Assembly: GCF_004792695.1 (NCBI RefSeq)
Contig: NZ_SRXU01000001.1
Span: 248,001 to 312,000, forward strand
Direction: 5' to 3'
Length of the DNA stretch: 64,000 bases
Source: Sphingomonas naasensis
GTDB lineage: Bacteria; Pseudomonadota; Alphaproteobacteria; Sphingomonadales; Sphingomonadaceae
Position numbers and translations under genes: made by a program. The notes under the pieces are model-generated. The model was not told the origin of the DNA. It searched no databases and worked only from the letters and a program-made list of their open reading frames with translations. This document shows, piece by piece, positions 1-64,000 of this stretch. Position 1 is the first letter of the stretch; every line of letters begins with the position of its first letter.

Positions 1-1
1 C

Positions 2-415
2 GAGGCGGCGGCCGGCGAACCGGTGGGCCTGCTCCAGGTCGCGCGCGGCGTCTATGACGCGATGCCGATCTCGATCGTGACCACCGCGAGCCACGCCAGC
101 GTCGAGGCGGCGCATGGCAATATGCTCAATCCGCGGCGCTTCCGGATGAACCTTATGATCGAGAGCGAGCTGCCGGTCACCGAATGGCAGGGGAAGCGGC
201 TCGCCTTCGGCAATGGCGAGGACGGCGCGGTGGTCCAGATGGCCGATCCGATCCCGCGCTGCGTGCTGATCACGATCGATCCCGATACCGCCGCGAAAGA
301 GCCACGGATCCTGCGCACCGTCGCGCAGCAATTCGGCAACGCCTATGGCGTCTACGCCACCCCGGCGCGGCCCGGGCTGATCCGCGCGGGCGATCCGGTG
401 CGGCTGCTCGACTGA
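2..415 (+). CDS. MOSC domain protein, C-terminal part (5' truncated)
   Basis: The reading frame is open from the window edge and ends at TGA 413-415, so only the last 137 residues are present. The visible part fits the second half of a MOSC domain, the sulfur-carrier fold of molybdenum cofactor sulfurases and YcbX/YiiM-type proteins. It has an NPRRFRMNL segment, a WQGKRLAFG strand, the conserved cysteine in PRCVLITIDP, and a closing GLIRAGDPVRLLD strand. MOSC proteins bind or transfer activated sulfur on this cysteine. The partner and substrate cannot be deduced here. It ends 2 bases before the convergent amidohydrolase gene. Confidence 0.75.
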   Translation, partial: EAAAGEPVGLLQVARGVYDAMPISIVTTASHASVEAAHGNMLNPRRFRMNLMIESELPVTEWQGKRLAFGNGEDGAVVQMADPIPRCVLITIDPDTAAKEPRILRTVAQQFGNAYGVYATPARPGLIRAGDPVRLLD

Positions 416-417
416 GC

Positions 418-1797
418 TCAGCCGGTCAGTGTGTTCTTGTAGATCCGCCCGTCCTTCATGATCACGCGGAAGTTGCGTTCGGGATCGTCGAGCAAGTCGA
501 TATTGTCGATCGGATTGCCCTCGACGAGCAGCAGATCGGCATAGGCGCCCTGCTCGATCACTCCGATTTTGCCCGGATAGGGGTTGCGCGGGCCCGACAG
601 GCGCAGCAGCTCGCCATTCGCGGCAGTCGCCTGACTGAGGATCTCGGACGCGCTGAACCAGCGCTTGAGCTTGGGGAGCTGCGCGGTCTGGCGTGGCGCG
701 AGGTTGGGCGCGAACAGGATGTCGGTCCCGAAAGCGAGCTTGAGCCGGTATTTCCTCGCGAGCTGATAGACCCGGTCGGTGCCCGCGATCACCTCGAGCT
801 GCTTGCCGCGCTCGAACGAGCCCGGCGGGAACGGCGTCGCGTCCTCGTCATCGAGGAACGGCTGGGTGCTGAGCCAGATGCCCCTCGCGGCCATCATCCG
901 CGCGGTGGCTTCGTCCATCAGATGGGCGTGCTCGATGCATTTCACGCCGGCCGCGATCGCACGCTGGATCGCCGCCGGGGTATAGGCGTGGACGGTGACA
1001 TAGGTCCCCCAATTCTCTGCCGCCTCGACCGCGCCGCGCAGCTCCGCCTCGGTGAAGGTCGAGACGTCGAGCGGGCTGAACGGCGAGGAGACGCCGCCGC
1101 CGGCGGTCAGCTTGACCTGCGAGGCGCCCTGCATCAGCTGCTCGCGCGCGCGCATCCGCACCTCGTCGGGGCTGTCGGCGACGATCGCGCCGCCGAGCAG
1201 CTCCATGCGCGTGAACGCGCCCGGCGTGCGCGGCAGGTCGGTGAGCTGGCGAAAGTCGCCATGGCCGCCGGTGATCGTGATCATCGCACCCGAAGGATAG
1301 ATGCGCGGCCCTGCGATGAGTCCGCTGTCGATCGCGCGCTTGAGCGAGAAGGCCGGTCCGCCGAGATCACGGATGGTGGTGAAGCCGCGCATCAGCGCGG
1401 CGCTCGCTTGCGCCCCCGCGACCAGATTGGCGAAGCCCGCGTCCGAGCCGAGCAATTGCGCCGGAGTCAGCGCGACGAGCATGGTGTGCCAATGCGCGTC
1501 GATCAGCCCGGGCATCAACGTGCGGCCACCCCCATCGATCGTCATCCCCTCCGCTCCTGTGGGCAGCGCGATCGGATCGCGTGAGATCCGGCTGATCGCG
1601 TTGCCGAGCACCAGCACGTTCGATGGCGGCGAGAGCGTCGGGCCGCCGGTGAACAGCCGAACATTGATGATCAGCACCGCGCGCGCGGCCGCATTTTGCT
1701 GCGGCGCAGGCGCATAGCCGCCCGCGGGAGCGGCGCCCCCGAGCAGCCACAGGCTCAACCCGCCCAGCAGGCAAGCGACACGACGCCTCGTCTCCAT
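418..1797 (-). CDS. exported metal-dependent amidohydrolase
   Basis: Predicted protein of 459 residues of the amidohydrolase superfamily, in the branch that includes imidazolonepropionase-like and Xaa-Pro dipeptidase-like enzymes. The N-terminus METRRRVACLLGG is a signal peptide ending near an APAGG stretch, so the enzyme should act in the periplasm or envelope. The metal-binding HxH is seen in GLIDAHWHTM near residue 103. Further likely metal ligands are the histidines in VTVHAYTP and CIEHAHLMD and the aspartate in FGTDILF. The ATG at 1797 is preferred because GGAG lies 7 bases upstream; a GTG at 1821 would add eight residues. Substrate is unknown; related enzymes cleave dipeptides or cyclic amides. 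Confidence 0.8.
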   Translation of the reverse strand: METRRRVACLLGGLSLWLLGGAAPAGGYAPAPQQNAAARAVLIINVRLFTGGPTLSPPSNVLVLGNAISRISRDPIALPTGAEGMTIDGGGRTLMPGLIDAHWHTMLVALTPAQLLGSDAGFANLVAGAQASAALMRGFTTIRDLGGPAFSLKRAIDSGLIAGPRIYPSGAMITITGGHGDFRQLTDLPRTPGAFTRMELLGGAIVADSPDEVRMRAREQLMQGASQVKLTAGGGVSSPFSPLDVSTFTEAELRGAVEAAENWGTYVTVHAYTPAAIQRAIAAGVKCIEHAHLMDEATARMMAARGIWLSTQPFLDDEDATPFPPGSFERGKQLEVIAGTDRVYQLARKYRLKLAFGTDILFAPNLAPRQTAQLPKLKRWFSASEILSQATAANGELLRLSGPRNPYPGKIGVIEQGAYADLLLVEGNPIDNIDLLDDPERNFRVIMKDGRIYKNTLTG

Positions 1798-2106
1798 CCC
1801 GAATCTCCAGAATTGCGACACCGCAGTCGCATCCGGCCGACGCCTCGGGCATCCGAACGAATCCTGGTATCGGGGTGGCGGAAATCCCTGTCGGGCGATT
1901 CCCGCGGCGACGCAGATTGACGGCCGCCTTTACGCGGAGGCCATCGCCGCGATGCGGCCTCGCGCCGGGGGGTGTCCTCTCTGCTCGCAGGGGACGGCGC
2001 CGCCGCTATCGGGCACCGAGAGTTTCCCGGTGCGCGACGTGCCGGGCGAGCGGGTCCCGGCGAAGGCATGGTCGACCCGTGCGCGGATCGACGGCTCGCC
2101 GATCGC

Positions 2107-2460
2107 TCAGTCGAGGCCTTTGAGCGCCTTCTCGACGCCGTCCATCGTGAACGGCTTGGACAGGATCGGGCGATCGCGCCATGCCGCGGCGATCGAGTCC
2201 CCTGCCCCGCCGGTGGCGAGGACGAAGGGGATGCCGAGCGCGGCGAGCTTTTCCGCGACGGGCCAGCTCTGCTCGCCGCCGCGCAGATTCACGTCGAGGA
2301 TCGCGGCGTCGACACCGCCCGCGTCGATCTGCGCGATCGCGCCGGCGACATCGTCGGCGGTGCCGGCGACTTCACGGTCGAGCGCGTCGAGAAAATCCTC
2401 GAGCATCATCGCGATCAAGGGTTCGTCCTCTACGATGAGGACCCGGCGCAAGCTTGGCAT
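2107..2460 (-). CDS. single-domain response regulator
   Basis: Protein of 117 residues made of one CheY-like receiver domain and no output domain. The acidic pair is in LIVEDEP, the phosphoacceptor aspartate in AAILDVNL at about residue 56, the switch threonine in VLATGG and the invariant lysine in ILSKPF near residue 102. Such proteins pass phosphate between histidine kinases and phosphotransferases or act by protein contact. It lies 39 bases downstream of cckA on the same strand, so it may be cotranscribed and serve that kinase; this is inference from position. A GTG three codons upstream (2469) is an alternative start. Confidence 0.85.
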   Translation of the reverse strand: MPSLRRVLIVEDEPLIAMMLEDFLDALDREVAGTADDVAGAIAQIDAGGVDAAILDVNLRGGEQSWPVAEKLAALGIPFVLATGGAGDSIAAAWRDRPILSKPFTMDGVEKALKGLD

Positions 2461-2499
2461 GTGCGGCACTTCGCAGGAATTTCCGCGGGCGCCAAGAGA

Positions 2500-4881
2500 T
2501 TATTTCGGCGCGAGAACGTCGCGGGCAGCCTCGGCAAGCTGTTGTACCGAAAAGGGTTTGGGCAGGAAGGCGACATTGTCGAGATCGATCGACTTGCGCA
2601 GCTGCTCCTCGGCATAGCCCGACATGAACAGGATCGGCAGATCAGGATATTTGGCACGCACCCGCCGCGCCATGGTCGGGCCGTCCATCGACGGCATCAC
2701 CACGTCGCTGATCAGCAGATCGGGCTTCTCGATCTCCTGGATCTTCTCGAGCGCCACCTCGCCATTCTCGGCGGTGACCACGGTATAGCCCTGCCGCGTC
2801 AGCGCGCGCTCAGCGACCGCGCGGACCATGTCCTCGTCCTCGACGAGCAGGATCGTGCCCGATCCCCACAGATCGATCTGGCGCGGCTTGGCGGGCGCCT
2901 TGGCGACCACGGCCTCGGGCGCCGCATGGACGGGCAGATAGATGGTGAACTCGGCACCGCCGCCGGGGACGTTGTCGGCGAAGATGAACCCGCCCGATTG
3001 CTTGATGATGCCGTAGACCGTCGACAGGCCCAGCCCGGTGCCCTTCCCCACTTCCTTGGTGGTGAAGAACGGCTCCCAGATCTTGCCGAGGATGTCGGGC
3101 GGGATGCCGGTGCCGGTGTCGGTGATGCGCAGCGCGGTATAGTCGCCGACGGGCAGCACGTCGTCGTCCATCTGGCGGACCTCGGCGGCGGCGACGCAAG
3201 CGGTGGCGATGGTGAGCGTGCCGCCGCCATTGGGATTGGCCGAGAGCATCGCGTCGCGCGCATTGACCGCGAGATTGACCACAACCTGCTCGAGCTGGCC
3301 GGGATCGGCGCGGACCGGACCGAGATTGCGGCCATGCTTGACCTCGAGCCGGACGGTCTCGCCGAGCAGGCGCTTGAGCAGGTTGGACACCTCGGAGATG
3401 ACGTCCGGAAGCTGGAGCACCTGCGGGCGCAAGGTCTGCTGGCGCGAGAAGGCGAGCAGCTGGCGGGTCAGCGAGGCGGCGCGGTTCGAATTGGCGCGGA
3501 TCTGCTGGATGTCGTCATAGTCGCTGTCGCCGGGCGAGTGACGCATCAGCATCAGGTCGCAATGGCCGATGATCGCAGTGAGGATGTTGTTGAAATCGTG
3601 CGCGACGCCGCCGGCGAGCTGGCCGACCGCCTGCATCTTGGTCGCCTGGGCGATCTGACGCTTGAGCTTGCCCTCCTCGCCCGAATCCTTGAGGCTGATC
3701 AGCACCGCGGCGTCGCCGAGCCCGCGCGCGCCGGCGATGGTGAGGGCGACCGGCTCTTCGGGCGCGTCGGTGAAGCGCACCGTCATCTCGGCCGATTGCG
3801 CCGCGCCGCCGGCGAAGCGGCGGACCGCATCGGCGAGCGCGGCCTTGTCCTCGCGCACCACCAGATCGATCGGATAGAGCGGCGGTGCCGCAGGGTTGAT
3901 CCGCGCGGCGCGGACGAACGCATCGTTCATGCTGACGAAGCGGCCGTCGCGATCGACCAGCGCGAGCCCCGAAGGCAGCATCGCGATCAGCGAGCGGACA
4001 TGCGCCGAGGCGCTGGCGCCGATTGCCGGCGCCGGCAGGCTGTGATTGTCCTCGTCGAGCAAAGCGACGAGGATCGGCGCCTCCTCGCCGTCGAGGAACG
4101 GGATCTGGAGGACGCGGAGCGGATTGCCTTCGAGCCCCTCGCGCTCGAAGCGGACGAGCCCCATCGAATCGGTGATCAGGAAGCGGGTGAAGTCGCGACC
4201 CTCGACCGGCGCGTCGGCGGAGCCCATCGCACGCGCCTTGAACACGCGGTTGGCGGCGCGGACGCGCCCCTCGGGCGTGACCATCACGGTCATGATCCCG
4301 GCGCCGCCGAGCCGACCGCCGGTCGCCCCGTCGATCAGCGCCTCGACCTGCGCGGCGAGATCGAGCGCCTGGATGCCGACGAAGCGCCAGACCAAAGATT
4401 CGTCGCCGACGCGCGCGACCCGGATCGAGACCGGCGCGCCGAAGACCTGGACATTCTCGACCCGCGCCGCACCGTCGCGCCACGCGGCGCGCGCGGCGGT
4501 GCCGAGTTCGGCGACCGCGGCATCGCTGACCGGCAGGTTCGGCGGGGTCGGCCAACCGGCGAACAGGACCTCGTAGCGAGCATTGGCGCAGACCAGCCGC
4601 CCGGCGCGATCGGTGACCGCGAGCGCATCGTCCGAAGCGGCGGCGAGCGCTTGCGCCACCGCCCAGTCGGTATGCGTCTCGATCTCGGCCTCGCGGTGGA
4701 ACAGTTTTCGCGAGCCGAGCAGCACCCCCGCGGCAAGGATGCCGGCGGCGACGAAGCCGAGCGCGACCGCGCGATCATTGAGCAGGATCAGGATCAGCGC
4801 CGCCGCGATCAGGCCCGCGATGCTCGCCGCAAGGACGGGCAGCAGGCGGCGCGCAGGCGCGGGAGTCGGCAAGGTCGCCAT
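2500..4881 (-). CDS. cckA: CckA-type hybrid sensor histidine kinase
   Basis: Protein of 793 residues starting at MATLPTPAP. Two membrane segments near the N-terminus are followed by PAS-like sensory regions, then a HisKA domain with the diagnostic CckA H-box [20 protein letters not shown] (His428). A HATPase follows ([17 protein letters not shown] and [12 protein letters not shown] boxes), and then a C-terminal receiver with phosphoacceptor Asp726 in [13 protein letters not shown]. In Caulobacter CckA phosphorylates ChpT, which passes phosphate to CtrA and CpdR to control the cell cycle; in Sphingomonads the same pathway acts on motility and development. An upstream in-frame ATG at 5001 is rejected because its 40 extra codons lie in a palindromic repeat. 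Confidence 0.93.
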
Positions 4882-4920
4882 GCGACTAGCGATGTTCGCT
4901 GGCGCGTGGCGGGTCAAGGG

Positions 4921-5068
4921 GTAGCTCCTTCTCCCCTTGTGGGAGAAGGAAGGGGCCCGCTCGCGCAGCGAGTGGGAAGGATGAGGGGGACTGAGTCTCA
5001 CTCCCCCTCACCCTTCCGCCGACTTCGTCGGCTCCCTCCCTCTCCCACAAGGGGAGAGGGAAAGAAGA
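4921..5068. repeat. intergenic palindromic repeat pair
   Basis: Two short hairpin units with cores CCTTCTCCCCTTGTGGGAGAAGG and its relative CTCTCCCACAAGGGGAGAG face each other about 100 bases apart, with further matching segments (cactccccctcaccctt and related) between them. They can form one long imperfect stem. It sits between the cckA start and the M13 peptidase stop, both on the minus strand. It is probably an extragenic palindrome of the kind scattered in Sphingomonad genomes; it could also end peptidase transcription. Confidence 0.7.
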
Positions 5069-5070
5069 CA

Positions 5071-7164
5071 TCACCAGATCCGGACGCGCTGCTCGGGGGT
5101 CAGGAACAGCTTGTTGCCCTGCGCCGGCGCGAAGGCCGAGTACCAGGGATCGAGGTTGCGCACGACCCAGGCGCGCTGCTCCGACGGCGAGTGCGGATCG
5201 GTGAGCAGGCGCTGGCGGAGGTTCGCCTCGCGATAGTTGCGCCGCCAGACCTGCGCCCAGCCGAGATAGAAGCGCTGGTCGCCCGAGGTGCCGTCTAGCA
5301 CCGGCGCGCCCTCGCCGCCCAGCGCATGCTTGTAGGCGTCGTACGCGACGGTGAGGCCGGCGAGATCGGCGACGTTTTCGCCGAGCGTCAGCGCGCCCTT
5401 CACGTGCATGCCCGGCAGCGGCTCATACTGGTCGTACTGCGCCGACAGCGCATCGGTGCGCGCCTTGAACGCAGTGACGTCGGCCGGCGTCCACCAATCG
5501 GTCAGACGGCCCTCGGCGTTGTACTTGGCGCCCTGGTCGTCGAAATGGTGACTGAGTTCGTGGCCGATCACCGCGCCGATGCCGCCATAGTTGATCGCGG
5601 GATCGGCATTGGGATCGAAAAAGGGCGGCTGGAGGATCGCCGCCGGGAAGACGATCTCGACCATGCCGAAATTGGCATAGGCGTTGATCTCCATGGGAGT
5701 CATGCCCCATTCCCAGCGCCGGATCGGGCTGCCGAGCTTCGAGATCTGGTCCTCATGCGCCCAATTGTTGGCGCGGACATTGTTGCCATAGGCGTCGCCC
5801 GCGACGATCTGCAGGTTCGAATAATCGTGCCACTGGTCGGGATAGCCGATCTTGGGCGTGAAGGCGGCGAGCTTGGCGTGCGCCTTGACCTTGGTGTCGG
5901 CTGCCATCCAGTCGAGCTGGTCGATGCGGCGGTCCATCGCGGCGATGACGTTCTTGACCAGCGCGTCGGCCGCGGCCTTGGTCGCCGGCGGGAAATACTT
6001 CGCGACATAGACCTTGCTGACTTCGTCCGACACCGCGCCGGTGGTGAACTCGACCGCGCGCTTCCAGCGGACCTGCTGTTCGGGGGTGCCCGACAGCGTG
6101 GTGCCGTAGAAAGCGAACTGCTCCTTGTCGAAGCTCGACGGCAGGACATCGGCGAAATTGTCGAGGCTGCGGACCATCAGCTGGTCTTTGAGCACTCCGA
6201 CCGGAGTCGTGTTGATCAGCCGGGCGATGCCCGACACCGCGCTCGGCTGGGCGACGATGACATAATCGACATTGGCCCCGACCCCGGCGAGATAGCCGCG
6301 GAAATCGAAGCCGGGCGCCTTCTTCGCCAGCTCGGCGACGGTCAGCTTGTTGTAGGTCTTGTTGGCGTCGCGGCTGTCGACGCGGGTCCAGTGCGCCTGC
6401 GCGACCTTGGTCTCGAAGGCGAGGATCGCCTTGGCGCGCGCCGCGGCGTTGGGCTCGCCGGCCAGCGTCAGAACCCTGGCGAGGTGCCCCTCATAGGCCG
6501 CGCGGGTCTTGGCCAGTTCGGCGTCCTTCGACAGATAATAGTCGCGGTCGGGCATGCCGAGCCCGGCCTGGACGATGTTGAACGCGTAGACATCGGGGTT
6601 CTTGTCGTCCTGATTGACATAGCTGCCAAAGGGCACCGGCACGCCGTTGCGGTCGGCCCGGGCGTAGAGCGCCGGAAGCGCTGCCTTGCTCTTCAACCCT
6701 TTGATCTGATCGAGCCAGGGGCGGATCGGCGCGATCCCCTTGGCATCGATGCCGGCCTGATCGAGATAGGTCGCGTAGGCAGTGCCGATCTTCGAATTGG
6801 GATCGGTCTTCGCCGCCTCGAGAATCTCCTGCGTGCGCTGCTTGGAGAGATCGTCGAGCACGCTGAACATGCCGAAATTGGATTTGTCCGCCGGGATCGG
6901 CGTGCTGCGCGCCCAGCTGCCGTTGGCGAAGCCGTAGAAATCGTCGCCGGGCGCGATGCTCTTGTCCATGCCGGCCTCGTCGAAGCCATAATTGCCGATC
7001 TGCGGGCGCGGCGCGGTCGCGGGCGCGACCGGGCCGACGGCGGCCTGCGAGACCGTGGCGGTCTGGGCGGCGACCGCCTCGGGCGGCGGGGTTTCGCCGC
7101 GGGTGCAGCCGGCGAGAAGCGCGGGTGCGGCGAGGAAAGTGGTAGCGAGAAGCGGAAGACGCAT
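5071..7164 (-). CDS. M13 family zinc metallopeptidase (PepO/neprilysin-like lipoprotein)
   Basis: Protein of 697 residues. The start MRLPLLATTFLAAPALLAGC gives a lipoprotein signal with the lipobox LLAGC, so the enzyme is probably anchored in the envelope. The large N-terminal helical domain typical of M13 is followed by a substrate-binding NAYANF motif (NAYY-like), the zinc site GHELSHHFDDQG (HExxH) and the third-ligand motif ENVADLAG (ExxxD). Length and order match bacterial PepO and eukaryotic neprilysin, which cleave oligopeptides of up to about 40 residues on the amino side of hydrophobic residues. It is placed between the smpB/DUF2062 pair and cckA with no clear operon partner. Confidence 0.92.
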   Translation of the reverse strand: MRLPLLATTFLAAPALLAGCTRGETPPPEAVAAQTATVSQAAVGPVAPATAPRPQIGNYGFDEAGMDKSIAPGDDFYGFANGSWARSTPIPADKSNFGMFSVLDDLSKQRTQEILEAAKTDPNSKIGTAYATYLDQAGIDAKGIAPIRPWLDQIKGLKSKAALPALYARADRNGVPVPFGSYVNQDDKNPDVYAFNIVQAGLGMPDRDYYLSKDAELAKTRAAYEGHLARVLTLAGEPNAAARAKAILAFETKVAQAHWTRVDSRDANKTYNKLTVAELAKKAPGFDFRGYLAGVGANVDYVIVAQPSAVSGIARLINTTPVGVLKDQLMVRSLDNFADVLPSSFDKEQFAFYGTTLSGTPEQQVRWKRAVEFTTGAVSDEVSKVYVAKYFPPATKAAADALVKNVIAAMDRRIDQLDWMAADTKVKAHAKLAAFTPKIGYPDQWHDYSNLQIVAGDAYGNNVRANNWAHEDQISKLGSPIRRWEWGMTPMEINAYANFGMVEIVFPAAILQPPFFDPNADPAINYGGIGAVIGHELSHHFDDQGAKYNAEGRLTDWWTPADVTAFKARTDALSAQYDQYEPLPGMHVKGALTLGENVADLAGLTVAYDAYKHALGGEGAPVLDGTSGDQRFYLGWAQVWRRNYREANLRQRLLTDPHSPSEQRAWVVRNLDPWYSAFAPAQGNKLFLTPEQRVRIW

Positions 7165-7207
7165 GAGCGACCCTTCGAAAAGAGAAAGGCGCTGTCTTAC
7201 TAGGCCG

Positions 7208-7783
7208 TTACGCCGCGTCAATCTGCCGCGCGGCGCGCTCGCTTGACCGCTTGCGCCACTTGCGCGCGATCCACAGCCGCCAGCTGAGCGCCGTAACGAC
7301 ATAGCCCAATATCCCGCCGAGCACCGCGCAGATCACCATGCCGATCGCGGTGGGCAGGCCATAATCGGCGGCGAGCCAGTGCAGCCAGCCGGGATCGACC
7401 GCCGCGGTCTTCGCCGCGGTTGCCGCCGTCGTGCCGCCGAGATGCAGGGTCCAGCCGCCGACCTTGTAATAGAGGATCAGCAGCAGCGGCGTGGTGAAAG
7501 GGTTGGTGAAGAAGGTGGTCAGTGCCGCCGCGGGCACGTTGGCGCGCAACGGCAGCGCGAGCACCGCGGACGCGGGGATCTGGCCCATCGGGATCAGGAT
7601 GCCGGTGAACATGCCGAGCGCGACTCCGCGCGGCACCGAGCGGCGCGTCATCCGCCACAGCGACGAATGAAGGATGCGGCTGGCGAGCGGCTTCAGCCAG
7701 CGGTTCGATTCGAAGCTCTCGCGGGTCGGCAGGTTGCGCTGCACCCACCCCCGGAACCGCGCGCCGAGCCCGCGCTCAGCCAC
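7208..7783 (-). CDS. DUF2062 membrane protein
   Basis: Protein of 191 residues with the DUF2062 domain: a short amphipathic start ([15 protein letters not shown]), then several membrane helices containing [18 protein letters not shown] and [12 protein letters not shown]. The GTG at 7783 overlaps the smpB stop codon by 8 bases (GTGGCTGA), which suggests translational coupling; an ATG at 7849 would place 22 more residues inside smpB. DUF2062 proteins are inner-membrane proteins of unknown biochemical function. The smpB-DUF2062 order is the only functional hint here. Confidence 0.8.
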
Positions 7784-8255
7784 GGTCGCGGAGGATCCGG
7801 CCTTGCTCGCGCTTCCAATCCCGCTCCTTGATGGACTCGCGCTTGTCATGCGTCTTCTTGCCCTTTGCGAGCGCGAGCTCGACCTTCGCGCGCCCCCGTG
7901 CATTGAAATAGATCGAGAGCGGGACGAGCGTCATGCCCTCACGTGCCACCGCACCGTGGAGCTTGTTTATTTCGCGCTCGTGAAGGAGCAATTTACGCGG
8001 CCGCTTGGGCTCGTGATTATAGCGGTTGCCGTGGCTGAATTCGGGGATGTTCGAATTGACCAGCCAGACGCCGGTATCGGTCACCTCGGCATAGGCCTCG
8101 GCGATCGAGCCCTCGCCGAAGCGCAGCGACTTCACTTCGGTGCCGGTCAGCGCGATCCCCGCCTCATAGGTATGTTCGATGAAATAATCGAACCGCGCGC
8201 GCCGGTTCTCGGCGACGGTCTTGACCTTCTCGGAATGGGCGTGCGGGCGAGCCAT
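7776..8255 (-). CDS. smpB: SsrA-binding protein SmpB
   Basis: Protein of 159 residues starting [20 protein letters not shown]. SmpB binds tmRNA and brings it to stalled ribosomes for trans-translation. Family marks are the ENRRARFDY start, GTEVKSLR, the strand [17 protein letters not shown], the RPRKLLLH motif, and the basic C-terminal tail [20 protein letters not shown] that folds into the mRNA channel. Length equals the usual 150-165. The ATG at 8255 was chosen over 8315 because conservation begins there. No tmRNA gene was recognised in the window. Confidence 0.97.
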
Positions 8256-8317
8256 GGGAGGAGCGCATGTAGGGGGACGACGGGCGGAAGGGAAGCGCGT
8301 CGGCCGCTGTGGCAAAA

Positions 8318-8347
8318 GAAAAGGGCCCGGCGTGCGCCGGGCCCTTC
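8318..8347 (-). terminator. rho-independent terminator of the TonB receptor gene
   Basis: A perfect 12-bp stem AAGGGCCCGGCG / CGCCGGGCCCTT (8321-8332 and 8335-8346) with a two-base loop. Read on the minus strand it is followed by a TTCTTTT run, which fits termination of the receptor gene that ends at 8391. Confidence 0.75.
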
Positions 8348-8390
8348 GTATCGGCTCACCCTCCCCTCGCGGCGGAGGACATTGCCAGCC

Positions 8391-10703
8391 TCAGCGCGTG
8401 CGGGCGCTGAACGAGATGCCGATGACGCGCGGATCGTTGAACACCGCGGCCATATAGTTCTCGATCACCCCCTTGAGGTTCTTCTCGTTGGTGATGTTGC
8501 GCGCGAACGCCGCAATCTCCCATTCGCCGCCATTGCCTTCATAGCCGATCTTGAGACCGCCTTCGAAGTTGCCGTCCGAGGTGAACTCCTTGGTGTCGTA
8601 GAGCACGAAGCTGGTGAAGCCCTGCAGGTTCCAATCGGTCGAGACGAAGAACTTGCCGTCGTTCGCGGTGGGGATGTCGTAGCGCGCGGCGACGTTGAGG
8701 TTGTACTCGGGCGCGTTAGGCAGTCGGTTGCCGTCGATCTTCGCGAAGACGCCGCGGCCGGCGATGGTCACGGTCGGATCGTTGACGGTGCAGACGATCA
8801 CGCCGCCGAGCACGCAGACCTGCGCCAGCGCGTTCTGATCGTCGATCTCGGTGTGCAGCCAGTTGCCGCCGAGCGACAGCGCGAGATTCTCGACCGGGTG
8901 CAGGTCGAGCTCGGCCTCGACGCCGTACGCCTTGGCCTTGTCGGCATTGAGCAGCACGCCGTTGCCGTTGACGTCGTTGGCGTTGAGCTGGATGTCGTCG
9001 ACCGTGTAGTAGAAGCCGCTCAGGTTGAAGCGGACGCGATTGTCGAGCAGCGCCCCCTTCACCCCGGCTTCCCACGACAGGATCGTCTCCGAATCAGCCG
9101 TGGTGAAGTCTGAGTTGAACACCGCGGAGCGCCCCTGGATCGTCGGGCCGCGGAAGCCGCTGGCGACGCGGGCGTAGAGGCTGACATCGTCGCTGAGCTT
9201 GTAGAGCGCGCTGACGTCCCAGCTCTCCTTGGTATCCTCGAGCTCGACGAAGCGACGGCCCGTGTAAGTCACCGCGCCGGTGCCGCTGTCGGCGGTCTTG
9301 AGCAGGCGAGTCGACTTGCTGTCGTTGGTGATCCGGGCGCCGCCGGTGAGCGTCAGGTTCGGCACGACCTCGTAGCTGATCTGACCGAAGCCGGCCCAGC
9401 TGGTGTTGACGTTGCGCAGCCGCACCCAGTTGTTGGGGTTGCGGCTGTTCGCGTTCGCCGGATCGAACGGCGCCGAGAGGAAATAGCGGCGCTGGTAGAA
9501 ATCGGTGATGTCACGCGAGTCGAAATAATAGCCGCCGAACTGCCAGTTGAACTTGCCGGTGCCCGGGCTGGCGAGGCGCAGCTCCTGGCTGAACTGGTCG
9601 AGATCGCGGACATTGCCCTGCGACTGGCCGTAGAAGAGCGCGCCCGGAAACAGCGTGGCCGCGCCGCCATCGGTGTCGCCGCGGCTATAGCCCTTGGTCG
9701 TCTCCCAGGCCGAGATCGAGGTGAGCACCGCGCCGCCGAGATCGTAGCTCGCGCGCAGCGATGCGCCATAGGTGTCATAGGCCTGCGGATTGTCCATTGC
9801 CTCGTCATAGGCGACGCGGTCACGGCGCTCGTTCTCGACGCTGTTCGAGCCCTTCATCAGCGCGCCGCGGTGGAACAATGTCGAGCTGCCCTTGTACCAG
9901 CGGCCATGGCCGGAAAGGTCGAAGGTCAGGCGATCGCTCGGGGTGAAGCGGAGCTGGAGGCGCAGGTTGCGATCATCAAAGCCGCCCATGGCGTTGAAGC
10001 TGCCGCGCGTGCCGTCATAGCTCGGCCCGGTATAGGTGTTGTCGACCCAGTCGTCGCGATGCTGATAGAGCCCCGAGACGCGGAACGAGAGCAGGTCCGA
10101 GACGATCGGCCCGCCGAAGCCGGCGTCGATATTGGCGCTGCCGAGCTCGCCGACCGACAGTGCGGCGCGACCCTCGAAGCTGTCGCTCGGCCGGATCGTG
10201 TCGAACTTGACGATGCCCGCGGTGGTGTTGCGGCCGAACAGCGAGCCCTGCGGGCCGCGCAGCACCTCGACACGATCGAGGTCATAGACCGGGTTCGACT
10301 TGAGCACGACATGCTCGAGCACGACATCGTCCTGGATGATCGACACCGGCTGCGAGGCGCCGAGATAGAAATCGATGTTGCCGAGGCCACGGATGTAGAA
10401 GCGCGGGAAGATGCGGCCGGTGGTCGTCTCGGCATAGAGGCCCGGGACGCGGCCGGCGAGCGCGAGCGTGTCGTCGCCTGCTGCCTGGAAGTCGCGGAGC
10501 TGCGCGCCCTGCACCACCGCCACCGACACCGGCACGTCGACGAGGCGCTCCTCGCGGCGCTGCGCGGTGACGACGATGTCGCCGGTGTCTGCCTGCGCGT
10601 CGGCGGCGACATCAGCTTCCTGCGCGAAGGCGGTGCCGGCGTAGAGCAAGGCGGCGATCGCTGCGCCCGAGCGGAGGGCGTGGCGGACAGATACGAATTT
10701 CAT
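8391..10703 (-). CDS. TonB-dependent outer-membrane receptor
   Basis: Protein of 770 residues with signal peptide (MKFVSVRHALRSGAAIAALL to AFA-QEAD), a TonB box-like DIVVTAQRREE, a plug domain (VSVAVVQGAQLRDF, FYIRGLGN, VEVLRGPQGSLFGRNTTAGI) and a 22-strand-type barrel ending in the C-terminal aromatic-containing strand GISFSARTR. The plug and TonB box style (ITAQRREE) is that of the Sphingomonad receptor family commonly annotated for catecholate-siderophore or unknown small-molecule uptake. The substrate cannot be fixed: no enzyme cluster adjoins it, since dapA upstream is housekeeping. It has its own terminator downstream and a 235-base upstream gap. Confidence 0.9.
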   Translation of the reverse strand: MKFVSVRHALRSGAAIAALLYAGTAFAQEADVAADAQADTGDIVVTAQRREERLVDVPVSVAVVQGAQLRDFQAAGDDTLALAGRVPGLYAETTTGRIFPRFYIRGLGNIDFYLGASQPVSIIQDDVVLEHVVLKSNPVYDLDRVEVLRGPQGSLFGRNTTAGIVKFDTIRPSDSFEGRAALSVGELGSANIDAGFGGPIVSDLLSFRVSGLYQHRDDWVDNTYTGPSYDGTRGSFNAMGGFDDRNLRLQLRFTPSDRLTFDLSGHGRWYKGSSTLFHRGALMKGSNSVENERRDRVAYDEAMDNPQAYDTYGASLRASYDLGGAVLTSISAWETTKGYSRGDTDGGAATLFPGALFYGQSQGNVRDLDQFSQELRLASPGTGKFNWQFGGYYFDSRDITDFYQRRYFLSAPFDPANANSRNPNNWVRLRNVNTSWAGFGQISYEVVPNLTLTGGARITNDSKSTRLLKTADSGTGAVTYTGRRFVELEDTKESWDVSALYKLSDDVSLYARVASGFRGPTIQGRSAVFNSDFTTADSETILSWEAGVKGALLDNRVRFNLSGFYYTVDDIQLNANDVNGNGVLLNADKAKAYGVEAELDLHPVENLALSLGGNWLHTEIDDQNALAQVCVLGGVIVCTVNDPTVTIAGRGVFAKIDGNRLPNAPEYNLNVAARYDIPTANDGKFFVSTDWNLQGFTSFVLYDTKEFTSDGNFEGGLKIGYEGNGGEWEIAAFARNITNEKNLKGVIENYMAAVFNDPRVIGISFSARTR

Positions 10704-10938
10704 CGGTTCCCCAATCTTGTTCTGGTTCGCGGACGCACGCAGCCAACGCCCTGCACAGGATGCGCAAGGACGGGCCGGCGTTCGCAAAAGGGTGTTTCCC
10801 TGAGCGGGCGGCTAGGCGCGGATTGTGATGGGATTGTGACGAAAGCTTGCGGTTTACCGCAGTGCAAGATGCATAGTTTGCAAGGGGGAGGGACTTCTTC
10901 TCCCCTCCCTTTCAGAGAGGGGGAATGCGTGTGGGACG

Positions 10939-11820
10939 CTAGATCAACCCGGCGTGCGCCAGCGCGGCGTCGATCGCGGCGCGGCTGGCATCCGAGGGCT
11001 CGGTCATCGGCAGGCGCAGCTCGACCGGGAAACCGGGACGCACCTTGCCGAGCGCGTACTTCACCGGCCCCGGCGAGGCATCGCTGAACATCGCGAGATG
11101 GAGCGGGAACAGGCGATCGTGCAGCGCCAGCGCCCGCGCATTGTCGCCGAGCGCCCATGCCGCCTGGAACTCTGCGCAGAGGCGCGGGGCGACATTGGCG
11201 GTCACCGAGATGCAGCCCACCCCGCCCATCGCGTTGAACGCGAGCGCCGTCTCGTCATTGCCCGAGAGCTGGACGAAATCGGTGCCGCACGCCGCGCGCT
11301 GCTCGGTGACACGGGCCAGCTGGCCGGTGGCGTCCTTGACGCCGAGGAAGCGCCCCGGAAACGCCTCGACGATCCGCGCCATCGTCGCGGGCTGGATGTC
11401 GGTCACGGTGCGGCCGGGGACGTTGTAGAGCACGATCGGCAGATCGGTCGCGTGGACCACGGCCTCGAAATGCCGGAAGATGCCTTCCTGGCTCGGGCGA
11501 TTATAATAGGGCGGCACCATCAGCACCGCGTCGGCGCCCGAAAAGGTTGCCGCATGGACGTTGGCGATCGCCACCTCGGTGTCGTTCGAGCCGGCGCCGG
11601 CGAGAACCTTCACCCTGCCCTTCGCCTGATCGGCGCAGATGCGGACGACTTCGAAATGCTCGTCCTTGGTGAGCGTCGCGGCTTCGCCGGTGGTGCCGCA
11701 TGGAACCAGCGCCGACGAGCCTTCGGCAATCTGCCATTCAACAAGCTCGCGGTAATCTCGCTCTGCGAAGCTGCCGTTACGGAACGGCGTGACCAGAGCG
11801 GGAATCGAGCCGGAGAACAT
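10939..11820 (-). CDS. dapA: 4-hydroxy-tetrahydrodipicolinate synthase
   Basis: Protein of 293 residues that condenses pyruvate with aspartate semialdehyde in the first committed step of lysine and diaminopimelate synthesis. The class I aldolase Schiff-base lysine is Lys162 in RFLGVKDATG. Tyr132 (LYNVPGRT) and Thr44/Thr45 (PCGTTGEAATL) form the proton relay, Tyr106 is in PPYYNRP, and Arg137 in the GRT motif follows. Length matches E. coli DapA (292). It is divergent from the lytic transglycosylase with a 59-base gap, so both promoters must be packed there. Confidence 0.96.
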   Translation of the reverse strand: MFSGSIPALVTPFRNGSFAERDYRELVEWQIAEGSSALVPCGTTGEAATLTKDEHFEVVRICADQAKGRVKVLAGAGSNDTEVAIANVHAATFSGADAVLMVPPYYNRPSQEGIFRHFEAVVHATDLPIVLYNVPGRTVTDIQPATMARIVEAFPGRFLGVKDATGQLARVTEQRAACGTDFVQLSGNDETALAFNAMGGVGCISVTANVAPRLCAEFQAAWALGDNARALALHDRLFPLHLAMFSDASPGPVKYALGKVRPGFPVELRLPMTEPSDASRAAIDAALAHAGLI

Positions 11821-11879
11821 GGCGTGAAATTCTTCCTCAAATCCCGAGATCGGGACTGGCAGATAGGCGGCGAGTCCGT

Positions 11880-13898
11880 ATGATGTCCAGCATGCTCGGG
11901 TCGGTTATCAAGAGCGCTGTATTGCTCGCTGGGGTGTCGGGGGTCGCGGTCTCATCGCAGCTCACGCAGGAACAAATTCGCTCGGTCGCGGGGGCGATCC
12001 AGAGCATGGGCTCGCCGGTGCCCCCGGCCTATGCCCAGTCCGATTCGGTCGGCATCGCGCTGGCCGAATGGAAGCGACTCCAGCAGTCCGACAACTGGCC
12101 CTTCTCCGACTATGCCAATTTCATGCTCGCCCATCCGGGCTGGCCGGGCGAGACCAGCCGGCGCGCCGCCGCCGAGACCGTGCTCGACAGCGGCAGCTTC
12201 GCGCCGGGGCTGGTGGTGCGCTTCTTCGAGCGCTTTGCGCCGCTGACCCCGGCCGGGCATCTGCGCTTCGCCGAGGCGCTCGCCGCCTCTGGCCGGCGCG
12301 CGGACGCGAACGAGCAGGCGCGCAAGGCGTGGCGCGCGGGGACGTTGCGCGCCGCCGACGAGAGCAAGCTGATGGCGGGCTTCCTGCCCGCGCTGAGCCC
12401 GGCCGATCATGACGCGCGGATGGACGTGCTGCTGTGGAAGGGCGCGACGAGCGCCGCCACGCGGCAGCTGGTCTATGTCTCGCCGGCGAAGCGCCCGATC
12501 TTCGAGGCGCGGATCGCGTTCCGGACACGGGCGGCCGACGCGGCGCTCAAGGGCGCCAATGCGATGGACATCGGCCGCAGCGATCCGGGCTTCATCGCCG
12601 ATCGCGCGCTGTGGCTGCGCGACAATGGCCAGAGCCCCGCGATGCGCGCCTATCTGGCGCAGCGCCCGCGGCTGAGCGCCTATCCTGGCGATGCCGAGGA
12701 ATGGTATGAAGTGCTGCTGCTCGCCGCGCGCGGCGCCTCGTCGGACGGCCAGCACAGCCTCGCCTGGCAGATCGCCAGCCAGGTCGACGACGCCTTCCCC
12801 TCGACCACGGTGATCGCCGAGCTGCCGCTGGGCGAGCGTGACGACTATACCAGCCTGACCTGGCTCGCCGGCACCACCGCCTACTACAATCTCGGCCGTC
12901 CGCGCGATGCGATCGGAATGTTCGAACGCTATTCGCGCGGATCGAAGACCCCGACGACGCAGTCCAAGGGGCTGTATTGGGCCGGGCGCGCCGCCGAGGC
13001 GGCAGGCGACCAGGCCGCGGCGACCGACTATTTCACCCGTGCCGCCGGCTTCTCTGATCTGTTCTACGGCCAGCTCGCCGCCGAGCGGCTCGGACGGGCG
13101 CTCAAGGGCCCGCCCCCGCTCGACACCCGCGTCGCATCGCCGGAGGCGCGCGACGCCTTTTACCGGCGCGAGACGGTCCGCGCCGCGCAGTTGCTCGGGA
13201 CGATGGGCGACCGCGTCTCGCAGGGGCTGTTCATCCGCCAGATCGCGCGCGACGCGACGACCGACAACGACCATGTCCTCGCCGCCGAGCTCAGCCGGAC
13301 GATCGGGCGCCCCGATCTCGGCGTGATGGTCGGGCGCAGCGCGCTCGAGAACGGCCTGTCGGACTATACTGCGGCAGGCTTCCCCTCGGTCCGCGTCCCC
13401 GAATCGCAGCGCGATTATTGGACGATCGTCCATGCGATCGCGCGGCAGGAGAGCCAGTTCGACCGCGCCGCGGTGAGCCACGCCGGCGCGCGCGGGCTGA
13501 TGCAGCTGATGCCGGGCACCGCCGCCGAGACCGCGGGCAAGCTCGGGCTGAGCTACGATCGGGAATCGCTGACCACCGATACCGACTACAACATCAAGCT
13601 CGGCTCGACCTATTTCCAGCGGATGTTCAATCTCTATGGCAGCTATCCGCTGGCGGTGGCGGCCTATAATGCCGGGCCGGGCAATGTGAACAAATGGATC
13701 CGCGCCAATGGCGATCCGCGCCTGCCGGGCGGCGACATGGTCAAATGGATCGAGCAGATCCCGATCTTCGAGACCAAGAACTATGTCCAGCGCGTGCTGG
13801 AGAACGCCGTGGTCTATGACCTGATCAACCCCGAGCACGCCCGTTCGCGGGGCCCGGCGAACATGAGCTGGTATCTGGGCAAGAACCGGCCGGGTTGA
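11880..13898 (+). CDS. soluble lytic murein transglycosylase (Slt70 family)
   Basis: Protein of 672 residues. An N-terminal signal segment (VIKSAVLLAGVSGVAV) precedes a long alpha-superhelical region with TPR-like repeats (residues about 60-470), and the catalytic SLT domain is at the C-terminus. The catalytic acid is Glu524 in ARQESQFD. The family motifs AGARGLMQLMP, the YNIKLGSTYF segment and AAYNAGPGNVNKW follow. Such enzymes cut glycan strands between N-acetylmuramic acid and N-acetylglucosamine, forming 1,6-anhydro ends, in the periplasm. Start choice among the early ATGs (11880, 11883, 11892) is uncertain. Confidence 0.93.
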   Translation: MMSSMLGSVIKSAVLLAGVSGVAVSSQLTQEQIRSVAGAIQSMGSPVPPAYAQSDSVGIALAEWKRLQQSDNWPFSDYANFMLAHPGWPGETSRRAAAETVLDSGSFAPGLVVRFFERFAPLTPAGHLRFAEALAASGRRADANEQARKAWRAGTLRAADESKLMAGFLPALSPADHDARMDVLLWKGATSAATRQLVYVSPAKRPIFEARIAFRTRAADAALKGANAMDIGRSDPGFIADRALWLRDNGQSPAMRAYLAQRPRLSAYPGDAEEWYEVLLLAARGASSDGQHSLAWQIASQVDDAFPSTTVIAELPLGERDDYTSLTWLAGTTAYYNLGRPRDAIGMFERYSRGSKTPTTQSKGLYWAGRAAEAAGDQAAATDYFTRAAGFSDLFYGQLAAERLGRALKGPPPLDTRVASPEARDAFYRRETVRAAQLLGTMGDRVSQGLFIRQIARDATTDNDHVLAAELSRTIGRPDLGVMVGRSALENGLSDYTAAGFPSVRVPESQRDYWTIVHAIARQESQFDRAAVSHAGARGLMQLMPGTAAETAGKLGLSYDRESLTTDTDYNIKLGSTYFQRMFNLYGSYPLAVAAYNAGPGNVNKWIRANGDPRLPGGDMVKWIEQIPIFETKNYVQRVLENAVVYDLINPEHARSRGPANMSWYLGKNRPG

Positions 13899-13929
13899 CC
13901 AGGGCTCCCGGCGGAGCGACGGGTGGGGG

Positions 13930-14406
13930 ATGGATCGCCCGAACTACATCACCCCCGCGGGTTATTCCGCGCTCAAGGCCGAATATGACGCGCTGTTCGC
14001 GACCGAGCGCCCGCAGCTGGTCGAGACGATCGCATGGGCGGCGGGCAATGGCGATCGCTCGGAGAATGGCGACTATATCTATGGCCGCAAAAGGCTGCGC
14101 GAGATCGATCGTCGGCTGGGCTGGCTCTCGAAGCGGATGAAGGCGGCCAAGGTGGTCGATCCGGCGGCGCAGGAAGACCGTAGCCGCGTGTTCTTCGGCG
14201 CGACCGTGACCATCGCCGACGAGGACGACAATCAACGCGTGCTGACCCTCGTCGGCGACGACGAGGCCGATGCCGGCAAGGGGCTGATCGGCTGGAACGC
14301 CCCCCTTGCCCGCGCGCTGCGCGGCGCCGCGCTCGGCGATCTGCGTCGGGTGACGCTGCCCGGTGGCGAGCGCGAATATGAAGTGATCGCGGTCACTTAC
14401 CCCTGA
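13930..14406 (+). CDS. greB: transcription elongation factor GreB
   Basis: Protein of 158 residues. GreB enters the secondary channel of RNA polymerase and stimulates cleavage of backtracked RNA. The start NYITPAGYSALKAEYDALF is the coiled-coil opening, and the tip acidic loop is seen in GDRSENGDYIYGRKRLREIDRR with the D and E residues that coordinate the catalytic Mg2+. The C-terminal FKBP-like domain carries VFFGATVTIADEDD and the ARALRGAALGD motif. GRKRLREIDRR marks GreB rather than GreA. It starts 31 bases after the transglycosylase stop, possibly cotranscribed. Confidence 0.93.
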   Translation: MDRPNYITPAGYSALKAEYDALFATERPQLVETIAWAAGNGDRSENGDYIYGRKRLREIDRRLGWLSKRMKAAKVVDPAAQEDRSRVFFGATVTIADEDDNQRVLTLVGDDEADAGKGLIGWNAPLARALRGAALGDLRRVTLPGGEREYEVIAVTYP

Positions 14407-14518
14407 ATCGTGCCCGGGATGCGGCGAACCGACTGGTCGCCCGGATGGCGTTTCGACGCACCGTGGTAAACAAGCGACGGGAGCCCGCTGTTTCGGGTCC
14501 GGGTTTTGCGTGGGGTTT

Positions 14519-14797
14519 ATGGTTACACAACGTGTTCTGGTTTCCGGCCGTGTCCAGGGCGTCGGCTATCGCGACTGGGTGGTGCGCACCGCCCAGCGCA
14601 CCGGGCTCACCGGCTGGGTGCGCAACGTGCGCGACGGGCGGGTCGAGATCCTCGTCTCGGGCGAGGACGAGACTGTCGCCCGGCTGATCGAGGGCTGCCA
14701 CGAAGGCACCCCGCTCGCGCGCGTCGATCATGTCGAGGCCTTCGCTGCCGAGGACGAGAAGCGGCACAAGGGCTTCACCAAACGCTTCACTGCCTGA
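14519..14797 (+). CDS. acyP: acylphosphatase
   Basis: Protein of 92 residues, the normal length for this ferredoxin-like fold enzyme, which hydrolyses acyl phosphates to carboxylate and phosphate. The phosphate-binding loop VSGRVQGVGYRDWV holds the catalytic arginine, and the catalytic asparagine lies in GWVRNVRDGRVE. The ATG at 14519 with GTGGGG just upstream is preferred; a GTG at 14510 would add MGF. Confidence 0.93.
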   Translation: MVTQRVLVSGRVQGVGYRDWVVRTAQRTGLTGWVRNVRDGRVEILVSGEDETVARLIEGCHEGTPLARVDHVEAFAAEDEKRHKGFTKRFTA

Positions 14798-14937
14798 GCC
14801 GGGATAGCCGCTCGCCGCGCGGCCGACGGGCGCGGAAACGCATGGTTTCGCAGCGCTCGATTGATTCCACGCCCCGGGCGTGAAAGGTTCCACCTGTGAA
14901 ACGGCCGCACGGGCGCGCCGTCGAACAGGAGGAACGC

Positions 14938-15324
14938 ATGCCCATTCCCGCGAGCTGGTCCGGTCCGTTGCTGAGCATCCTGCGCATCGTCGCCGGGCTC
15001 GGTTTTCTGCAGCACGGCACGTCGAAATTCTTCAACGTCCCGCCCTTTCCCATGCCGCTCAATCCGCTGCTCTACGCGGCGGGCACGATCGAGCTGGTCG
15101 GCGGCGCACTGCTGGTGATCGGGCTGTTGACCCGGCCGGTGGCGTTCATCGCATCGGGCATGTGCGCGGTCGGCTATTTCATGGTGCATGCGAAGGGGGG
15201 CTTCTTCCCGTCGGTGAACGGCGGTGAAGCGATCATGCTCTACTGCTTCATCTTCCTGTATCTCGCCGCCGCCGGCGCGGGCCCGTGGAGCGTCGACGCG
15301 GCGCGCTCCCGGATCGCCGCCTGA
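14938..15324 (+). CDS. DoxX family membrane protein
   Basis: Protein of 128 residues with four predicted membrane helices: GPLLSILRIVAGLGFLQHG, YAAGTIELVGGALLVIGLL, VAFIASGMCAVGYFMVHA and IMLYCFIFLYLAAAGAG. The LQHGTSKFF loop and RPVAF motif are characteristic of the DoxX/DUF4260-like quinone-related group. DoxX homologues were first described as a subunit of archaeal thiosulfate:quinone oxidoreductase; bacterial ones are mostly uncharacterised. The start is fixed by AGGAGGAACGC directly before the ATG at 14938. Confidence 0.88.
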   Translation: MPIPASWSGPLLSILRIVAGLGFLQHGTSKFFNVPPFPMPLNPLLYAAGTIELVGGALLVIGLLTRPVAFIASGMCAVGYFMVHAKGGFFPSVNGGEAIMLYCFIFLYLAAAGAGPWSVDAARSRIAA

Positions 15325-15327
15325 CGA

Positions 15328-16251
15328 TCAGCTGCAGGAGGCGAGCTTCGCCATCGCCTCCTGCAGCAACGGCTTGACCTTCTCGGGCGGCATCTTCGCG
15401 AGCGTGGCGAGATCGTGCGTCGCGCCGATCGTCTGCGCGAGGCGATAGCCCAGATAATAGCCGAAGCGCGGCGGCCAGGCCGTGGTCGCGCCTGAACCGC
15501 CCACGAAGAACGCGCGGATGTCCGCCTTGTCCTGCGATGCGAATTTGCCGCGCGTGAAGCAAACCACTTCGGCGAGCTTCGGCTCGACCTCGGGCCGGAT
15601 CGGTCGCGGCTGGTTGAGCAGCAGGCCGGAATCGTCAACGCCGGGGTTCATCCGCGCCGCGGCATAGACCGCGAGCCCCTCGATCCACAGGCTGCACCAG
15701 AGTTCGCCGCAATCGGCGAAATATTGGCCATGGTAGATGTGGAAGAGCTCGTGATCGAAGAACGGCCCGATCGTCTTCGTATCATGGATGCGCGCGATCA
15801 CGTCGGCGCCGAACACCATCACGTCCTTGCCACGCAAAGTCCGGCCGCCGCCGTCCATCTCGCCGAGCGAATGGACGAGATAAATCGGCACGGTCGGGCG
15901 GAAATCGGGAAAAGCGACGCGGAAATGCTGGATCCCGGCGGTGTAGGCGCGGCGGAACGCGGTGGCGGCGGCGAGATATTTGTCTCGTTGTGCCGGATAG
16001 TCGGCAAGCGCCTTGGCGACACGCGCGTCATATTTGGCGTCGTCGAGACCGTTGCGCGGCTCGTAGAAGCCTGGAAGCAGGCGATTGAAACGCGCGCGAA
16101 ACAGCTTCACGCGCTCGGCCTCCGGCATCGCCTGCGTTTCGGTCGCGAACCGGTCGAAATCCGTGGTGTAGGAGGTGAACGCCGGCGCGGTCTGCGCCGA
16201 TGCGGGGATCCCGACAAGAGTCAGTGCGATTGCGACAAGCCTGGCGATCAT
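15328..16251 (-). CDS. putative exported zinc-dependent protease (HExxH)
   Basis: Protein of 307 residues with a clear signal peptide MIARLVAIALTLVGIPASAQ. A candidate metalloprotease centre is HELFH (His167, Glu168, His171), followed 20 residues on by WIEGLAVYAAAR, where Glu191 could be the third ligand, as in gluzincins and DUF2268-like predicted proteases. I do not recognise a named family with certainty. It converges with the DoxX gene (3 bases between stops) and is the last of a six-gene minus-strand run from ettA. Confidence 0.65.
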   Translation of the reverse strand: MIARLVAIALTLVGIPASAQTAPAFTSYTTDFDRFATETQAMPEAERVKLFRARFNRLLPGFYEPRNGLDDAKYDARVAKALADYPAQRDKYLAAATAFRRAYTAGIQHFRVAFPDFRPTVPIYLVHSLGEMDGGGRTLRGKDVMVFGADVIARIHDTKTIGPFFDHELFHIYHGQYFADCGELWCSLWIEGLAVYAAARMNPGVDDSGLLLNQPRPIRPEVEPKLAEVVCFTRGKFASQDKADIRAFFVGGSGATTAWPPRFGYYLGYRLAQTIGATHDLATLAKMPPEKVKPLLQEAMAKLASCS

Positions 16252-16287
16252 TCAGGTGTGTTAGGAAGCCACGACACGCTTGTCCAT

Positions 16288-16749
16288 CTACGCGCGATCG
16301 AGTTTGAGTTCCTTGCGTTGGATGACCACGGCAATGCCGCGCGCATCGATTTCGAACCCGGCGACGTGAAAGCCGTGGCGCAGGTTGAGCAGGATCATCG
16401 GATTATTGGCGGCGCGCGTGCTGGTCTCGACGAAGCGATAGCCTGCAGCCGCCGCATGGTCGTGCTGGCGCCGCATCAATTCCGACGCGACGCCCTGCCC
16501 GCGCATCCGCGGATCGACGCCGCCGAGCCACGAGTAGAGCAAGCCTTCACCGCGACGATAGCCGAGCTTGAAGCCGACCCACTCGCCCTGATCGATTGCC
16601 AGCCAGAGATCGGCATCGGCGATATGCGGCACCCGGCCGCGCAGATAGGCGGGATCGAATGTGCCGAACACGGCGGTGCAGAGCGCGAGCAACGGGTCGG
16701 CGGCGTCGGCGACGGTGCCCGTCCAGCGCTGATAGTCGATTTCGGCCAT
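16288..16749 (-). CDS. GNAT family N-acetyltransferase
   Basis: Protein of 153 residues starting MAEIDYQRW. The acetyl-CoA binding motif A is visible as GVDPRMRGQGVASELMRRQHD (R-G-Q-G-V), followed by the helix and motif B segment VETSTRAANNPMILLNLRHGF, where asparagine and aromatic residues typical of GNAT enzymes sit. Substrate unknown. The start at 16749 is preferred to 16785 because conserved sequence begins there and the longer form overlaps the next gene. Confidence 0.8.
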   Translation of the reverse strand: MAEIDYQRWTGTVADAADPLLALCTAVFGTFDPAYLRGRVPHIADADLWLAIDQGEWVGFKLGYRRGEGLLYSWLGGVDPRMRGQGVASELMRRQHDHAAAAGYRFVETSTRAANNPMILLNLRHGFHVAGFEIDARGIAVVIQRKELKLDRA

Positions 16750-16781
16750 GGCCGGACTAGACCCGCGCATGTTGCTGCGCG

Positions 16782-17798
16782 TCAAGGTCGCTGCAGCGCG
16801 CCCGAGCGTACCACCGCCTCCAGCCCGGTCACGACGCGGGCCAGCCGGGCATAATCCAGTTTGTCCGACGTATCCGCCGTGCTGTGATAGCGCGGATAGC
16901 GAAACGGCGCGGTGTCGGTGATCATCAGCGCGGGGAAGCCGGCCTGCTCAAAAGCCCAGTGATCCGACCAGTCGATCCCCTGCACGAAGCCGGGCGCGGT
17001 GCCGCCGACGCTCGGAAACGCGGCGCGCGCGCGGAACGCGGCGACGCTGCGGCGGACGAAATCGCGCGAGCCGGTGGTGCCGACGAACGCGATGAAATTC
17101 CCGGTGTCGGGATAGAGCCAGCCCAACGGGAACGGATAATGCTGGCTGCCGGGCCGGTCGTCATAATAGCCCAGCGTCTCGAGCGACCACATCCCGCGCA
17201 CTTTCTCCCCCGAGGCGCGCAGCCGCTCGGCATAGACGCGGCTGCCCATATAGTCGGTCTGGAAGAAGGGCGGCTCTTCGTTGGCGAAGAAGACGAAGCG
17301 GATCGGGGCGCCGACCTCGGCCTTCAGATCGGCGAGCATGCGCGCGAGCTCGAGCAGGGCCGCCACCCCCGAACCATTGTCGTTGGCGCCTGGGGCCGAA
17401 AAGGCGCTGTCATAATGCGCACCGATCACCAGCGACGGTCCGGGGCCGTCATCGGGGAGGAGCGCGACTTCGATGTTGCGCGCGCGCCCGTTATCGAAGC
17501 GCTGGGTCGCGACTTGATAGCCAAAGCCCGCGAGCGTCGTCTCGATATATCTCGCCGAGCGTTCGAACGCCTCGGGGTGGCCGATATTGTGGGGCTCGCG
17601 CGCGATTGCCTCGACATGCCGGCGCAACCGCTGCGCCAGCTCGGTCTCCTTCGCGGTACGCGGCGACAACGGTCCGGCATAGGATTTGCCGGGCACCGCG
17701 GTCATCCAAAGCAACGCGATCACCGGAATGGCGAACAGCGCCACGACCAGCGCGAACGCAATCAGGCGCGCGTTGTGCGCACGGAACCAAAGCCGCAT
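16782..17798 (-). CDS. M28 family aminopeptidase, membrane-anchored
   Basis: Protein of 338 residues. The N-terminal hydrophobic stretch LIAFALVVALFAIPVIALLW is a membrane anchor or signal, so the catalytic domain is periplasmic. M28 di-zinc ligands are visible in GAHYDSAF (His), GANDNGSGVAALLELAR (bridging Asp), FFANEEPPFF (catalytic Glu and Glu ligand), ITDTAPFR (Asp) and PRYHSTADTSDKLD (His). These enzymes remove N-terminal amino acids from peptides. The conserved region starts just after 17798; the longer in-frame extension upstream runs through the neighbouring gene. Confidence 0.9.
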   Translation of the reverse strand: MRLWFRAHNARLIAFALVVALFAIPVIALLWMTAVPGKSYAGPLSPRTAKETELAQRLRRHVEAIAREPHNIGHPEAFERSARYIETTLAGFGYQVATQRFDNGRARNIEVALLPDDGPGPSLVIGAHYDSAFSAPGANDNGSGVAALLELARMLADLKAEVGAPIRFVFFANEEPPFFQTDYMGSRVYAERLRASGEKVRGMWSLETLGYYDDRPGSQHYPFPLGWLYPDTGNFIAFVGTTGSRDFVRRSVAAFRARAAFPSVGGTAPGFVQGIDWSDHWAFEQAGFPALMITDTAPFRYPRYHSTADTSDKLDYARLARVVTGLEAVVRSGALQRP

Positions 17799-17847
17799 GG
17801 CGTCCCTCCCCCGGCGGCAGTTTGTCGGCAATCCCGCGCCTCGGCAA

Positions 17848-18585
17848 TCAGCCGCGGATGATCTCCTCGAGCAATCGCACGGTATTGGCGTCGGGCTCGC
17901 CGTCATAGGCGCGGACCTTGGCCAAGGCCTGTTCGGCGCATCGGCGGATACGGGCATCGTCCTCGGGGCCGAGCAGCCGCATCGCGTTCCTGAGCACGAA
18001 GGCCGACTGGAAGAACAGGAAGGGCGGATCGCTGCCAAACCGGCCGAGCAGCCAATCGAGATCGAGCAGGCCGGGATCGAGCTGCATCATCGCGATGGCC
18101 GCAAGCCGCTCGCCGGGAGACTCCGATGCCTTGAGCTCGCCGATCAGATGCGCCAGCGCCGGGCCGATCGTGCGCATCTTGACCAGCACCTCGGTCATCG
18201 CGCGCTCGCGCTCGCGGCCGGGCGGCAGGGTCCGGCGCACGATGTCGAATTCCAACGAGAGCTGGTGGAGCTGCGCCCGGAGCGCCGAATCGTCGAGCGC
18301 CTTCGCCGCGACCTGCACGCGGGTAGCCGAGCGTATCTGTTGCGGCGTGAGCTTGCCGGGATCGGCGAGCGCGGCGTCGACCAGCCCCTCGGTCTCCTTT
18401 TCGAGCTCGGCCTCGAACACGCCCAGCTTCACCTTGCGCATCCGCTTGACCAGCGCGGGGACATTCTCCGCCGCGAGCAGGATCTGGGTGCGGAACATCA
18501 GGAAGACGAGGATCAGCGACACCGGCCAGACGATCGCCGCGATGAGCGCGGCGATCGCAGTGATGAGCGCGGCCCAACCGGTCAT
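17848..18585 (-). CDS. hypothetical protein with N-terminal membrane helix
   Basis: Protein of 245 residues, not recognised. Residues 5-33 form a hydrophobic helix (ALITAIAALIAAIVWPVSLI), followed by a charged helical stretch AENVPALVKRMRKVKLGVFEAELEKE and a mostly helical soluble domain ending in VRLLEEIIRG. GGGGA-type ribosome binding bases precede the ATG. Related to nothing I can name; it may be a membrane-tethered scaffold. It lies 49 bases before the M28 peptidase on the same strand. Confidence 0.7.
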   Translation of the reverse strand: MTGWAALITAIAALIAAIVWPVSLILVFLMFRTQILLAAENVPALVKRMRKVKLGVFEAELEKETEGLVDAALADPGKLTPQQIRSATRVQVAAKALDDSALRAQLHQLSLEFDIVRRTLPPGRERERAMTEVLVKMRTIGPALAHLIGELKASESPGERLAAIAMMQLDPGLLDLDWLLGRFGSDPPFLFFQSAFVLRNAMRLLGPEDDARIRRCAEQALAKVRAYDGEPDANTVRLLEEIIRG

Positions 18586-18663
18586 TTCCCCAACTCCCCT
18601 CGTTCGAGTGGCAGGCTGGGGAAAGAGGGTATCGCGTCGCGCGGTTCGACGCCAGCACGGTCG

Positions 18664-19104
18664 CTATCGCTTCTTCGCGTCCCAATAGTCGAAGGCCTGC
18701 GCCTGCAGCCGCGCGACCAGCGCAGCCGCATCGGGCCCGGTCCATTCACCTTGATAGCCATAGGCGTCGGCCGCGCCGACCCACCACCCCTGCCCGGGCA
18801 GCCGATCAGTCTCGCGCACCACCAGCACCGCCAGGTTGGGCTCGCCGGCAGCGGCACCGGCCGAATCGATCGCGTCGAGCGTCTTGCACACCGCGCGCAT
18901 CCTGGGCCGGGTGAACCGATGGCCCAACTGGCCGAGCAGCTCGGAATAGCTGACGGCACGCCGCTCGCGCGCGGCCGCGATCAGCACCGCGCGCACCCGC
19001 CCCACGTCGGCGAGCGACCCGGGGTCCGCCTCGTCGGGCGCCAGCCCTTCGTCGACCAGCCAGCGGCCAAGCGTGTCGCCGAAGCCGGGCGCCTTGCGTG
19101 CCAT
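18664..19104 (-). CDS. hypothetical protein, possible winged-helix-like N-terminus
   Basis: Protein of 146 residues, not recognised. The N-terminal half has a helix-turn-helix-like arrangement (RAVSYSELLGQLGHRFTRPRMRAVCKTLDAID), resembling the start of alkyltransferase-like DNA-binding domains but without their PCHR active site. The C-terminal half (LAVLVVRETDRLPGQGWWVG) is compact. Homologous small proteins are common in Sphingomonads, but I know of no tested function. It follows ettA by 25 bases and is likely cotranscribed. Confidence 0.65.
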   Translation of the reverse strand: MARKAPGFGDTLGRWLVDEGLAPDEADPGSLADVGRVRAVLIAAARERRAVSYSELLGQLGHRFTRPRMRAVCKTLDAIDSAGAAAGEPNLAVLVVRETDRLPGQGWWVGAADAYGYQGEWTGPDAAALVARLQAQAFDYWDAKKR

Positions 19105-19129
19105 CAGACCGCAGGCGCCCGGATCGTCA

Positions 19130-20809
<1,680 letters not shown>

Positions 20810-20960
20810 GGGGCGGGTCTCCGTTTCGAGCTCTGGAATGCGGGAAGTTTGGCCGCGATGTAGCGATCGACGCGCGAAATGGCAACGCGGCCCGAACGGA
20901 AACAAAAAGGAAACACGCAGGGCATTGGCAAACGTTACGGGGGTGGCTAGCACGCTCGCC

Positions 20961-22334
20961 ATGACCAAGCGCATCCTGCTCGCGGCCGTCGCCGCGCTCG
21001 CCCTCCCCCTCCCCGCACTGGCGCAGACGCATGATGCAGCGGCGCTGCGCGATGCCGCGCTCAGGGACGATGTCGCCTGGGAGGTCACCGAGGGGCTGAC
21101 CACCGAAGTGGGGCAGCGGCTCGCGGCGACCGAGGCCGAGGCGCGGGCGCGCGCCTGGGCGGTCAAGAAGCTGACCGCGCTGGGCTTCAAGAACGTCCAT
21201 ATCGAGACCTACAAGATGCCGGTCTGGGTCCGCGGCGAGGAAACCGCAGAGGTGCTCGGCGCCTCGGCGCAGAAGCTGGCGATCGCCGCGCTGGGCAATT
21301 CGGGCTCGACCGGGTCCAGAGGCATCGAGGCCGAGGTCGCATTCTTCCCGACGCTCGCCGATCTCCAGGCCGCGCCGGCCGAGGCCGTGAAGGGCAAGAT
21401 CGTCTTCGTCAGCCATGCCATGACCCCGACGCAGGACGGCTCGCAATATGGCGCGTTCGGCGGCGCGCGGCGCGCGGGGCCAAACCTCGCGGCGACCAAG
21501 GGCGCTGCGGCGATCCTGATCCGCTCGATCGGCACCGACCATCATCGCAACCCGCACACCGGCGTCACCAATTGGGCGGAGGGCGTCAAGCCGATCGCCG
21601 CAGCGGCGCTGTCGCTTCCCGATGCCGAGCAACTCGAACGGCTGCTCAAGCGGGGGCCGGTGCGGCTCAAGTTGCTGGTCACGCCGCAGTTCAAGGGCGA
21701 GGCCGAATCGGGCAACGTCATCGCCGACGTTCCCGGCAGCGACCCGAATGCCGGCATCGTCCTGATCGGCGGCCATCTCGACAGCTGGGATCTCGGCACC
21801 GGCGCGATCGACGACGCCTCGGGCGTCGCGATCACCACCGCCGCCGCCAAGCGGATCATGGACGCCGGCCAGCCGCGCCGCACGATCCGCGTCGTCTGGT
21901 TCGGCGCCGAGGAAGTCGGCGGGTTCGGCGGCGAGGCCTATGCCAAGGCGCATGCCGGCGAACGCCACGTCTTCGCCTCCGAATCGGACTTCGGCGCCGA
22001 TCGGGTGTGGAAGTTCGAGACCAATCTTCCCGAGTCGGCCAAGCCGATCGGCGACCGGCTGGCGACCGCGCTGGCACCGCTCGGCATCTCGCGCGGCCGC
22101 GGCACTGCGGGCGGCGGCACCGATGTCGGCCCCGTATTACGTAGCGGCGTCGCCGGAATCGACCTCGACCAGTCGGGGCTGCGCTATTTCGACTATCACC
22201 ACACCCCCGACGACACGCTCGACAAGATCGACCCCGAGCAGCTACGGCAGAACGTCGCGGCGTGGACGGCGCTGCTCGCGATCGTCGCCAACGCCCCCGA
22301 GGATATCGGGAAAGTGACCCCGGCGGGGCACTGA
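20961..22334 (+). CDS. exported M28 family peptidase with PA-like insert
   Basis: Protein of 457 residues, with signal peptide MTKRILLAAVAALALPLPALA. A PA-like domain occupies about residues 120-250 (VKGKIVFVSHAM, AAAILIRSIG). The catalytic M28 domain carries the zinc ligands in IGGHLDSWDLG (His), GAIDDASGVAI (Asp), VWFGAEEVGGFGG (Glu-Glu), ASESDFGADR (Asp) and DYHHTPDDTLDK (His). This resembles the plasma glutamate carboxypeptidase/carboxypeptidase Q group, which cleaves dipeptides. It is divergent from ettA with a 151-base gap. Confidence 0.9.
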   Translation: MTKRILLAAVAALALPLPALAQTHDAAALRDAALRDDVAWEVTEGLTTEVGQRLAATEAEARARAWAVKKLTALGFKNVHIETYKMPVWVRGEETAEVLGASAQKLAIAALGNSGSTGSRGIEAEVAFFPTLADLQAAPAEAVKGKIVFVSHAMTPTQDGSQYGAFGGARRAGPNLAATKGAAAILIRSIGTDHHRNPHTGVTNWAEGVKPIAAAALSLPDAEQLERLLKRGPVRLKLLVTPQFKGEAESGNVIADVPGSDPNAGIVLIGGHLDSWDLGTGAIDDASGVAITTAAAKRIMDAGQPRRTIRVVWFGAEEVGGFGGEAYAKAHAGERHVFASESDFGADRVWKFETNLPESAKPIGDRLATALAPLGISRGRGTAGGGTDVGPVLRSGVAGIDLDQSGLRYFDYHHTPDDTLDKIDPEQLRQNVAAWTALLAIVANAPEDIGKVTPAGH

Positions 22335-22413
22335 ACGCGGCGATTCAGGGCGCTCGGATGTCTGAATTCGGGCAAAAAAATGGCAGAATCTTTGCGCCCT
22401 GTCGCATTTGCGA

Positions 22414-22441
22414 TTGACGCAAGCGCAACGACCGTTATTTC
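22414..22441 (+). promoter_or_regulatory. possible sigma70-type promoter for the small lipoprotein gene
   Basis: TTGACG at 22414-22419 and TATTTC at 22436-22441 are separated by 16 bases, and the start codon is 65 bases downstream. It is a short match in a GC-rich background and not confirmed. Confidence 0.35.
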
Positions 22442-22505
22442 AGCGGCTTCGCGTCGGCATTCGGGCCGGGTGCGAAACGTTTGAAGTTCCATGGGAGCAA
22501 CCCAG

Positions 22506-22739
22506 ATGAAGAAGATCCTCATTGTTGCTGCGACCGCCGGCCTGATGTCGCTCGCGGCTTGCAACGGCGGCACCACCAACACCACCGCCGAGAACGTTGC
22601 GGAGAGCCACGAGGCGAACGCGGCGATCTACGACGAGGCCGCTGACAACACCAGCAACGCGACCGCCGAGGCCGTTCTCGAGAACGCCGCCGACGTCGAA
22701 GAGAACAAGGCCGACGCCGCCGAGGCGAACGCGCATTGA
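22506..22739 (+). CDS. small lipoprotein, asparagine/alanine/glutamate rich
   Basis: Predicted precursor of 77 residues: MKKILIVAATAGLMSLAAC is a lipoprotein signal with lipobox SLAAC. The mature part is a low-complexity acidic helix of repeats such as AAD and EAN. Small lipoproteins of this kind occur in Sphingomonads with unknown role; they may be structural, analogous to Lpp. The start at 22506 is chosen because the lipobox sits at the usual distance. A terminator hairpin follows 40 bases after the stop. Confidence 0.75.
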   Translation: MKKILIVAATAGLMSLAACNGGTTNTTAENVAESHEANAAIYDEAADNTSNATAEAVLENAADVEENKADAAEANAH

Positions 22740-22778
22740 TCTCTTTTCCGGTCCTTCGGGATCGGAGCTGAAGGTTAG

Positions 22779-22809
22779 AAAGGGCGCTCCCGCACGGGGG
22801 CGCCCTTTT
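22779..22809 (+). terminator. rho-independent terminator
   Basis: Hairpin AAAGGGCGCTCCCG / GGGGGCGCCCTTTT with a three-base loop and a T run at 22806-22809, located 40 bases after the small lipoprotein gene. Confidence 0.8.
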
Positions 22810-22867
22810 CCGTTTGGGGCCCCGATCGCGTCGGCATAGAAACGAGGCGATGCACAGGGGGGACGAG

Positions 22868-24193
22868 ATGGCAGCCGGGCCAAGCGCGCACCAGTTCAGG
22901 CAGCCTGTCTGGCGACTCCTCTATTTCTGGGTTCTGATCGGCATCCTCGCAGGCGTCGCCGTCGGCGCGCTCTGGCCGGCGTTCGGGGCGAGCCTGCAGC
23001 CGCTCGGCGACGGCTTCATCGCGTTGGTCAAGATGATCATCCCGCCGGTGATCTTCCTCACCGTGGTGACCGGGATCGCCGGATCGCACCAGCTCGCCGC
23101 GCTCGGCCGCGTGGTGGTCAAGGCCTTCGTCTATTTCCTGTTCTTCTCGACGCTGGCGCTGATCGTCGGGCTGGTGATCGCGCACATCGTCCAGCCCGGC
23201 GCGGGGATGAACGTCGACCCCGCCTCGCTCAACGCCGCATCGGTGCATGGCTATGCCGAGAAAGCGCACGAGACCAGCGTCACGGGCTTCCTGCTCGCCG
23301 TGATCCCGACGACGCTCGTATCGGCCTTCACCAGCGGCTCGATTCTGCAGATCCTGTTCGTCGCGGTGCTGTTCGGCGTGTCGCTGACGCTGGTCGGCGC
23401 GCCGGCGCGGCCGGTGACCGAGATGCTCGAGCGGATCGCGCTGGTGGTGTTCCGGCTGGTCGCGCTGGTGATGTGGGCGGCGCCGGTCGGCGCGTTCGGC
23501 GCGATGGCGTTCACGATCGGCAAATACGGGCTGGGCAGCCTGCTCAATCTCGGCGCGCTGGTCGCGACCTTCTACGCGACCGCAATGATCTTCGTGCTGG
23601 TCATCCTCGGCAGCGTCGCGGCGCTCAACGGCTTCTCGATCCTCAAGCTGATCCGCTATCTCAAGGCCGAGCTGCTGCTCGTGCTCGGCACCTCGTCGTC
23701 CGAGGCCGCCCTGCCCGCGCTGATCGAGAAGATGCAGCGTGCCGGCTGCGACAAGGAAGTCGTCGGCGTGGTGGTGCCCACCGGCTATTCATTCAATCTC
23801 GACGGCACCAACATCTACATGACGCTCGCGGCCCTGTTCATCGCGCAAGCGACCGGCGTCGAGCTGACGCTGGGCGAGCAGCTGGCGCTGCTCGGCGTGG
23901 CGATGCTGAGCTCGAAGGGCGCGGCAGGCGTGACCGGATCGGGTTTCATCACGCTCGCGGCGACGCTGGCGATCGTGCCCAAGGTGCCGATCGCCGGCAT
24001 GGCGCTGATCCTCGGCGTCGACCGTTTCATGAGCGAATGCCGCAGCCTGACCAACTTCATCGGCAATGCCGTCGCGACGATCGTCGTGGCGCGCTGGGAG
24101 GGGGCGCTCGACAAGGACAAGCTCGCCCGGGCGCTCGACGGGGCGCCGGACGCATTGCCCGCCGCCCCGCCGATCGAAAGCGATCCGGACTAG
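22868..24193 (+). CDS. dicarboxylate/amino acid:cation symporter (DAACS family)
   Basis: Protein of 441 residues with eight hydrophobic segments plus re-entrant hairpins, as in DctA/GltP. The family serine-rich motif is [12 protein letters not shown] and the substrate/cation site is [18 protein letters not shown] second hairpin contains [13 protein letters not shown], and [14 protein letters not shown] holds the conserved arginine and asparagine near the end. It would import C4-dicarboxylates or acidic amino acids using the sodium or proton gradient. The ATG at 22868 is favoured by the AGGGGGGACG sequence 5-6 bases upstream; in-frame ATGs at 22814 and 22850 are alternatives. Confidence 0.92.
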
Positions 24194-24199
24194 GCCGGA

Positions 24200-25531
24200 T
24201 CAGTGCAGCGAGGCCGCTCCCGCTTCGGAACGCACCACCGTCGCGCGACCGGCGGCCAGCGCGAACAGGCACAGGGCCACATAGCAGGCGGCGGGGACGA
24301 TCAACGCGAAGGTGTAGCCGCCCTTGTCCGACACCGCGCCGACGAGCAGCGGCAGCAGCGCGCCGCCGACGATCGCGGTGCACAGCAGCCCCGAGGTCGA
24401 TTCGACCGTGGCGGTCGAGCGCTCGAGCGTGAGGGTGAAGATCACCGGGAACATGATCGAGTTGAACAACCCGATCGACAAAGCGACGAAGCCCGCGGTC
24501 ACCCCGCCGACGGCGAAGACGTAGAAGCACATCGCCGCGGCGATCGCGGTGAACAGCGCGAGCAGCAGATGCGCGCGTGCCACCGCGAGCAGGCCGGAGC
24601 CGATCGCGCGGCCGACCATCGCGCCGAGCCAGTACAGCGCGACGGCCTTGCCGGCTTCCTGGAGCGACACGCCGGGCACGCCGTCGCTGCCCATCAGCCA
24701 GCCGAGGATCGGCACGCCGAACGCCGCGTCGGACTGACCCCAGACGCTGTTGTCGTTGAGCAGCAGCGCCATCTGCGTGCCGATCGAGACCTCGGCGCCG
24801 ACATAGAGGAAGATCGCGAGCCCGCCGAACAGCGCCCAACGCGAATTCAGTGCCGAGAACAGCCCCGTAGTCGAAGCGACCGGCGGCGCCGCCTCGGTGA
24901 CGACACGACGGCTGAGCCAGAAGAACAAGGCCAGCGCGGCGATCAGCCCGCAGATCCACAGATAAGCCGAATCGATCCCGGCGAGCGCGTCGGCGCGCAC
25001 CGCATCGGTGATCGCCGTGCCTTCCTTGACCTCGACGCCCTTGAGGAACAGGTGCGCGCCGAGCAGCGGACCGAGGAACGTGCCGAACGAATTGAAGGTC
25101 TGGCTGAGCGTCAGCCGGAGATGGCTGTAGCGCGGATCGCCGAGCGCCGCCGCGAGCGGGTTCGCCGCGACCTGCAGGATGGTGATCCCGCTGGCGAGGA
25201 TGAACAGCCCGAGCAGCACAAGGGTGAATACCGCGAGATTGGCCGCGGCGAGCATGACGAGGCAGCCCGCGATCATCAGTCCCAGCGCGATCAGGATCGT
25301 CGGGATCGACTTGGCGCGCGAGAGCAAGGCCGCCGCCGGAAAGGAAATCAGGCCATAGGCGATGAAGAAGGCGAACGCCGCCGCCTGCGCCTGCAAGTTG
25401 GTCAGCGTGAAGATGCCCTTCACCGACGCGACCAGCGGATCGATCAGCGAGGTGATGAACCCCCAGGCGAAAAACAGCGTGGTAACCGCTGCGAATGCGA
25501 GCGTGGTGCTCGACGTTGCCGGACGCGCCAA
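24200..25531 (-). CDS. sugar MFS transporter (FucP/GlcP-type)
   Basis: Protein of 443 residues with twelve membrane helices of the major facilitator superfamily, FucP/glucose-galactose porter branch. Family marks are FFAWGFITSLIDPLV at the start, FIAYGLISFPAAALLSRA, LQVAANPLAAALG, RLTLSQTFNSFGTFLGP and LFNSIMFPVIFTLTLE. Members import fucose, glucose, galactose or mannose with protons. The TTG at 25531 with GGAGGAGAT 7 bases upstream is the likely start. It lies 90 bases downstream of the ROK kinase on the same strand, so a kinase-transporter operon is probable and the sugar may be mannose. Confidence 0.93.
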   Translation of the reverse strand: MARPATSSTTLAFAAVTTLFFAWGFITSLIDPLVASVKGIFTLTNLQAQAAAFAFFIAYGLISFPAAALLSRAKSIPTILIALGLMIAGCLVMLAAANLAVFTLVLLGLFILASGITILQVAANPLAAALGDPRYSHLRLTLSQTFNSFGTFLGPLLGAHLFLKGVEVKEGTAITDAVRADALAGIDSAYLWICGLIAALALFFWLSRRVVTEAAPPVASTTGLFSALNSRWALFGGLAIFLYVGAEVSIGTQMALLLNDNSVWGQSDAAFGVPILGWLMGSDGVPGVSLQEAGKAVALYWLGAMVGRAIGSGLLAVARAHLLLALFTAIAAAMCFYVFAVGGVTAGFVALSIGLFNSIMFPVIFTLTLERSTATVESTSGLLCTAIVGGALLPLLVGAVSDKGGYTFALIVPAACYVALCLFALAAGRATVVRSEAGAASLH

Positions 25532-25621
25532 ACCTATCTCCTCCCTGTTTGCCGCAGGCCCGTTTGGCGGCCTGCTTTTATTCTGTTTGATTGCTCAATT
25601 CGCACAGCGGCGCGCGTCTGG

Positions 25622-26572
25622 CTAGGCGGCGGTCGCGAGCGCGGACGCCGCGAGCGCGATCGACCCCATCGGCCCGGCCAGATCGCCCAGCCCCGGCCGG
25701 ATCACATAGCTCCCGACCCGGGGCAGCTTCATATAGCCGTTGAGGCTGGCGATCAGCGCGGTCTCGACGCGCGCGACGAGATGCGGCTGCGCGGTGATCA
25801 CCCCGCCGCCGAGCGCGATGCGCTGCGGCCCGGCGCCGCACACCAGCGCATGCGCCATCGCGGCGATGTAGTGGACGATCGGCTTCCAGACGGGGTCGTC
25901 CTCCGCCACTGCATGGACGCGCCGGCCGCCGAGCCGCGCGACCAGCGCCGAGCCCGAAGCCAGCCCCTCGACGCAATCGGCGTGAAAGCCGCAGACGCTG
26001 GCATGATCGTCGCCGGCGAGGCGCGGCAGCCGGACATGCCCCCATTCGCTGTGCGCGAAGCCGCGAGTCGGGCGGCCATGGACGATCAGCCCGACGCCGA
26101 CGCCGGTGCCGACGGTGACATAGGCGAAATCGTCCATGCCCTGCCCCGAGCCCCATGCGATCTCGGCCATCGCCGCGCCGTTGACGTCGGTGTCGAAGCC
26201 GACCGGCACGTCGAAGGGCCCCGAGAGCGTGCCGAGCACGTCGGTGCCCGGCCAGCCGGGCTTGGTGGTCGCGAGGATCTGCCCATAGGTCGGCACCGCC
26301 GGATCGAGCTCGATCGGCCCGAAGGAAGCGATTCCGAGCGCGGCGAATCCCGGATGCCGCGCCCAATCGTGCAATATCTCGAGGATCGCGGGCAGCGTCT
26401 CCCCGGCGCTGGTGGTCGGCACGACCTGCTGGTCGAGGATCCGCCCCGGTCCGAAAGCCAGCGTGCACACGCATTTGGTGCCGCCCAGCTCGACCCCGGC
26501 AAAGGGGAGCGGGCCCGCCGCGATGTCATCCGAAACAGCTACTCCCCCGGACGACGACAAAGCGTTCGACAT
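25622..26572 (-). CDS. ROK family sugar kinase (fructokinase/mannokinase-like)
   Basis: Protein of 316 residues. ATP-binding GVELGGTKC is near residue 30, the catalytic domain has ASFGPIELDP and VGFDTDVNGAAMAE, and the TVGTGVGVGL motif follows. Zinc-binding ROK residues are in HSEWGHVRLPRLAGD and HASVCGFHADCVEG (His, Cys, Cys pattern). This layout matches fructokinase of the YdhR type and the E. coli mannofructokinase Mak. In a mannan-degrading locus the likely reaction is mannose to mannose 6-phosphate, which is inference. The ATG at 26572 follows a GGAGGGGG ribosome binding site. Confidence 0.9.
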   Translation of the reverse strand: MSNALSSSGGVAVSDDIAAGPLPFAGVELGGTKCVCTLAFGPGRILDQQVVPTTSAGETLPAILEILHDWARHPGFAALGIASFGPIELDPAVPTYGQILATTKPGWPGTDVLGTLSGPFDVPVGFDTDVNGAAMAEIAWGSGQGMDDFAYVTVGTGVGVGLIVHGRPTRGFAHSEWGHVRLPRLAGDDHASVCGFHADCVEGLASGSALVARLGGRRVHAVAEDDPVWKPIVHYIAAMAHALVCGAGPQRIALGGGVITAQPHLVARVETALIASLNGYMKLPRVGSYVIRPGLGDLAGPMGSIALAASALATAA

Positions 26573-26642
26573 TCCCCCTCCCTGACGCGGGGCTACCCCG
26601 CACGAATCCTTGGGCTTGTGCGCCCTTGTATCGGCATTAATA

Positions 26643-26659
26643 ATCCAAATTACATAATT
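26643..26659. promoter_or_regulatory. AT-rich dyad, candidate operator (copy 1)
   Basis: ATCCAAATTACATAAT with an AATT-ACAT-AATT core at 26648-26659, lying between the divergent ROK kinase (start 26572) and sugar porter (start 26683). It resembles the elements at 40744 and 45299 upstream of other units of the same locus. Confidence 0.45.
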
Positions 26660-26682
26660 CAACGGGTGAGGAGCGGATTGCG

Positions 26683-28011
26683 GTGAGCGCACTGAATGAC
26701 AGGCTGAATCCATCCGCGATCATCGCGGCGAGTCTCGCGGGGCTCCTGTTCGGTTTCGACACTGCCGTGATCGCCGGGGTTACCGAGGCGCTGCGCGGCA
26801 CTTTCGATCTTTCCGCGGCCCAATTGGGCGCCGCCGTCTCCGCTGCGCTGGTCGGGACGCTGGTCGGCGCGCTCGGCGCCGGCCACCCGGGCGACCGCCA
26901 TGGCAGCCGCACCGTGCTGCTGTGGATCGCGATCGCCTATATCATCTCGGCGATCGGCTCCGCGCTGAGCAGCGGGCTAGGCATGCTGATCGCGTTCCGC
27001 TTCCTCGGCGGGCTCGCGATCGGCGGCTCGTCGGTGCTGGCGCCGGTCTATATCGCCGAAGTGAGCCCGCCCGCGCGGCGCGGCATGCTGGTCGGCTTCT
27101 TCCAGCTGAGCATCGTTCTCGGCATCCTCGCCGCCTATGTCAGCAACTTCGTGATCGGCCTGTCGCTCGACGGCGAACTCGAATGGCGCGTGAAGCTCGG
27201 CGTCGCCGCCGCCCCCGCCTTGCTCTTCCTGCTCCTGATGCTGCGCGTGCCGCACAGCCCGCGCTGGCTCCATCATCGCGGCCGCAGCGAAGAAGCGCGC
27301 ACCGCGATCGGGATCCTGTCGATGGGCGATCCCGACACGCTTCTCGCCCAGTTCGGCGAAGGCGTCGCCGCGCCCGGCGGAGACCGGCTTCGCTGGCACC
27401 TCCATCGCCGCCCGATCCTGCTCGCAGTGGCGCTGGCGATGTTCAATCAGCTCTCGGGGATCAACGCGATCCTCTATTATCTCGGCGACATCTTCGCCGC
27501 CGCCGGATTCGACGCGGTTTCCGCCGATCTGCAGGCGGTGGCGATCGGCGTGGCGAATCTGCTCGCGACCCTGCTCGGCATGGCGATCATCGATCGCGTC
27601 GGGCGCAAGCCGCTGCTGCTGGTCGGCGCGTTCGGCACCGCGGTCGCGCTGGCTTCGGTCGCGCTGATCTATTCGAGCGGTCAGGGTCAGCATCTGCTGC
27701 TCCCCGCGCTGATCGGCTTCATCCTGTTCTTCGCGGTCTCGCAGGGTGCGGTGATCTGGGTCTATCTGTCCGAAATCTTCCCCACTGCGGTGCGTGCGCG
27801 CGGTCAATCGCTGGGCAGCGCGACGCATTGGGGCATGAACGCGCTCATCGCATTCGGCTTTCCCGTAGTGGCACAATATACCCAGGCCTTGCCATTCTGG
27901 CTGTTCGCTGGCGCGATGCTGGTGCAGGCTGTAGTCATCTGGCGATATTTCCCCGAAACCCGCGGCGTCGCGCTGGAGACGATGGAAAGGACGGTCGAGG
28001 GTCGAGGATGA
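26683..28011 (+). CDS. sugar porter family MFS transporter
   Basis: Protein of 442 residues with twelve membrane helices. Sugar-porter signatures are GLLFGFDTAVIAGV in helix 1, the GDRHGSRTVLL loop, PVYIAEVSPPARRGMLVG after helix 4, PHSPRWLHHRGRSEEAR, QLSGINAILYY and DRVGRKPLLLVGA, and the closing YFPETRGVALE. This group contains XylE, GalP and fructose/mannose importers. It is the second transporter in the locus and probably imports a liberated hexose. The GTG at 26683 is used; the gene is divergent from the ROK kinase, sharing a short AT-rich promoter region. Confidence 0.93.
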   Translation: MSALNDRLNPSAIIAASLAGLLFGFDTAVIAGVTEALRGTFDLSAAQLGAAVSAALVGTLVGALGAGHPGDRHGSRTVLLWIAIAYIISAIGSALSSGLGMLIAFRFLGGLAIGGSSVLAPVYIAEVSPPARRGMLVGFFQLSIVLGILAAYVSNFVIGLSLDGELEWRVKLGVAAAPALLFLLLMLRVPHSPRWLHHRGRSEEARTAIGILSMGDPDTLLAQFGEGVAAPGGDRLRWHLHRRPILLAVALAMFNQLSGINAILYYLGDIFAAAGFDAVSADLQAVAIGVANLLATLLGMAIIDRVGRKPLLLVGAFGTAVALASVALIYSSGQGQHLLLPALIGFILFFAVSQGAVIWVYLSEIFPTAVRARGQSLGSATHWGMNALIAFGFPVVAQYTQALPFWLFAGAMLVQAVVIWRYFPETRGVALETMERTVEGRG

Positions 28012-28111
28012 CAGGCATGCAAGTGATGGCTCGTGCTGATGATAGCGCTACCTCTCCGATCGAGCGGCGTCGCGCCGCCGCCCTTCCCCGCCGCCGCGTG
28101 ATCGCATCGGC

Positions 28112-29311
28112 ATGACGGCGAGCAACACCGGCGAGCGCCCGAGGCTTTCGGGCACCAACCTTGAGCGCGCGGCCGATCACAATCAGCGCGTCACGCTCCA
28201 CGCGATCCGCGTGCTCGGCCCGCTCACCCGGGTCGAGCTGGCGGGCATTACCGGGCTGACCGGCCCGGCGATCGCCAACATCACCAAGCGATTGCTCCAG
28301 GACGGGCTGATCGACGAGGCCGGGCAGCGCCGCGGCGGACGCGGCCAGCCGCCGACCAAGCTCGTGGTGCGGGCCGATGCCTGCTACTCGATCGGCGTCA
28401 ATATCGACCGCGACCACATCACGCTCGTGCTGGTCGACTTTTCGGGCGAGACGCTGGCGCGCGTCTCCGAGGAAGTCGATTTCGCGCTCCCCGATCACGT
28501 CCGCGCGCTCTATCGGCGCTCGGTCAAGAACATGCTGCGCAAGGCGGGCGTCGACGTCGCCAAGGTCGTCGGGCTGGGCGTCGCGGTGCCCGACGATCTC
28601 GGGCTGGTCGATCTGCCCGGCCGGCCCGCCGACTATGCGGCGTGGGACAAGGTCAACATGGCCGAGCTGTTCCGCGAGCCACTCGATTTGCCGGTCTTCG
28701 TCGAGAACGACGCCGCCGCCGCCGCGATGGGCGAGATGCAACTGGGGCTCGGCCAGAAGAACAACAGCTTCTTCTACGTGCTGATCTCCTCGGGTCTCGG
28801 CGGCGGATTGGTGGTCGACGGTTCCTATCTGCGCGGCGCCGACGGGCGCAGCGGCGAGCTCGGCTTCATGCGCGCCGGCGACGGCGCGGCGCCCGGCGAG
28901 GAAGTCCAGCGGCTGGTATCGCTGTCGGGGCTCGCGCGCCATCTCGAGCGCAACGGCTGCAAGCTTGCCGACGTGATGCACGGCCCCGATCCCGACGATG
29001 CCACGATCGCTTGCGTCTCGGCATGGATCGAGGATGCGGCGCGCCAGCTGATCGTCCCTCTCGACGCGATCAATTGCCTGATCAACCCCGCCGCGGTGCT
29101 CGTCGGCGGGCGGCTGCCGACCGCGATCCTCGAGCGGCTGGCGGCGCGGGCCAATGAGCTGATGAAGGAACGCGCCGGCCTGCTGCCGACGGTGGCGCCG
29201 GTGGCGCGCGCGGCGCTGTCCGAGGACGCGCCGGCGGTGGGCGCGGCGATCCTGCCGTTCAGCCACTTCCTGCTGCCCAAACAGGCGGCGCTGTGGAAGG
29301 CCTCGGCGTGA
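28112..29311 (+). CDS. ROK family transcriptional repressor (NagC/XylR-like)
   Basis: Protein of 399 residues: a winged helix-turn-helix near residues 25-75 (HNQRVTLHAIRVLGP to LTGPAIANITKRLLQDGL) precedes a ROK sugar-binding domain with IGVNIDRDHI, VENDAAAAAMGEMQLG, the GLGGGLVVDG loop, and RSGELGFMR in the position of the ROK zinc region. The cysteine cluster usual for ROK kinases is missing, as in many repressors. ROK repressors release DNA when they bind a sugar or sugar phosphate. It is 100 bases downstream of the sugar porter on the same strand and is the probable regulator of the mannan locus. Confidence 0.9.
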   Translation: MTASNTGERPRLSGTNLERAADHNQRVTLHAIRVLGPLTRVELAGITGLTGPAIANITKRLLQDGLIDEAGQRRGGRGQPPTKLVVRADACYSIGVNIDRDHITLVLVDFSGETLARVSEEVDFALPDHVRALYRRSVKNMLRKAGVDVAKVVGLGVAVPDDLGLVDLPGRPADYAAWDKVNMAELFREPLDLPVFVENDAAAAAMGEMQLGLGQKNNSFFYVLISSGLGGGLVVDGSYLRGADGRSGELGFMRAGDGAAPGEEVQRLVSLSGLARHLERNGCKLADVMHGPDPDDATIACVSAWIEDAARQLIVPLDAINCLINPAAVLVGGRLPTAILERLAARANELMKERAGLLPTVAPVARAALSEDAPAVGAAILPFSHFLLPKQAALWKASA

Positions 29312-29330
29312 GTTCAGGGCGAAGGCGCCG

Positions 29331-30179
29331 GTGATCGGCCTCGGCGCCGCCGTCGCGCTGCTTTCGTTCCTGCAGATCACGCCCCCGCCGCCGCAGCCGA
29401 ATGCAGTATATGAAATAAGAAGCGAGCGGCGAAGCTCGCAGCGCGGCAGCGACGACTCCTCGGGGAGTTCGCGGGACATCGACCGGCTCGTCGAACGCGT
29501 GCTCGCCGTGCGCGAAGACGGGATCGAGCTGGAATATGATCTTCCCGCCGACGCCTCCGAGCAGGACCATGCGCGGGAGTGGCGGTTCCCGATCCGAATA
29601 TTCAAGCCGAAACAAGGGCCTATGCGGCTCCTCAATCGGGCGGAAATGGCGGCGCGCCTCGATGGCTGGCTCAAAGCCGCGACGCTGACGCGCGAAGCAT
29701 GCGGTCGCTTGATCTTCACCTGGAACGCCTTTCGCATCGAATGCGAACCGCAATCGGTGCTGAAAACGCTCGAAGCACTGGACCCGGCGCCGCAGGATCT
29801 TCGCGCGGGCGCCTCCTACGCGGATCCCGATGCGTTGGCGCCCGCACCCATGCACAGAATGAGCACCGGGGCGGCGGGGGCGGTCTATGGTGTCGACATG
29901 GCGATCGATCCGGAAGTCGTTCGGCGCCGCCGCGCACAAACCGACGTGGGCGTCGCGGAACTCAGTGGGGAAAAGCTGGCGTTCGAGACTGCGCTCCACA
30001 AGCGATCGGGCGAGAAGATTTCCGGTACGATCTCCCTCACCTTTCACGCGGACGCAGAAGGCCGCGCATGGCGACGTGTCAGGCTGACAAAGGTCGAGAT
30101 TCGCGAAGCGAGCGGGCGCTTCGAAAACGAAACCACGACCGAGATCGTCGAGCGCCGGCCCGCCTCGGCCGGGAGCTGA
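29331..30179 (+). CDS. hypothetical exported protein
   Basis: Protein of 282 residues from a GTG start, not recognised. A short hydrophobic N-terminus (VIGLGAAVALLSFLQI) looks like an uncleaved or weak signal. The rest has no repeats or known motif I can name. It contains a charged middle (LPADASEQDHAREWRFPIRI) and a conserved-looking C-terminal beta-rich region (GTISLTFHADAEGRAWRRVR). It starts 20 bases after the ROK repressor stop, which would suggest cotranscription, but any link to glycan use is not shown. Converges on the GH92 gene. Confidence 0.6.
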   Translation: MIGLGAAVALLSFLQITPPPPQPNAVYEIRSERRSSQRGSDDSSGSSRDIDRLVERVLAVREDGIELEYDLPADASEQDHAREWRFPIRIFKPKQGPMRLLNRAEMAARLDGWLKAATLTREACGRLIFTWNAFRIECEPQSVLKTLEALDPAPQDLRAGASYADPDALAPAPMHRMSTGAAGAVYGVDMAIDPEVVRRRRAQTDVGVAELSGEKLAFETALHKRSGEKISGTISLTFHADAEGRAWRRVRLTKVEIREASGRFENETTTEIVERRPASAGS

Positions 30180-30212
30180 CCTGGCAGGGCCAGGCCTCGG
30201 CCGCGGGAGGCT

Positions 30213-32531
30213 CTAGGCGCCGTGCCCGAACGAAGGCGGACGATCGGCCTTGGCGGTGCCGAAGCGCGAGGGGTTGCGCCCCATCACGAAGACCAGCTCG
30301 CCGCCCTTGGCCAGATCGGCATGGCTGATCCAGTTCTTCGTCCACGGCTTGCCGTTCCAGCGCACCGACTGGATGTACGGCGCGTCGGGGGCGTTGCCTT
30401 CCGCGAGCACGCGTAGCGTCCGCCCCTGCCCCAACCGGACCTCGGCCTTGTCGAATAGCGGCGCGCCAAACACATAGACCGCGCTCACCGGATCGACCGG
30501 ATAGAAACCCAATGCGCTGAGCACGAACCACGCGCTCATCTGGCCGCAATCGTCGTTGCCGATCTCGCCGTCGGGATCGGCCTTGTACATCTCGGTGCAC
30601 AGCCGGCGGACCATCGCCTGCGTCTTCGCCGGGGCGCCGGCATAGGCGTAGAGATAGGCAACATGGTGGTTTGGCTCGTTGCCATGGGCATATTGCCCGA
30701 CCAGCCCCGAAATGTCGGGCGGCGCGTTCTCGGGCAGCGTCGACGGCGCGTTGAACAGCGCGTCGAGCTGTTTCTCGAACGCCGCATCGCCGCCGAAATG
30801 CTCGATCAGGCCATAGACGTCGTGCTGGTTGAGGAACGTCGCCTGCCAGCCATTGGCCTCGGTGTAATCGCGGTGCTTCTTGACGTCGTGGCCGATCTGG
30901 ATCGGGTCGTAATTCGCCCACCAGCTGCCGTCCGAGAATTTGGGCTTCGCAAAGCGCGTCTCGGGATCGAGCACGTTGCGATAGTTCCGGCTGCGCTTGC
31001 GCAGCGCCGCCGCATCGTCCTTCGCCCCCGCCGCGTCGGCGAGCACCGCCATCGCCCAGTCGTCATAGGCATATTCCTGGGTGCGGCTGACCGACTCCCA
31101 GATCTTGTCGGCAGGGATGTAGTTCAGGTCGTAATAATAGCCGCGGCCGAGCGAGCCGTCGCTGTCCTTGAAGGTGCGATCGAAGGCGCGGCGGCGGACA
31201 TTGGGCCAGGCTGCGGCGTAATCGGCCTCGATCCCCTTGGCGTGCGCCTCGGCGAGCACCGACACCGAATGCCAGCCGATCATGCAGCCGGTCTCGACGC
31301 CCTGGAGCTGCCACACCGGCGGGCCGTACGGGCTCTGCTGCGTCTGGCGGATCAGGTCGCGGGTGAACATCGCCGCGCGCTCGGGCTGAACCAGCGTGAG
31401 CAAAGGATGCAGCGCGCGATAGGTATCCCACAGCGAATAGGTGCTGAACGCCGGCGTATCGGCGGACGCCTGATGCACTGCGCGGTCCATCCCGACATAG
31501 CGGCCGTCGCGATCGGTGAAGAGTGTCGGGGCGAGGAAGCAATGATAGAGCGCGCTCGCCATGATCGTTCGCTGGGCGGGCGTGCCGCCCTCGACCCGGA
31601 CGGCGTCGAGTTGCTTGGCCCAAGCGCGGCGCGCGGCGGTGGCGGCGCGATCGAAATCCCATCCGGGCGCCTCGGCCGCAAGCGCGGCCTTCGCCCCGGC
31701 AACGTCGACCGCCGAAATGCCGGTCTTGATCAGGATCGGCGCGCCGCCAGCCTCTTCGAAGAACAGCGCGACCTTGAGCTTGTTGCCGGTGACGCCCCTG
31801 GCGCCCGCGGGTGCGGGCTGGTTGTCGTCGCCGAAGAACTGGACGCGGCTCGGCCGGCGCGAGAGTTGCAGCGCGAAGTGGATCTCGCGCCCCTTGGCCC
31901 AGCGATGGACGCGGCGGCTGCCGGTGAGCATGCCGGCATCGTCGATCGCGAGCGAAGCCTGGTCGACGATCGTGCCCTTGTCCCACACGTCGATGATCAT
32001 GTGCGCGAAGTCGATCAGGATGTGCCCGGCGCCGTTGGGGAAATGGTAGCGGTGAAGACCGGTACGCTCGGTCGCGGTGAGCTCGGCGAGCACCCCGGAC
32101 TCGAGCTTGACCCGGTAATAGCCGGGTTCGGCCTGCTCTTCGGAGAAGCGCTGGCGATAGCCGGTGTCGGGATCGTCGAGCTTGCCCGGATCGAGCTCGA
32201 GCTTGCCCCGGGTCGGCACCACGAGCACGTCGAGCATGTCGCCGATGCCGGTGCCCGACAGATGCGTGTGCGAGAAGCCCATGATCGACGTGTCGGTGCG
32301 GTGATAGCCCGAGCAGGCGTCCCAACGGCTATTGTCGGTGTCGGGGCTCAGCTGGACCATCCCGAAGGGCAAAGCGGCGCCCGGAAAGGTGTGGCCGTGC
32401 CCGCCAGTCCCGATGAACAGATCGGGCCGCGTCGCCGCGGCACGCTGCCCACGTGCGAGGCCGGGCGCGGCCGAAGTCAGCGTGGCGAACCCCGCGCCGG
32501 CGAGCAGCTGGCGGCGATTGGCGGCGATCAT
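30213..32531 (-). CDS. GH92 alpha-mannosidase (first copy, Tat-type signal)
   Basis: Protein of 772 residues. The start MIAANRRQLLAGAGFATL has a twin arginine and hydrophobic core, suggesting Tat export to the periplasm. GH92 marks are GTGGHGHTFPGA near the N-terminus, GFSHTHLSGTG, HGNEPNHHVAYLYAYAG and GNDDCGQMSAWFVLSALGFYP in the C-terminal catalytic (alpha/alpha)6 domain. GH92 enzymes are inverting, calcium-dependent exo-mannosidases (alpha-1,2, -1,3, -1,4 or -1,6). It follows the GH125 gene by 13 bases; with GH92 and GH125 in the same operon, alpha-mannan or N-glycan trimming is the likely job. Linkage specificity is not readable. Confidence 0.92.
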   Translation of the reverse strand: MIAANRRQLLAGAGFATLTSAAPGLARGQRAAATRPDLFIGTGGHGHTFPGAALPFGMVQLSPDTDNSRWDACSGYHRTDTSIMGFSHTHLSGTGIGDMLDVLVVPTRGKLELDPGKLDDPDTGYRQRFSEEQAEPGYYRVKLESGVLAELTATERTGLHRYHFPNGAGHILIDFAHMIIDVWDKGTIVDQASLAIDDAGMLTGSRRVHRWAKGREIHFALQLSRRPSRVQFFGDDNQPAPAGARGVTGNKLKVALFFEEAGGAPILIKTGISAVDVAGAKAALAAEAPGWDFDRAATAARRAWAKQLDAVRVEGGTPAQRTIMASALYHCFLAPTLFTDRDGRYVGMDRAVHQASADTPAFSTYSLWDTYRALHPLLTLVQPERAAMFTRDLIRQTQQSPYGPPVWQLQGVETGCMIGWHSVSVLAEAHAKGIEADYAAAWPNVRRRAFDRTFKDSDGSLGRGYYYDLNYIPADKIWESVSRTQEYAYDDWAMAVLADAAGAKDDAAALRKRSRNYRNVLDPETRFAKPKFSDGSWWANYDPIQIGHDVKKHRDYTEANGWQATFLNQHDVYGLIEHFGGDAAFEKQLDALFNAPSTLPENAPPDISGLVGQYAHGNEPNHHVAYLYAYAGAPAKTQAMVRRLCTEMYKADPDGEIGNDDCGQMSAWFVLSALGFYPVDPVSAVYVFGAPLFDKAEVRLGQGRTLRVLAEGNAPDAPYIQSVRWNGKPWTKNWISHADLAKGGELVFVMGRNPSRFGTAKADRPPSFGHGA

Positions 32532-32544
32532 GTCGGTCTCCCGG

Positions 32545-33969
32545 TCAGTAGCGCTGGGCGAGCAGCGCGGGGCGGCGCTTCTCGATGTCGAGGATCAGGT
32601 CGCCGAACAGGCCATTGGCCCAGGCGAACCAGCTGCGGGTGAACTTCGTCGGATCGTCCTTGTGGAAGCTCTCGTGCATGAAGCCGGTGCCGCCATGCGA
32701 GTTGCGCAGCGTGCGCAGGCACTGCCGCACCACCGCCTCGTCGTCGTTGACCAGCCCGCGGGTGATCAGCGACATCGGCCAGATCATGTCCATGCCGACA
32801 TGCGGCCCGCCGATCCCCTCCCCGGCCTTCCCCGAGAAGAAATAGGGGTTGCGCGGGCTCCATGCGAGCGCGGCCGTGCGCTTGTAGAGCGGATCGTTGC
32901 GATCTGCCGCGCCGAGCAGCGGCAGGCCGGACAGGCTCGGGACATTGGCGTCGTCGATGAAGATGGCATTGCCATAACCGTCGACCTCGAACGCCCAGAC
33001 CTCGCCGCCCTTGCCGTCGGGCATCTTGCCGTGCGCGTCGAGCGCCTGCCTGACCTCGGCGGCGAGCGCGGCCGCGTCCTGCGCCGCCGCGGCATCGCCG
33101 CGCGCCTCGCGCAGCACCGTGGCGAGCATGGTGAGCGCCGAGACCGCGAACAGGTTCGACGGGATCAGGAACGGGAAGACGCAGGCGTCGTCCGAGGGAC
33201 GGAAGCCCGAATGGATCAGCCCGACCTTCTTCGTCGGCGCGCCATAGCCGGCGAACATCAACGTCTCCGTCGGCGAAGGATCGACGCGCTGGAAATGATA
33301 GCCGCCCGGCCCGTCCTTGCGCTGCTGTTCGCGGAGCGTCGCCACTGCCTGCGCCATGCCCTTGGCCCAGAGCCCATCGAACGGCGTCTTGTCGCGCGTC
33401 GCGGTCCAATAGGCGTGGGCGAGCCGCATCGGATAGCAGAGCGAGTCGATCTCCCATTTCCGTTCGGCGACGCCGGGCTTCATGTCGGTCCGGTCGTTGA
33501 TCGCCGGCAGGTTCGATTTCGCGGCCGGATCGCGGGTATACGCATTGGCGTAGGGATCGAGCAGAATGCAGCGCGCCTGGCGCTGCATCGCGCCGTGGAA
33601 CAGCCGGCGCAGATCGGCGTCCTTCGGGGTCAGATGGACATAGGTCTGGAGCTGCGCCGAGCTGTCGCGCAGCCACATCGCGTCGATATCGCCAGTGATC
33701 ACGAAGGTGTCGGGCTTGCTATCGACTTCGCCGAGCGTGACGGTGGTGTCGAGCGTGTTGGGATAGCAATTCTCGAACAGCCAGGCGAGCTCGGGATCGG
33801 CGATCTTCGCCTTTACGCGAGCAATCTCCGCCTCGACGGCCTTGCTGGTGAAGCGACGCTCGCTCCTGGCCGGCCGCTTGCTGACCTGCGTCTGCGCGAA
33901 CGCCATGCCCGGGAGCGACGCCGCCATGGCGAGCGTACCCGCGCCCGCGATCACTTCACGACGGTTCAT
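32545..33969 (-). CDS. GH125 exo-alpha-mannosidase (Tat-type signal)
   Basis: Protein of 474 residues matching glycoside hydrolase family 125, metal-independent inverting exo-alpha-1,6-mannosidases. N-terminus MNRREVIAGAGTLAMAASLPG is a Tat-like signal. Family motifs visible are VITGDIDAMWLRDSSAQL (substrate aspartate), the GPHVGMDMIWPMSLI stretch, RNSHGGTGFMHESFHKDDP and FTRSWFAWANGLFGDLI near the C-terminus. The start codon overlaps the preceding GH92 stop by 4 bases (ATGA), so the two are translationally coupled. It pairs with GH92 exo-mannosidases in bacterial mannan and N-glycan systems. Confidence 0.92.
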   Translation of the reverse strand: MNRREVIAGAGTLAMAASLPGMAFAQTQVSKRPARSERRFTSKAVEAEIARVKAKIADPELAWLFENCYPNTLDTTVTLGEVDSKPDTFVITGDIDAMWLRDSSAQLQTYVHLTPKDADLRRLFHGAMQRQARCILLDPYANAYTRDPAAKSNLPAINDRTDMKPGVAERKWEIDSLCYPMRLAHAYWTATRDKTPFDGLWAKGMAQAVATLREQQRKDGPGGYHFQRVDPSPTETLMFAGYGAPTKKVGLIHSGFRPSDDACVFPFLIPSNLFAVSALTMLATVLREARGDAAAAQDAAALAAEVRQALDAHGKMPDGKGGEVWAFEVDGYGNAIFIDDANVPSLSGLPLLGAADRNDPLYKRTAALAWSPRNPYFFSGKAGEGIGGPHVGMDMIWPMSLITRGLVNDDEAVVRQCLRTLRNSHGGTGFMHESFHKDDPTKFTRSWFAWANGLFGDLILDIEKRRPALLAQRY

Positions 33970-36314
33970 TTACGCTCTCCCGGTGCGCTCATCGAGAAGG
34001 GCGCTGCGGCCTTGTCGACGCCCCATTGCTTGTTGGGGGTCGGCCCCATCACGAAGCGCAAGGTCCCGCCGGCCTGGAGCGCCTCGCGCGTCAGCCACGT
34101 CTTGTCGTGCTTCTTGCCGTTGAAGGTCACCGACTGGATGTAGATATTCTGCGCGCTGTTGTTCGCGGCCTCGATGCTCAGCTTCTTGCCGTTCGGCATG
34201 GTCAGCTCGACATTGCGGAACAGCGGGCTGCCGATCGCGTACTGGCCGACCGTCGGCGTCACCGGATAGAAGCCCAAGGCCGAGAAGACGTACCAGGCCG
34301 AGGTCTGGCCATTGTCCTCGTCGCCGGGATAGCCGTCGGGCGCGGACGAGTAGAGCCGGTGCATCACGTCGCGGACGTGGAACTGCGTCTTCCATGGCGC
34401 GCCGGCCCAGTCGTAGAGATAGGTCATGTGCTGGATCGGCTGGTTGCCATGGGCATATTGGCCCATGTTGACGATCTGCATCTCGCGGATCTCGTGGATC
34501 GTCTGGCCGTAATAGCTGTCGTCGAACAGCGGCGGCGTGCTGAAGATCGAATCGAGCCGGTCGACGAACGCCTTGTCGCCGCCCATCAGATCGGCGAGCC
34601 CCTGCACGTCCTGCATCACCGACCAGCTATAGTGCATCGAATTGCCTTCGGTGAAGGCGTCGCCCCATTTGAGCGGGTTGAACGGCGTCGACCAGCTGCC
34701 ATTCTGGTTGCGCCCACGCATCCAGCCGCTCTCCTTGTCGTAGAGCTTGCGATAGTTCTGCGCCTGCGCAGCGTATTTCTCCGCATCGGCGGTCTTGCCG
34801 AGCGCCGCGGCGAGCCGCGAGATCGCGAAATCGGCGGTGGCATATTCGAGCGTGCGCGCCGCGCTCTCGTTGATGCCGACGTCATAGGGCACATAGCCGA
34901 GCTTGTTGTAGAGCTCGACACCCTCGCGACCGACGGCGGTGAGCACCCTGCCCCGCGCGTCGCGCGGACGCCCTTCTGAGGTCGTCGCGTTCTTGACCAT
35001 CGCCTCGTAGAGCGTCTCGACATCGAAGCCGCGCACGCCATTGGCATAGGCATCGGCGATCAGGATCGCCGAGTTCGAGCCGATCATCACGCTGCGATGG
35101 CCCGGGCTCGCCCATTCGGGAAGCCAGCCCGATTCCTTGTAGGTGTTGACCAGACCCTGCATGATCTGGCTGTCCTGCTCGGGATACATCAGCGCGAAGA
35201 ACGGGAAGACCGCGCGCCACGTGTCCCAGAAGCCGTTGTCGGTGAACATCGGGCCCGGATGCACCTTGCCGTCATAGGGGCTGTAATGGACCGTCTGCCC
35301 CTGCGCGTCGACTTCGTGGAAGGTGCGCGGGAATTGCAGCATCCGGTACAGCGCCGAATAGAAGGTCCGGCGATTGTCGATGTCGGGATCGGTCACGCGA
35401 ATCCGCGAGAATTCCTTCTCCCAGATTGCCTTGGCCTTGGCCTCGGTCGCGTCGAAGCTGTCGCCGCCTACTTCGCGCGACAGATTGCGCTCGGCCTGGT
35501 CGAGGCTGATGAACGACGAGGCGACCTTGACCCCTACCTGCTCGCCCTTCTTCGTCTTGAAGCTGACCACCGCGCCGACATGCGCGCCTTCGCTCTTCGC
35601 ATTGTCGCGGAGCTGCCAATTCTCGTCCCAGGTGCGGCTGACGGTGAAGTCGTGGTCGAACTCGAGAACGAACCAGTTGTGGAAATTGGCCGGCACACCG
35701 CCGCTGTTGTTGCGGACATAGCCGGTGATCCGCCGCCGCGCCGGATCGACCGTCACCATCGAGCCTTCGTTATAGGCGTCGAGGATGATGTGCGCGTCGT
35801 CGCTCTGCGGGAAGGTAAAGCGGAACTGCGCGGCGCGGTTGGTCGGCACCACTTCGGCGGTGACGTCGTGATCGGCGAGATAGACCTTGTACTTGTAGGG
35901 CCGGCTCTCCTCGGCCTTGTGGCTGAACCACGAAGCGCGCTCCTTCTGCTTGATCCGCAAGGGCCCGGTGGTCGCCATCAGCTCGAACGCGGCGTAATCA
36001 TTCATCCACGGGCTGGGCTGGTGGGTCTGCTTGATCCCGCTGATGCGGTTGGCGTCATAGGTATAGCCCCAGCCATCGCCCATCTCGCCGGTGACGGGGG
36101 TCCAGAAGTTCATCCCCCACGGCACCGCGACCGCGGGATAGGTGTTGCCGTAGGACAGCTCGTAGTTCGAGTCGGTGCCCATCAGGGGATTGGCGAGATC
36201 GACCAGCGATTCCTTCTGCGCGGTCTGGGCCAGCGCCATGGTGCCGGGCAGGCACAGACCGGTTGTCGCGAGAAGCGCGACGGCGCTGCGCAGCGATCGA
36301 GCGAAGGTATTCAA
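33966..36314 (-). CDS. GH92 alpha-mannosidase (second copy)
   Basis: Protein of 782 residues with signal peptide NTFARSLRSAVALLATTG ending near ALAQT. GH92 signatures include VNPLMGTDSN-like ANPLMGTDSN, GPLRIKQKERASWFSHK, MYPEQDSQIMQGLVN, HGNQPIQHMTYLYDWAG, and GDEDNGQTSAWYVFSALGFYP in the canonical form. The TTG at 36314 is chosen: AGGGGGAGA precedes it by about 7 bases, while the upstream ATG region lies in a palindromic repeat. It sits between GH43 (121-base gap) and GH125 (4-base overlap). It is close to the prototype mannosidases of the family. Confidence 0.91.
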   Translation of the reverse strand: MNTFARSLRSAVALLATTGLCLPGTMALAQTAQKESLVDLANPLMGTDSNYELSYGNTYPAVAVPWGMNFWTPVTGEMGDGWGYTYDANRISGIKQTHQPSPWMNDYAAFELMATTGPLRIKQKERASWFSHKAEESRPYKYKVYLADHDVTAEVVPTNRAAQFRFTFPQSDDAHIILDAYNEGSMVTVDPARRRITGYVRNNSGGVPANFHNWFVLEFDHDFTVSRTWDENWQLRDNAKSEGAHVGAVVSFKTKKGEQVGVKVASSFISLDQAERNLSREVGGDSFDATEAKAKAIWEKEFSRIRVTDPDIDNRRTFYSALYRMLQFPRTFHEVDAQGQTVHYSPYDGKVHPGPMFTDNGFWDTWRAVFPFFALMYPEQDSQIMQGLVNTYKESGWLPEWASPGHRSVMIGSNSAILIADAYANGVRGFDVETLYEAMVKNATTSEGRPRDARGRVLTAVGREGVELYNKLGYVPYDVGINESAARTLEYATADFAISRLAAALGKTADAEKYAAQAQNYRKLYDKESGWMRGRNQNGSWSTPFNPLKWGDAFTEGNSMHYSWSVMQDVQGLADLMGGDKAFVDRLDSIFSTPPLFDDSYYGQTIHEIREMQIVNMGQYAHGNQPIQHMTYLYDWAGAPWKTQFHVRDVMHRLYSSAPDGYPGDEDNGQTSAWYVFSALGFYPVTPTVGQYAIGSPLFRNVELTMPNGKKLSIEAANNSAQNIYIQSVTFNGKKHDKTWLTREALQAGGTLRFVMGPTPNKQWGVDKAAAPFSMSAPGERK

Positions 36315-36353
36315 AGCAGGTCTCCCCCTAAGGTCTTCGATCGGCAGCCAACC

Positions 36354-36421
36354 CACCCCGGCGAAGGCCGGGGCCCAGTCTCGGGCCGACTTGCAACTGG
36401 GCCCCGGCCTTCGCCGGGGTG
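36354..36421. repeat. perfect 26-bp inverted repeat, extragenic palindrome
   Basis: Arms at 36354-36379 and 36396-36421 are exact reverse complements over 26 bases (core CCCCGGCGAAGGCCGGGG) with a 16-base loop. It lies between the GH43 stop and the GH92 start on the minus strand. A related unit is at 54033-54140. Confidence 0.9.
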
Positions 36422-36435
36422 AATGCATGGTATCG

Positions 36436-37494
36436 TCATCGCGCCCGCCGGCCGATCGGGTGCGGCGCCACGCCCTCATTGGTCATCACCACCGGCCGGA
36501 TCGTCCCGTCGGCGTTGAATTCCATCCGGTCGAGCGCGAGCTGGCGGCGCTCGCCGCGGTCCTCGCTCAGCGGGCGCCGGTGATAGGCGATCACCCATTC
36601 GTCGGTGCCGGGCAGGTTCACCACCGAATGGTGCCCCGCTCCGCGCGCGATCTTGAAATCCTGCTGGAGGATCTTGCCCATCGGCCTGAACGGTCCGGTC
36701 GGGCTCGGCCCCATCGCATAGGCGACGCTATAGTCGGGGCCGGTCCAGCCCCCCTCGGACCACATTAGATAATAGACGCCCTTGCGCTGGATCACGAACG
36801 AACCCTCGACATAGCCGGGGGGCGTGATCTCCTTGAACAGCGATCCGTCGGCGTGCGGGACGATGGTCTTGAGATCCTTGCTCAGCTTGACGACGTTGCA
36901 GTGCTGCCATCCGCCATAGAAGAGATAGACCTGCCCGTCCTTGTCGCGGAAGGCGAAGGGATCGATCGGCTGCGCGCCATTGCGGAACTGGCCGATCAGC
37001 GGCTTGCCGATCGCGTCCCTGAACGGCCCGCCGGGCTTGTCGCTCACCGCGAGGCCGATCCCGCCCAGCTCGCCATCCTTCTGGATGTCGTTGGCGCTGA
37101 AGAACATGTAATATTTGCCGTTCGCCGCGATCACCGAGGGCGCCCAGATCGCGAAGGCGGCCCAGGCCGCGTTCTTCACGTCGAAGACATGCTCGTGCTT
37201 CGTCCAGTGAACGAGGTCGGGCGACGAAAAGGCATTGAAGAAGGTCTGGATGCCATAGGACGGGCGGACCATCTTCTGCTTGCGCAGTTCCTGCTGCGCC
37301 GGCGTGAAGCCGGGAGAGACGTCCGGCACCGCACCATGATCCGAGTAGGTCGGATAGATCCAGTAGCGGTCCCCGAAGGCATGGATCTCGGGGTCGGCAT
37401 ACCAGCCCGGCACGATCGGATTCGGCGCGGGCGCCGATCCCGCCACGAGCAGCGCCGCCGCCGCTGCGAGGCCGGTCCGGATCAAACGCTTCAT
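36436..37494 (-). CDS. GH43 family glycosidase
   Basis: Protein of 352 residues with signal peptide MKRLIRTGLAAAAALLVAGSAPA. It has the five-bladed propeller features of GH43: catalytic base in GWYADPEIHAFG, pKa-modulating aspartate in GAQPIDPFAFRD and catalytic acid in PGYVEGSFVIQRKGVYYLMWS. GH43 covers arabinosidases, xylosidases and galactosidases; specificity cannot be read. Its presence in a mannosidase locus suggests arabinose or galactose decorations on the mannan, or a broad-range enzyme. It is preceded by a hairpin after the TonB receptor and begins 135 bases downstream of that gene. Confidence 0.88.
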   Translation of the reverse strand: MKRLIRTGLAAAAALLVAGSAPAPNPIVPGWYADPEIHAFGDRYWIYPTYSDHGAVPDVSPGFTPAQQELRKQKMVRPSYGIQTFFNAFSSPDLVHWTKHEHVFDVKNAAWAAFAIWAPSVIAANGKYYMFFSANDIQKDGELGGIGLAVSDKPGGPFRDAIGKPLIGQFRNGAQPIDPFAFRDKDGQVYLFYGGWQHCNVVKLSKDLKTIVPHADGSLFKEITPPGYVEGSFVIQRKGVYYLMWSEGGWTGPDYSVAYAMGPSPTGPFRPMGKILQQDFKIARGAGHHSVVNLPGTDEWVIAYHRRPLSEDRGERRQLALDRMEFNADGTIRPVVMTNEGVAPHPIGRRAR

Positions 37495-37557
37495 GTCCTT
37501 TGCTCTCCCTGCCCCCATTCTGCCGCGCTTGCCGCTTCGCACCAACCCCACAAAGGT

Positions 37558-37586
37558 GGAGGTGACCCGGGGATCGGGTCACCTCC
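37558..37586 (-). terminator. hairpin after the TonB receptor gene
   Basis: An 11-bp perfect stem GGAGGTGACCC / GGGTCACCTCC with a seven-base loop lies 43 bases beyond the receptor stop. It lacks a good T run, so it may pause or protect the mRNA 3' end rather than terminate fully, leaving the GH43 gene partly cotranscribed. Confidence 0.55.
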
Positions 37587-37629
37587 TAGGTGCCTTGGGG
37601 GGCATTCAGGTACGTGTCGATGCGACGCG

Positions 37630-40600
37630 TCAGAACTTGTACGAAAGACCCAGATAGGCGCGGCGACCCGAGTAGTAGTTCGAGATGAACCGGTCCTTGG
37701 TGTCGTTGCCGAGATGGGCCCGTTGCTCGGACTTGGTCAGGTTGATGACCGAGGCCGTCAACTGCAGGTTGTCGAAGAAGTTGTACGACGCATTCAGATC
37801 GACCTGATCGTACGGATCCGAGTAGACGTTGAGACCCGACTGGATCCCGCCGACGACTTCACCCTTGCGGTTGTACGAAGCCCGCAGCAGCAGCTTGGGG
37901 GTTTCGTAGAACACCGACGCGTTGATCTGGGTCTTCGCGCTGCCGACGAGCGGCGAGGTGCCGACCTTGGTGCCGTTCAGGCTGACATCGGCGACCGAGG
38001 TGTCGTTGTAGGTGAAGTTGACCTGCGCGCCGAGGCCGAAGGGCAGCGTGTGCTGGGCGTAGACTTCGATGCCCTGCGAGCGCGCCTTGGAGCCGTTCGC
38101 CTGAGTCGAATATTGCTGCACGGTCACCTGCTGGCCGGCGACTTCGGTCTGGATGTCGAGCACGAGCGGAACGATGAAATCCGACACGTCCTTGCGGAAC
38201 AAGGTCGCGCCGATCACCGATCCGTGCTGGAAATACCATTCGAGGCCGAGATCGTACTGCCACGCGTTGAACGGCTTCAGGTCGAAGTTGCCGCCGCCGC
38301 CGAACCAGCCCGGCAGCGCGCCGAACTGGGCACGGTCGAAGACGAACGCATCCGAGTTGAAGGTAAGCGAACGGGCGCCGGCGAGGTCGCCATAGCCCGG
38401 CCGCGCGATCACCTTCGCCGCAGCGGCGCGCACCAGCAGGTTCGGGGTGACGTCCCACGAGATGTTAAAGCTCGGCAGCCAGTCGGTGTACTGCTTGCTC
38501 TCGTTGTTCGGGCTGAACACCTTGACCTGACGCGCCGGGGTGCCGGTCGCCGGGTCGCCGTCGCGCGGGATCACCAGACAGTTGCCGTCCGGGCCGACCG
38601 GCACGTTCGGATCGAACGCGCCACCCGGGCCATTGAAGCAATAGTCGTTCTCGTAGGTGATGACGTCGGTCGAGACGCCCGACTGCTTGGTGTTGGCGAC
38701 GCGCAGGCCGATATTGCCGCGCACCGGACCGCTCTTGAAGTTGAGCTGGGCATAGCCGGCCCAGATCTTCTCGCGGATGTCGTACTGGTTCTCCGGCTCG
38801 GGAACGCGGACCGGACCGTTATAGGTCGCGTTCAGGTAGTTGAGATAGTTGTTCATGTCGAACGCCGGGAACACCGTGGTGGTGAAACCGCCGGCGATGT
38901 TGTCGATCGGCTTGCTCAGGAAGAAGTCCGGCTGGGTGACGGCCGCGCCGGCGGTATCCTGATAGCGCCGGGTGTTGGCCGCGTCCGAATACCATTCGTA
39001 CCGGCCGGTCTCGCGGTGGACCCGCGCGTCGCGCCACTTGCCGCCGATCTGGATCGAGTCGATGAAGCTGTCGAACTTCCGCGTCAGATCGATCTGGGCA
39101 TATTTCTGCTCGATCGAGCTGTTGCTGAAGCCCGAGCCGGTCGAGCCGAGATCGACCTGCGAGATGCCGCTCGTCAGATTCTGCTGCAGCTCGGGCGAGA
39201 ACGCCATGTCAACCGACTGGCCGTTGAAGGTCCACTGGCTGAGCAGGTTGCCGTTGACGTTGCCCGCGGCGCCCGCACCGGTGACCTTGCGCGGCTTGGC
39301 TTGCACGAAGAACTGGAATTCGGGACCACCCGAGGCCTTGGTCTTGCCGCCGGCGAAGCTGACGTTGAGACGGCCGAGATTCCAGTCGCCATGCAGGTCG
39401 AAAGTGTTCGACACGCTGCGCTGGCGATCGAAATAGCTCTGCATCGCAGGCGTTTCCATCGTGCACGGATTGGCGTTGGCACGGCAGGCAGTGCCTTCCG
39501 CCGGCACCTGGAAGGTCGCCGACTGGAGGATGGTGCCGCTCGAATCGAAGGCGGCGTTGGTCAGGAAGTTGCCATAGCCCCATTCGGGGATCTTGAGCAC
39601 GTTGTTGACCTGGTTGCCCTTGAGCTGGAACCGGAAATAATTCGCGGTGAGCTCGAAATTGTCGAAAGGCTTCACCTGCACGGTCGCCTGGATGCCGAGG
39701 CGCTTGCGCTTCTCGATCAGGACGGACTCGTCGACCGACTGCGGCGCCCAATAGCCGTTATAGTGCGTCCCACCCTGGGTGGTGACGCCGCCGCCCCAAT
39801 AGGAGATCGCGTCGTCATTGGCGTAGGTATTGCCGTTGACGTCGGTCGCCGGAGTCGCGGTCGAATCGTCGGCCCACCAGTGCCAACTCTCGGTGTTCGC
39901 GCCGAGCGTGCGGTTGGTGCGCACCTGATAGGTCGCGCCGAGAAGCACGCCGAAGGTCTTGTCCTCATTGTGCCACGAGAGCAGGCCCGAAAGCTGCGGC
40001 TCGACCTTCTTGGTCACGTCCGAATAGGTGCCTTCGGCCGTGAAGCTACCCGAAAAGGGCTTCAGGTCGAAAGGCTTCCGAGTGTGGTTGATGATGACGC
40101 CACCGACGCCGCCTTCATCGAGCCGCGCCTCGGACGACTTGAACACCTCGACGCTGCCGATCAGGTTCGCCGGCAGCAGCAGATAGTCGAAGGAGCGCGA
40201 GGGATCGCCGCCCGTGGAGGCAATGAAGTTGCCGTTGAGCTCGGTCAGCGTCAGATCCGAGGAAAGGCCGCGGATGCTGACCCGGCTGCCTTCGCCGCCG
40301 TCGCGATCGATGATCACGCCCGGCACGCGCTGGAGCGCGTCGGCGACGTTCTTGTCGGGGAACTTGCCGACGTCCTCGGCGGTGATCACGTCGATGAACG
40401 CGTTGGCCTCGCGCTTCTGCGACAAGCTCTGTTCGATCGACTGGCGATATCCGGTGACGACGACGTCCTGCGTTTCGTCCTGCGCCGCAGCGTCCGCCGC
40501 GGGGGCTTCCTGCGCGGCCGTGCCCTCGGTCTGGGCGTGCGCCGTGCCGCACATCGCGACGAGCACGCTCGCCGAGAGCATCAGATCACGCGCCACTCGC

Positions 40601-40638
40601 TTGCGCGTGGCACTCCGGTCGTTCTGGTGGAAATTCAT
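37630..40638 (-). CDS. TonB-dependent receptor of the mannan locus
   Basis: Protein of 1002 residues, long for the family and typical of carbohydrate-type receptors in Sphingomonads, Xanthomonads and Caulobacter. Signal peptide MNFHQNDRSATRKRVARDLM to AHAQT; TonB box region DVVVTGYRQSIEQSLSQKR; plug with GKFPDKNVADALQRVPGVII, SVRIRGL-like SRVSIRGLSSDLT, and VEVFKSSEARLDEGGVGG; long barrel ending in RAYLGLSYKF with a terminal phenylalanine. No SusD-like partner is encoded nearby. It probably carries mannan or N-glycan fragments across the outer membrane, inferred from neighbouring GH92, GH125 and GH2 genes. Confidence 0.93.
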   Translation of the reverse strand: MNFHQNDRSATRKRVARDLMLSASVLVAMCGTAHAQTEGTAAQEAPAADAAAQDETQDVVVTGYRQSIEQSLSQKREANAFIDVITAEDVGKFPDKNVADALQRVPGVIIDRDGGEGSRVSIRGLSSDLTLTELNGNFIASTGGDPSRSFDYLLLPANLIGSVEVFKSSEARLDEGGVGGVIINHTRKPFDLKPFSGSFTAEGTYSDVTKKVEPQLSGLLSWHNEDKTFGVLLGATYQVRTNRTLGANTESWHWWADDSTATPATDVNGNTYANDDAISYWGGGVTTQGGTHYNGYWAPQSVDESVLIEKRKRLGIQATVQVKPFDNFELTANYFRFQLKGNQVNNVLKIPEWGYGNFLTNAAFDSSGTILQSATFQVPAEGTACRANANPCTMETPAMQSYFDRQRSVSNTFDLHGDWNLGRLNVSFAGGKTKASGGPEFQFFVQAKPRKVTGAGAAGNVNGNLLSQWTFNGQSVDMAFSPELQQNLTSGISQVDLGSTGSGFSNSSIEQKYAQIDLTRKFDSFIDSIQIGGKWRDARVHRETGRYEWYSDAANTRRYQDTAGAAVTQPDFFLSKPIDNIAGGFTTTVFPAFDMNNYLNYLNATYNGPVRVPEPENQYDIREKIWAGYAQLNFKSGPVRGNIGLRVANTKQSGVSTDVITYENDYCFNGPGGAFDPNVPVGPDGNCLVIPRDGDPATGTPARQVKVFSPNNESKQYTDWLPSFNISWDVTPNLLVRAAAAKVIARPGYGDLAGARSLTFNSDAFVFDRAQFGALPGWFGGGGNFDLKPFNAWQYDLGLEWYFQHGSVIGATLFRKDVSDFIVPLVLDIQTEVAGQQVTVQQYSTQANGSKARSQGIEVYAQHTLPFGLGAQVNFTYNDTSVADVSLNGTKVGTSPLVGSAKTQINASVFYETPKLLLRASYNRKGEVVGGIQSGLNVYSDPYDQVDLNASYNFFDNLQLTASVINLTKSEQRAHLGNDTKDRFISNYYSGRRAYLGLSYKF

Positions 40639-40743
40639 ACCCTCTCTCCTCCCTGCGCCGGGACGTCCTCGCCTCCGGCATGTTGTGGACTCTGCGGACA
40701 GCGCCGCGACCAACTCACCGATTCAATCCTGAATATAAAAAGC

Positions 40744-40759
40744 AATTTGTCAATTGGAT
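40744..40759. promoter_or_regulatory. AT-rich dyad, candidate operator or promoter element (copy 2)
   Basis: AATT-TGTC-AATT at 40744-40755 within TTGTCAATTGGAT, 106 bases upstream of the TonB receptor start. On the minus strand it reads ATCCAATTGACAAATT, so TTGACA could also be a -35 hexamer. Copies are at 26648 and 45299. Confidence 0.5.
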
Positions 40760-40833
40760 CGGGTCAGTTTGTGTTGCCCCCTCGACGACCCGTTGGTCAG
40801 GCCGCCGCGAGGGCGCAAAAGTTGCGATTCGAC

Positions 40834-42804
40834 CTAGGGCGCGGAAGCCGCCGCCGCGGCACCTTCGCCACCTTCCCAGAGGGGCTTCGCCATCGCCGCG
40901 AACGCTTCGGCCGGGGCTTTGGCGACCGCGCGGTCATAGGTCAGCAGCCCGTTGATCTCGCCCTCGACATCGGTGGTCTGGGTGTAGACCGAGGCGCTGA
41001 GGCCATGAACCCTTGCCTGGCGGACCACTTCCTCGAACTTGCGCCGATAGCGCGCGAGATAGTCGTCGGCGTCCTTCGCCACCTGATAGCTCCAGTTGCG
41101 CTTGCCGGCGCGCCAGAGATGGCCTTCGATCGGCCGCCCCACCCCGCCATATTCGCCGATCACGATCGCGCGCTCGGCCTGACGGGTCGGCACCTTGGGC
41201 ACGTCCTCATAGGTGTGGATATCGAAAACATCGGAGTCGCGCGCCGCGACGTCGAGCCAGCCGCTGTCCGAATTGACCAGCCGGCTCGGATCCAGGCCCT
41301 TGACGAAGCGCGTCAGCGTCGCGGAATCATACTGGCCCCAGCCCTCGTTGTTGACCACCCACAGCACGATCGACGGAAATGCCCGCAGATCGCCGATCAT
41401 CTGCGAAAGCTCGGCCTGCTGATCGCTCATCACGTCCGACGAGAGCACTGCCTGGCTCTGGCTGGTGCCAGCGAGGAACTGGTCCTCGCCACCGCCCGAC
41501 GGCATGTCCTGCCAGATCAGCATGCCCATGCGATCGGCGTCGTAGTAATAGCGCGCCGGCTCGACCTTGATGTGCTTGCGCACCATGTTGAACCCGGCCT
41601 TTTTCAGGAACTCGAGATCGTAGCGCATCGCCTCTTCCGAGGGCGGGGTGAGCAGCCCGTCGGGCCACCAGCCCTGATCGAGCGTGCCGTTCTGGAAATA
41701 GGGCTTGTTGTTGAGCAGCAACATCGGCTGGCCGGGGACGGTGCCCGGCCCCACCGAGATCTTGCGCATGCCGAAATAGGCTTTGACCGTGTCGTGCGGC
41801 GTGCCGGCAATCTGCGCGCCGGCATAGGCCGCGGTCTCGCCGGTGGTGAAGCGCGAATCATAGGCGACGCGGTCGCGCTCGGGCTTGCCGGCATAGGGGT
41901 CCTTCACCGTCACCAACTCGGCAGTGAGGTCGTAGAGGAACGGGTCCTCGGGCGACCAGAGATGCGCGTTGGGAATCGCGACGCTGGCGTGGCGATTGGC
42001 GCGGACGATCGTCGAGGCGACCGGCTGGCCACCCGAGCGGACGGTCAGTCGCACCGCGTCGGTGTCGCTCGCCCAGGCGCTGAGCGCGACATCGACCTCG
42101 ACCTTGCCGGTATCGATGTTCGGGGTCGCGCGGACGTCGGCGATGTGGAGCTTCGACACCGGCTCGAGCCAGACGGTCTGCCAGATGCCGCTCGACGCGG
42201 TGTACCAGATGCCTTCGGGATCGAGGATCTGCTTGCCGCGCGGCTGGCTGCCGGCGCTGGTCGGATCGGCGACCTGCACGACAATCTCGTTGCTGCCCGG
42301 CTTGAGCGCCGAGGTGATGTCGAACCCGAAGCTGTCCGACCCACCCTTGTGCGCGCCGACCACCGCGCCGTTGACCCACACCACCGCCTCGTAATCGACC
42401 GCGCCGAAGTTCAATTTGACGTTCTGGCCGGCCCAGTCGGCGGGCACGGTGAACTGGCGACGATACCAGACGCGGTCCTCGGGCAGCACCTTCCGGGCCA
42501 CACCCGAAAGCCGCGATTCGACCGCGAAGGGCACGAGGATCTTGCCGTCCATCTGGCGCGGCTGCGGCGTGCCGGCCTTGACGATCGCATAGTCCCACAG
42601 GCCGTTGAGGTTCAGCCATTTGTCGCGCTGGAGCTGCGGTCGCGGATAGCTGCGCCACGCATTTTCCGGAGTCACCGCCTTGCCCCAGCGCGTGGTGATC
42701 GCGCCGGTATAGACCTTGTCGTCGCGCGCCGCCGGCGCCGGCTGCGCCATCGCAGCTGTCGCGGGGAGCAACGCCAGTGCCGAAACCATCGTCAAAAGTC
42801 GCAT
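40834..42804 (-). CDS. GH2 family glycosidase
   Basis: Protein of 656 residues with signal MRLLTMVSALALLPATAAMAQ. It has the usual GH2 order: an N-terminal jelly-roll sugar-binding domain (LNLNGLWDYAIV, VWVNGAVVGAHKGGSDSFGFD), an Ig-like domain, and a TIM barrel with catalytic acid in WVVNNEGWGQYD and nucleophile in RAIVIGEYGGVG. The conserved NNKPYFQNGTLDQGWWPDG opens the barrel. GH2 includes beta-galactosidases, beta-mannosidases and beta-glucuronidases; the gene context makes beta-mannosidase plausible because N-glycan cores have Man-beta-1,4-GlcNAc, but this is inference. It follows GH92 by 11 bases. Confidence 0.88.
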   Translation of the reverse strand: MRLLTMVSALALLPATAAMAQPAPAARDDKVYTGAITTRWGKAVTPENAWRSYPRPQLQRDKWLNLNGLWDYAIVKAGTPQPRQMDGKILVPFAVESRLSGVARKVLPEDRVWYRRQFTVPADWAGQNVKLNFGAVDYEAVVWVNGAVVGAHKGGSDSFGFDITSALKPGSNEIVVQVADPTSAGSQPRGKQILDPEGIWYTASSGIWQTVWLEPVSKLHIADVRATPNIDTGKVEVDVALSAWASDTDAVRLTVRSGGQPVASTIVRANRHASVAIPNAHLWSPEDPFLYDLTAELVTVKDPYAGKPERDRVAYDSRFTTGETAAYAGAQIAGTPHDTVKAYFGMRKISVGPGTVPGQPMLLLNNKPYFQNGTLDQGWWPDGLLTPPSEEAMRYDLEFLKKAGFNMVRKHIKVEPARYYYDADRMGMLIWQDMPSGGGEDQFLAGTSQSQAVLSSDVMSDQQAELSQMIGDLRAFPSIVLWVVNNEGWGQYDSATLTRFVKGLDPSRLVNSDSGWLDVAARDSDVFDIHTYEDVPKVPTRQAERAIVIGEYGGVGRPIEGHLWRAGKRNWSYQVAKDADDYLARYRRKFEEVVRQARVHGLSASVYTQTTDVEGEINGLLTYDRAVAKAPAEAFAAMAKPLWEGGEGAAAAASAP

Positions 42805-42815
42805 TCTTCTCTCCC

Positions 42816-45182
42816 TTAGCGCCGCGACATCGAGGGCGGCGCATCGCCCGGCGCGCTGCCCCAGGCCTGATTGGGCTTCGGTCCCATCGTCAGCACCAGC
42901 TTCGCGCCGTTGGCGATGTCCGCGTGGCGGAACCACGGCTTGCTCCACGGCCGCCCATTGAGCGTGGCCGACTGGATGTACAGGTTCCTCGCCGAATTGT
43001 TCTTCGCGACGATCTCCAGCGTCTTGCCATTGCCCATCTGGAGCACCGAGCGATCGAAGATCGGGCTGGCGAGGACATATTCGTCGCTCGACGGATCGAC
43101 CGGATAGAAGCCCAGCGCCGCCATCGCATACCAGGACGAGGTCGCGCCCTGATCGTCCATCCCGGCATAGCCATAGCCGGCATCGTCGCTGCCATAGAGA
43201 TCGGCGAGGATGCGCCGGCTCAGTTCCTGCGTCTTCCACGGCTGGCCGCTCCATACATAGAGGAACGGCGCCTGCTGATCAGGCTGGTTGCCATGGACAT
43301 ACTGGCCGATCATCCCGGTGCAGTCGCGGCAGATCCCGGTCGGATTGTACGGCTTGGTGAAGAATGCATCGAGCTTGGCGTTGAAACCGGCACGGCCGCC
43401 GAGCGCATCGATCAGCCCCTGCACGTCGTGCGGCACCAGCCACAAGGTCGACCAGCCCGAGGCCTCCTTCATCATGAAGTTGTAATAGGGCTCGGCCGGA
43501 TCGAACGGGCTGATCCACTTGCCGTCGGCGGTGCGTCCGCGGACGAAGCCGATCGAGGGATCGAACACGTTGCGCCAATTGCCCGCGCGCTTGCGGAACA
43601 GCCGCGCATCGTCGCGCTTGCCCAGCCGCTCGGCGAATTCGGCCATCGCATGGTCATCCCATGCATATTCGAGCGTCTTGGCCGCGCCCGCCTTGCCGCC
43701 GGCATAAGGCGGGCTGGGATTGCCCGCGGGGATCTCGTCGGAGACCCAGCCCTGTTTGCTGTATTCGGCGAGGAAATCGCGCGGCCCCTTCGGGTCCATC
43801 GCGTTCTTGCGCATATATTCATAGGCCGCGGCGTAATCGAACGGGATGCCGCGGCGCATCGCGCCGAGATAGAGGAACACGGCATTGTCGCCGTGGAACG
43901 AGCTGTTCATGAAACCGCGCTCGCGCGCCATGTCGAGCTCGGACTGCATGATGTCGCGCACCGTCTCGGGCTCCATCAGCTCGAGCAGCACGATCTGGTT
44001 GCGCCCGGTATCCCAGAAGGGCACCGGCCCGTAACGGTCATAGGCGGCGGTCTGGGTCCTGCCCTTGCCGTCGGTGAAGTCCTCGCCCTTGCGCGCGACG
44101 AGCCGCGGGCTGGCGAAGGACTGGAACAGCGTCGAGTAGAACAGCATACGCTGCTTCGGGGTGCCGCCGGTCACCTGCACGCGGTCGAGCAGTTGCGCCC
44201 AGGCGGCGCGCGCGCTGGCGTGCACGCCGTCGAAATCCCAGCCCGGGCTTTCGGCGCGCAGCCGCGCCTCGGCGACCTCGTAGCTGGCGCCGTGCGCGAT
44301 CTTGACCAGCACCGCCTCGTTTTTCGCGGTGGTGAAGTCGAGATAGGTGCCAGCGAAATTGCCTTCGATGCTGCGCGTGCCCGGCTGGACGTCCTTGTCG
44401 CCGATGCCATAGCCGCGGGCATTGCCCGGCGCCTTGCGGAAGGTGCCATAGCTTTTGAACGGCTTGGAGAATTCGGCGACGAAATAGCGGCCGTCGCGCG
44501 CCTCATTGTCGTTGCGGGTGGCGACGACGCCGCGCACCGTCCGGTCGCCGACGATCTCGACCGTGCCCCCGCGCCCCTGCAGATTGAGGATCACATGCGC
44601 GCGCTCGGTCGCGGGAAAAGTGAAGCGCATCAGCGCGGTCGCCTGCGTCGCGGTGAGCTCGACCCTGGTTTTGAAGGTGTCGAGGAACACCGAATAATAG
44701 CCCGGCGCCGCTTTCTCGCGCGCCTTGTCGTAATAAGCCTCGGTATAGACCGGCGGCACCGTCCAGGTGCCGACCACCGGCATCAGCGTCGGCGTGGCGC
44801 GCGCGCCATAGGTCGGGCCGCCGCCCCCGGTGAAGCCGATCATCGTCGGGTTGGTGTAGTAATAGGGAGTCGCGACGCCCCACGGATAGCTCAGCTCGAC
44901 GTTCGAATTGACCGGTGCCGCCTCGACCGCGCTGTGCGGCAACCGCGCGCCGGGCGAGGTCAGTCCCGAATAAAGCGGCTCGCCGGCAGGCGGCGCATTG
45001 CCGATCAGCTCGGGACGATCGAGCGGCGCGGTGCCGACCAGCGGATTGGCCTCGTCGACCGGATCGGCGCGATTCTGGGCAGTGACGGGGCCGGCGAGCG
45101 CAAGGCTCGCGGCAGCGGTCAACAGCATAGGGACCGAAGTCCGCCGGCGGGTGAGCGACCCGGACAACCGGCCAAGCTCCAT
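42816..45182 (-). CDS. GH92 alpha-mannosidase (third copy)
   Basis: Protein of 788 residues, signal peptide in RRTSVPMLLTAAASLALAGPVTA. GH92 marks include DEANPLVGTAPLD, MIGFTGGGGPTYG, YVHGNQPDQQAPFLYVWSG and GYAGMDDQGATSSWYAMAALGFYP, the last differing from the other two copies in the key D-x-D-x-G segment. Length is normal. The start at 45182 has GGAGGGATCTGAA before it. It heads a two-gene unit with the GH2 gene and has an AT-rich element 120 bases upstream. The divergent signature suggests a different linkage preference from the other two copies. Confidence 0.9.
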   Translation of the reverse strand: MELGRLSGSLTRRRTSVPMLLTAAASLALAGPVTAQNRADPVDEANPLVGTAPLDRPELIGNAPPAGEPLYSGLTSPGARLPHSAVEAAPVNSNVELSYPWGVATPYYYTNPTMIGFTGGGGPTYGARATPTLMPVVGTWTVPPVYTEAYYDKAREKAAPGYYSVFLDTFKTRVELTATQATALMRFTFPATERAHVILNLQGRGGTVEIVGDRTVRGVVATRNDNEARDGRYFVAEFSKPFKSYGTFRKAPGNARGYGIGDKDVQPGTRSIEGNFAGTYLDFTTAKNEAVLVKIAHGASYEVAEARLRAESPGWDFDGVHASARAAWAQLLDRVQVTGGTPKQRMLFYSTLFQSFASPRLVARKGEDFTDGKGRTQTAAYDRYGPVPFWDTGRNQIVLLELMEPETVRDIMQSELDMARERGFMNSSFHGDNAVFLYLGAMRRGIPFDYAAAYEYMRKNAMDPKGPRDFLAEYSKQGWVSDEIPAGNPSPPYAGGKAGAAKTLEYAWDDHAMAEFAERLGKRDDARLFRKRAGNWRNVFDPSIGFVRGRTADGKWISPFDPAEPYYNFMMKEASGWSTLWLVPHDVQGLIDALGGRAGFNAKLDAFFTKPYNPTGICRDCTGMIGQYVHGNQPDQQAPFLYVWSGQPWKTQELSRRILADLYGSDDAGYGYAGMDDQGATSSWYAMAALGFYPVDPSSDEYVLASPIFDRSVLQMGNGKTLEIVAKNNSARNLYIQSATLNGRPWSKPWFRHADIANGAKLVLTMGPKPNQAWGSAPGDAPPSMSRR

Positions 45183-45298
45183 TTCAGATCCCTCCTTCGT
45201 CTGCGGGGCCGTCTTGTTCCCGCCCCTTCCCCTGCCGCCGCGACGCCCGCGCTTTTCGCGCATCGCATCCGACCCGCCGAAATTCGATTAAATAAATT

Positions 45299-45314
45299 AT
45301 TTTGTCAATTGGTT
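45299..45314. promoter_or_regulatory. AT-rich dyad, candidate operator or promoter element (copy 3)
   Basis: ATTTTGTCAATTGGTT, matching TTGTCAATTGG of the TonB receptor element exactly, 117 bases upstream of the third GH92 start. On the minus strand it reads AACCAATTGACAAAAT. Confidence 0.5.
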
Positions 45315-45429
45315 TCGCGTAACGATCTGTCGCATCCGCTCGCGAAAAGCGGGATCGGTTGCGCCCAATCCACAGCGCGGCCACGCACAGCGAGCGGCCA
45401 ACCACGCGATGAATTGCAGGATGTCGGGA

Positions 45430-45509
<80 letters not shown>

Positions 45510-45558
45510 ACGCCGATGCCGCCTAGGCCTTTGCGCCGACATGCACAAGGGCGGCTGC

Positions 45559-45634
45559 TGGTGGGCCCGGCAGGACTCGAACCCGCAACCTAGCCGTTAT
45601 GAGCGGCCAGCTCTAACCATTGAGCTACAGGCCC
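45559..45634 (-). tRNA. tRNA with anticodon CAU, probably tRNA-Ile2 (lysidine type)
   Basis: A 76-base cloverleaf with encoded CCA: acceptor GGGCCTG pairs with CGGGCCC (one G-U), loop CTCATAA. CAU anticodons occur in initiator Met, elongator Met and Ile2 tRNAs. The short D-loop AGCTCAATGGTTAGAGC and the CTCATAA loop resemble known Ile2 genes, whose C34 is modified by TilS to read AUA. It is not the initiator because the 1-72 pair is G-C. Its 5' end overlaps the deacetylase stop codon. Confidence 0.85.
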
Positions 45635-46677
45635 CCAGCGCCCGCGGCACTAGCGGAGGTTGGGGCGGGGCCGCAAGCGGCGTCGAGGATCTCGGCGAAC
45701 GCCGCGGGCGCGGCGCCACGCCGGGCGAGCTCGGCAAACACCGCGTCCCACCACCGCCAGAACGCAGCGAGATCGGCGGCATCGCGGACATAGGGCGTGT
45801 GCCCGGGCTCGACCGAGGGCGAATGGAAGCCGAAATTGAGCAGCCGCACCCCCTCGCCGACCGCGACCCGCACCGCTTCGAGCGCGTCGGCCAGCGGCAT
45901 GTCCTCGGGGGTGAGCGCGACCCGCGCGAGCAGCCCGAGCCGCGCCGCGGCGCCGCGCCCGCGCGGCAGCCTGCCCAGCGCGCGATAGAGCCCGGCGCCG
46001 GCACCACGCGCCGCGCCGGTGAACACCGTGGTCAGGGGCAGCTCGACGATCGCGCCATCGGGTCCCGCGCGGAAGGCGTGGTTGGGGATCGCGGCAAAAT
46101 CGGGTCCGCCCTCGCCCGCATAGTCGTAGCGCGAGCGCATCGAGCTGTCCGCGCGGTAGCCGAGCCGCGCGAGGGTCTCGAGCGTGCCCGGGCCGATCCC
46201 GTAGCGGCCCGCGCGATAGACCAGCGGCCGTGCGCCGAACGCCGAGACGATCGCGTCGGTCAGCGCGGCGATCTTGGCATGTTCCAGCGCGGACGGAAGA
46301 TTACCGGCGAAGCTGTTGAAGCCGCTCACTTGCTCGTCGAAGGGCGGGTTCACCCAGGGATGGAGCTGGGTGCCGATCGCCGAGCGTCCGTCGGCAAGCA
46401 GCTGGCCCAGCGTATCGATCGCGCGCGGGTCGGTCGCGACCGGGTAATCGACCAGCCAGGTGAGTGGAACGCCGTGCGCGGCGAAGCGGGCATGCGCCGC
46501 CGGCATCGCGGCGATATGGCCGGTGCCATGCCCGTCGCGCGACAGCGGCGCGCGCCAGTCGAACTCTTCCTCGGTGTCGACGAACAGCGCGAAGCGGGTG
46601 CCGAAGCTCTCGGGCCAGTCGACGAACGAAGCGGGCGCGGGCGGGCGATAGCCCTTGCCGGAATGCCGCTCCCCCAC
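45625..46677 (-). CDS. polysaccharide deacetylase family protein
   Basis: Protein of 350 residues with a NodB-type fold outline: RFALFVDTEEEFDW holds the catalytic and metal aspartate region, GTQLHPWVNPP gives the histidine motif, YRAGRYGIGP the third motif, and LLNFGFHSPSVEPGH the last histidine motif. It resembles WalW-type deacetylases of alphaproteobacteria linked to surface-polysaccharide genes. No signal peptide is seen. It follows the histidine kinase by 6 bases, so kinase and deacetylase are probably cotranscribed. The stop TAG lies in the tRNA-Ile2 gene. Confidence 0.85.
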   Translation of the reverse strand: MGERHSGKGYRPPAPASFVDWPESFGTRFALFVDTEEEFDWRAPLSRDGHGTGHIAAMPAAHARFAAHGVPLTWLVDYPVATDPRAIDTLGQLLADGRSAIGTQLHPWVNPPFDEQVSGFNSFAGNLPSALEHAKIAALTDAIVSAFGARPLVYRAGRYGIGPGTLETLARLGYRADSSMRSRYDYAGEGGPDFAAIPNHAFRAGPDGAIVELPLTTVFTGAARGAGAGLYRALGRLPRGRGAAARLGLLARVALTPEDMPLADALEAVRVAVGEGVRLLNFGFHSPSVEPGHTPYVRDAADLAAFWRWWDAVFAELARRGAAPAAFAEILDAACGPAPTSASAAGAGGL

Positions 46678-46683
46678 CGTCGG

Positions 46684-48411
46684 TTAAATCGCCTGGCCCA
46701 CCTGACTGTTTACGGCGGCGGGGAGCCGCAAAGTCAAGCTCGTCGGCTCGATCGTCAGGCTGCCGCCGAGCTCGCGGGCGAGATTACGCGCGAGGCGCAA
46801 GGCGAAGCCGGTGCCGAGCAACGTCGAATCCTCATGCTCGTCGTCGATGCCGAGCACCGAATCGCCGGGATAGTCGGCGAGCGCGCGCGGGCGATCGATC
46901 GCCACCGCGACGCGCTGGTCGCTCTCGGTCGCCATATGCACGCCGATCCGCTCGCCCGATCCGCTCGCCGAGACCAACGTGGCCATCAGCCGCGCGAGCA
47001 GCCGCTCGACCGCGCGGCGATCGCCGGCGACGATGAGATCCTCGACCGGCAGCGCGATCATCGAGCCGCGCAGCTCCAGCAGCGGCGAGAGATCGTCGGT
47101 GATGCCCGCGAGCAAGGGACGCAGCGCCACCCTGCCGGGGATCAGCGCCAGCGCCGCGCTATCGATCCGCGCGGCGAGATCGAGATCGTCGATCGCGCCG
47201 AGCAGTTCGCGCGCCTCGCTGCGGATGATGTGCGCGCGCGAGCGGTAGATCTCGGGGACCGGGCCGAGCATCTGCGCCTCGATCATCTCGGCGAAGCCGG
47301 CGATCGCATTGGTCGGGGTGCGCAGCTCATGGACCAGCTGGCGCAGCGATTCGGCCGGCGACGCGACCGGCACATGCACCGGCTCGGCGCGCTCGTCGCT
47401 GCGCGGCCGGCGAGCGGTGCCGCGATAGCCGGTGAACCGCCCATTGGCGGGATCGAACACCGGAACCGCCGAGATCAGCCAGTCGCCCGCCGCGTCCGAA
47501 TGGCCCTCCACGCGCATCCGCGCCGTCGAGAAGCCGGCGCGGCGGCGGAACGCGCCCGTGGCGATGCCGTCGACCTGCGATGCCTCGGCTTCGCCCGCGA
47601 GATCGAGCGAGAGCCCGATCACCGGCGCGCGGCTCACCCCGTCGACCCAGCGGACGATGCCCTTCTCGTCGGTCTCGAAGCGGAATTCGCCGACCTGCAC
47701 GGGCGCCGGCGGGGCGACCGGCCCGGTCTCCTCGCGGTTGCGCCAGAAGGCGTCGATCCGCGCGACGACCTCGGCGATCTCGAACGGGCCCTCGTCCTCG
47801 ACGGGCGCGGGGGGCGCGACAGGCTGCGCGCGTGCGCCCGCGCTGGCCGCGGCCCCTATCCTGTCGCTGTGATCCATGTCCCGGTTCTGCGCGCCGGCGA
47901 AGGGTTCCGCAATCGATCCGGTGGAACTATCCACAGCTTCTGCAAACGCCTCGGCGCGAACGTCGGCGTCCGGCACCGACGCATCGTTGGGCAGGACGAA
48001 ATCGACCGGACCGAAGCTCTCCAGCGCGCGCTGGACCTCCGGGCCGAGGTCGCGGCGGTTGCGCAGGATCGTCCGCGCGGCGGGCGGGAGATCGGGGAGC
48101 AGCTGGATCCACTCGGCAGCGGCGAGCCGCGCGCTGCGCAGCACCGGAATCGCGATCGGCAGCTCGTCGAGCGCGAACAGCCGGACCAGCGGCGCCGGCG
48201 GATTGGCATATTCGAGCGCGCGGGCGCTGGCGGCGCGGATCGCGCGGGGCACTTCGCCGCGAATCGCGCGCAAGGTCGCCATCGCCCGAGTCGCCGGGGG
48301 AACGCGGCGGCGGCCGATCAGATCGACGAGCTGGCGCCACGCCGACTGCACCCCATAGGGAGTGCCCAGATCGGCGGTGAGCACCGTCTCCAGAGTGTCG
48401 TCGAAGCGCAC
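46684..48411 (-). CDS. cytosolic sensor histidine kinase
   Basis: Protein of 575 residues without a clear membrane helix. The N-terminal about 130 residues are helical (repeats such as ARAAEWIQLLPDLPPAART-like segments, not a domain I can name with certainty). A PAS-like domain (GEFRFETDEKGIVRWVDGVSR) lies at about residues 235-340. HisKA with phospho-accepting His361 in LVHELRTPTNAIAGF follows, then an ATPase domain with GTGFALRLARNLARELGG but a weakly conserved N-box. No response regulator adjoins it, so its partner is unknown. Confidence 0.85.
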   Translation of the reverse strand: MRFDDTLETVLTADLGTPYGVQSAWRQLVDLIGRRRVPPATRAMATLRAIRGEVPRAIRAASARALEYANPPAPLVRLFALDELPIAIPVLRSARLAAAEWIQLLPDLPPAARTILRNRRDLGPEVQRALESFGPVDFVLPNDASVPDADVRAEAFAEAVDSSTGSIAEPFAGAQNRDMDHSDRIGAAASAGARAQPVAPPAPVEDEGPFEIAEVVARIDAFWRNREETGPVAPPAPVQVGEFRFETDEKGIVRWVDGVSRAPVIGLSLDLAGEAEASQVDGIATGAFRRRAGFSTARMRVEGHSDAAGDWLISAVPVFDPANGRFTGYRGTARRPRSDERAEPVHVPVASPAESLRQLVHELRTPTNAIAGFAEMIEAQMLGPVPEIYRSRAHIIRSEARELLGAIDDLDLAARIDSAALALIPGRVALRPLLAGITDDLSPLLELRGSMIALPVEDLIVAGDRRAVERLLARLMATLVSASGSGERIGVHMATESDQRVAVAIDRPRALADYPGDSVLGIDDEHEDSTLLGTGFALRLARNLARELGGSLTIEPTSLTLRLPAAVNSQVGQAI

Positions 48412-48517
48412 GCGCTGCCATCGTCCCCGGGGCGCGGAACTGCGCCTTCAGAATTTCTTAACGGTTTGAAGCCGCTGCTGGATACAGCCCATTTCGGCAC
48501 GTCGCATTGTGGGACAA

Positions 48518-48545
48518 TTGCGTTGCGTTGTAATTATCTTATAGT
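48518..48545 (+). promoter_or_regulatory. possible promoter of the Lrp-family gene
   Basis: TTGCGT at 48518-48523 and TATAGT at 48540-48545 with a 16-base gap, 48 bases before the start codon, in the AT-rich intergenic stretch. Confidence 0.4.
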
Positions 48546-48592
48546 CTAGCAACCTCCGCATGCAACGAATCCACAATGAAAGAGACGACTCC

Positions 48593-49060
48593 ATGCGATT
48601 CGACGATATCGACGTGCGGATCCTTGGGCTGCTGCAAGATAATGGCCGGATGACCAATGTCGAACTCGCCGAGCGCGTCGGGCTGACCGCCCCGCCCTGC
48701 CTGCGCCGGGTCCGCGCGCTCGAGCAGCAGGGGGCGATCAGCGGCTATCACGCCGCGCTCGATCCGGCCGCGCTCGGCTACAACCTCACCGTCTTCGCGA
48801 TGGTCAGCCTCAAGAGCCAGGCCGAGAGCGATTTGCGCGCTTTCGAGCAGCTGGTGGCGGACATCCCCGAAGTCCGCGAATGCCACATGCTCAACGGCGA
48901 GATCGATTTCATCCTGAAGATCGTCGCGCCCGATCTGCAGAGCTTCCAGCAGATCCTTACCACCAAGCTGACCACCGCGCCCAATGTCGAGCATGTGAAG
49001 ACGTCGCTGACGATCCGCACCTCGAAGGCGCTGCCGGGCGTCCCCGTCCCCGAGATGTGA
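48593..49060 (+). CDS. Lrp/AsnC family transcriptional regulator
   Basis: Protein of 155 residues from MRFDDIDVRILGLLQ. An N-terminal helix-turn-helix (NVELAERVGLTAPPCLRRVRALEQQGAI) is followed by the RAM ligand-binding domain (VFAMVSLKSQAE, VRECHMLNGEIDFILKIV). These proteins form octamers and sense amino acids. The ATG at 48593 matches the family start; an ATG at 48560 would add 11 residues. Target genes are unknown; it is divergent from the histidine kinase and may regulate itself through the intervening AT-rich stretch. Confidence 0.93.
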   Translation: MRFDDIDVRILGLLQDNGRMTNVELAERVGLTAPPCLRRVRALEQQGAISGYHAALDPAALGYNLTVFAMVSLKSQAESDLRAFEQLVADIPEVRECHMLNGEIDFILKIVAPDLQSFQQILTTKLTTAPNVEHVKTSLTIRTSKALPGVPVPEM

Positions 49061-49061
49061 A

Positions 49062-49086
49062 AAAGGGCGGCATCGCTGCCGCCCCT
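49062..49086 (-). terminator. terminator of the TPR gene
   Basis: Stem GGGCGGCA / TGCCGCCC at 49065-49072 and 49077-49084; on the minus strand it is followed by a run of T, and it lies just past the TPR gene stop at 49112. It also touches the stop of the convergent Lrp gene. Confidence 0.7.
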
Positions 49087-49111
49087 CTCCAATTTCCGAA
49101 TGGCCGGCGGC

Positions 49112-50368
49112 TCAGGCGAGCGGCGGCGAATCGATCGAGGTCTGCCAGAGCAGCGCCAGATTGGCGTGGGTGCCCTTGACCGCCTGGAACGCGGTGCGCG
49201 CCTCGTCCTTGCGGCCGAGCGCCCGCAGCGCGACGCCGCGGTTGAGATTGACCTCGTCGGTGTCGACGCTGCCCTTCTGCAGCGCGAGGTCATAGAGCTC
49301 GAGCGCCTTGGCGTAATTGCCCGAGGCGAGGAACGCGTCGGCGGTCTGCTGCGCCGCCTTGCCGTTGGCGCCGGCGCCCGCCTGCTTGGCGAGGCCGTCG
49401 AGCGAGCCTTCCGCCTTCACTGCAGTCTGCGAAGCGGCATAGATGCGCTGGGCATCGGCGTCGCCCGCCGGGATCTTGCCGGCCTTGCGACCCTCGTCGA
49501 TCGCCGCGACCGCTTCCCAGGGAAGGCCCGATTGCTGCGCGGCATAGGCATAATCGGCATAGTCGGCGCGATCGGCGAGCGCGTTGGTCGCGCGCATCAG
49601 GCGATAAAGGTTGATCTTCTGCGTCTTGGTGTCGGTCGGCGTGCGATAGACCTGGATCGCCCAGCGCCAGTTCTGCGCAGTCGGATATTCCGCGATGAAG
49701 CGCTTGAGCCAATCGGCCATCGCGGCGCGATCGCCGGTGGCGTTCACCCGCGGGATCACGAACTTGTACCAGTCGACCGGCGGCTTGCGGCCGGCCGCCT
49801 TGCTGGCCTCGATCGCGCGATTCACTTCGGCGATCGCCTCTCCCGATTTTCCGGTCGCGGCATAGGCGTTGGCGAGCAGCACCGGCAGATCGGGCTGGTT
49901 GGTGCCGAGCTGGCGCGCCTTGAGCAGCACCGGAATGGCGTCGGCGGGCTTCTTCTGCGCCACCAGCTGCGAGCCGAGCATGTAGTTGTAGAGACCGCCA
50001 TAGACGTTGACGCGATCCGCCGGGGTCTTGGGGTTGCTGGCGAGGATGCCGAGCGCCTTGATCTGGCCCGCCTCGTTCTTGCGCTCGAGCTCGATCTGGA
50101 GACGAAGGAACGCCGAGTAATATTTCTCGTCGTCATTCGCGGCGACCGCTTCGGCAGCGGTGAGCTGCGCGTCGGCGGTGGCGATATCCTTCAGCTTGAG
50201 CGCCGCCTCGGCGGCGGCGGCAGGGGTGCGGAACGCGTCGCTGACCTTCAGCTGCGGCCCGGCAGCCTGATTCTTGTCCGCCTTTTGCGCCAGCGCCGGG
50301 GCGGTGCCCAGCGCGGAGGTGCCCAGCGTCAGCGCGGCGGCCAGCGCGAGCTTCGAAACGAACGTCAT
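49112..50368 (-). CDS. exported TPR-rich protein
   Basis: Protein of 418 residues with signal peptide MTFVSKLALAAALTLGTSAL to ALAQKADK. The mature part is alpha-helical with TPR-like repeats, such as AIPVLLKARQLGTNQPDLPVLLANAYAATGKSGEAIAEVNRAI and ADAFLASGNYAKALELYDLALQKGS, plus GVALRALGRKDEARTAFQAV near the end. Such proteins act as periplasmic scaffolds; no specific role is known. The start ATG follows GGAGAG. It is divergent from the 200-residue secreted protein. Confidence 0.82.
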   Translation of the reverse strand: MTFVSKLALAAALTLGTSALGTAPALAQKADKNQAAGPQLKVSDAFRTPAAAAEAALKLKDIATADAQLTAAEAVAANDDEKYYSAFLRLQIELERKNEAGQIKALGILASNPKTPADRVNVYGGLYNYMLGSQLVAQKKPADAIPVLLKARQLGTNQPDLPVLLANAYAATGKSGEAIAEVNRAIEASKAAGRKPPVDWYKFVIPRVNATGDRAAMADWLKRFIAEYPTAQNWRWAIQVYRTPTDTKTQKINLYRLMRATNALADRADYADYAYAAQQSGLPWEAVAAIDEGRKAGKIPAGDADAQRIYAASQTAVKAEGSLDGLAKQAGAGANGKAAQQTADAFLASGNYAKALELYDLALQKGSVDTDEVNLNRGVALRALGRKDEARTAFQAVKGTHANLALLWQTSIDSPPLA

Positions 50369-50476
50369 GTACAACTCTCCTCGTGGGAACGGCATACCGA
50401 TCGGCGGCTCCTCTAAATGGCCGCCGCGCGCCGTTCAAGCGGACGCATTCACCATGTGCGATGGCAAGCGCGTCCT

Positions 50477-50491
50477 GAACGACGATTGAAC
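50477..50491. promoter_or_regulatory. GAAC-N7-GAAC match, possible LexA box
   Basis: GAACGACGATTGAAC fits the alphaproteobacterial LexA pattern GTTC-N7-GTTC in reverse. It lies between the divergent TPR gene and the 50564 gene. About one or two chance matches are expected in a window of this size, so it is weak. Confidence 0.25.
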
Positions 50492-50563
50492 ATGTTCGTC
50501 GCGTCGCACTGGCGTCCCGATCCAAAACCGGCTTAGGTCGATTTCTGATTTGGGGGAACTTGC

Positions 50564-51166
50564 ATGCTCACCTTGTTCGCACTGATGCTTCAGACCGCCG
50601 CGCTCGACACCGATACCGCCAAGGCGGCCAAAACCTGCGCGCAGGCGCTCGTCATCGCCAGCGCTGGCACCGACTCGCCGATGCGGCTGACCTCGCACTT
50701 CACCCATCTCGCGATGCACGCGGCGCGCGCCGAAGGCGCCGGCGCGAAGCTCTTCGACCGGCTCAACGCGCTGTCGGACGAGATCTCCAAACAACCGGAC
50801 CTCTCGCCCGAGAACGCGAAGCTGCTCGCACCGCAATGCGACAAGCGCTTCCCGCTGACGCGCAGCACCGCGCCCGTCCGCCTGCCCGCCGACCCCTTCC
50901 GCCGCGACACGCTTTGCTTCGGCACGCTTTCGCTGCTCCAGGGCGCGGCCCAGGAAATCGGCAAGGACGGCGATTCCGCCCCGCTCAACAAGATCGCCGC
51001 GGGACTCAAGCCGCTGTCGGACAAGATGACCGACGCCGAGCTCGCGAAGCGCGGACTTGCCGACGACGGCGCGTTCATGAAGGCGCTCAGCGACGTGATG
51101 ATCGCCTCGATCGACATGGGCAACCCGCTGGGGGTCGCCGCCGCCTGCGGGGTGACGGGGCTCTAG
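50564..51166 (+). CDS. hypothetical protein
   Basis: Protein of 200 residues, not recognised. A short hydrophobic start LTLFALMLQTAAL may be a signal. Two cysteines near residues 25 and 93 and one near the C-terminus (AAACGVTGL) could form disulfides. The sequence is mostly helical and charged without repeats. It ends about 107 bases before gyrA in the same direction and might be read into it. Similar alanine-rich proteins are common in Sphingomonads. Confidence 0.6.
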   Translation: MLTLFALMLQTAALDTDTAKAAKTCAQALVIASAGTDSPMRLTSHFTHLAMHAARAEGAGAKLFDRLNALSDEISKQPDLSPENAKLLAPQCDKRFPLTRSTAPVRLPADPFRRDTLCFGTLSLLQGAAQEIGKDGDSAPLNKIAAGLKPLSDKMTDAELAKRGLADDGAFMKALSDVMIASIDMGNPLGVAAACGVTGL

Positions 51167-51273
51167 CCGGAGCGTGGCCTTCTCGCGCGCGTGTACGCGC
51201 CCGCGCGGGTTGGCAGGTGGTATCGGGCACGCTAGAGCCATCGTAACGTAACAAACTCCGAAAGCGTGATCCT

Positions 51274-54024
<2,751 letters not shown>

Positions 54025-54032
54025 ACAATAAT

Positions 54033-54140
54033 CGTCACCCCGGCCTTGTGCCGGGGTCCACCGGGCGGCGAGTGCCGGCCTCGATTGTGTGCTGCACCGC
54101 GTGCGGGACGGTGGACCCCGGAACAAGTCCGGGGTGACGG
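54033..54140. repeat. extragenic palindromic repeat pair
   Basis: Two inverted hairpin units, at 54033-54062 and 54109-54140, share GTCACCCCGG...CCGGGGTCCA sequence with the 36354 repeat family. Between them lies about 45 bases of unrelated sequence. They could fold into one long stem downstream of gyrA. Confidence 0.8.
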
Positions 54141-54179
54141 GGTAGTGTTACCGAAGGTGAGACCATTCCGGAGAACCAC

Positions 54180-54527
54180 ATGCCCGATTCCACCGCGTAC
54201 AAGGTGCTCACCGCCGAACAGATGACGGCGCTCGAGCGCGATGGCAGCTTCGCCGGCGCGCCGGTGGATCTGCAGGACGGCTATATCCACCTCTCCACCG
54301 CCGCGCAGCTCGAGGAGACGCTCGACAAGCATTTCGCCGGGCAGGACGGGCTATGGCTCGCCGCGGTCGATCTCGAAGCGCTGGGAGATGCGGTGAAGTG
54401 GGAGCCCTCGCGCGGTGGGCAGCTGTTCCCGCACATCTATGGCGCGCTGCCGCTCGACGCAGTGATCGCGTATAGCGAGGTCCATCACGAGCCCGATGGC
54501 AGCCTGCGACTCCCCGTCACCGGATGA
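54180..54527 (+). CDS. DUF952 protein
   Basis: Protein of 115 residues with the DUF952 signature: AYKVLTAEQM, QDGYIHLSTAAQLEETLDKHF, LAAVDLEALGDAVKWEPSRGGQLFPHIYG and the closing LPLDAVIAY. DUF952 proteins are small alpha/beta proteins of unknown biochemistry. GGAGAACCAC precedes the ATG at 54180. Convergent with the ankyrin gene, stops 3 bases apart. Confidence 0.9.
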   Translation: MPDSTAYKVLTAEQMTALERDGSFAGAPVDLQDGYIHLSTAAQLEETLDKHFAGQDGLWLAAVDLEALGDAVKWEPSRGGQLFPHIYGALPLDAVIAYSEVHHEPDGSLRLPVTG

Positions 54528-54530
54528 ATT

Positions 54531-55433
54531 TCACCAATAGCGCCCGGTCTTGAGGCACTGCGCCCAATGGCTGTTCGCGCGCATCTTGCACGAGCTGTCC
54601 GAGCAGAGCGCGGCATCGGCCTGATATTTCTGCGCGCATTCCTTCTTGCGCGCCTCCGAAGCCGTGCCGGCCGGCCCCGAGCTTGCGACCGGCGCGCTCG
54701 CCGCGCCGAGCAATGCCTTCATCTCGGGCGAAGTGGCATAATTGGCCGGGACATTGCCCGAACGGTCGCGCGCGGACCGGCTGGCGCCGTGCGCGAGCAG
54801 CAGCTTCGCGGCGTCGACCCGGTTGCGGCTCGCCGCGGTGTGGAGCAGCGTCGCGCCCGTATCGTCCTTGCCATTGGCGTCGACGCAATCGTCGAGCAGC
54901 AGCGCCAACTCGTCGGGGTGATTGTACCAGATGTCGTCGCGCGCGCGCAGGATCGGACGCATCGCCGGGGTGCGGCCGTTGTTGACCTTTTCGGCGACCA
55001 CCGCCGCGCAGCTGCCGTTGCCGGCGCCGGCGCCGGCGGCCGCGCGATCGGCCCCGGGAAGGGCGCCGCGCGAGGCGGTGGCGGGGGCGTGCATCGCCCG
55101 CGCGAGCTCGGCCTTCACGGCCACCCCCGACGCCATGTCATAGGCCGTGCGGCCCAGCGCCGATTTGAGGTTGGGATCGGCGCCGCGCGCGAGCAGCGCC
55201 TTGACGATCTCGAGATTGCCCGCATCGGCCGCGCGATGGAGCAACGTATAGCCTTCGTCGGTCTGGAAATTGACGTCGAACTGGCCGCTGTCGATCAACC
55301 GGAGTGCGTCGGCATTCTTCTTGATGCCGATGTCATAGGCTGCCGTCGTCCATGGATCGGCCTGATAGGCCGCGGCGCCCGCCGCACCCATCGCCATTCC
55401 CGCAAGCAGCCCCGCGAGCATGATTTTCCGCAT
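54531..55433 (-). CDS. exported ankyrin-repeat protein
   Basis: Protein of 300 residues with signal peptide MRKIMLAGLLAGMAMGAAG. Ankyrin repeats are seen as EGYTLLHRAADAGNLEIVKALLARGADPN, TGATLLHTAASRNRVDAAKLLLAHGASRS and weaker flanking ones. The C-terminal region has four cysteines (KECAQKYQADAALCSDSSCKM and AQCLKTG), a compact domain that may be disulfide-bonded. It probably mediates periplasmic protein contacts. GGGGACA precedes the ATG at 55433. Confidence 0.85.
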   Translation of the reverse strand: MRKIMLAGLLAGMAMGAAGAAAYQADPWTTAAYDIGIKKNADALRLIDSGQFDVNFQTDEGYTLLHRAADAGNLEIVKALLARGADPNLKSALGRTAYDMASGVAVKAELARAMHAPATASRGALPGADRAAAGAGAGNGSCAAVVAEKVNNGRTPAMRPILRARDDIWYNHPDELALLLDDCVDANGKDDTGATLLHTAASRNRVDAAKLLLAHGASRSARDRSGNVPANYATSPEMKALLGAASAPVASSGPAGTASEARKKECAQKYQADAALCSDSSCKMRANSHWAQCLKTGRYW

Positions 55434-55584
55434 TGTCCCCTCCCCCGATTTGCCGCAAGACTATGCAGCTTCTCGCCTGATGACAATGGCTTAACGTTGC
55501 TTCCGGACGGGATCGTCCGGCCATAGGGCGGCTTGGGCAAAATGCCCGCTTGCCCTTGCGCACAGCCTGGGCGAAGGCCGGCGC

Positions 55585-56004
55585 GTGACAGGATCGGCGA
55601 AAATCCGGCGGAACCCGTGGCAGCGCCTCGCGCTGTTGCTGGTCGGCTGCGCGCTGCTCCTGCGCGTCGCGGTGCCCGCCGGCTGGATGCCGCAGATCGG
55701 CGCCGGGCACGTCACGCTCTCGTGGTGCGCCGACAGCGGCACTAGCGGCCCCGCTGCGCTCGACGCGGCCAGGGCGCTGCTCGCGAAGGCGATCGGCAAG
55801 CCCGCGCCCGAGAAGCACAAGGCCGGTGATCAGCCCTGCGCCTTCGCGGTGGCGGCGCAGCCGCTCGCGCCCGCCGCGCAGCTCGCGCTTCCGCACCCCG
55901 TATCGCGCATTGAACCGATCGAGCATGCGCGGCTCGAGACGATACCGGGCCGCGGCCTCGCCGCGCCGCCCCCGCTCGCCACCGGCCCTCCGCACCTCGC
56001 CTGA
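55585..56004 (+). CDS. DUF2946-like protein
   Basis: Protein of 139 residues from a GTG start. One membrane/signal segment (WQRLALLLVGCALLLRVAVPAGWMP) and a mature part with the CADSG cysteine, a GDQPCAFAV cysteine pair element and a Pro-Ala rich tail ending GPPHLA. DUF2946 genes are often placed beside TonB-dependent copper or iron receptors; the short distance to the receptor (54 bases) supports cotranscription. Function is unproven; a role with copper is suggested by the neighbours of this family in other genomes. Confidence 0.75.
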   Translation: MTGSAKIRRNPWQRLALLLVGCALLLRVAVPAGWMPQIGAGHVTLSWCADSGTSGPAALDAARALLAKAIGKPAPEKHKAGDQPCAFAVAAQPLAPAAQLALPHPVSRIEPIEHARLETIPGRGLAAPPPLATGPPHLA

Positions 56005-56058
56005 CGCTGCCGGCGTGCGTTCGCGCGCCGCGTATCCGTTCTTGTCGAGGAAATACGC

Positions 56059-58035
56059 ATGTCGAAGTCCGTACGCGCCTTGCTCGGCGTGCCTCTGTTG
56101 CTTGCCGCCCTACCCGCCTTTGCCCAAGAGGCCGCCGAGCGCAGCGACGATGTCGTCGTCACTGCCGAGAAGCTCGTCGAGCAAGCCATCCAGCGCGTCG
56201 GCGAGACGCCGGGCGGTGCCAATGTCGTGTCAGCCGAAGAATTCGACGGCAAGCTCGCCGTGTCGCTCCGCGACGCGCTCGCCTTTTCTCCCGGCGTCTA
56301 TGCCCAGCCCCGCTTCGGACAGGAAGTGCGCCTCTCGATCCGCGGCTCGGGCATCGGCCGCGGCTTCCACATGCGCGGGCTCACGCTGCTGCAGGACGGC
56401 ATTCCGATCAATCTCGCCGACGACAATGGCGACTTTCAGGAGCTCGACCCCGCCTTCCTCCAGCACCTCGAAGTGTTCCGCGGCGCCAATGCGCTGCGCT
56501 TCGGTGCCTCGACGCTGGGCGGCGCGATCAATGGCGTGACGCCGACCGGCCGCTCGTCGAACGGCGTGCGCCTCCGCATCGACGGCGGCAGCTTCGATAC
56601 GCTGCGCGGCCTTGCGAGCATCGGCTATGCCGACGCGCGCGGCGATGCATGGCTGGCCATCGCCGGCGACCGTTCGGACGGCGATCGCGACCACGCCCGG
56701 CGCAAGGCGCTGCGAGTCAACGGCAATGTCGGGCTGCGGCTGAGCGATACCGTCGAGACGCGCTTCTATGCCAGCGCGCAGAGCATCCGGCAGGAGCTGC
56801 CCGGCGCACTGACCTACGCCGTCGCCCGCAGCGCGCCCGAAACCGGCAATTTCGCCGGCGATCAGGCGCGCGACATCGATTCGCTGCGGCTGCAGAACCG
56901 GACGAGCATCGCGATCGGCGCCGGCAATCTCGATGTCGGGCTGTTTCTCAACGCCAAGCAGCTCCACCACCCGATCTACCAGCTGATCGACCAGAAATCG
57001 CTCGATTGGGGCAGCTATGCCCGGCTCGATCAGGATTTCGGCACGTTTGGCGTCACCGCGGGGGTCACCGCGCGCTTCGGCAGCGTCGCTTCACGGCGCT
57101 TCGTCAACATCAATGGCGCGCAGGGCGCGAAGACTTTCGCGGCCGATCAGGCGGCGCGCACGATCGACGCCTATGCCGAAGCGCGCATCCGACCGGTCGA
57201 GCGGCTGACGCTGATCGCGGGCGCGGTCTATACCTCGGGCCTGCGCCGGCAGGATCAGGTGTTTCCGACCATCGCGAACGGGCGCGCCACCTTCGACCAG
57301 CTCTCGCCCAAGCTCGGCTTGCTGTTCGAGCCCGATTCCCGGATTCAGCTCTACGCCAATCTCAGCCGCAGCCACGAGCTGCCCGGCTTCATCGAGCTCG
57401 CGCAAATCTCCGATTTCGTGCCGCTCGACGCCCAGCGCGGCTGGACCGCAGAGATTGGCGGGCGCGGCCGGATTGGGCCGCTGCGCTTCGACCTCAGCGC
57501 TTATCGCGCCGATCTCGACGGTGAGTTGCTCCAGTACAACATCGTGCCGCCGACGATCCCGGCCGCGACCTTCAATGCCGGGCGGACGCGGCATCAGGGC
57601 GTCGAGCTCGGCATCGATCTCGATCTCGCCGCCTGGGCGCGGCTGCGCCAGACCTATATGTGGAGCGATTTCCATTTCCGCGGCGACGCGCAATTCGGCG
57701 ACAATCGCCTGCCGGTCATCCCCGAGCATTTCTATCGCGCCGAGCTGCGGCTGGGCAGCGACGCGCTGCACGTCTCGCCCAATGTCGAGTGGGTGCCGCG
57801 CGGCGCCTGGGTCGACTATGCCAACAGCTTCCGCACCGATGGCTATGCGCTGCTCGGGCTGGGCGCCGAGGCGCGGCTCGACCGTCGCTTCACGCTGTTC
57901 GCCGACGCGCGCAACCTCGCCGGACGCAAGGCGGCCGGGGACATCTCGGCGGTCGTGCAATACACCCCCGCCAGCGCGATCTTCTACCCGGTCGAGCGGC
58001 GCAGCCTGTTCGCCGGCGTGCGGGCAGCGTTCTGA
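56059..58035 (+). CDS. TonB-dependent receptor (possibly copper or iron)
   Basis: Protein of 658 residues with signal peptide MSKSVRALLGVPLLLAALPAFA and TonB box-like DDVVVTAEKL. Plug: VSLRDALAFSPGVYAQPRFGQEVRLSIRG and FRGANALRFGASTLGGAI; barrel ends with FAGVRAAF. The plug resembles that of OprC/YncD-type receptors. Together with the DUF2946 gene it is likely for metal uptake; siderophore transport is the main alternative. GAGGAAATACGC precedes the ATG. Confidence 0.88.
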   Translation: MSKSVRALLGVPLLLAALPAFAQEAAERSDDVVVTAEKLVEQAIQRVGETPGGANVVSAEEFDGKLAVSLRDALAFSPGVYAQPRFGQEVRLSIRGSGIGRGFHMRGLTLLQDGIPINLADDNGDFQELDPAFLQHLEVFRGANALRFGASTLGGAINGVTPTGRSSNGVRLRIDGGSFDTLRGLASIGYADARGDAWLAIAGDRSDGDRDHARRKALRVNGNVGLRLSDTVETRFYASAQSIRQELPGALTYAVARSAPETGNFAGDQARDIDSLRLQNRTSIAIGAGNLDVGLFLNAKQLHHPIYQLIDQKSLDWGSYARLDQDFGTFGVTAGVTARFGSVASRRFVNINGAQGAKTFAADQAARTIDAYAEARIRPVERLTLIAGAVYTSGLRRQDQVFPTIANGRATFDQLSPKLGLLFEPDSRIQLYANLSRSHELPGFIELAQISDFVPLDAQRGWTAEIGGRGRIGPLRFDLSAYRADLDGELLQYNIVPPTIPAATFNAGRTRHQGVELGIDLDLAAWARLRQTYMWSDFHFRGDAQFGDNRLPVIPEHFYRAELRLGSDALHVSPNVEWVPRGAWVDYANSFRTDGYALLGLGAEARLDRRFTLFADARNLAGRKAAGDISAVVQYTPASAIFYPVERRSLFAGVRAAF

Positions 58036-58131
58036 TGGCCGCCACCCTCGCGACGGCAAGGGGCGCCGGGCGTTCTTGCCGCCGCGCGGGCCCGCGGCGT
58101 GCAAATGGTTGGGCCTTGTGCCGAAACGCGC

Positions 58132-58160
58132 TTGACGGCCCGGGAAGCTACCCCTAATTG
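58132..58160 (+). promoter_or_regulatory. promoter of tRNA-Glu
   Basis: TTGACG at 58132-58137 and TAATTG at 58155-58160 are spaced 17 bases apart, 20 bases before the mature tRNA start. Confidence 0.6.
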
Positions 58161-58179
58161 CCCGCCTTCCGCAGCACAT

Positions 58180-58255
58180 GGCCCCTTCGTCTAGCGGTCT
58201 AGGACGTCGCCCTCTCACGGCGAAAACACGGGTTCGAGTCCCGTAGGGGTCACCA
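58180..58255 (+). tRNA. tRNA-Glu (anticodon CUC)
   Basis: A 76-base cloverleaf with CCA. Acceptor GGCCCCT pairs with AGGGGTC (one G-U), D-arm CGTCTAGCGGTCTAGGACG, anticodon loop CTCTCAC with CTC, T arm GGTTCGAGTCC. The 3' half is the probable insertion site of the following integrative element. Confidence 0.95.
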
Positions 58256-58258
58256 ACA
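58230..58258 (+). other. presumed att core at the tRNA-Glu 3' end
   Basis: Tyrosine integrases of this type recombine at tRNA 3' ends, keeping the gene intact. The integrase starts 164 bases after the tRNA in the same direction. The matching copy at the far end of the element is outside this window, so the core limits are estimates. Confidence 0.5.
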
Positions 58259-58315
58259 AGCCCTCCCAGAGGGTGCCAGAAGATGCCATAAATGGCTGTT
58301 TTCTGCGGTTTTTTG

Positions 58316-58418
58316 TGGTATAAGCGTCCCGATCGGATCGGCTGGATACCACCAGATACCAACATTTTGATGGTATGTTCGATGGTAGCTCGCCGGCCCC
58401 GGATCGGGAGATACCATC
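58316..58418. repeat. cluster of ATACCA/TGGTAT motifs upstream of the integrase
   Basis: GATACCA occurs at 58345, 58355 and 58410 and the inverse TGGTA(T) at 58316, 58371 and 58383, with degenerate GATGCCA copies near 58282. The last copy abuts the integrase start codon. They may be arm-type integrase sites or an autoregulatory operator. Confidence 0.6.
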
Positions 58419-59651
58419 ATGGCCCTGACCGCCCTCGCGATCAAAAGCGCCAAGAGTCGCGCCAAGCCCTACAAGCTAGCCGACAGCGACGGCCTCTATC
58501 TGCTGGTGACGCCCTCGGGCGGCCGCTGCTGGCGGATGAACTATCGCCATCTCGGCAAGCAGAAGACTCTGGCATTCGGCACCTGGCCCGACACCAGCCT
58601 TGCCGACGCTCGCGAGCGGCGCGATGCCGCGCGCAAGGTGCTGGGGCGGGGCGACGATCCGGCCGAGCAGATCAAGCTGGAACGCATCGCCGCAACCGTG
58701 GCGGCATCCAACAGCTTCAAGGCGGTCGCCGACGAATGGCTGACCAAGGCCGAGAAGGAAGGCCGTTCGGCGGTCACGATGAAGAAGCTGCGCTGGCTGC
58801 TCGACTTCATCAATGAGTCGATCGGCAAGCGCCCTATCGCCGCGATCTCCGCGCAGGAGCTGCTGATCATGCTGCGCAAGATGGAGGGCAAGGGCAAGTA
58901 CGAGACGGCCAAGCGACTACGCAGCACATGCAGCCAAGTGTTCCGCTACGCCATCGCCACGGCCCGCGCTGAACGCGACGTTGCCGCCGACCTGCGCGGC
59001 GCGCTGATCGCCCCCAAGCCGGTCCACCGCGCCGCAATCACCGGCCCCAAGGAAGCAGGCGGCTTGCTCCGCGCCGTCGAGGCGTTCGAAGGGCATCCCA
59101 ACACAAAGGCGGCGCTGCGGCTCATGCCGCATGTGTTCGTGCGGCCCGGCGAGCTGCGCCATGCCGAATGGAGCGACTTCGATTTCGACAAGGCGCTTTG
59201 GACGATTCCGCCGCACAAGACCAAGATGCGGCGGGCGCATACCGTCCCCCTCTCCCACCAAGCGCTCGCCATCCTCGAAACCATCGAGCACGACGCGGAG
59301 TATAGCCGTTTCCTGTTCCCCTCCCTGCGGTCAGTGGATCGGCCGATGTCGGAGAACACGATCAACGCGGCGCTGCGACGCATGGGCTTCGCTCAGGACG
59401 AGATGACGGGCCACGGCTTCCGGGCGATGGCAGCGACGCTATTGAACGAGATGGGGCTATGGCATCCCGACGCGATCGAGCGCCAACTCGCCCACTGCGA
59501 CAACAACGCCGTCCGCCGAGCCTACGCCCGGGGCGAATATTGGGACGAGCGGGTCAAGATGATGCAGCACTGGTCCGACCATCTCGATTTCCTTCGCGAT
59601 GGCGCCAAGGTGCTCAAGGGCAAGTTTGGAAAGGCCCGAAGGCGGCTATAG
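58419..59651 (+). CDS. tyrosine integrase of P4 type (DUF4102 + phage integrase)
   Basis: Protein of 410 residues. The N-terminal DUF4102-like domain (LTALAIKSAKSRAKPYKLADS, FGTWPDTSLADARERRD) precedes a SAM-like core binding region and a catalytic domain. Visible catalytic residues are the arginine in FVRPGELRHAEW, the lysine region HTVPLSHQ, the H-x-x-R in GHGFRAMA, the histidine in ERQLAHCD and the tyrosine in YARGEYWDER. It should insert the element into the tRNA-Glu 3' end. GGGAGA lies 8 bases before the ATG. Downstream genes are typical cargo. Confidence 0.95.
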   Translation: MALTALAIKSAKSRAKPYKLADSDGLYLLVTPSGGRCWRMNYRHLGKQKTLAFGTWPDTSLADARERRDAARKVLGRGDDPAEQIKLERIAATVAASNSFKAVADEWLTKAEKEGRSAVTMKKLRWLLDFINESIGKRPIAAISAQELLIMLRKMEGKGKYETAKRLRSTCSQVFRYAIATARAERDVAADLRGALIAPKPVHRAAITGPKEAGGLLRAVEAFEGHPNTKAALRLMPHVFVRPGELRHAEWSDFDFDKALWTIPPHKTKMRRAHTVPLSHQALAILETIEHDAEYSRFLFPSLRSVDRPMSENTINAALRRMGFAQDEMTGHGFRAMAATLLNEMGLWHPDAIERQLAHCDNNAVRRAYARGEYWDERVKMMQHWSDHLDFLRDGAKVLKGKFGKARRRL

Positions 59652-59729
59652 TCGCCGAATCTAGATCTTGAACTGGACCGTCTCCAGCGTGTCCCGTTTT
59701 TAGATTGCCGCCGGTCGAAGCGGCATCAT

Positions 59730-60029
59730 CTAAAGGTCAGGTTTCTCGATACCGAAAAATCTCCAAGGATCGCCGGAGCCGACAAGCAGCGCCACATTTT
59801 CGCCTGCGGGCGCCGCCGAGTCTTCCCAGCCACCCGGTGAGAGCGCTTCAATGGCACTGGTACCGGGGCCGGTGATATAGATTTCGGACTCGGCCTGTCC
59901 CGGCTCGCTTTTCATGAACATCGCGAGGCTTTCAGGCCCGCCGCTCGCCACCATGAGATTGCCGAAATGACCCTGTAACGCCGCCCATTCCGCGAGCGGC
60001 AGCGACTTAGTGCGCCACAACATATCCAT
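59730..60029 (-). CDS. hypothetical island protein
   Basis: Protein of 99 residues from ATG 60029, not recognised. A GGGGG run directly precedes this ATG, so another start two codons later (60023) is also possible; an in-frame ATG lies at 60062. No membrane segment or known motif is visible. It lies between the integrase and the PIN-like gene and is divergent from the latter (78 bases). It may be a small accessory, immunity or antitoxin protein; nothing in the sequence decides this. Confidence 0.55.
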   Translation of the reverse strand: MDMLWRTKSLPLAEWAALQGHFGNLMVASGGPESLAMFMKSEPGQAESEIYITGPGTSAIEALSPGGWEDSAAPAGENVALLVGSGDPWRFFGIEKPDL

Positions 60030-60107
60030 CCCCCATAGGCGAATACCATGGGCTGCAATCATGCCTCACCTGCTGCAAATTGACTAGGCGCGCGCTACCT
60101 ACCAGCG

Positions 60108-60968
60108 ATGGCAATGCTACTCGCTGACTCGAACGCGCTAGGTAATCCCCAGCTCAAAACCTATCTCGCCGCGTCCCGCGATCATAACATCGCGCTATCC
60201 GACCTCACGCTGGTTGAGATGCGGAAGGAACACGCCATCACCAATTCCCGCATGTCGCTGCGCATCGCTTCGCAATTCCCGTCGCAAGTGTTCGTGCTGA
60301 AGCGCGCCCACGAAATTTTGGAGCTGAACATGTCGGCCAGTGCCGACGTTAATGCCCTTTTCGACTACGTCGCAGGCGTGGAGCTGAACCAAGATATGCT
60401 GGACCTTTCGACGGTCCCAGTGCCTGAACGCCTGAAGGTTCGCATGGCGGCACTCGAACCGGAGGCGGCCAACGTCGTCGCGGAGTTGGGCAAGCAGATG
60501 CACGACCTTGAAGAGGCGCTTGTGGACATCACCAAGGAGTTCAAGCCCGATCAGGTGAAGCAATTGCGGACCGGGCGCGACGTCACGGAGGACACGCGGC
60601 AAACCCTTTTCCGGCTGCTGAAGGAAACGACTGCGCGATTCTTCATCGACAACCAACAGCCCCTGAACCGGAAGAGTATTTCGCTCACCGAAGCGCGCGG
60701 CATGTTCGCGTTCCGTTACTCGCTGTGTATGATGATCTATTACATTCTGTGGGTGCAGAATGGGCGGCAGGTAGGACGCCCCGAGCATCTGCGCGTGAAC
60801 GACGTGATAGATATGCAACTCGCCACCGTGGGCACCTATTTCAATGGCGTGCTGAGCACCGACAAGCTGGTATGGAATACATCGCACGCCGTTCGTGCGG
60901 TTCTCCGACAGTTTGGCGCCTTCGTTGGCGAGGATTGGGTTCTACCAGAGTCCTTAGCGGCGCACTAA
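60108..60968 (+). CDS. PIN-like domain protein, possible nuclease
   Basis: Protein of 286 residues. The ends resemble a PIN fold: MLLADSNAL with Asp7, then DLTLVEMRKE with Glu37, and a C-terminal cluster NDVIDMQLATVG (Asp232, Asp235) and FNGVLSTDK (Asp252), which together could chelate two metals. Between them lies a long helical insertion (residues about 60-220) not seen in short toxins of the VapC type, so this may be a PIN-like defence nuclease. It converges on the HEPN-like gene with stop codons overlapping by 4 bases. Function is inferred; no biochemical evidence. Confidence 0.65.
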   Translation: MAMLLADSNALGNPQLKTYLAASRDHNIALSDLTLVEMRKEHAITNSRMSLRIASQFPSQVFVLKRAHEILELNMSASADVNALFDYVAGVELNQDMLDLSTVPVPERLKVRMAALEPEAANVVAELGKQMHDLEEALVDITKEFKPDQVKQLRTGRDVTEDTRQTLFRLLKETTARFFIDNQQPLNRKSISLTEARGMFAFRYSLCMMIYYILWVQNGRQVGRPEHLRVNDVIDMQLATVGTYFNGVLSTDKLVWNTSHAVRAVLRQFGAFVGEDWVLPESLAAH

Positions 60969-62146
60969 GGAAGTTCCTGCGGATACCTAATCTCGAAGAT
61001 TGGCTTGCCCGTTTTCGCTTCACGGCAGATTGCGTGCATCAAGCTGCTGGCAGGCTGCGAGTCGATGAAGTTCTGCACGAAATTCTGCGTCATCTCGGTC
61101 GCCATCTTCCGGGTGACCTTGGTGCCGGGCATGTTGATGTTCGTGCGCCCTTGCTTTGGCTCACCGCCGTCGTCGTCAACATAGGTGTAGTCGATCCTGA
61201 GCACGATTATCGCTCCTGACTTCGTGGCCTCCGCAAAGTGCCGTGGTCCAAGCTCCTCCGCAAACATCGGCGCGGAATACTCCTCTGACAGATAGAAGCA
61301 GATCATGGAGCATAGCCATGATAGGTCGCGGGCTTCATCCTGCTTGTCTGGACTCCACGCCCCAGGTTTCCGCCGGTTGCTATGGAAGTAATGGCCCCGG
61401 CGCTCGATCAGGTGGTCGGCGATCTCTTCCGGCGTCAGTGATCGCCGCAAGAGGGTGCCAGTCGGAGTGGCAGGCCGTGTTCGATCCTCCCGAAAGTCAG
61501 CCGTTGCCAATTTGATCGCGTCCATGAGCGTCGCGTGGCCCTTGAACGCCTTTTCGAGGCCGGCCTTCTTGAACTGCCCGTCGCTGAAAAAAGCATCGAG
61601 GATCAGGAAGTAGTAGCGGAAGGCATCAATGTAGCGGGCCTCCTTCGATGCTTCGCGGGCGTAACTGGTCAACGTGGCAAAGAGTCGGTATCGTTCGTCA
61701 TACGGTTTCTCTGCAGCCATCATCGCTCTGGTGAAGTAGTCGTAAGTCAGCACGAGCGGACGGTCATCTGCCTCGCCATAGCTGAAATGGCTTATCGCAA
61801 TGGCGTCGTTCTCTTCCGGCGTTTCGCCTTCGTATTCGGCATCCGTCCGATCGAAAGCGACTTGAACGGGGAATAGTGCCTGCATGAAGCTGAAGCCATT
61901 CCGAACCTGCTGACGAAGCATCGTTTGCAGCGGATCGTTGACCGTAATTTTAGGAGGCTGCCCCGGCTTGTCCGGGTCGGTCAAGGCAGGTGCAAGGGTT
62001 GTGGGCTGCCCGGTGAAGGTGAACTTCAATGCCCTCACCATGTCGCCGTCTGATACCAACGTCATACGGGCGCCCAGCACATCAATCGGCCAATGGTCCA
62101 GCATGCGAATAGGCTGCTTCAAGTGGACCGTATAGCGCGCGATCAT
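60965..62146 (-). CDS. large unknown protein with HEPN-like R-x4-H motif
   Basis: Protein of 393 residues, not recognised in full. The first 130 residues are beta-rich. The middle has a long helix DAFRYYFLILDAFFSDGQF at about 174-192, then a helical stretch ending in IERRGHYFHSN with R250-x4-H255, the arrangement of HEPN RNase active sites. A second beta-rich region follows (IIVLRIDYTYVDDDGG). No signal peptide. It is 9 bases downstream of a 62-codon reading frame and in the same direction as the AlpA gene. Partner is probably the convergent PIN-like gene. Apea/MauJ-like HEPN families are possible relatives. Confidence 0.6.
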   Translation of the reverse strand: MIARYTVHLKQPIRMLDHWPIDVLGARMTLVSDGDMVRALKFTFTGQPTTLAPALTDPDKPGQPPKITVNDPLQTMLRQQVRNGFSFMQALFPVQVAFDRTDAEYEGETPEENDAIAISHFSYGEADDRPLVLTYDYFTRAMMAAEKPYDERYRLFATLTSYAREASKEARYIDAFRYYFLILDAFFSDGQFKKAGLEKAFKGHATLMDAIKLATADFREDRTRPATPTGTLLRRSLTPEEIADHLIERRGHYFHSNRRKPGAWSPDKQDEARDLSWLCSMICFYLSEEYSAPMFAEELGPRHFAEATKSGAIIVLRIDYTYVDDDGGEPKQGRTNINMPGTKVTRKMATEMTQNFVQNFIDSQPASSLMHAICREAKTGKPIFEIRYPQELP

Positions 62147-62155
62147 CCTGGAAAA

Positions 62156-62344
62156 CTACCGCGCCACCGCCCGGAGGCAACCTTCAACCTCGCGGATATG
62201 GTACAAAATCGGTGGCCCGCGAACGGTCGGTTTCGGGACTAGGCCCATTCCGCCGAACGGCCAAATTTGAGGCGCGAAGCCGCCTTCACTCGGCGACGTC
62301 TTGACCGCGCTCTCGCCCCGGGAGAGCGCGGTAGCAGACATCAT
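62156..62344 (-). CDS. possible small protein between alpA and the HEPN-like gene
   Basis: A 62-codon frame starting with ATG that overlaps the AlpA stop by 4 bases (ATGA) and ends 9 bases before the HEPN-like gene. The overlap is the only evidence for translation; composition (proline and glycine rich, no motif) does not support a folded domain. Uncertain. Confidence 0.35.
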   Translation of the reverse strand: MMSATALSRGESAVKTSPSEGGFAPQIWPFGGMGLVPKPTVRGPPILYHIREVEGCLRAVAR

Positions 62345-62544
62345 TCTGCACTATCACCTCGATAGGCCATCGGATCGGCGATCCAGCGGTTGATGGCGGA
62401 CTCGTGCCAGCCGGCGCCGTGAATGCTGATCTTCACCCGTTGGGGAAACGTGCCCTCACCCATCTTTCGATACAGGGTCGTACGGGAAAGCCCGGTGCGA
62501 GCGAGGACGGTCTTGAGACGGATAATCCTTTCGGTGTTGGACAT
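62341..62544 (-). CDS. AlpA family transcriptional regulator
   Basis: Protein of 67 residues. The winged helix-turn-helix of AlpA/excisionase-like proteins is seen: RLKTVLARTGLSRTTLYRKMGEGTFPQRVKI, followed by GWHESAINRWIAD. Such proteins activate or restrain integrase and cargo genes in integrative elements, and some act as directionality factors. It is followed by a 62-codon frame overlapping by 4 bases and preceded by a tandem-repeat region. Confidence 0.9.
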   Translation of the reverse strand: MSNTERIIRLKTVLARTGLSRTTLYRKMGEGTFPQRVKISIHGAGWHESAINRWIADPMAYRGDSAE

Positions 62545-62645
62545 GGGCTATACTTCCATACTCGGGGTTTAGCGAAGCTCCCCGAAACAGGATCGATAGC
62601 CTTGGGACGAAGTGCAAGAGTGCCAAAAACGGTGCCGGTGTACGG

Positions 62646-62691
62646 TGGCGGACTCTGGCGTCCCGTGGCGGCCCCTGTCGTCCGATGGCGG
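62646..62691. repeat. 2.3 copies of a 20-bp tandem repeat
   Basis: TGGCGGACTCTGGCGTCCCG at 62646-62665 is followed directly by TGGCGGCCCCTGTCGTCCGA at 62666-62685 and the start TGGCGG at 62686-62691. It lies 100 bases upstream of the AlpA gene. The 62545-62817 stretch holds no gene I support. Confidence 0.65.
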
Positions 62692-62817
62692 TGAAAAGAA
62701 ATTTTCCCACGCCGTCCCGGCAAGAGCTGATCGACTGTCGCCAACTCCCAGCGCAGACATCTCGTCCTGAATGCGAAGCAATTCCCGTACAGCGATTCGT
62801 GCCTGAATCAGAAGGAC

Positions 62818-63000
62818 CTACTGGGCTTCCTTCTTCTCCAGCCGATCCACTTCGCGCTCGACGACTTCACGGATGAACGCCGCTCGACGCTGCGGACCGA
62901 CCAGTTTGTCGATGCGCTCGCCCAATCCCTCCGGCAAACGGACCACAGTCGATTTCACTTTGAGCGGCGGCCTTCCCATGCCGCTGTCGTAGCCGGGCAT
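62818..63000 (-). CDS. ribbon-helix-helix DNA-binding protein
   Basis: Protein of 60 residues. The beta-strand KVKSTVVRLPEGLGERID and helices KLVGPQRRAAFIREVVEREVDRLEKKE fit CopG/Arc-type RHH repressors. An alternative ATG at 62979 gives 53 residues. The upstream inverted repeat at 63026-63082 is a likely self-operator. No toxin partner is recognised directly beside it; it could be a lone repressor or an antitoxin. Confidence 0.75.
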   Translation of the reverse strand: MPGYDSGMGRPPLKVKSTVVRLPEGLGERIDKLVGPQRRAAFIREVVEREVDRLEKKEAQ

Positions 63001-63025
63001 TGGATGCGATCAATCGGAAGCTGAA

Positions 63026-63082
63026 TAACCGATATCTCTTATTGCGAGTTTCTCGATAAAAGTCTATATCCGATATCGGTTA
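63026..63082. promoter_or_regulatory. 11-bp inverted repeat operator
   Basis: TAACCGATATC at 63026-63036 and GATATCGGTTA at 63072-63082 are exact reverse complements, 35 bases apart, in an AT-rich gap between the RHH gene (minus) and the 63145 gene (plus). Both arms include the palindromic CCGATATCGG core or part of it. Confidence 0.65.
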
Positions 63083-63144
63083 CTGAACCGCAGGGCTGGG
63101 CTTCTTCCGCTCCGGTGTCTGCGTCGATGCGATGAGGATAGGCG

Positions 63145-63768
63145 ATGACGGCGCTTGGCATCCGAAATGGCGGTCCCGAGCCGCAAGCCACAACGTCACG
63201 TAGATCGGTGCTGAGAGCACTGACGGCGCCGCTCGCAATTCCCGCGGGCGCAGTGGTCGCACCCGGGAGCGGCAGAATAGCTTCCCTGTTTGACGTCTAT
63301 GGTAACGAACCGATTGCTCTGAGGCGCAGCTGCGCAGGGCGCCGCCTCAGCCGCTTCCGCTATCACAACGCCGAAAGCTTCTTTCTCGGCATAGAGAAAG
63401 GCAGTGTGCGGCATCCGACCGACAGACTCTATCAGATCGGCATTGTGCTACAGCTTGGGCTGAGTGCGCACCTGCTCGATGTGGGGTTCGCCGATGCATG
63501 GTGTGCCCGCCATATCGGCCTAAACGTCGCCAGATCGCTCGCCTACGCCAATGCAACCGGCCTCCGCTTCGAAACGACCGACATGGAGCTGCTGACGGCG
63601 ATCCTCTCGCCGTACAGCAAGTGGCGCAATGCGAGTTCGCGCGATGTAGCCCCGGACTTTCCGTTCTCTGCCGAGGAACTCCAAATGCTGACCCGCGCGC
63701 TGCTCGATCGCGTGCATCAGGTGACCGGTCATCCGCGCCCACGTGGCTGGCAGAATCGCTTGCCGTGA
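63145..63768 (+). CDS. hypothetical protein with Tat-like N-terminus
   Basis: Protein of 207 residues, not recognised. SRRSVLRALTAPLAIPAGAVVA looks like a twin-arginine signal, though export of a protein of this composition is unsure. The middle holds SRFRYHNAESFFLGIE and YQIGIVLQLGLSAHLLDVGF helices; the end PFSAEELQMLTRALLDRVHQ is helical. Its stop overlaps the next gene's GTG by 4 bases (GTGA), so the two are coupled. AGGATAGGCG is the ribosome binding site. Confidence 0.65.
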   Translation: MTALGIRNGGPEPQATTSRRSVLRALTAPLAIPAGAVVAPGSGRIASLFDVYGNEPIALRRSCAGRRLSRFRYHNAESFFLGIEKGSVRHPTDRLYQIGIVLQLGLSAHLLDVGFADAWCARHIGLNVARSLAYANATGLRFETTDMELLTAILSPYSKWRNASSRDVAPDFPFSAEELQMLTRALLDRVHQVTGHPRPRGWQNRLP

Positions 63769-64000
63769 GGAAGGAGCGCGCCACGGCTGCCTACGAAGCG
63801 ACCGTGAATCCCGCCCCCGCCCGCGAGGTGATGGCGACGGCAGAGGAACTGGCACGGATGGAAGCAGCCCTGCTGACGCTGCCGCGTCTCACCCGCGAAG
63901 TGTTTCTAGCCCACCGGATCGACGATCTCAGCTATGCCGAAATCGCCGAGATCACCGGCCTCAGCGTGCGACAGGTCGAACGCAGAATGGCCGATGCCCT
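63765..64000 (+). CDS. sigma-70 region 4-like protein, 3' truncated
   Basis: Translation from GTG 63765 gives 78 residues before the window ends. The stretch LPRLTREVFLAHRIDDLSYAEIAEITGLSVRQVERRMADA has the helix-turn-helix of sigma-70 region 4 (as in ECF sigma factors), with the DDLSYAEIAEITGLS core. The N-terminal part is short, so this may be a sigma-like fragment or a small HTH regulator. Coupled with the preceding gene by a GTGA overlap. Confidence 0.75.
   Translation, partial: MRKERATAAYEATVNPAPAREVMATAEELARMEAALLTLPRLTREVFLAHRIDDLSYAEIAEITGLSVRQVERRMADA

Follow-up and report, generated by a model that had tools for sequence, protein, structure and literature searches.

Two nuclease-like genes that end on each other in Sphingomonas naasensis raise the question of whether they form one defence system or are neighbours on the same mobile DNA. 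PIN and HEPN defence toxins commonly remain inactive until the cell is infected, whereupon they cleave tRNA, rRNA or mRNA, so that phage and cell are stopped together. For HEPN toxins, inactivity until infection followed by RNA cleavage is described in the accessible part of PMC3710099, where multiple cuts by associated RNases are also suggested to evade repair by phage RNA ligase. An earlier note on this DNA had read one protein as a PIN nuclease and the other as a HEPN nuclease, and had raised the pair as a possible system of its own. The locus is analysed here within its window, the whole stretch of 64,000 nucleotides, and compared with homologous loci in other genomes, plasmids and phage contigs (numbered L009, L010 and so on).

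The locus and its host element

The two large, unrelated ORFs described in the earlier note as lying end to end are both present, and their stop codons overlap by 4 bp (Table 1). Their reported placement just inside an integrative element at a tRNA-Glu gene also held up, as the tRNA, the integrase, the AlpA gene and a 17-bp att repeat were all found. The second copy of the tRNA-Glu 3' end (attR) lies at window-equivalent position 81700, past the end of the window; the element thus spans about 23.5 kb, most of it outside the window. In this element, a cassette of three ORFs is flanked by the integrase gene on one side and the AlpA gene on the other. The sole plus-strand ORF of at least 50 aa wholly within the gap between the integrase and PIN genes (59705-59875) has a TTG start and is antisense to the conserved small ORF. 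The remainder of the element, at window-equivalent positions 64787-77750 (L058, L059), seems by eye to hold a gene for a MobA/MobL-like relaxase and an export cluster of ABC and HlyD-like genes, both labels coming from inspection rather than from a search.

Table 1. Features of the locus, in window coordinates.
Feature	Position	Strand	Basis or remark
tRNA-Glu (CTC), integration target	58180-58255	+	Last 17 bases (58239-58255) are attL; their copy is attR
Tyrosine integrase of the element	58419-59651	+	Phage_integrase 1.4e-22, Arm-DNA-bind_3 3.7e-24, Phage_int_M 8.6e-31
Cassette (small ORF, PIN, HEPN)	59674-62284		DNA similarity to L027 and L025
Small ORF, 110 aa	59730-60062	-	Divergent to PIN, 45 bp separating the start codons
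PIN-like ORF, 286 aa, predicted RNase	60108-60968	+	Acidic residues, VapC profile score
Overlap of convergent PIN and HEPN stop codons, 4 bp	60965-60968
HEPN-like ORF, 393 aa	60965-62146	-	R250-x4-H255 motif, model
AlpA-type regulator of the element, beyond the cassette limits	62341-62544	-	Phage_AlpA 2.3e-15

A mobile cassette in related bacteria

Homologues of the HEPN-like gene were collected by a pattern-seeded alignment scan of one genome for each of 84,980 species, which gave 27 loci as a lower bound, in genera of the Alpha-, Beta- and Gammaproteobacteria. Three are close by amino acid identity of the HEPN-like protein, namely those of Sphingobium scionense (L025, 93%), Sphingomonas echinoides (L027, 90%) and a Sphingomonas metagenome-assembled genome (L026, 89%). 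At the DNA level, L027 is 90% identical to the window over 59674-62284 and L025 is 93% identical over 59694-62284, where the match falls into two pieces; in both, similarity stops at these limits. The surroundings differ: L027 has metabolic-looking genes, and the L025 block is flanked by an oxidoreductase-like gene and, at its opposite end, by a caspase-like gene (all judged by eye). No tRNA was found near either cassette in the 21 kb available for each. A block of about 2.6 kb occupies three unrelated sites in three related bacteria; it is a compact cassette, found in two genera, in which no recombinase is seen. Between the window and L027, dS is 0.15 for the small ORF, 0.22 for the PIN gene and 0.42 for the HEPN gene.

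Two of these loci are incomplete. In L025, transposase-like genes split the PIN gene (11446-14354) and the HEPN gene stays open. In L026, the HEPN gene is present and both the PIN gene and the small ORF are absent, with similarity to the window starting at 60961, which is the junction between the two large genes. The cassette was also considered as a transposon, but reading its ends by eye showed neither terminal inverted repeats nor a duplicated target site. For its left end (81 bp), no second good copy was found in the genome of the window, the next best match having an E-value of 0.16. Near the L025 cassette, at 16076-17977, the caspase-like gene recognized by eye is accompanied by a gene for a 221-aa partner.

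The PIN-like protein

Homologues elsewhere and low dN/dS values indicate that both large ORFs are real genes. For the PIN gene, dN/dS is 0.085-0.18 (window against L027, L020 and L009), and for the HEPN gene it is 0.055-0.21 (window against L025, L026 and L027), which points to purifying selection in both. The residues named in the earlier note (Asp7, Glu37, Asp232, Asp235 and Asp252 of the first protein, Arg250 and His255 of the second) are all correctly placed. The PIN-type acidic layout claimed for the first protein stands for the most part: D7, E37 and D235, together with N9 and R203, are invariant in an alignment of 16 PIN-type rows, and a VapC profile lends support, but the two other acidic positions vary, with D232 kept in 13 rows and replaced by Gln in 3, and position 252 being Asp in 12, Glu in 3 and a gap in 1. 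A long, apparently helical stretch separates the first from the last acidic residues.

Against a reference profile built from 26 VapC-type PIN sequences of related genomes, the whole PIN alignment reached an hhalign score of 26.3, compared with 15.7 for the best of 16 other families, among them the HEPN family and the small-ORF family. With the insert removed, the score was 24.4, and 200 column shuffles averaged 10.5 and did not exceed 16.8. The alignment covers the N-terminal stretch only, where D7 and E37 fall on the Asp and Glu of VapC, and the hhalign probability is just 9-14%. The single PIN sequence of the window, searched with the VapC HMM, ranked 16 of 803 at a non-significant E-value of 2.0 (rank 1 being a true VapC), and the 16 PIN homologues as a group outranked the remainder (Mann-Whitney p 0.0027, relatedness not corrected).

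Library searches gave nothing firm. Nothing in the Pfam, NCBIfam, PADLOC and PHROGs libraries matched the window PIN above cut-off, and a Pfam scan of the 16 rows reached only 5.7e-4 at best. That value belongs to Phage_Hfq on residues 60-137, found in 2 of the 16 members at 20.5 bits against a cut-off of 24.2, and the match was set aside. A sequence search of solved structures returned no PIN entry, the best hit being DNA gyrase A (E 0.0046). The AlphaFold2 model was too poor for structure search (pLDDT 42.3, 5 usable sequences). From its sequence, the first protein is likely to have a PIN-type fold of the VapC-like kind. It shares with VapC-type RNases (PF01850) an Asp close to the N-terminus, a Glu about 30 residues on, later Asp residues and the N-terminal profile match. 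It differs from them in its length (286 aa against roughly 130-140), its long insert, the lack of a co-directional upstream antitoxin and the absence of a Pfam PIN match.

The HEPN-like protein

The R250-x4-H255 motif reported for the second protein is present and is strongly conserved: R250, G251, F254 and H255 are invariant in all 26 HEPN rows (25 of them distinct), at identities down to 26%. A good model could be built (26 sequences, pLDDT 83.6), with a beta-rich N-terminal part (residues 1-106), a helical part (about 135-310) and an alpha/beta C-terminal part (312-390). In this model, helix 239-254 has R250 close to its end, H255 comes directly after it, and another long helix then follows.

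Searches for the HEPN fold itself gave no clear match. No family of Pfam, NCBIfam, PADLOC or PHROGs matched the window protein above cut-off; across the 26 rows, Pfam reached 0.008 at best with no HEPN family, and PADLOC 0.0058. The latter value comes from PDC-S58, which matched 3 of the 26 members and was set aside as weak, as was MauJ (1 of 26, E 0.098). The ApeA-like HEPN family (PF18739) was absent among the families retrieved when all 26 rows were scanned with an E-value limit of 10, although most matches with E above 0.1 are discarded by the filters of HMMER. A sequence search of solved structures returned no HEPN entry (best E 0.72), and the HEPN profile scored 15.5 against 15 PF05168-type HEPN sequences, not above other families (up to 17.0). 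Structure prediction with structural search had been put forward in the earlier note as the check on both labels, and it backed neither, the PIN model having a pLDDT of 42 and the HEPN model finding no HEPN structure among the Foldseek and VIA-align matches listed, although absence from the VIA-align matches is compatible with a HEPN fold. Foldseek against the PDB and viral libraries gave nothing at E <= 0.001, and the top VIA-align matches fit the C-terminal part, the first being the phage protein Dmd. With fold and profile searches giving no clear answer, what speaks for the HEPN label is the motif and its place among helices.

These results bear on whether the second protein is a HEPN RNase at all. 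The R-x4-H could instead be a structural or another catalytic motif, in a protein with a role other than RNA cleavage, and the want of any HEPN match by Pfam, structure or profile search would fit such a role. So would the residue that follows the Arg, which is Gly in 26 of 26 rows; in HEPN families this residue is usually Asn, Asp or His, according to the accessible part of PMC3710099. We nevertheless consider this quite unlikely, given that all 26 rows, at identities as low as 26%, keep the Arg and His, that the motif lies in the model where one long helix ends and another is to follow, and that some neighbours are defence genes.

Two groups of HEPN proteins invite comparison. Like the ApeA/BMEI1217-type and other HEPN abortive-infection proteins, as far as these are covered in the accessible part of PMC3710099, the window family has a beta-rich N-terminal part followed by a helical R-x4-H part, and defence genes neighbour some of its homologues. 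It is unlike them in having no Pfam HEPN match in 26 rows, an alpha/beta C-terminal part and Gly after the Arg. RnlA and LsoA (RNase LS) are HEPN toxins countered by Dmd, and it is Dmd that residues 312-390 resemble (residues 312-393 correspond to window 60968-61213), with a Z of 5.9 over 61 residues at an rmsd of 2.6. However, a Z below 8 may reflect a mere common arrangement, and there is no sequence match. A table in the accessible part of PMC3710099 gives a TATA-binding-like part for some RNase LS proteins.

Do the two genes belong together?

Adjacency in a single genome does not make a system, and the distribution of the two genes was surveyed. Six-frame profile searches found PIN near 2 of the 27 HEPN loci (L025 and L027) and HEPN near none of 17 PIN loci outside cassettes. 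At 21 HEPN loci, close to 10 kb could be searched on either side; L032, L033, L036, L047, L050 and L051 had one or both flanks shorter than this, and the flanks of the PIN loci measured about 0.6 to 10 kb. Among 296 genomes of the order, PIN occurs in 7 and HEPN in 4, and both occur only in the window's own genome. Among 385 genomes of the class (alignment search, best candidates scored), PIN was found in 1, the window's own, and HEPN in 2, the window's own and one more. For plasmids (72,556), the counts are 10 for PIN, 2 for HEPN and none for both. Neither was found in 50,697 phage records at E up to 0.01, and in IMG/VR two contigs carry PIN (L020 and L024) and none carries HEPN. The claim that the pair is one system thus fared poorly in this survey, where the two stand together only in the cassette, that is, in the window, in L027 and, with PIN split, in L025.

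At a few loci, one of the two genes has a neighbour that recalls the other. In Phytobacter massiliensis (L031), a VapC gene (6495-6899, E 1.2e-22) lies about 3 kb from HEPN, the sole such match in 27 loci, and on plasmid pRLN3 of Rhizobium leguminosarum (L013), HEPN has an annotated NYN-domain gene (8039-8836) at a distance of about 0.9 kb; the title of a reference listed in PMC3710099 presents NYN as PIN-like. On a plasmid of Sphingomonas parapaucimobilis (L010), a gene for a 301-aa R-x4-H protein (motif NARSKAAH) precedes a PIN homologue of 51% identity with a 4-bp overlap, the two occupying 5099-6004 and 6001-6906, and in L015 a 173-aa R-x4-H protein is encoded two genes from PIN.

If PIN and HEPN were one two-component defence or toxin-antitoxin system needing both proteins, their joint presence in the three cassettes (PIN broken in one) and their overlapping stops would follow, and the PIN-like or R-x4-H neighbours in L010, L015, L031 and L013 would be looser parallels. 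We regard such a system as improbable because the two are mostly distributed separately. L026 keeps an 89% identical HEPN without PIN, L020 has an 81% identical PIN without this HEPN within its 10.4-kb contig, the HEPN of L025 is open despite the split PIN, and the R-x4-H proteins of L010 and L015 do not match the HEPN profile of the window. More elaborate, and very improbable in our judgement, is a cooperative two-RNase abortive-infection unit in which PIN and HEPN would cut different RNAs or sites, so that repair of RNA by the phage would fall behind, the small ORF would encode a regulator and the whole would move as the 2.6-kb cassette, with its own genes as limits and no recombinase. Were this to be true, the PIN-like and R-x4-H neighbours in L010, L015, L013 and L031 would count as further, separate instances of one principle.

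That the two genes are mostly found apart speaks against an obligate PIN-HEPN pair and suggests neighbours rather than one machine. Our preferred reading, to which we assign a probability of roughly 0.55, is that the cassette consists of two stand-alone predicted defence RNase genes stacked as mobile cargo. The earlier note knew of no described system with this pair, and searches of open-licence literature brought up no such pair in bacteria. PIN and HEPN are combined in Swt1; however, as presented in the accessible part of PMC3710099, Swt1 is one eukaryotic fusion whose HEPN pair is called inactive, whereas here there are two bacterial genes with a mostly separate distribution.

The small ORF and the gene junctions

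The small ORF adjoins PIN in the window, in L025 and in L027, and also on the phage contig L020, where the two are convergent. Its dN/dS against the window is 0.28 in L025 and 0.59 in L027, a weaker purifying signal than that of PIN and HEPN, and two comparisons with L020 yielded no dS. It has no family match in Pfam, PADLOC, NCBIfam or PHROGs. One could suppose that PIN and this divergent ORF are a toxin-antitoxin-like pair in which the small ORF would act as the antitoxin or as a regulator, HEPN being unrelated cargo. The adjacency at these four loci favours such a pair, which we consider unlikely, since the remaining PIN loci examined hold no match to the small ORF, its distant relatives occur in 3 of 296 genomes, all without a PIN match, no family match supports it and a simple scan found no promoter-like site in the 45 bp separating the two start codons. 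PIN was also considered as the toxin of a VapBC module and this was rejected, as its upstream gene is the divergent small ORF and no co-directional antitoxin is present among ORFs of at least 50 aa. In L106, a relative of the small ORF (4791-5081) lies, by eye, beside prophage tail-like genes.

The simple scan likewise found no promoter-like site upstream of HEPN, so separate transcription is suggested by gene direction. As regards antisense regulation through the 4-bp overlap, a possibility raised in the earlier note, the scan found no terminator-like site at the junction of the PIN and HEPN stops, and transcripts of the two genes may thus run into each other. The gene that meets the PIN stop varies. 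In the cassette it is HEPN, in L020 it is the small ORF and in L024 an ORF of 148 aa, and the overlap is 4 bp in all three cases; in L009, a 591-aa ORF lies 6 bp past the stop.

Proposed role of the cassette

The PIN-like and HEPN-like proteins represent families that are new but of a familiar kind, and the mobile cassette that carries them is most likely anti-phage cargo. As stand-alone predicted RNases, each would be inactive in healthy cells and, upon phage infection, would cut host or phage RNA and abort the infection. The two would be separate genes that merely meet at their stops and became stacked into one block in Sphingomonadaceae. Should both become active during the same infection, cuts of two kinds might outpace the repair of RNA by the phage. 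Observed here are the genes, their conservation, the block at three unrelated sites, the mostly separate distribution and the defence genes close to some homologues, whereas we infer the RNase activity, separate transcription, trigger and abortive outcome. The analysis adds two families without a match in the searched libraries to the likely defence RNases.

Defence genes near homologues

The association with defence that had been proposed for the pair is borne out in part, as defence genes lie near some homologues of both PIN and HEPN. Ten neighbours of PIN and ten of HEPN were chosen for their defence-like look and compared with PADLOC models, and the counts come without a background rate. 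On the PIN side, 5 gave strong matches, 1 a weak match (L056, E 1.9e-7) and 4 none. A Dsr1-like SIR2 gene (1.6e-76) follows the PIN homologue in L010, a short-Argonaute-type SIR2 (3.5e-222) lies near that of L052 and HamB (4.4e-34) near that of L054, and in Ochrobactrum quorumnocens (L060, 1717-4831) the PIN homologue is directly behind the PtuA-PtuB genes of Septu (2.8e-104 and 1.1e-62). The resemblance to Dsr1, short-Argonaute SIR2, Hachiman and Septu loci thus consists of single PIN homologues at most two genes away, but the partner system differs by locus, and no PADLOC model is matched by the window PIN. In L012 and L063, the genes annotated near PIN include those for a DNA methyltransferase and for very-short-patch repair (restriction-modification).

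On the HEPN side, 3 neighbours gave strong matches, 3 weak and 4 none, the strong ones being PDC-S06 in L039, PDC-M54A/Avs4 in L049 and an AriA/Old-type ATPase in L026. HEPN is without a constant partner, the commonest neighbour family being present in 4 of 24 loci. The two IMG/VR contigs with PIN (L020, 7166-8346; L024, 9890-11184) have similar phage structural genes, and PIN lies near a gene that by eye is serine-recombinase-like.
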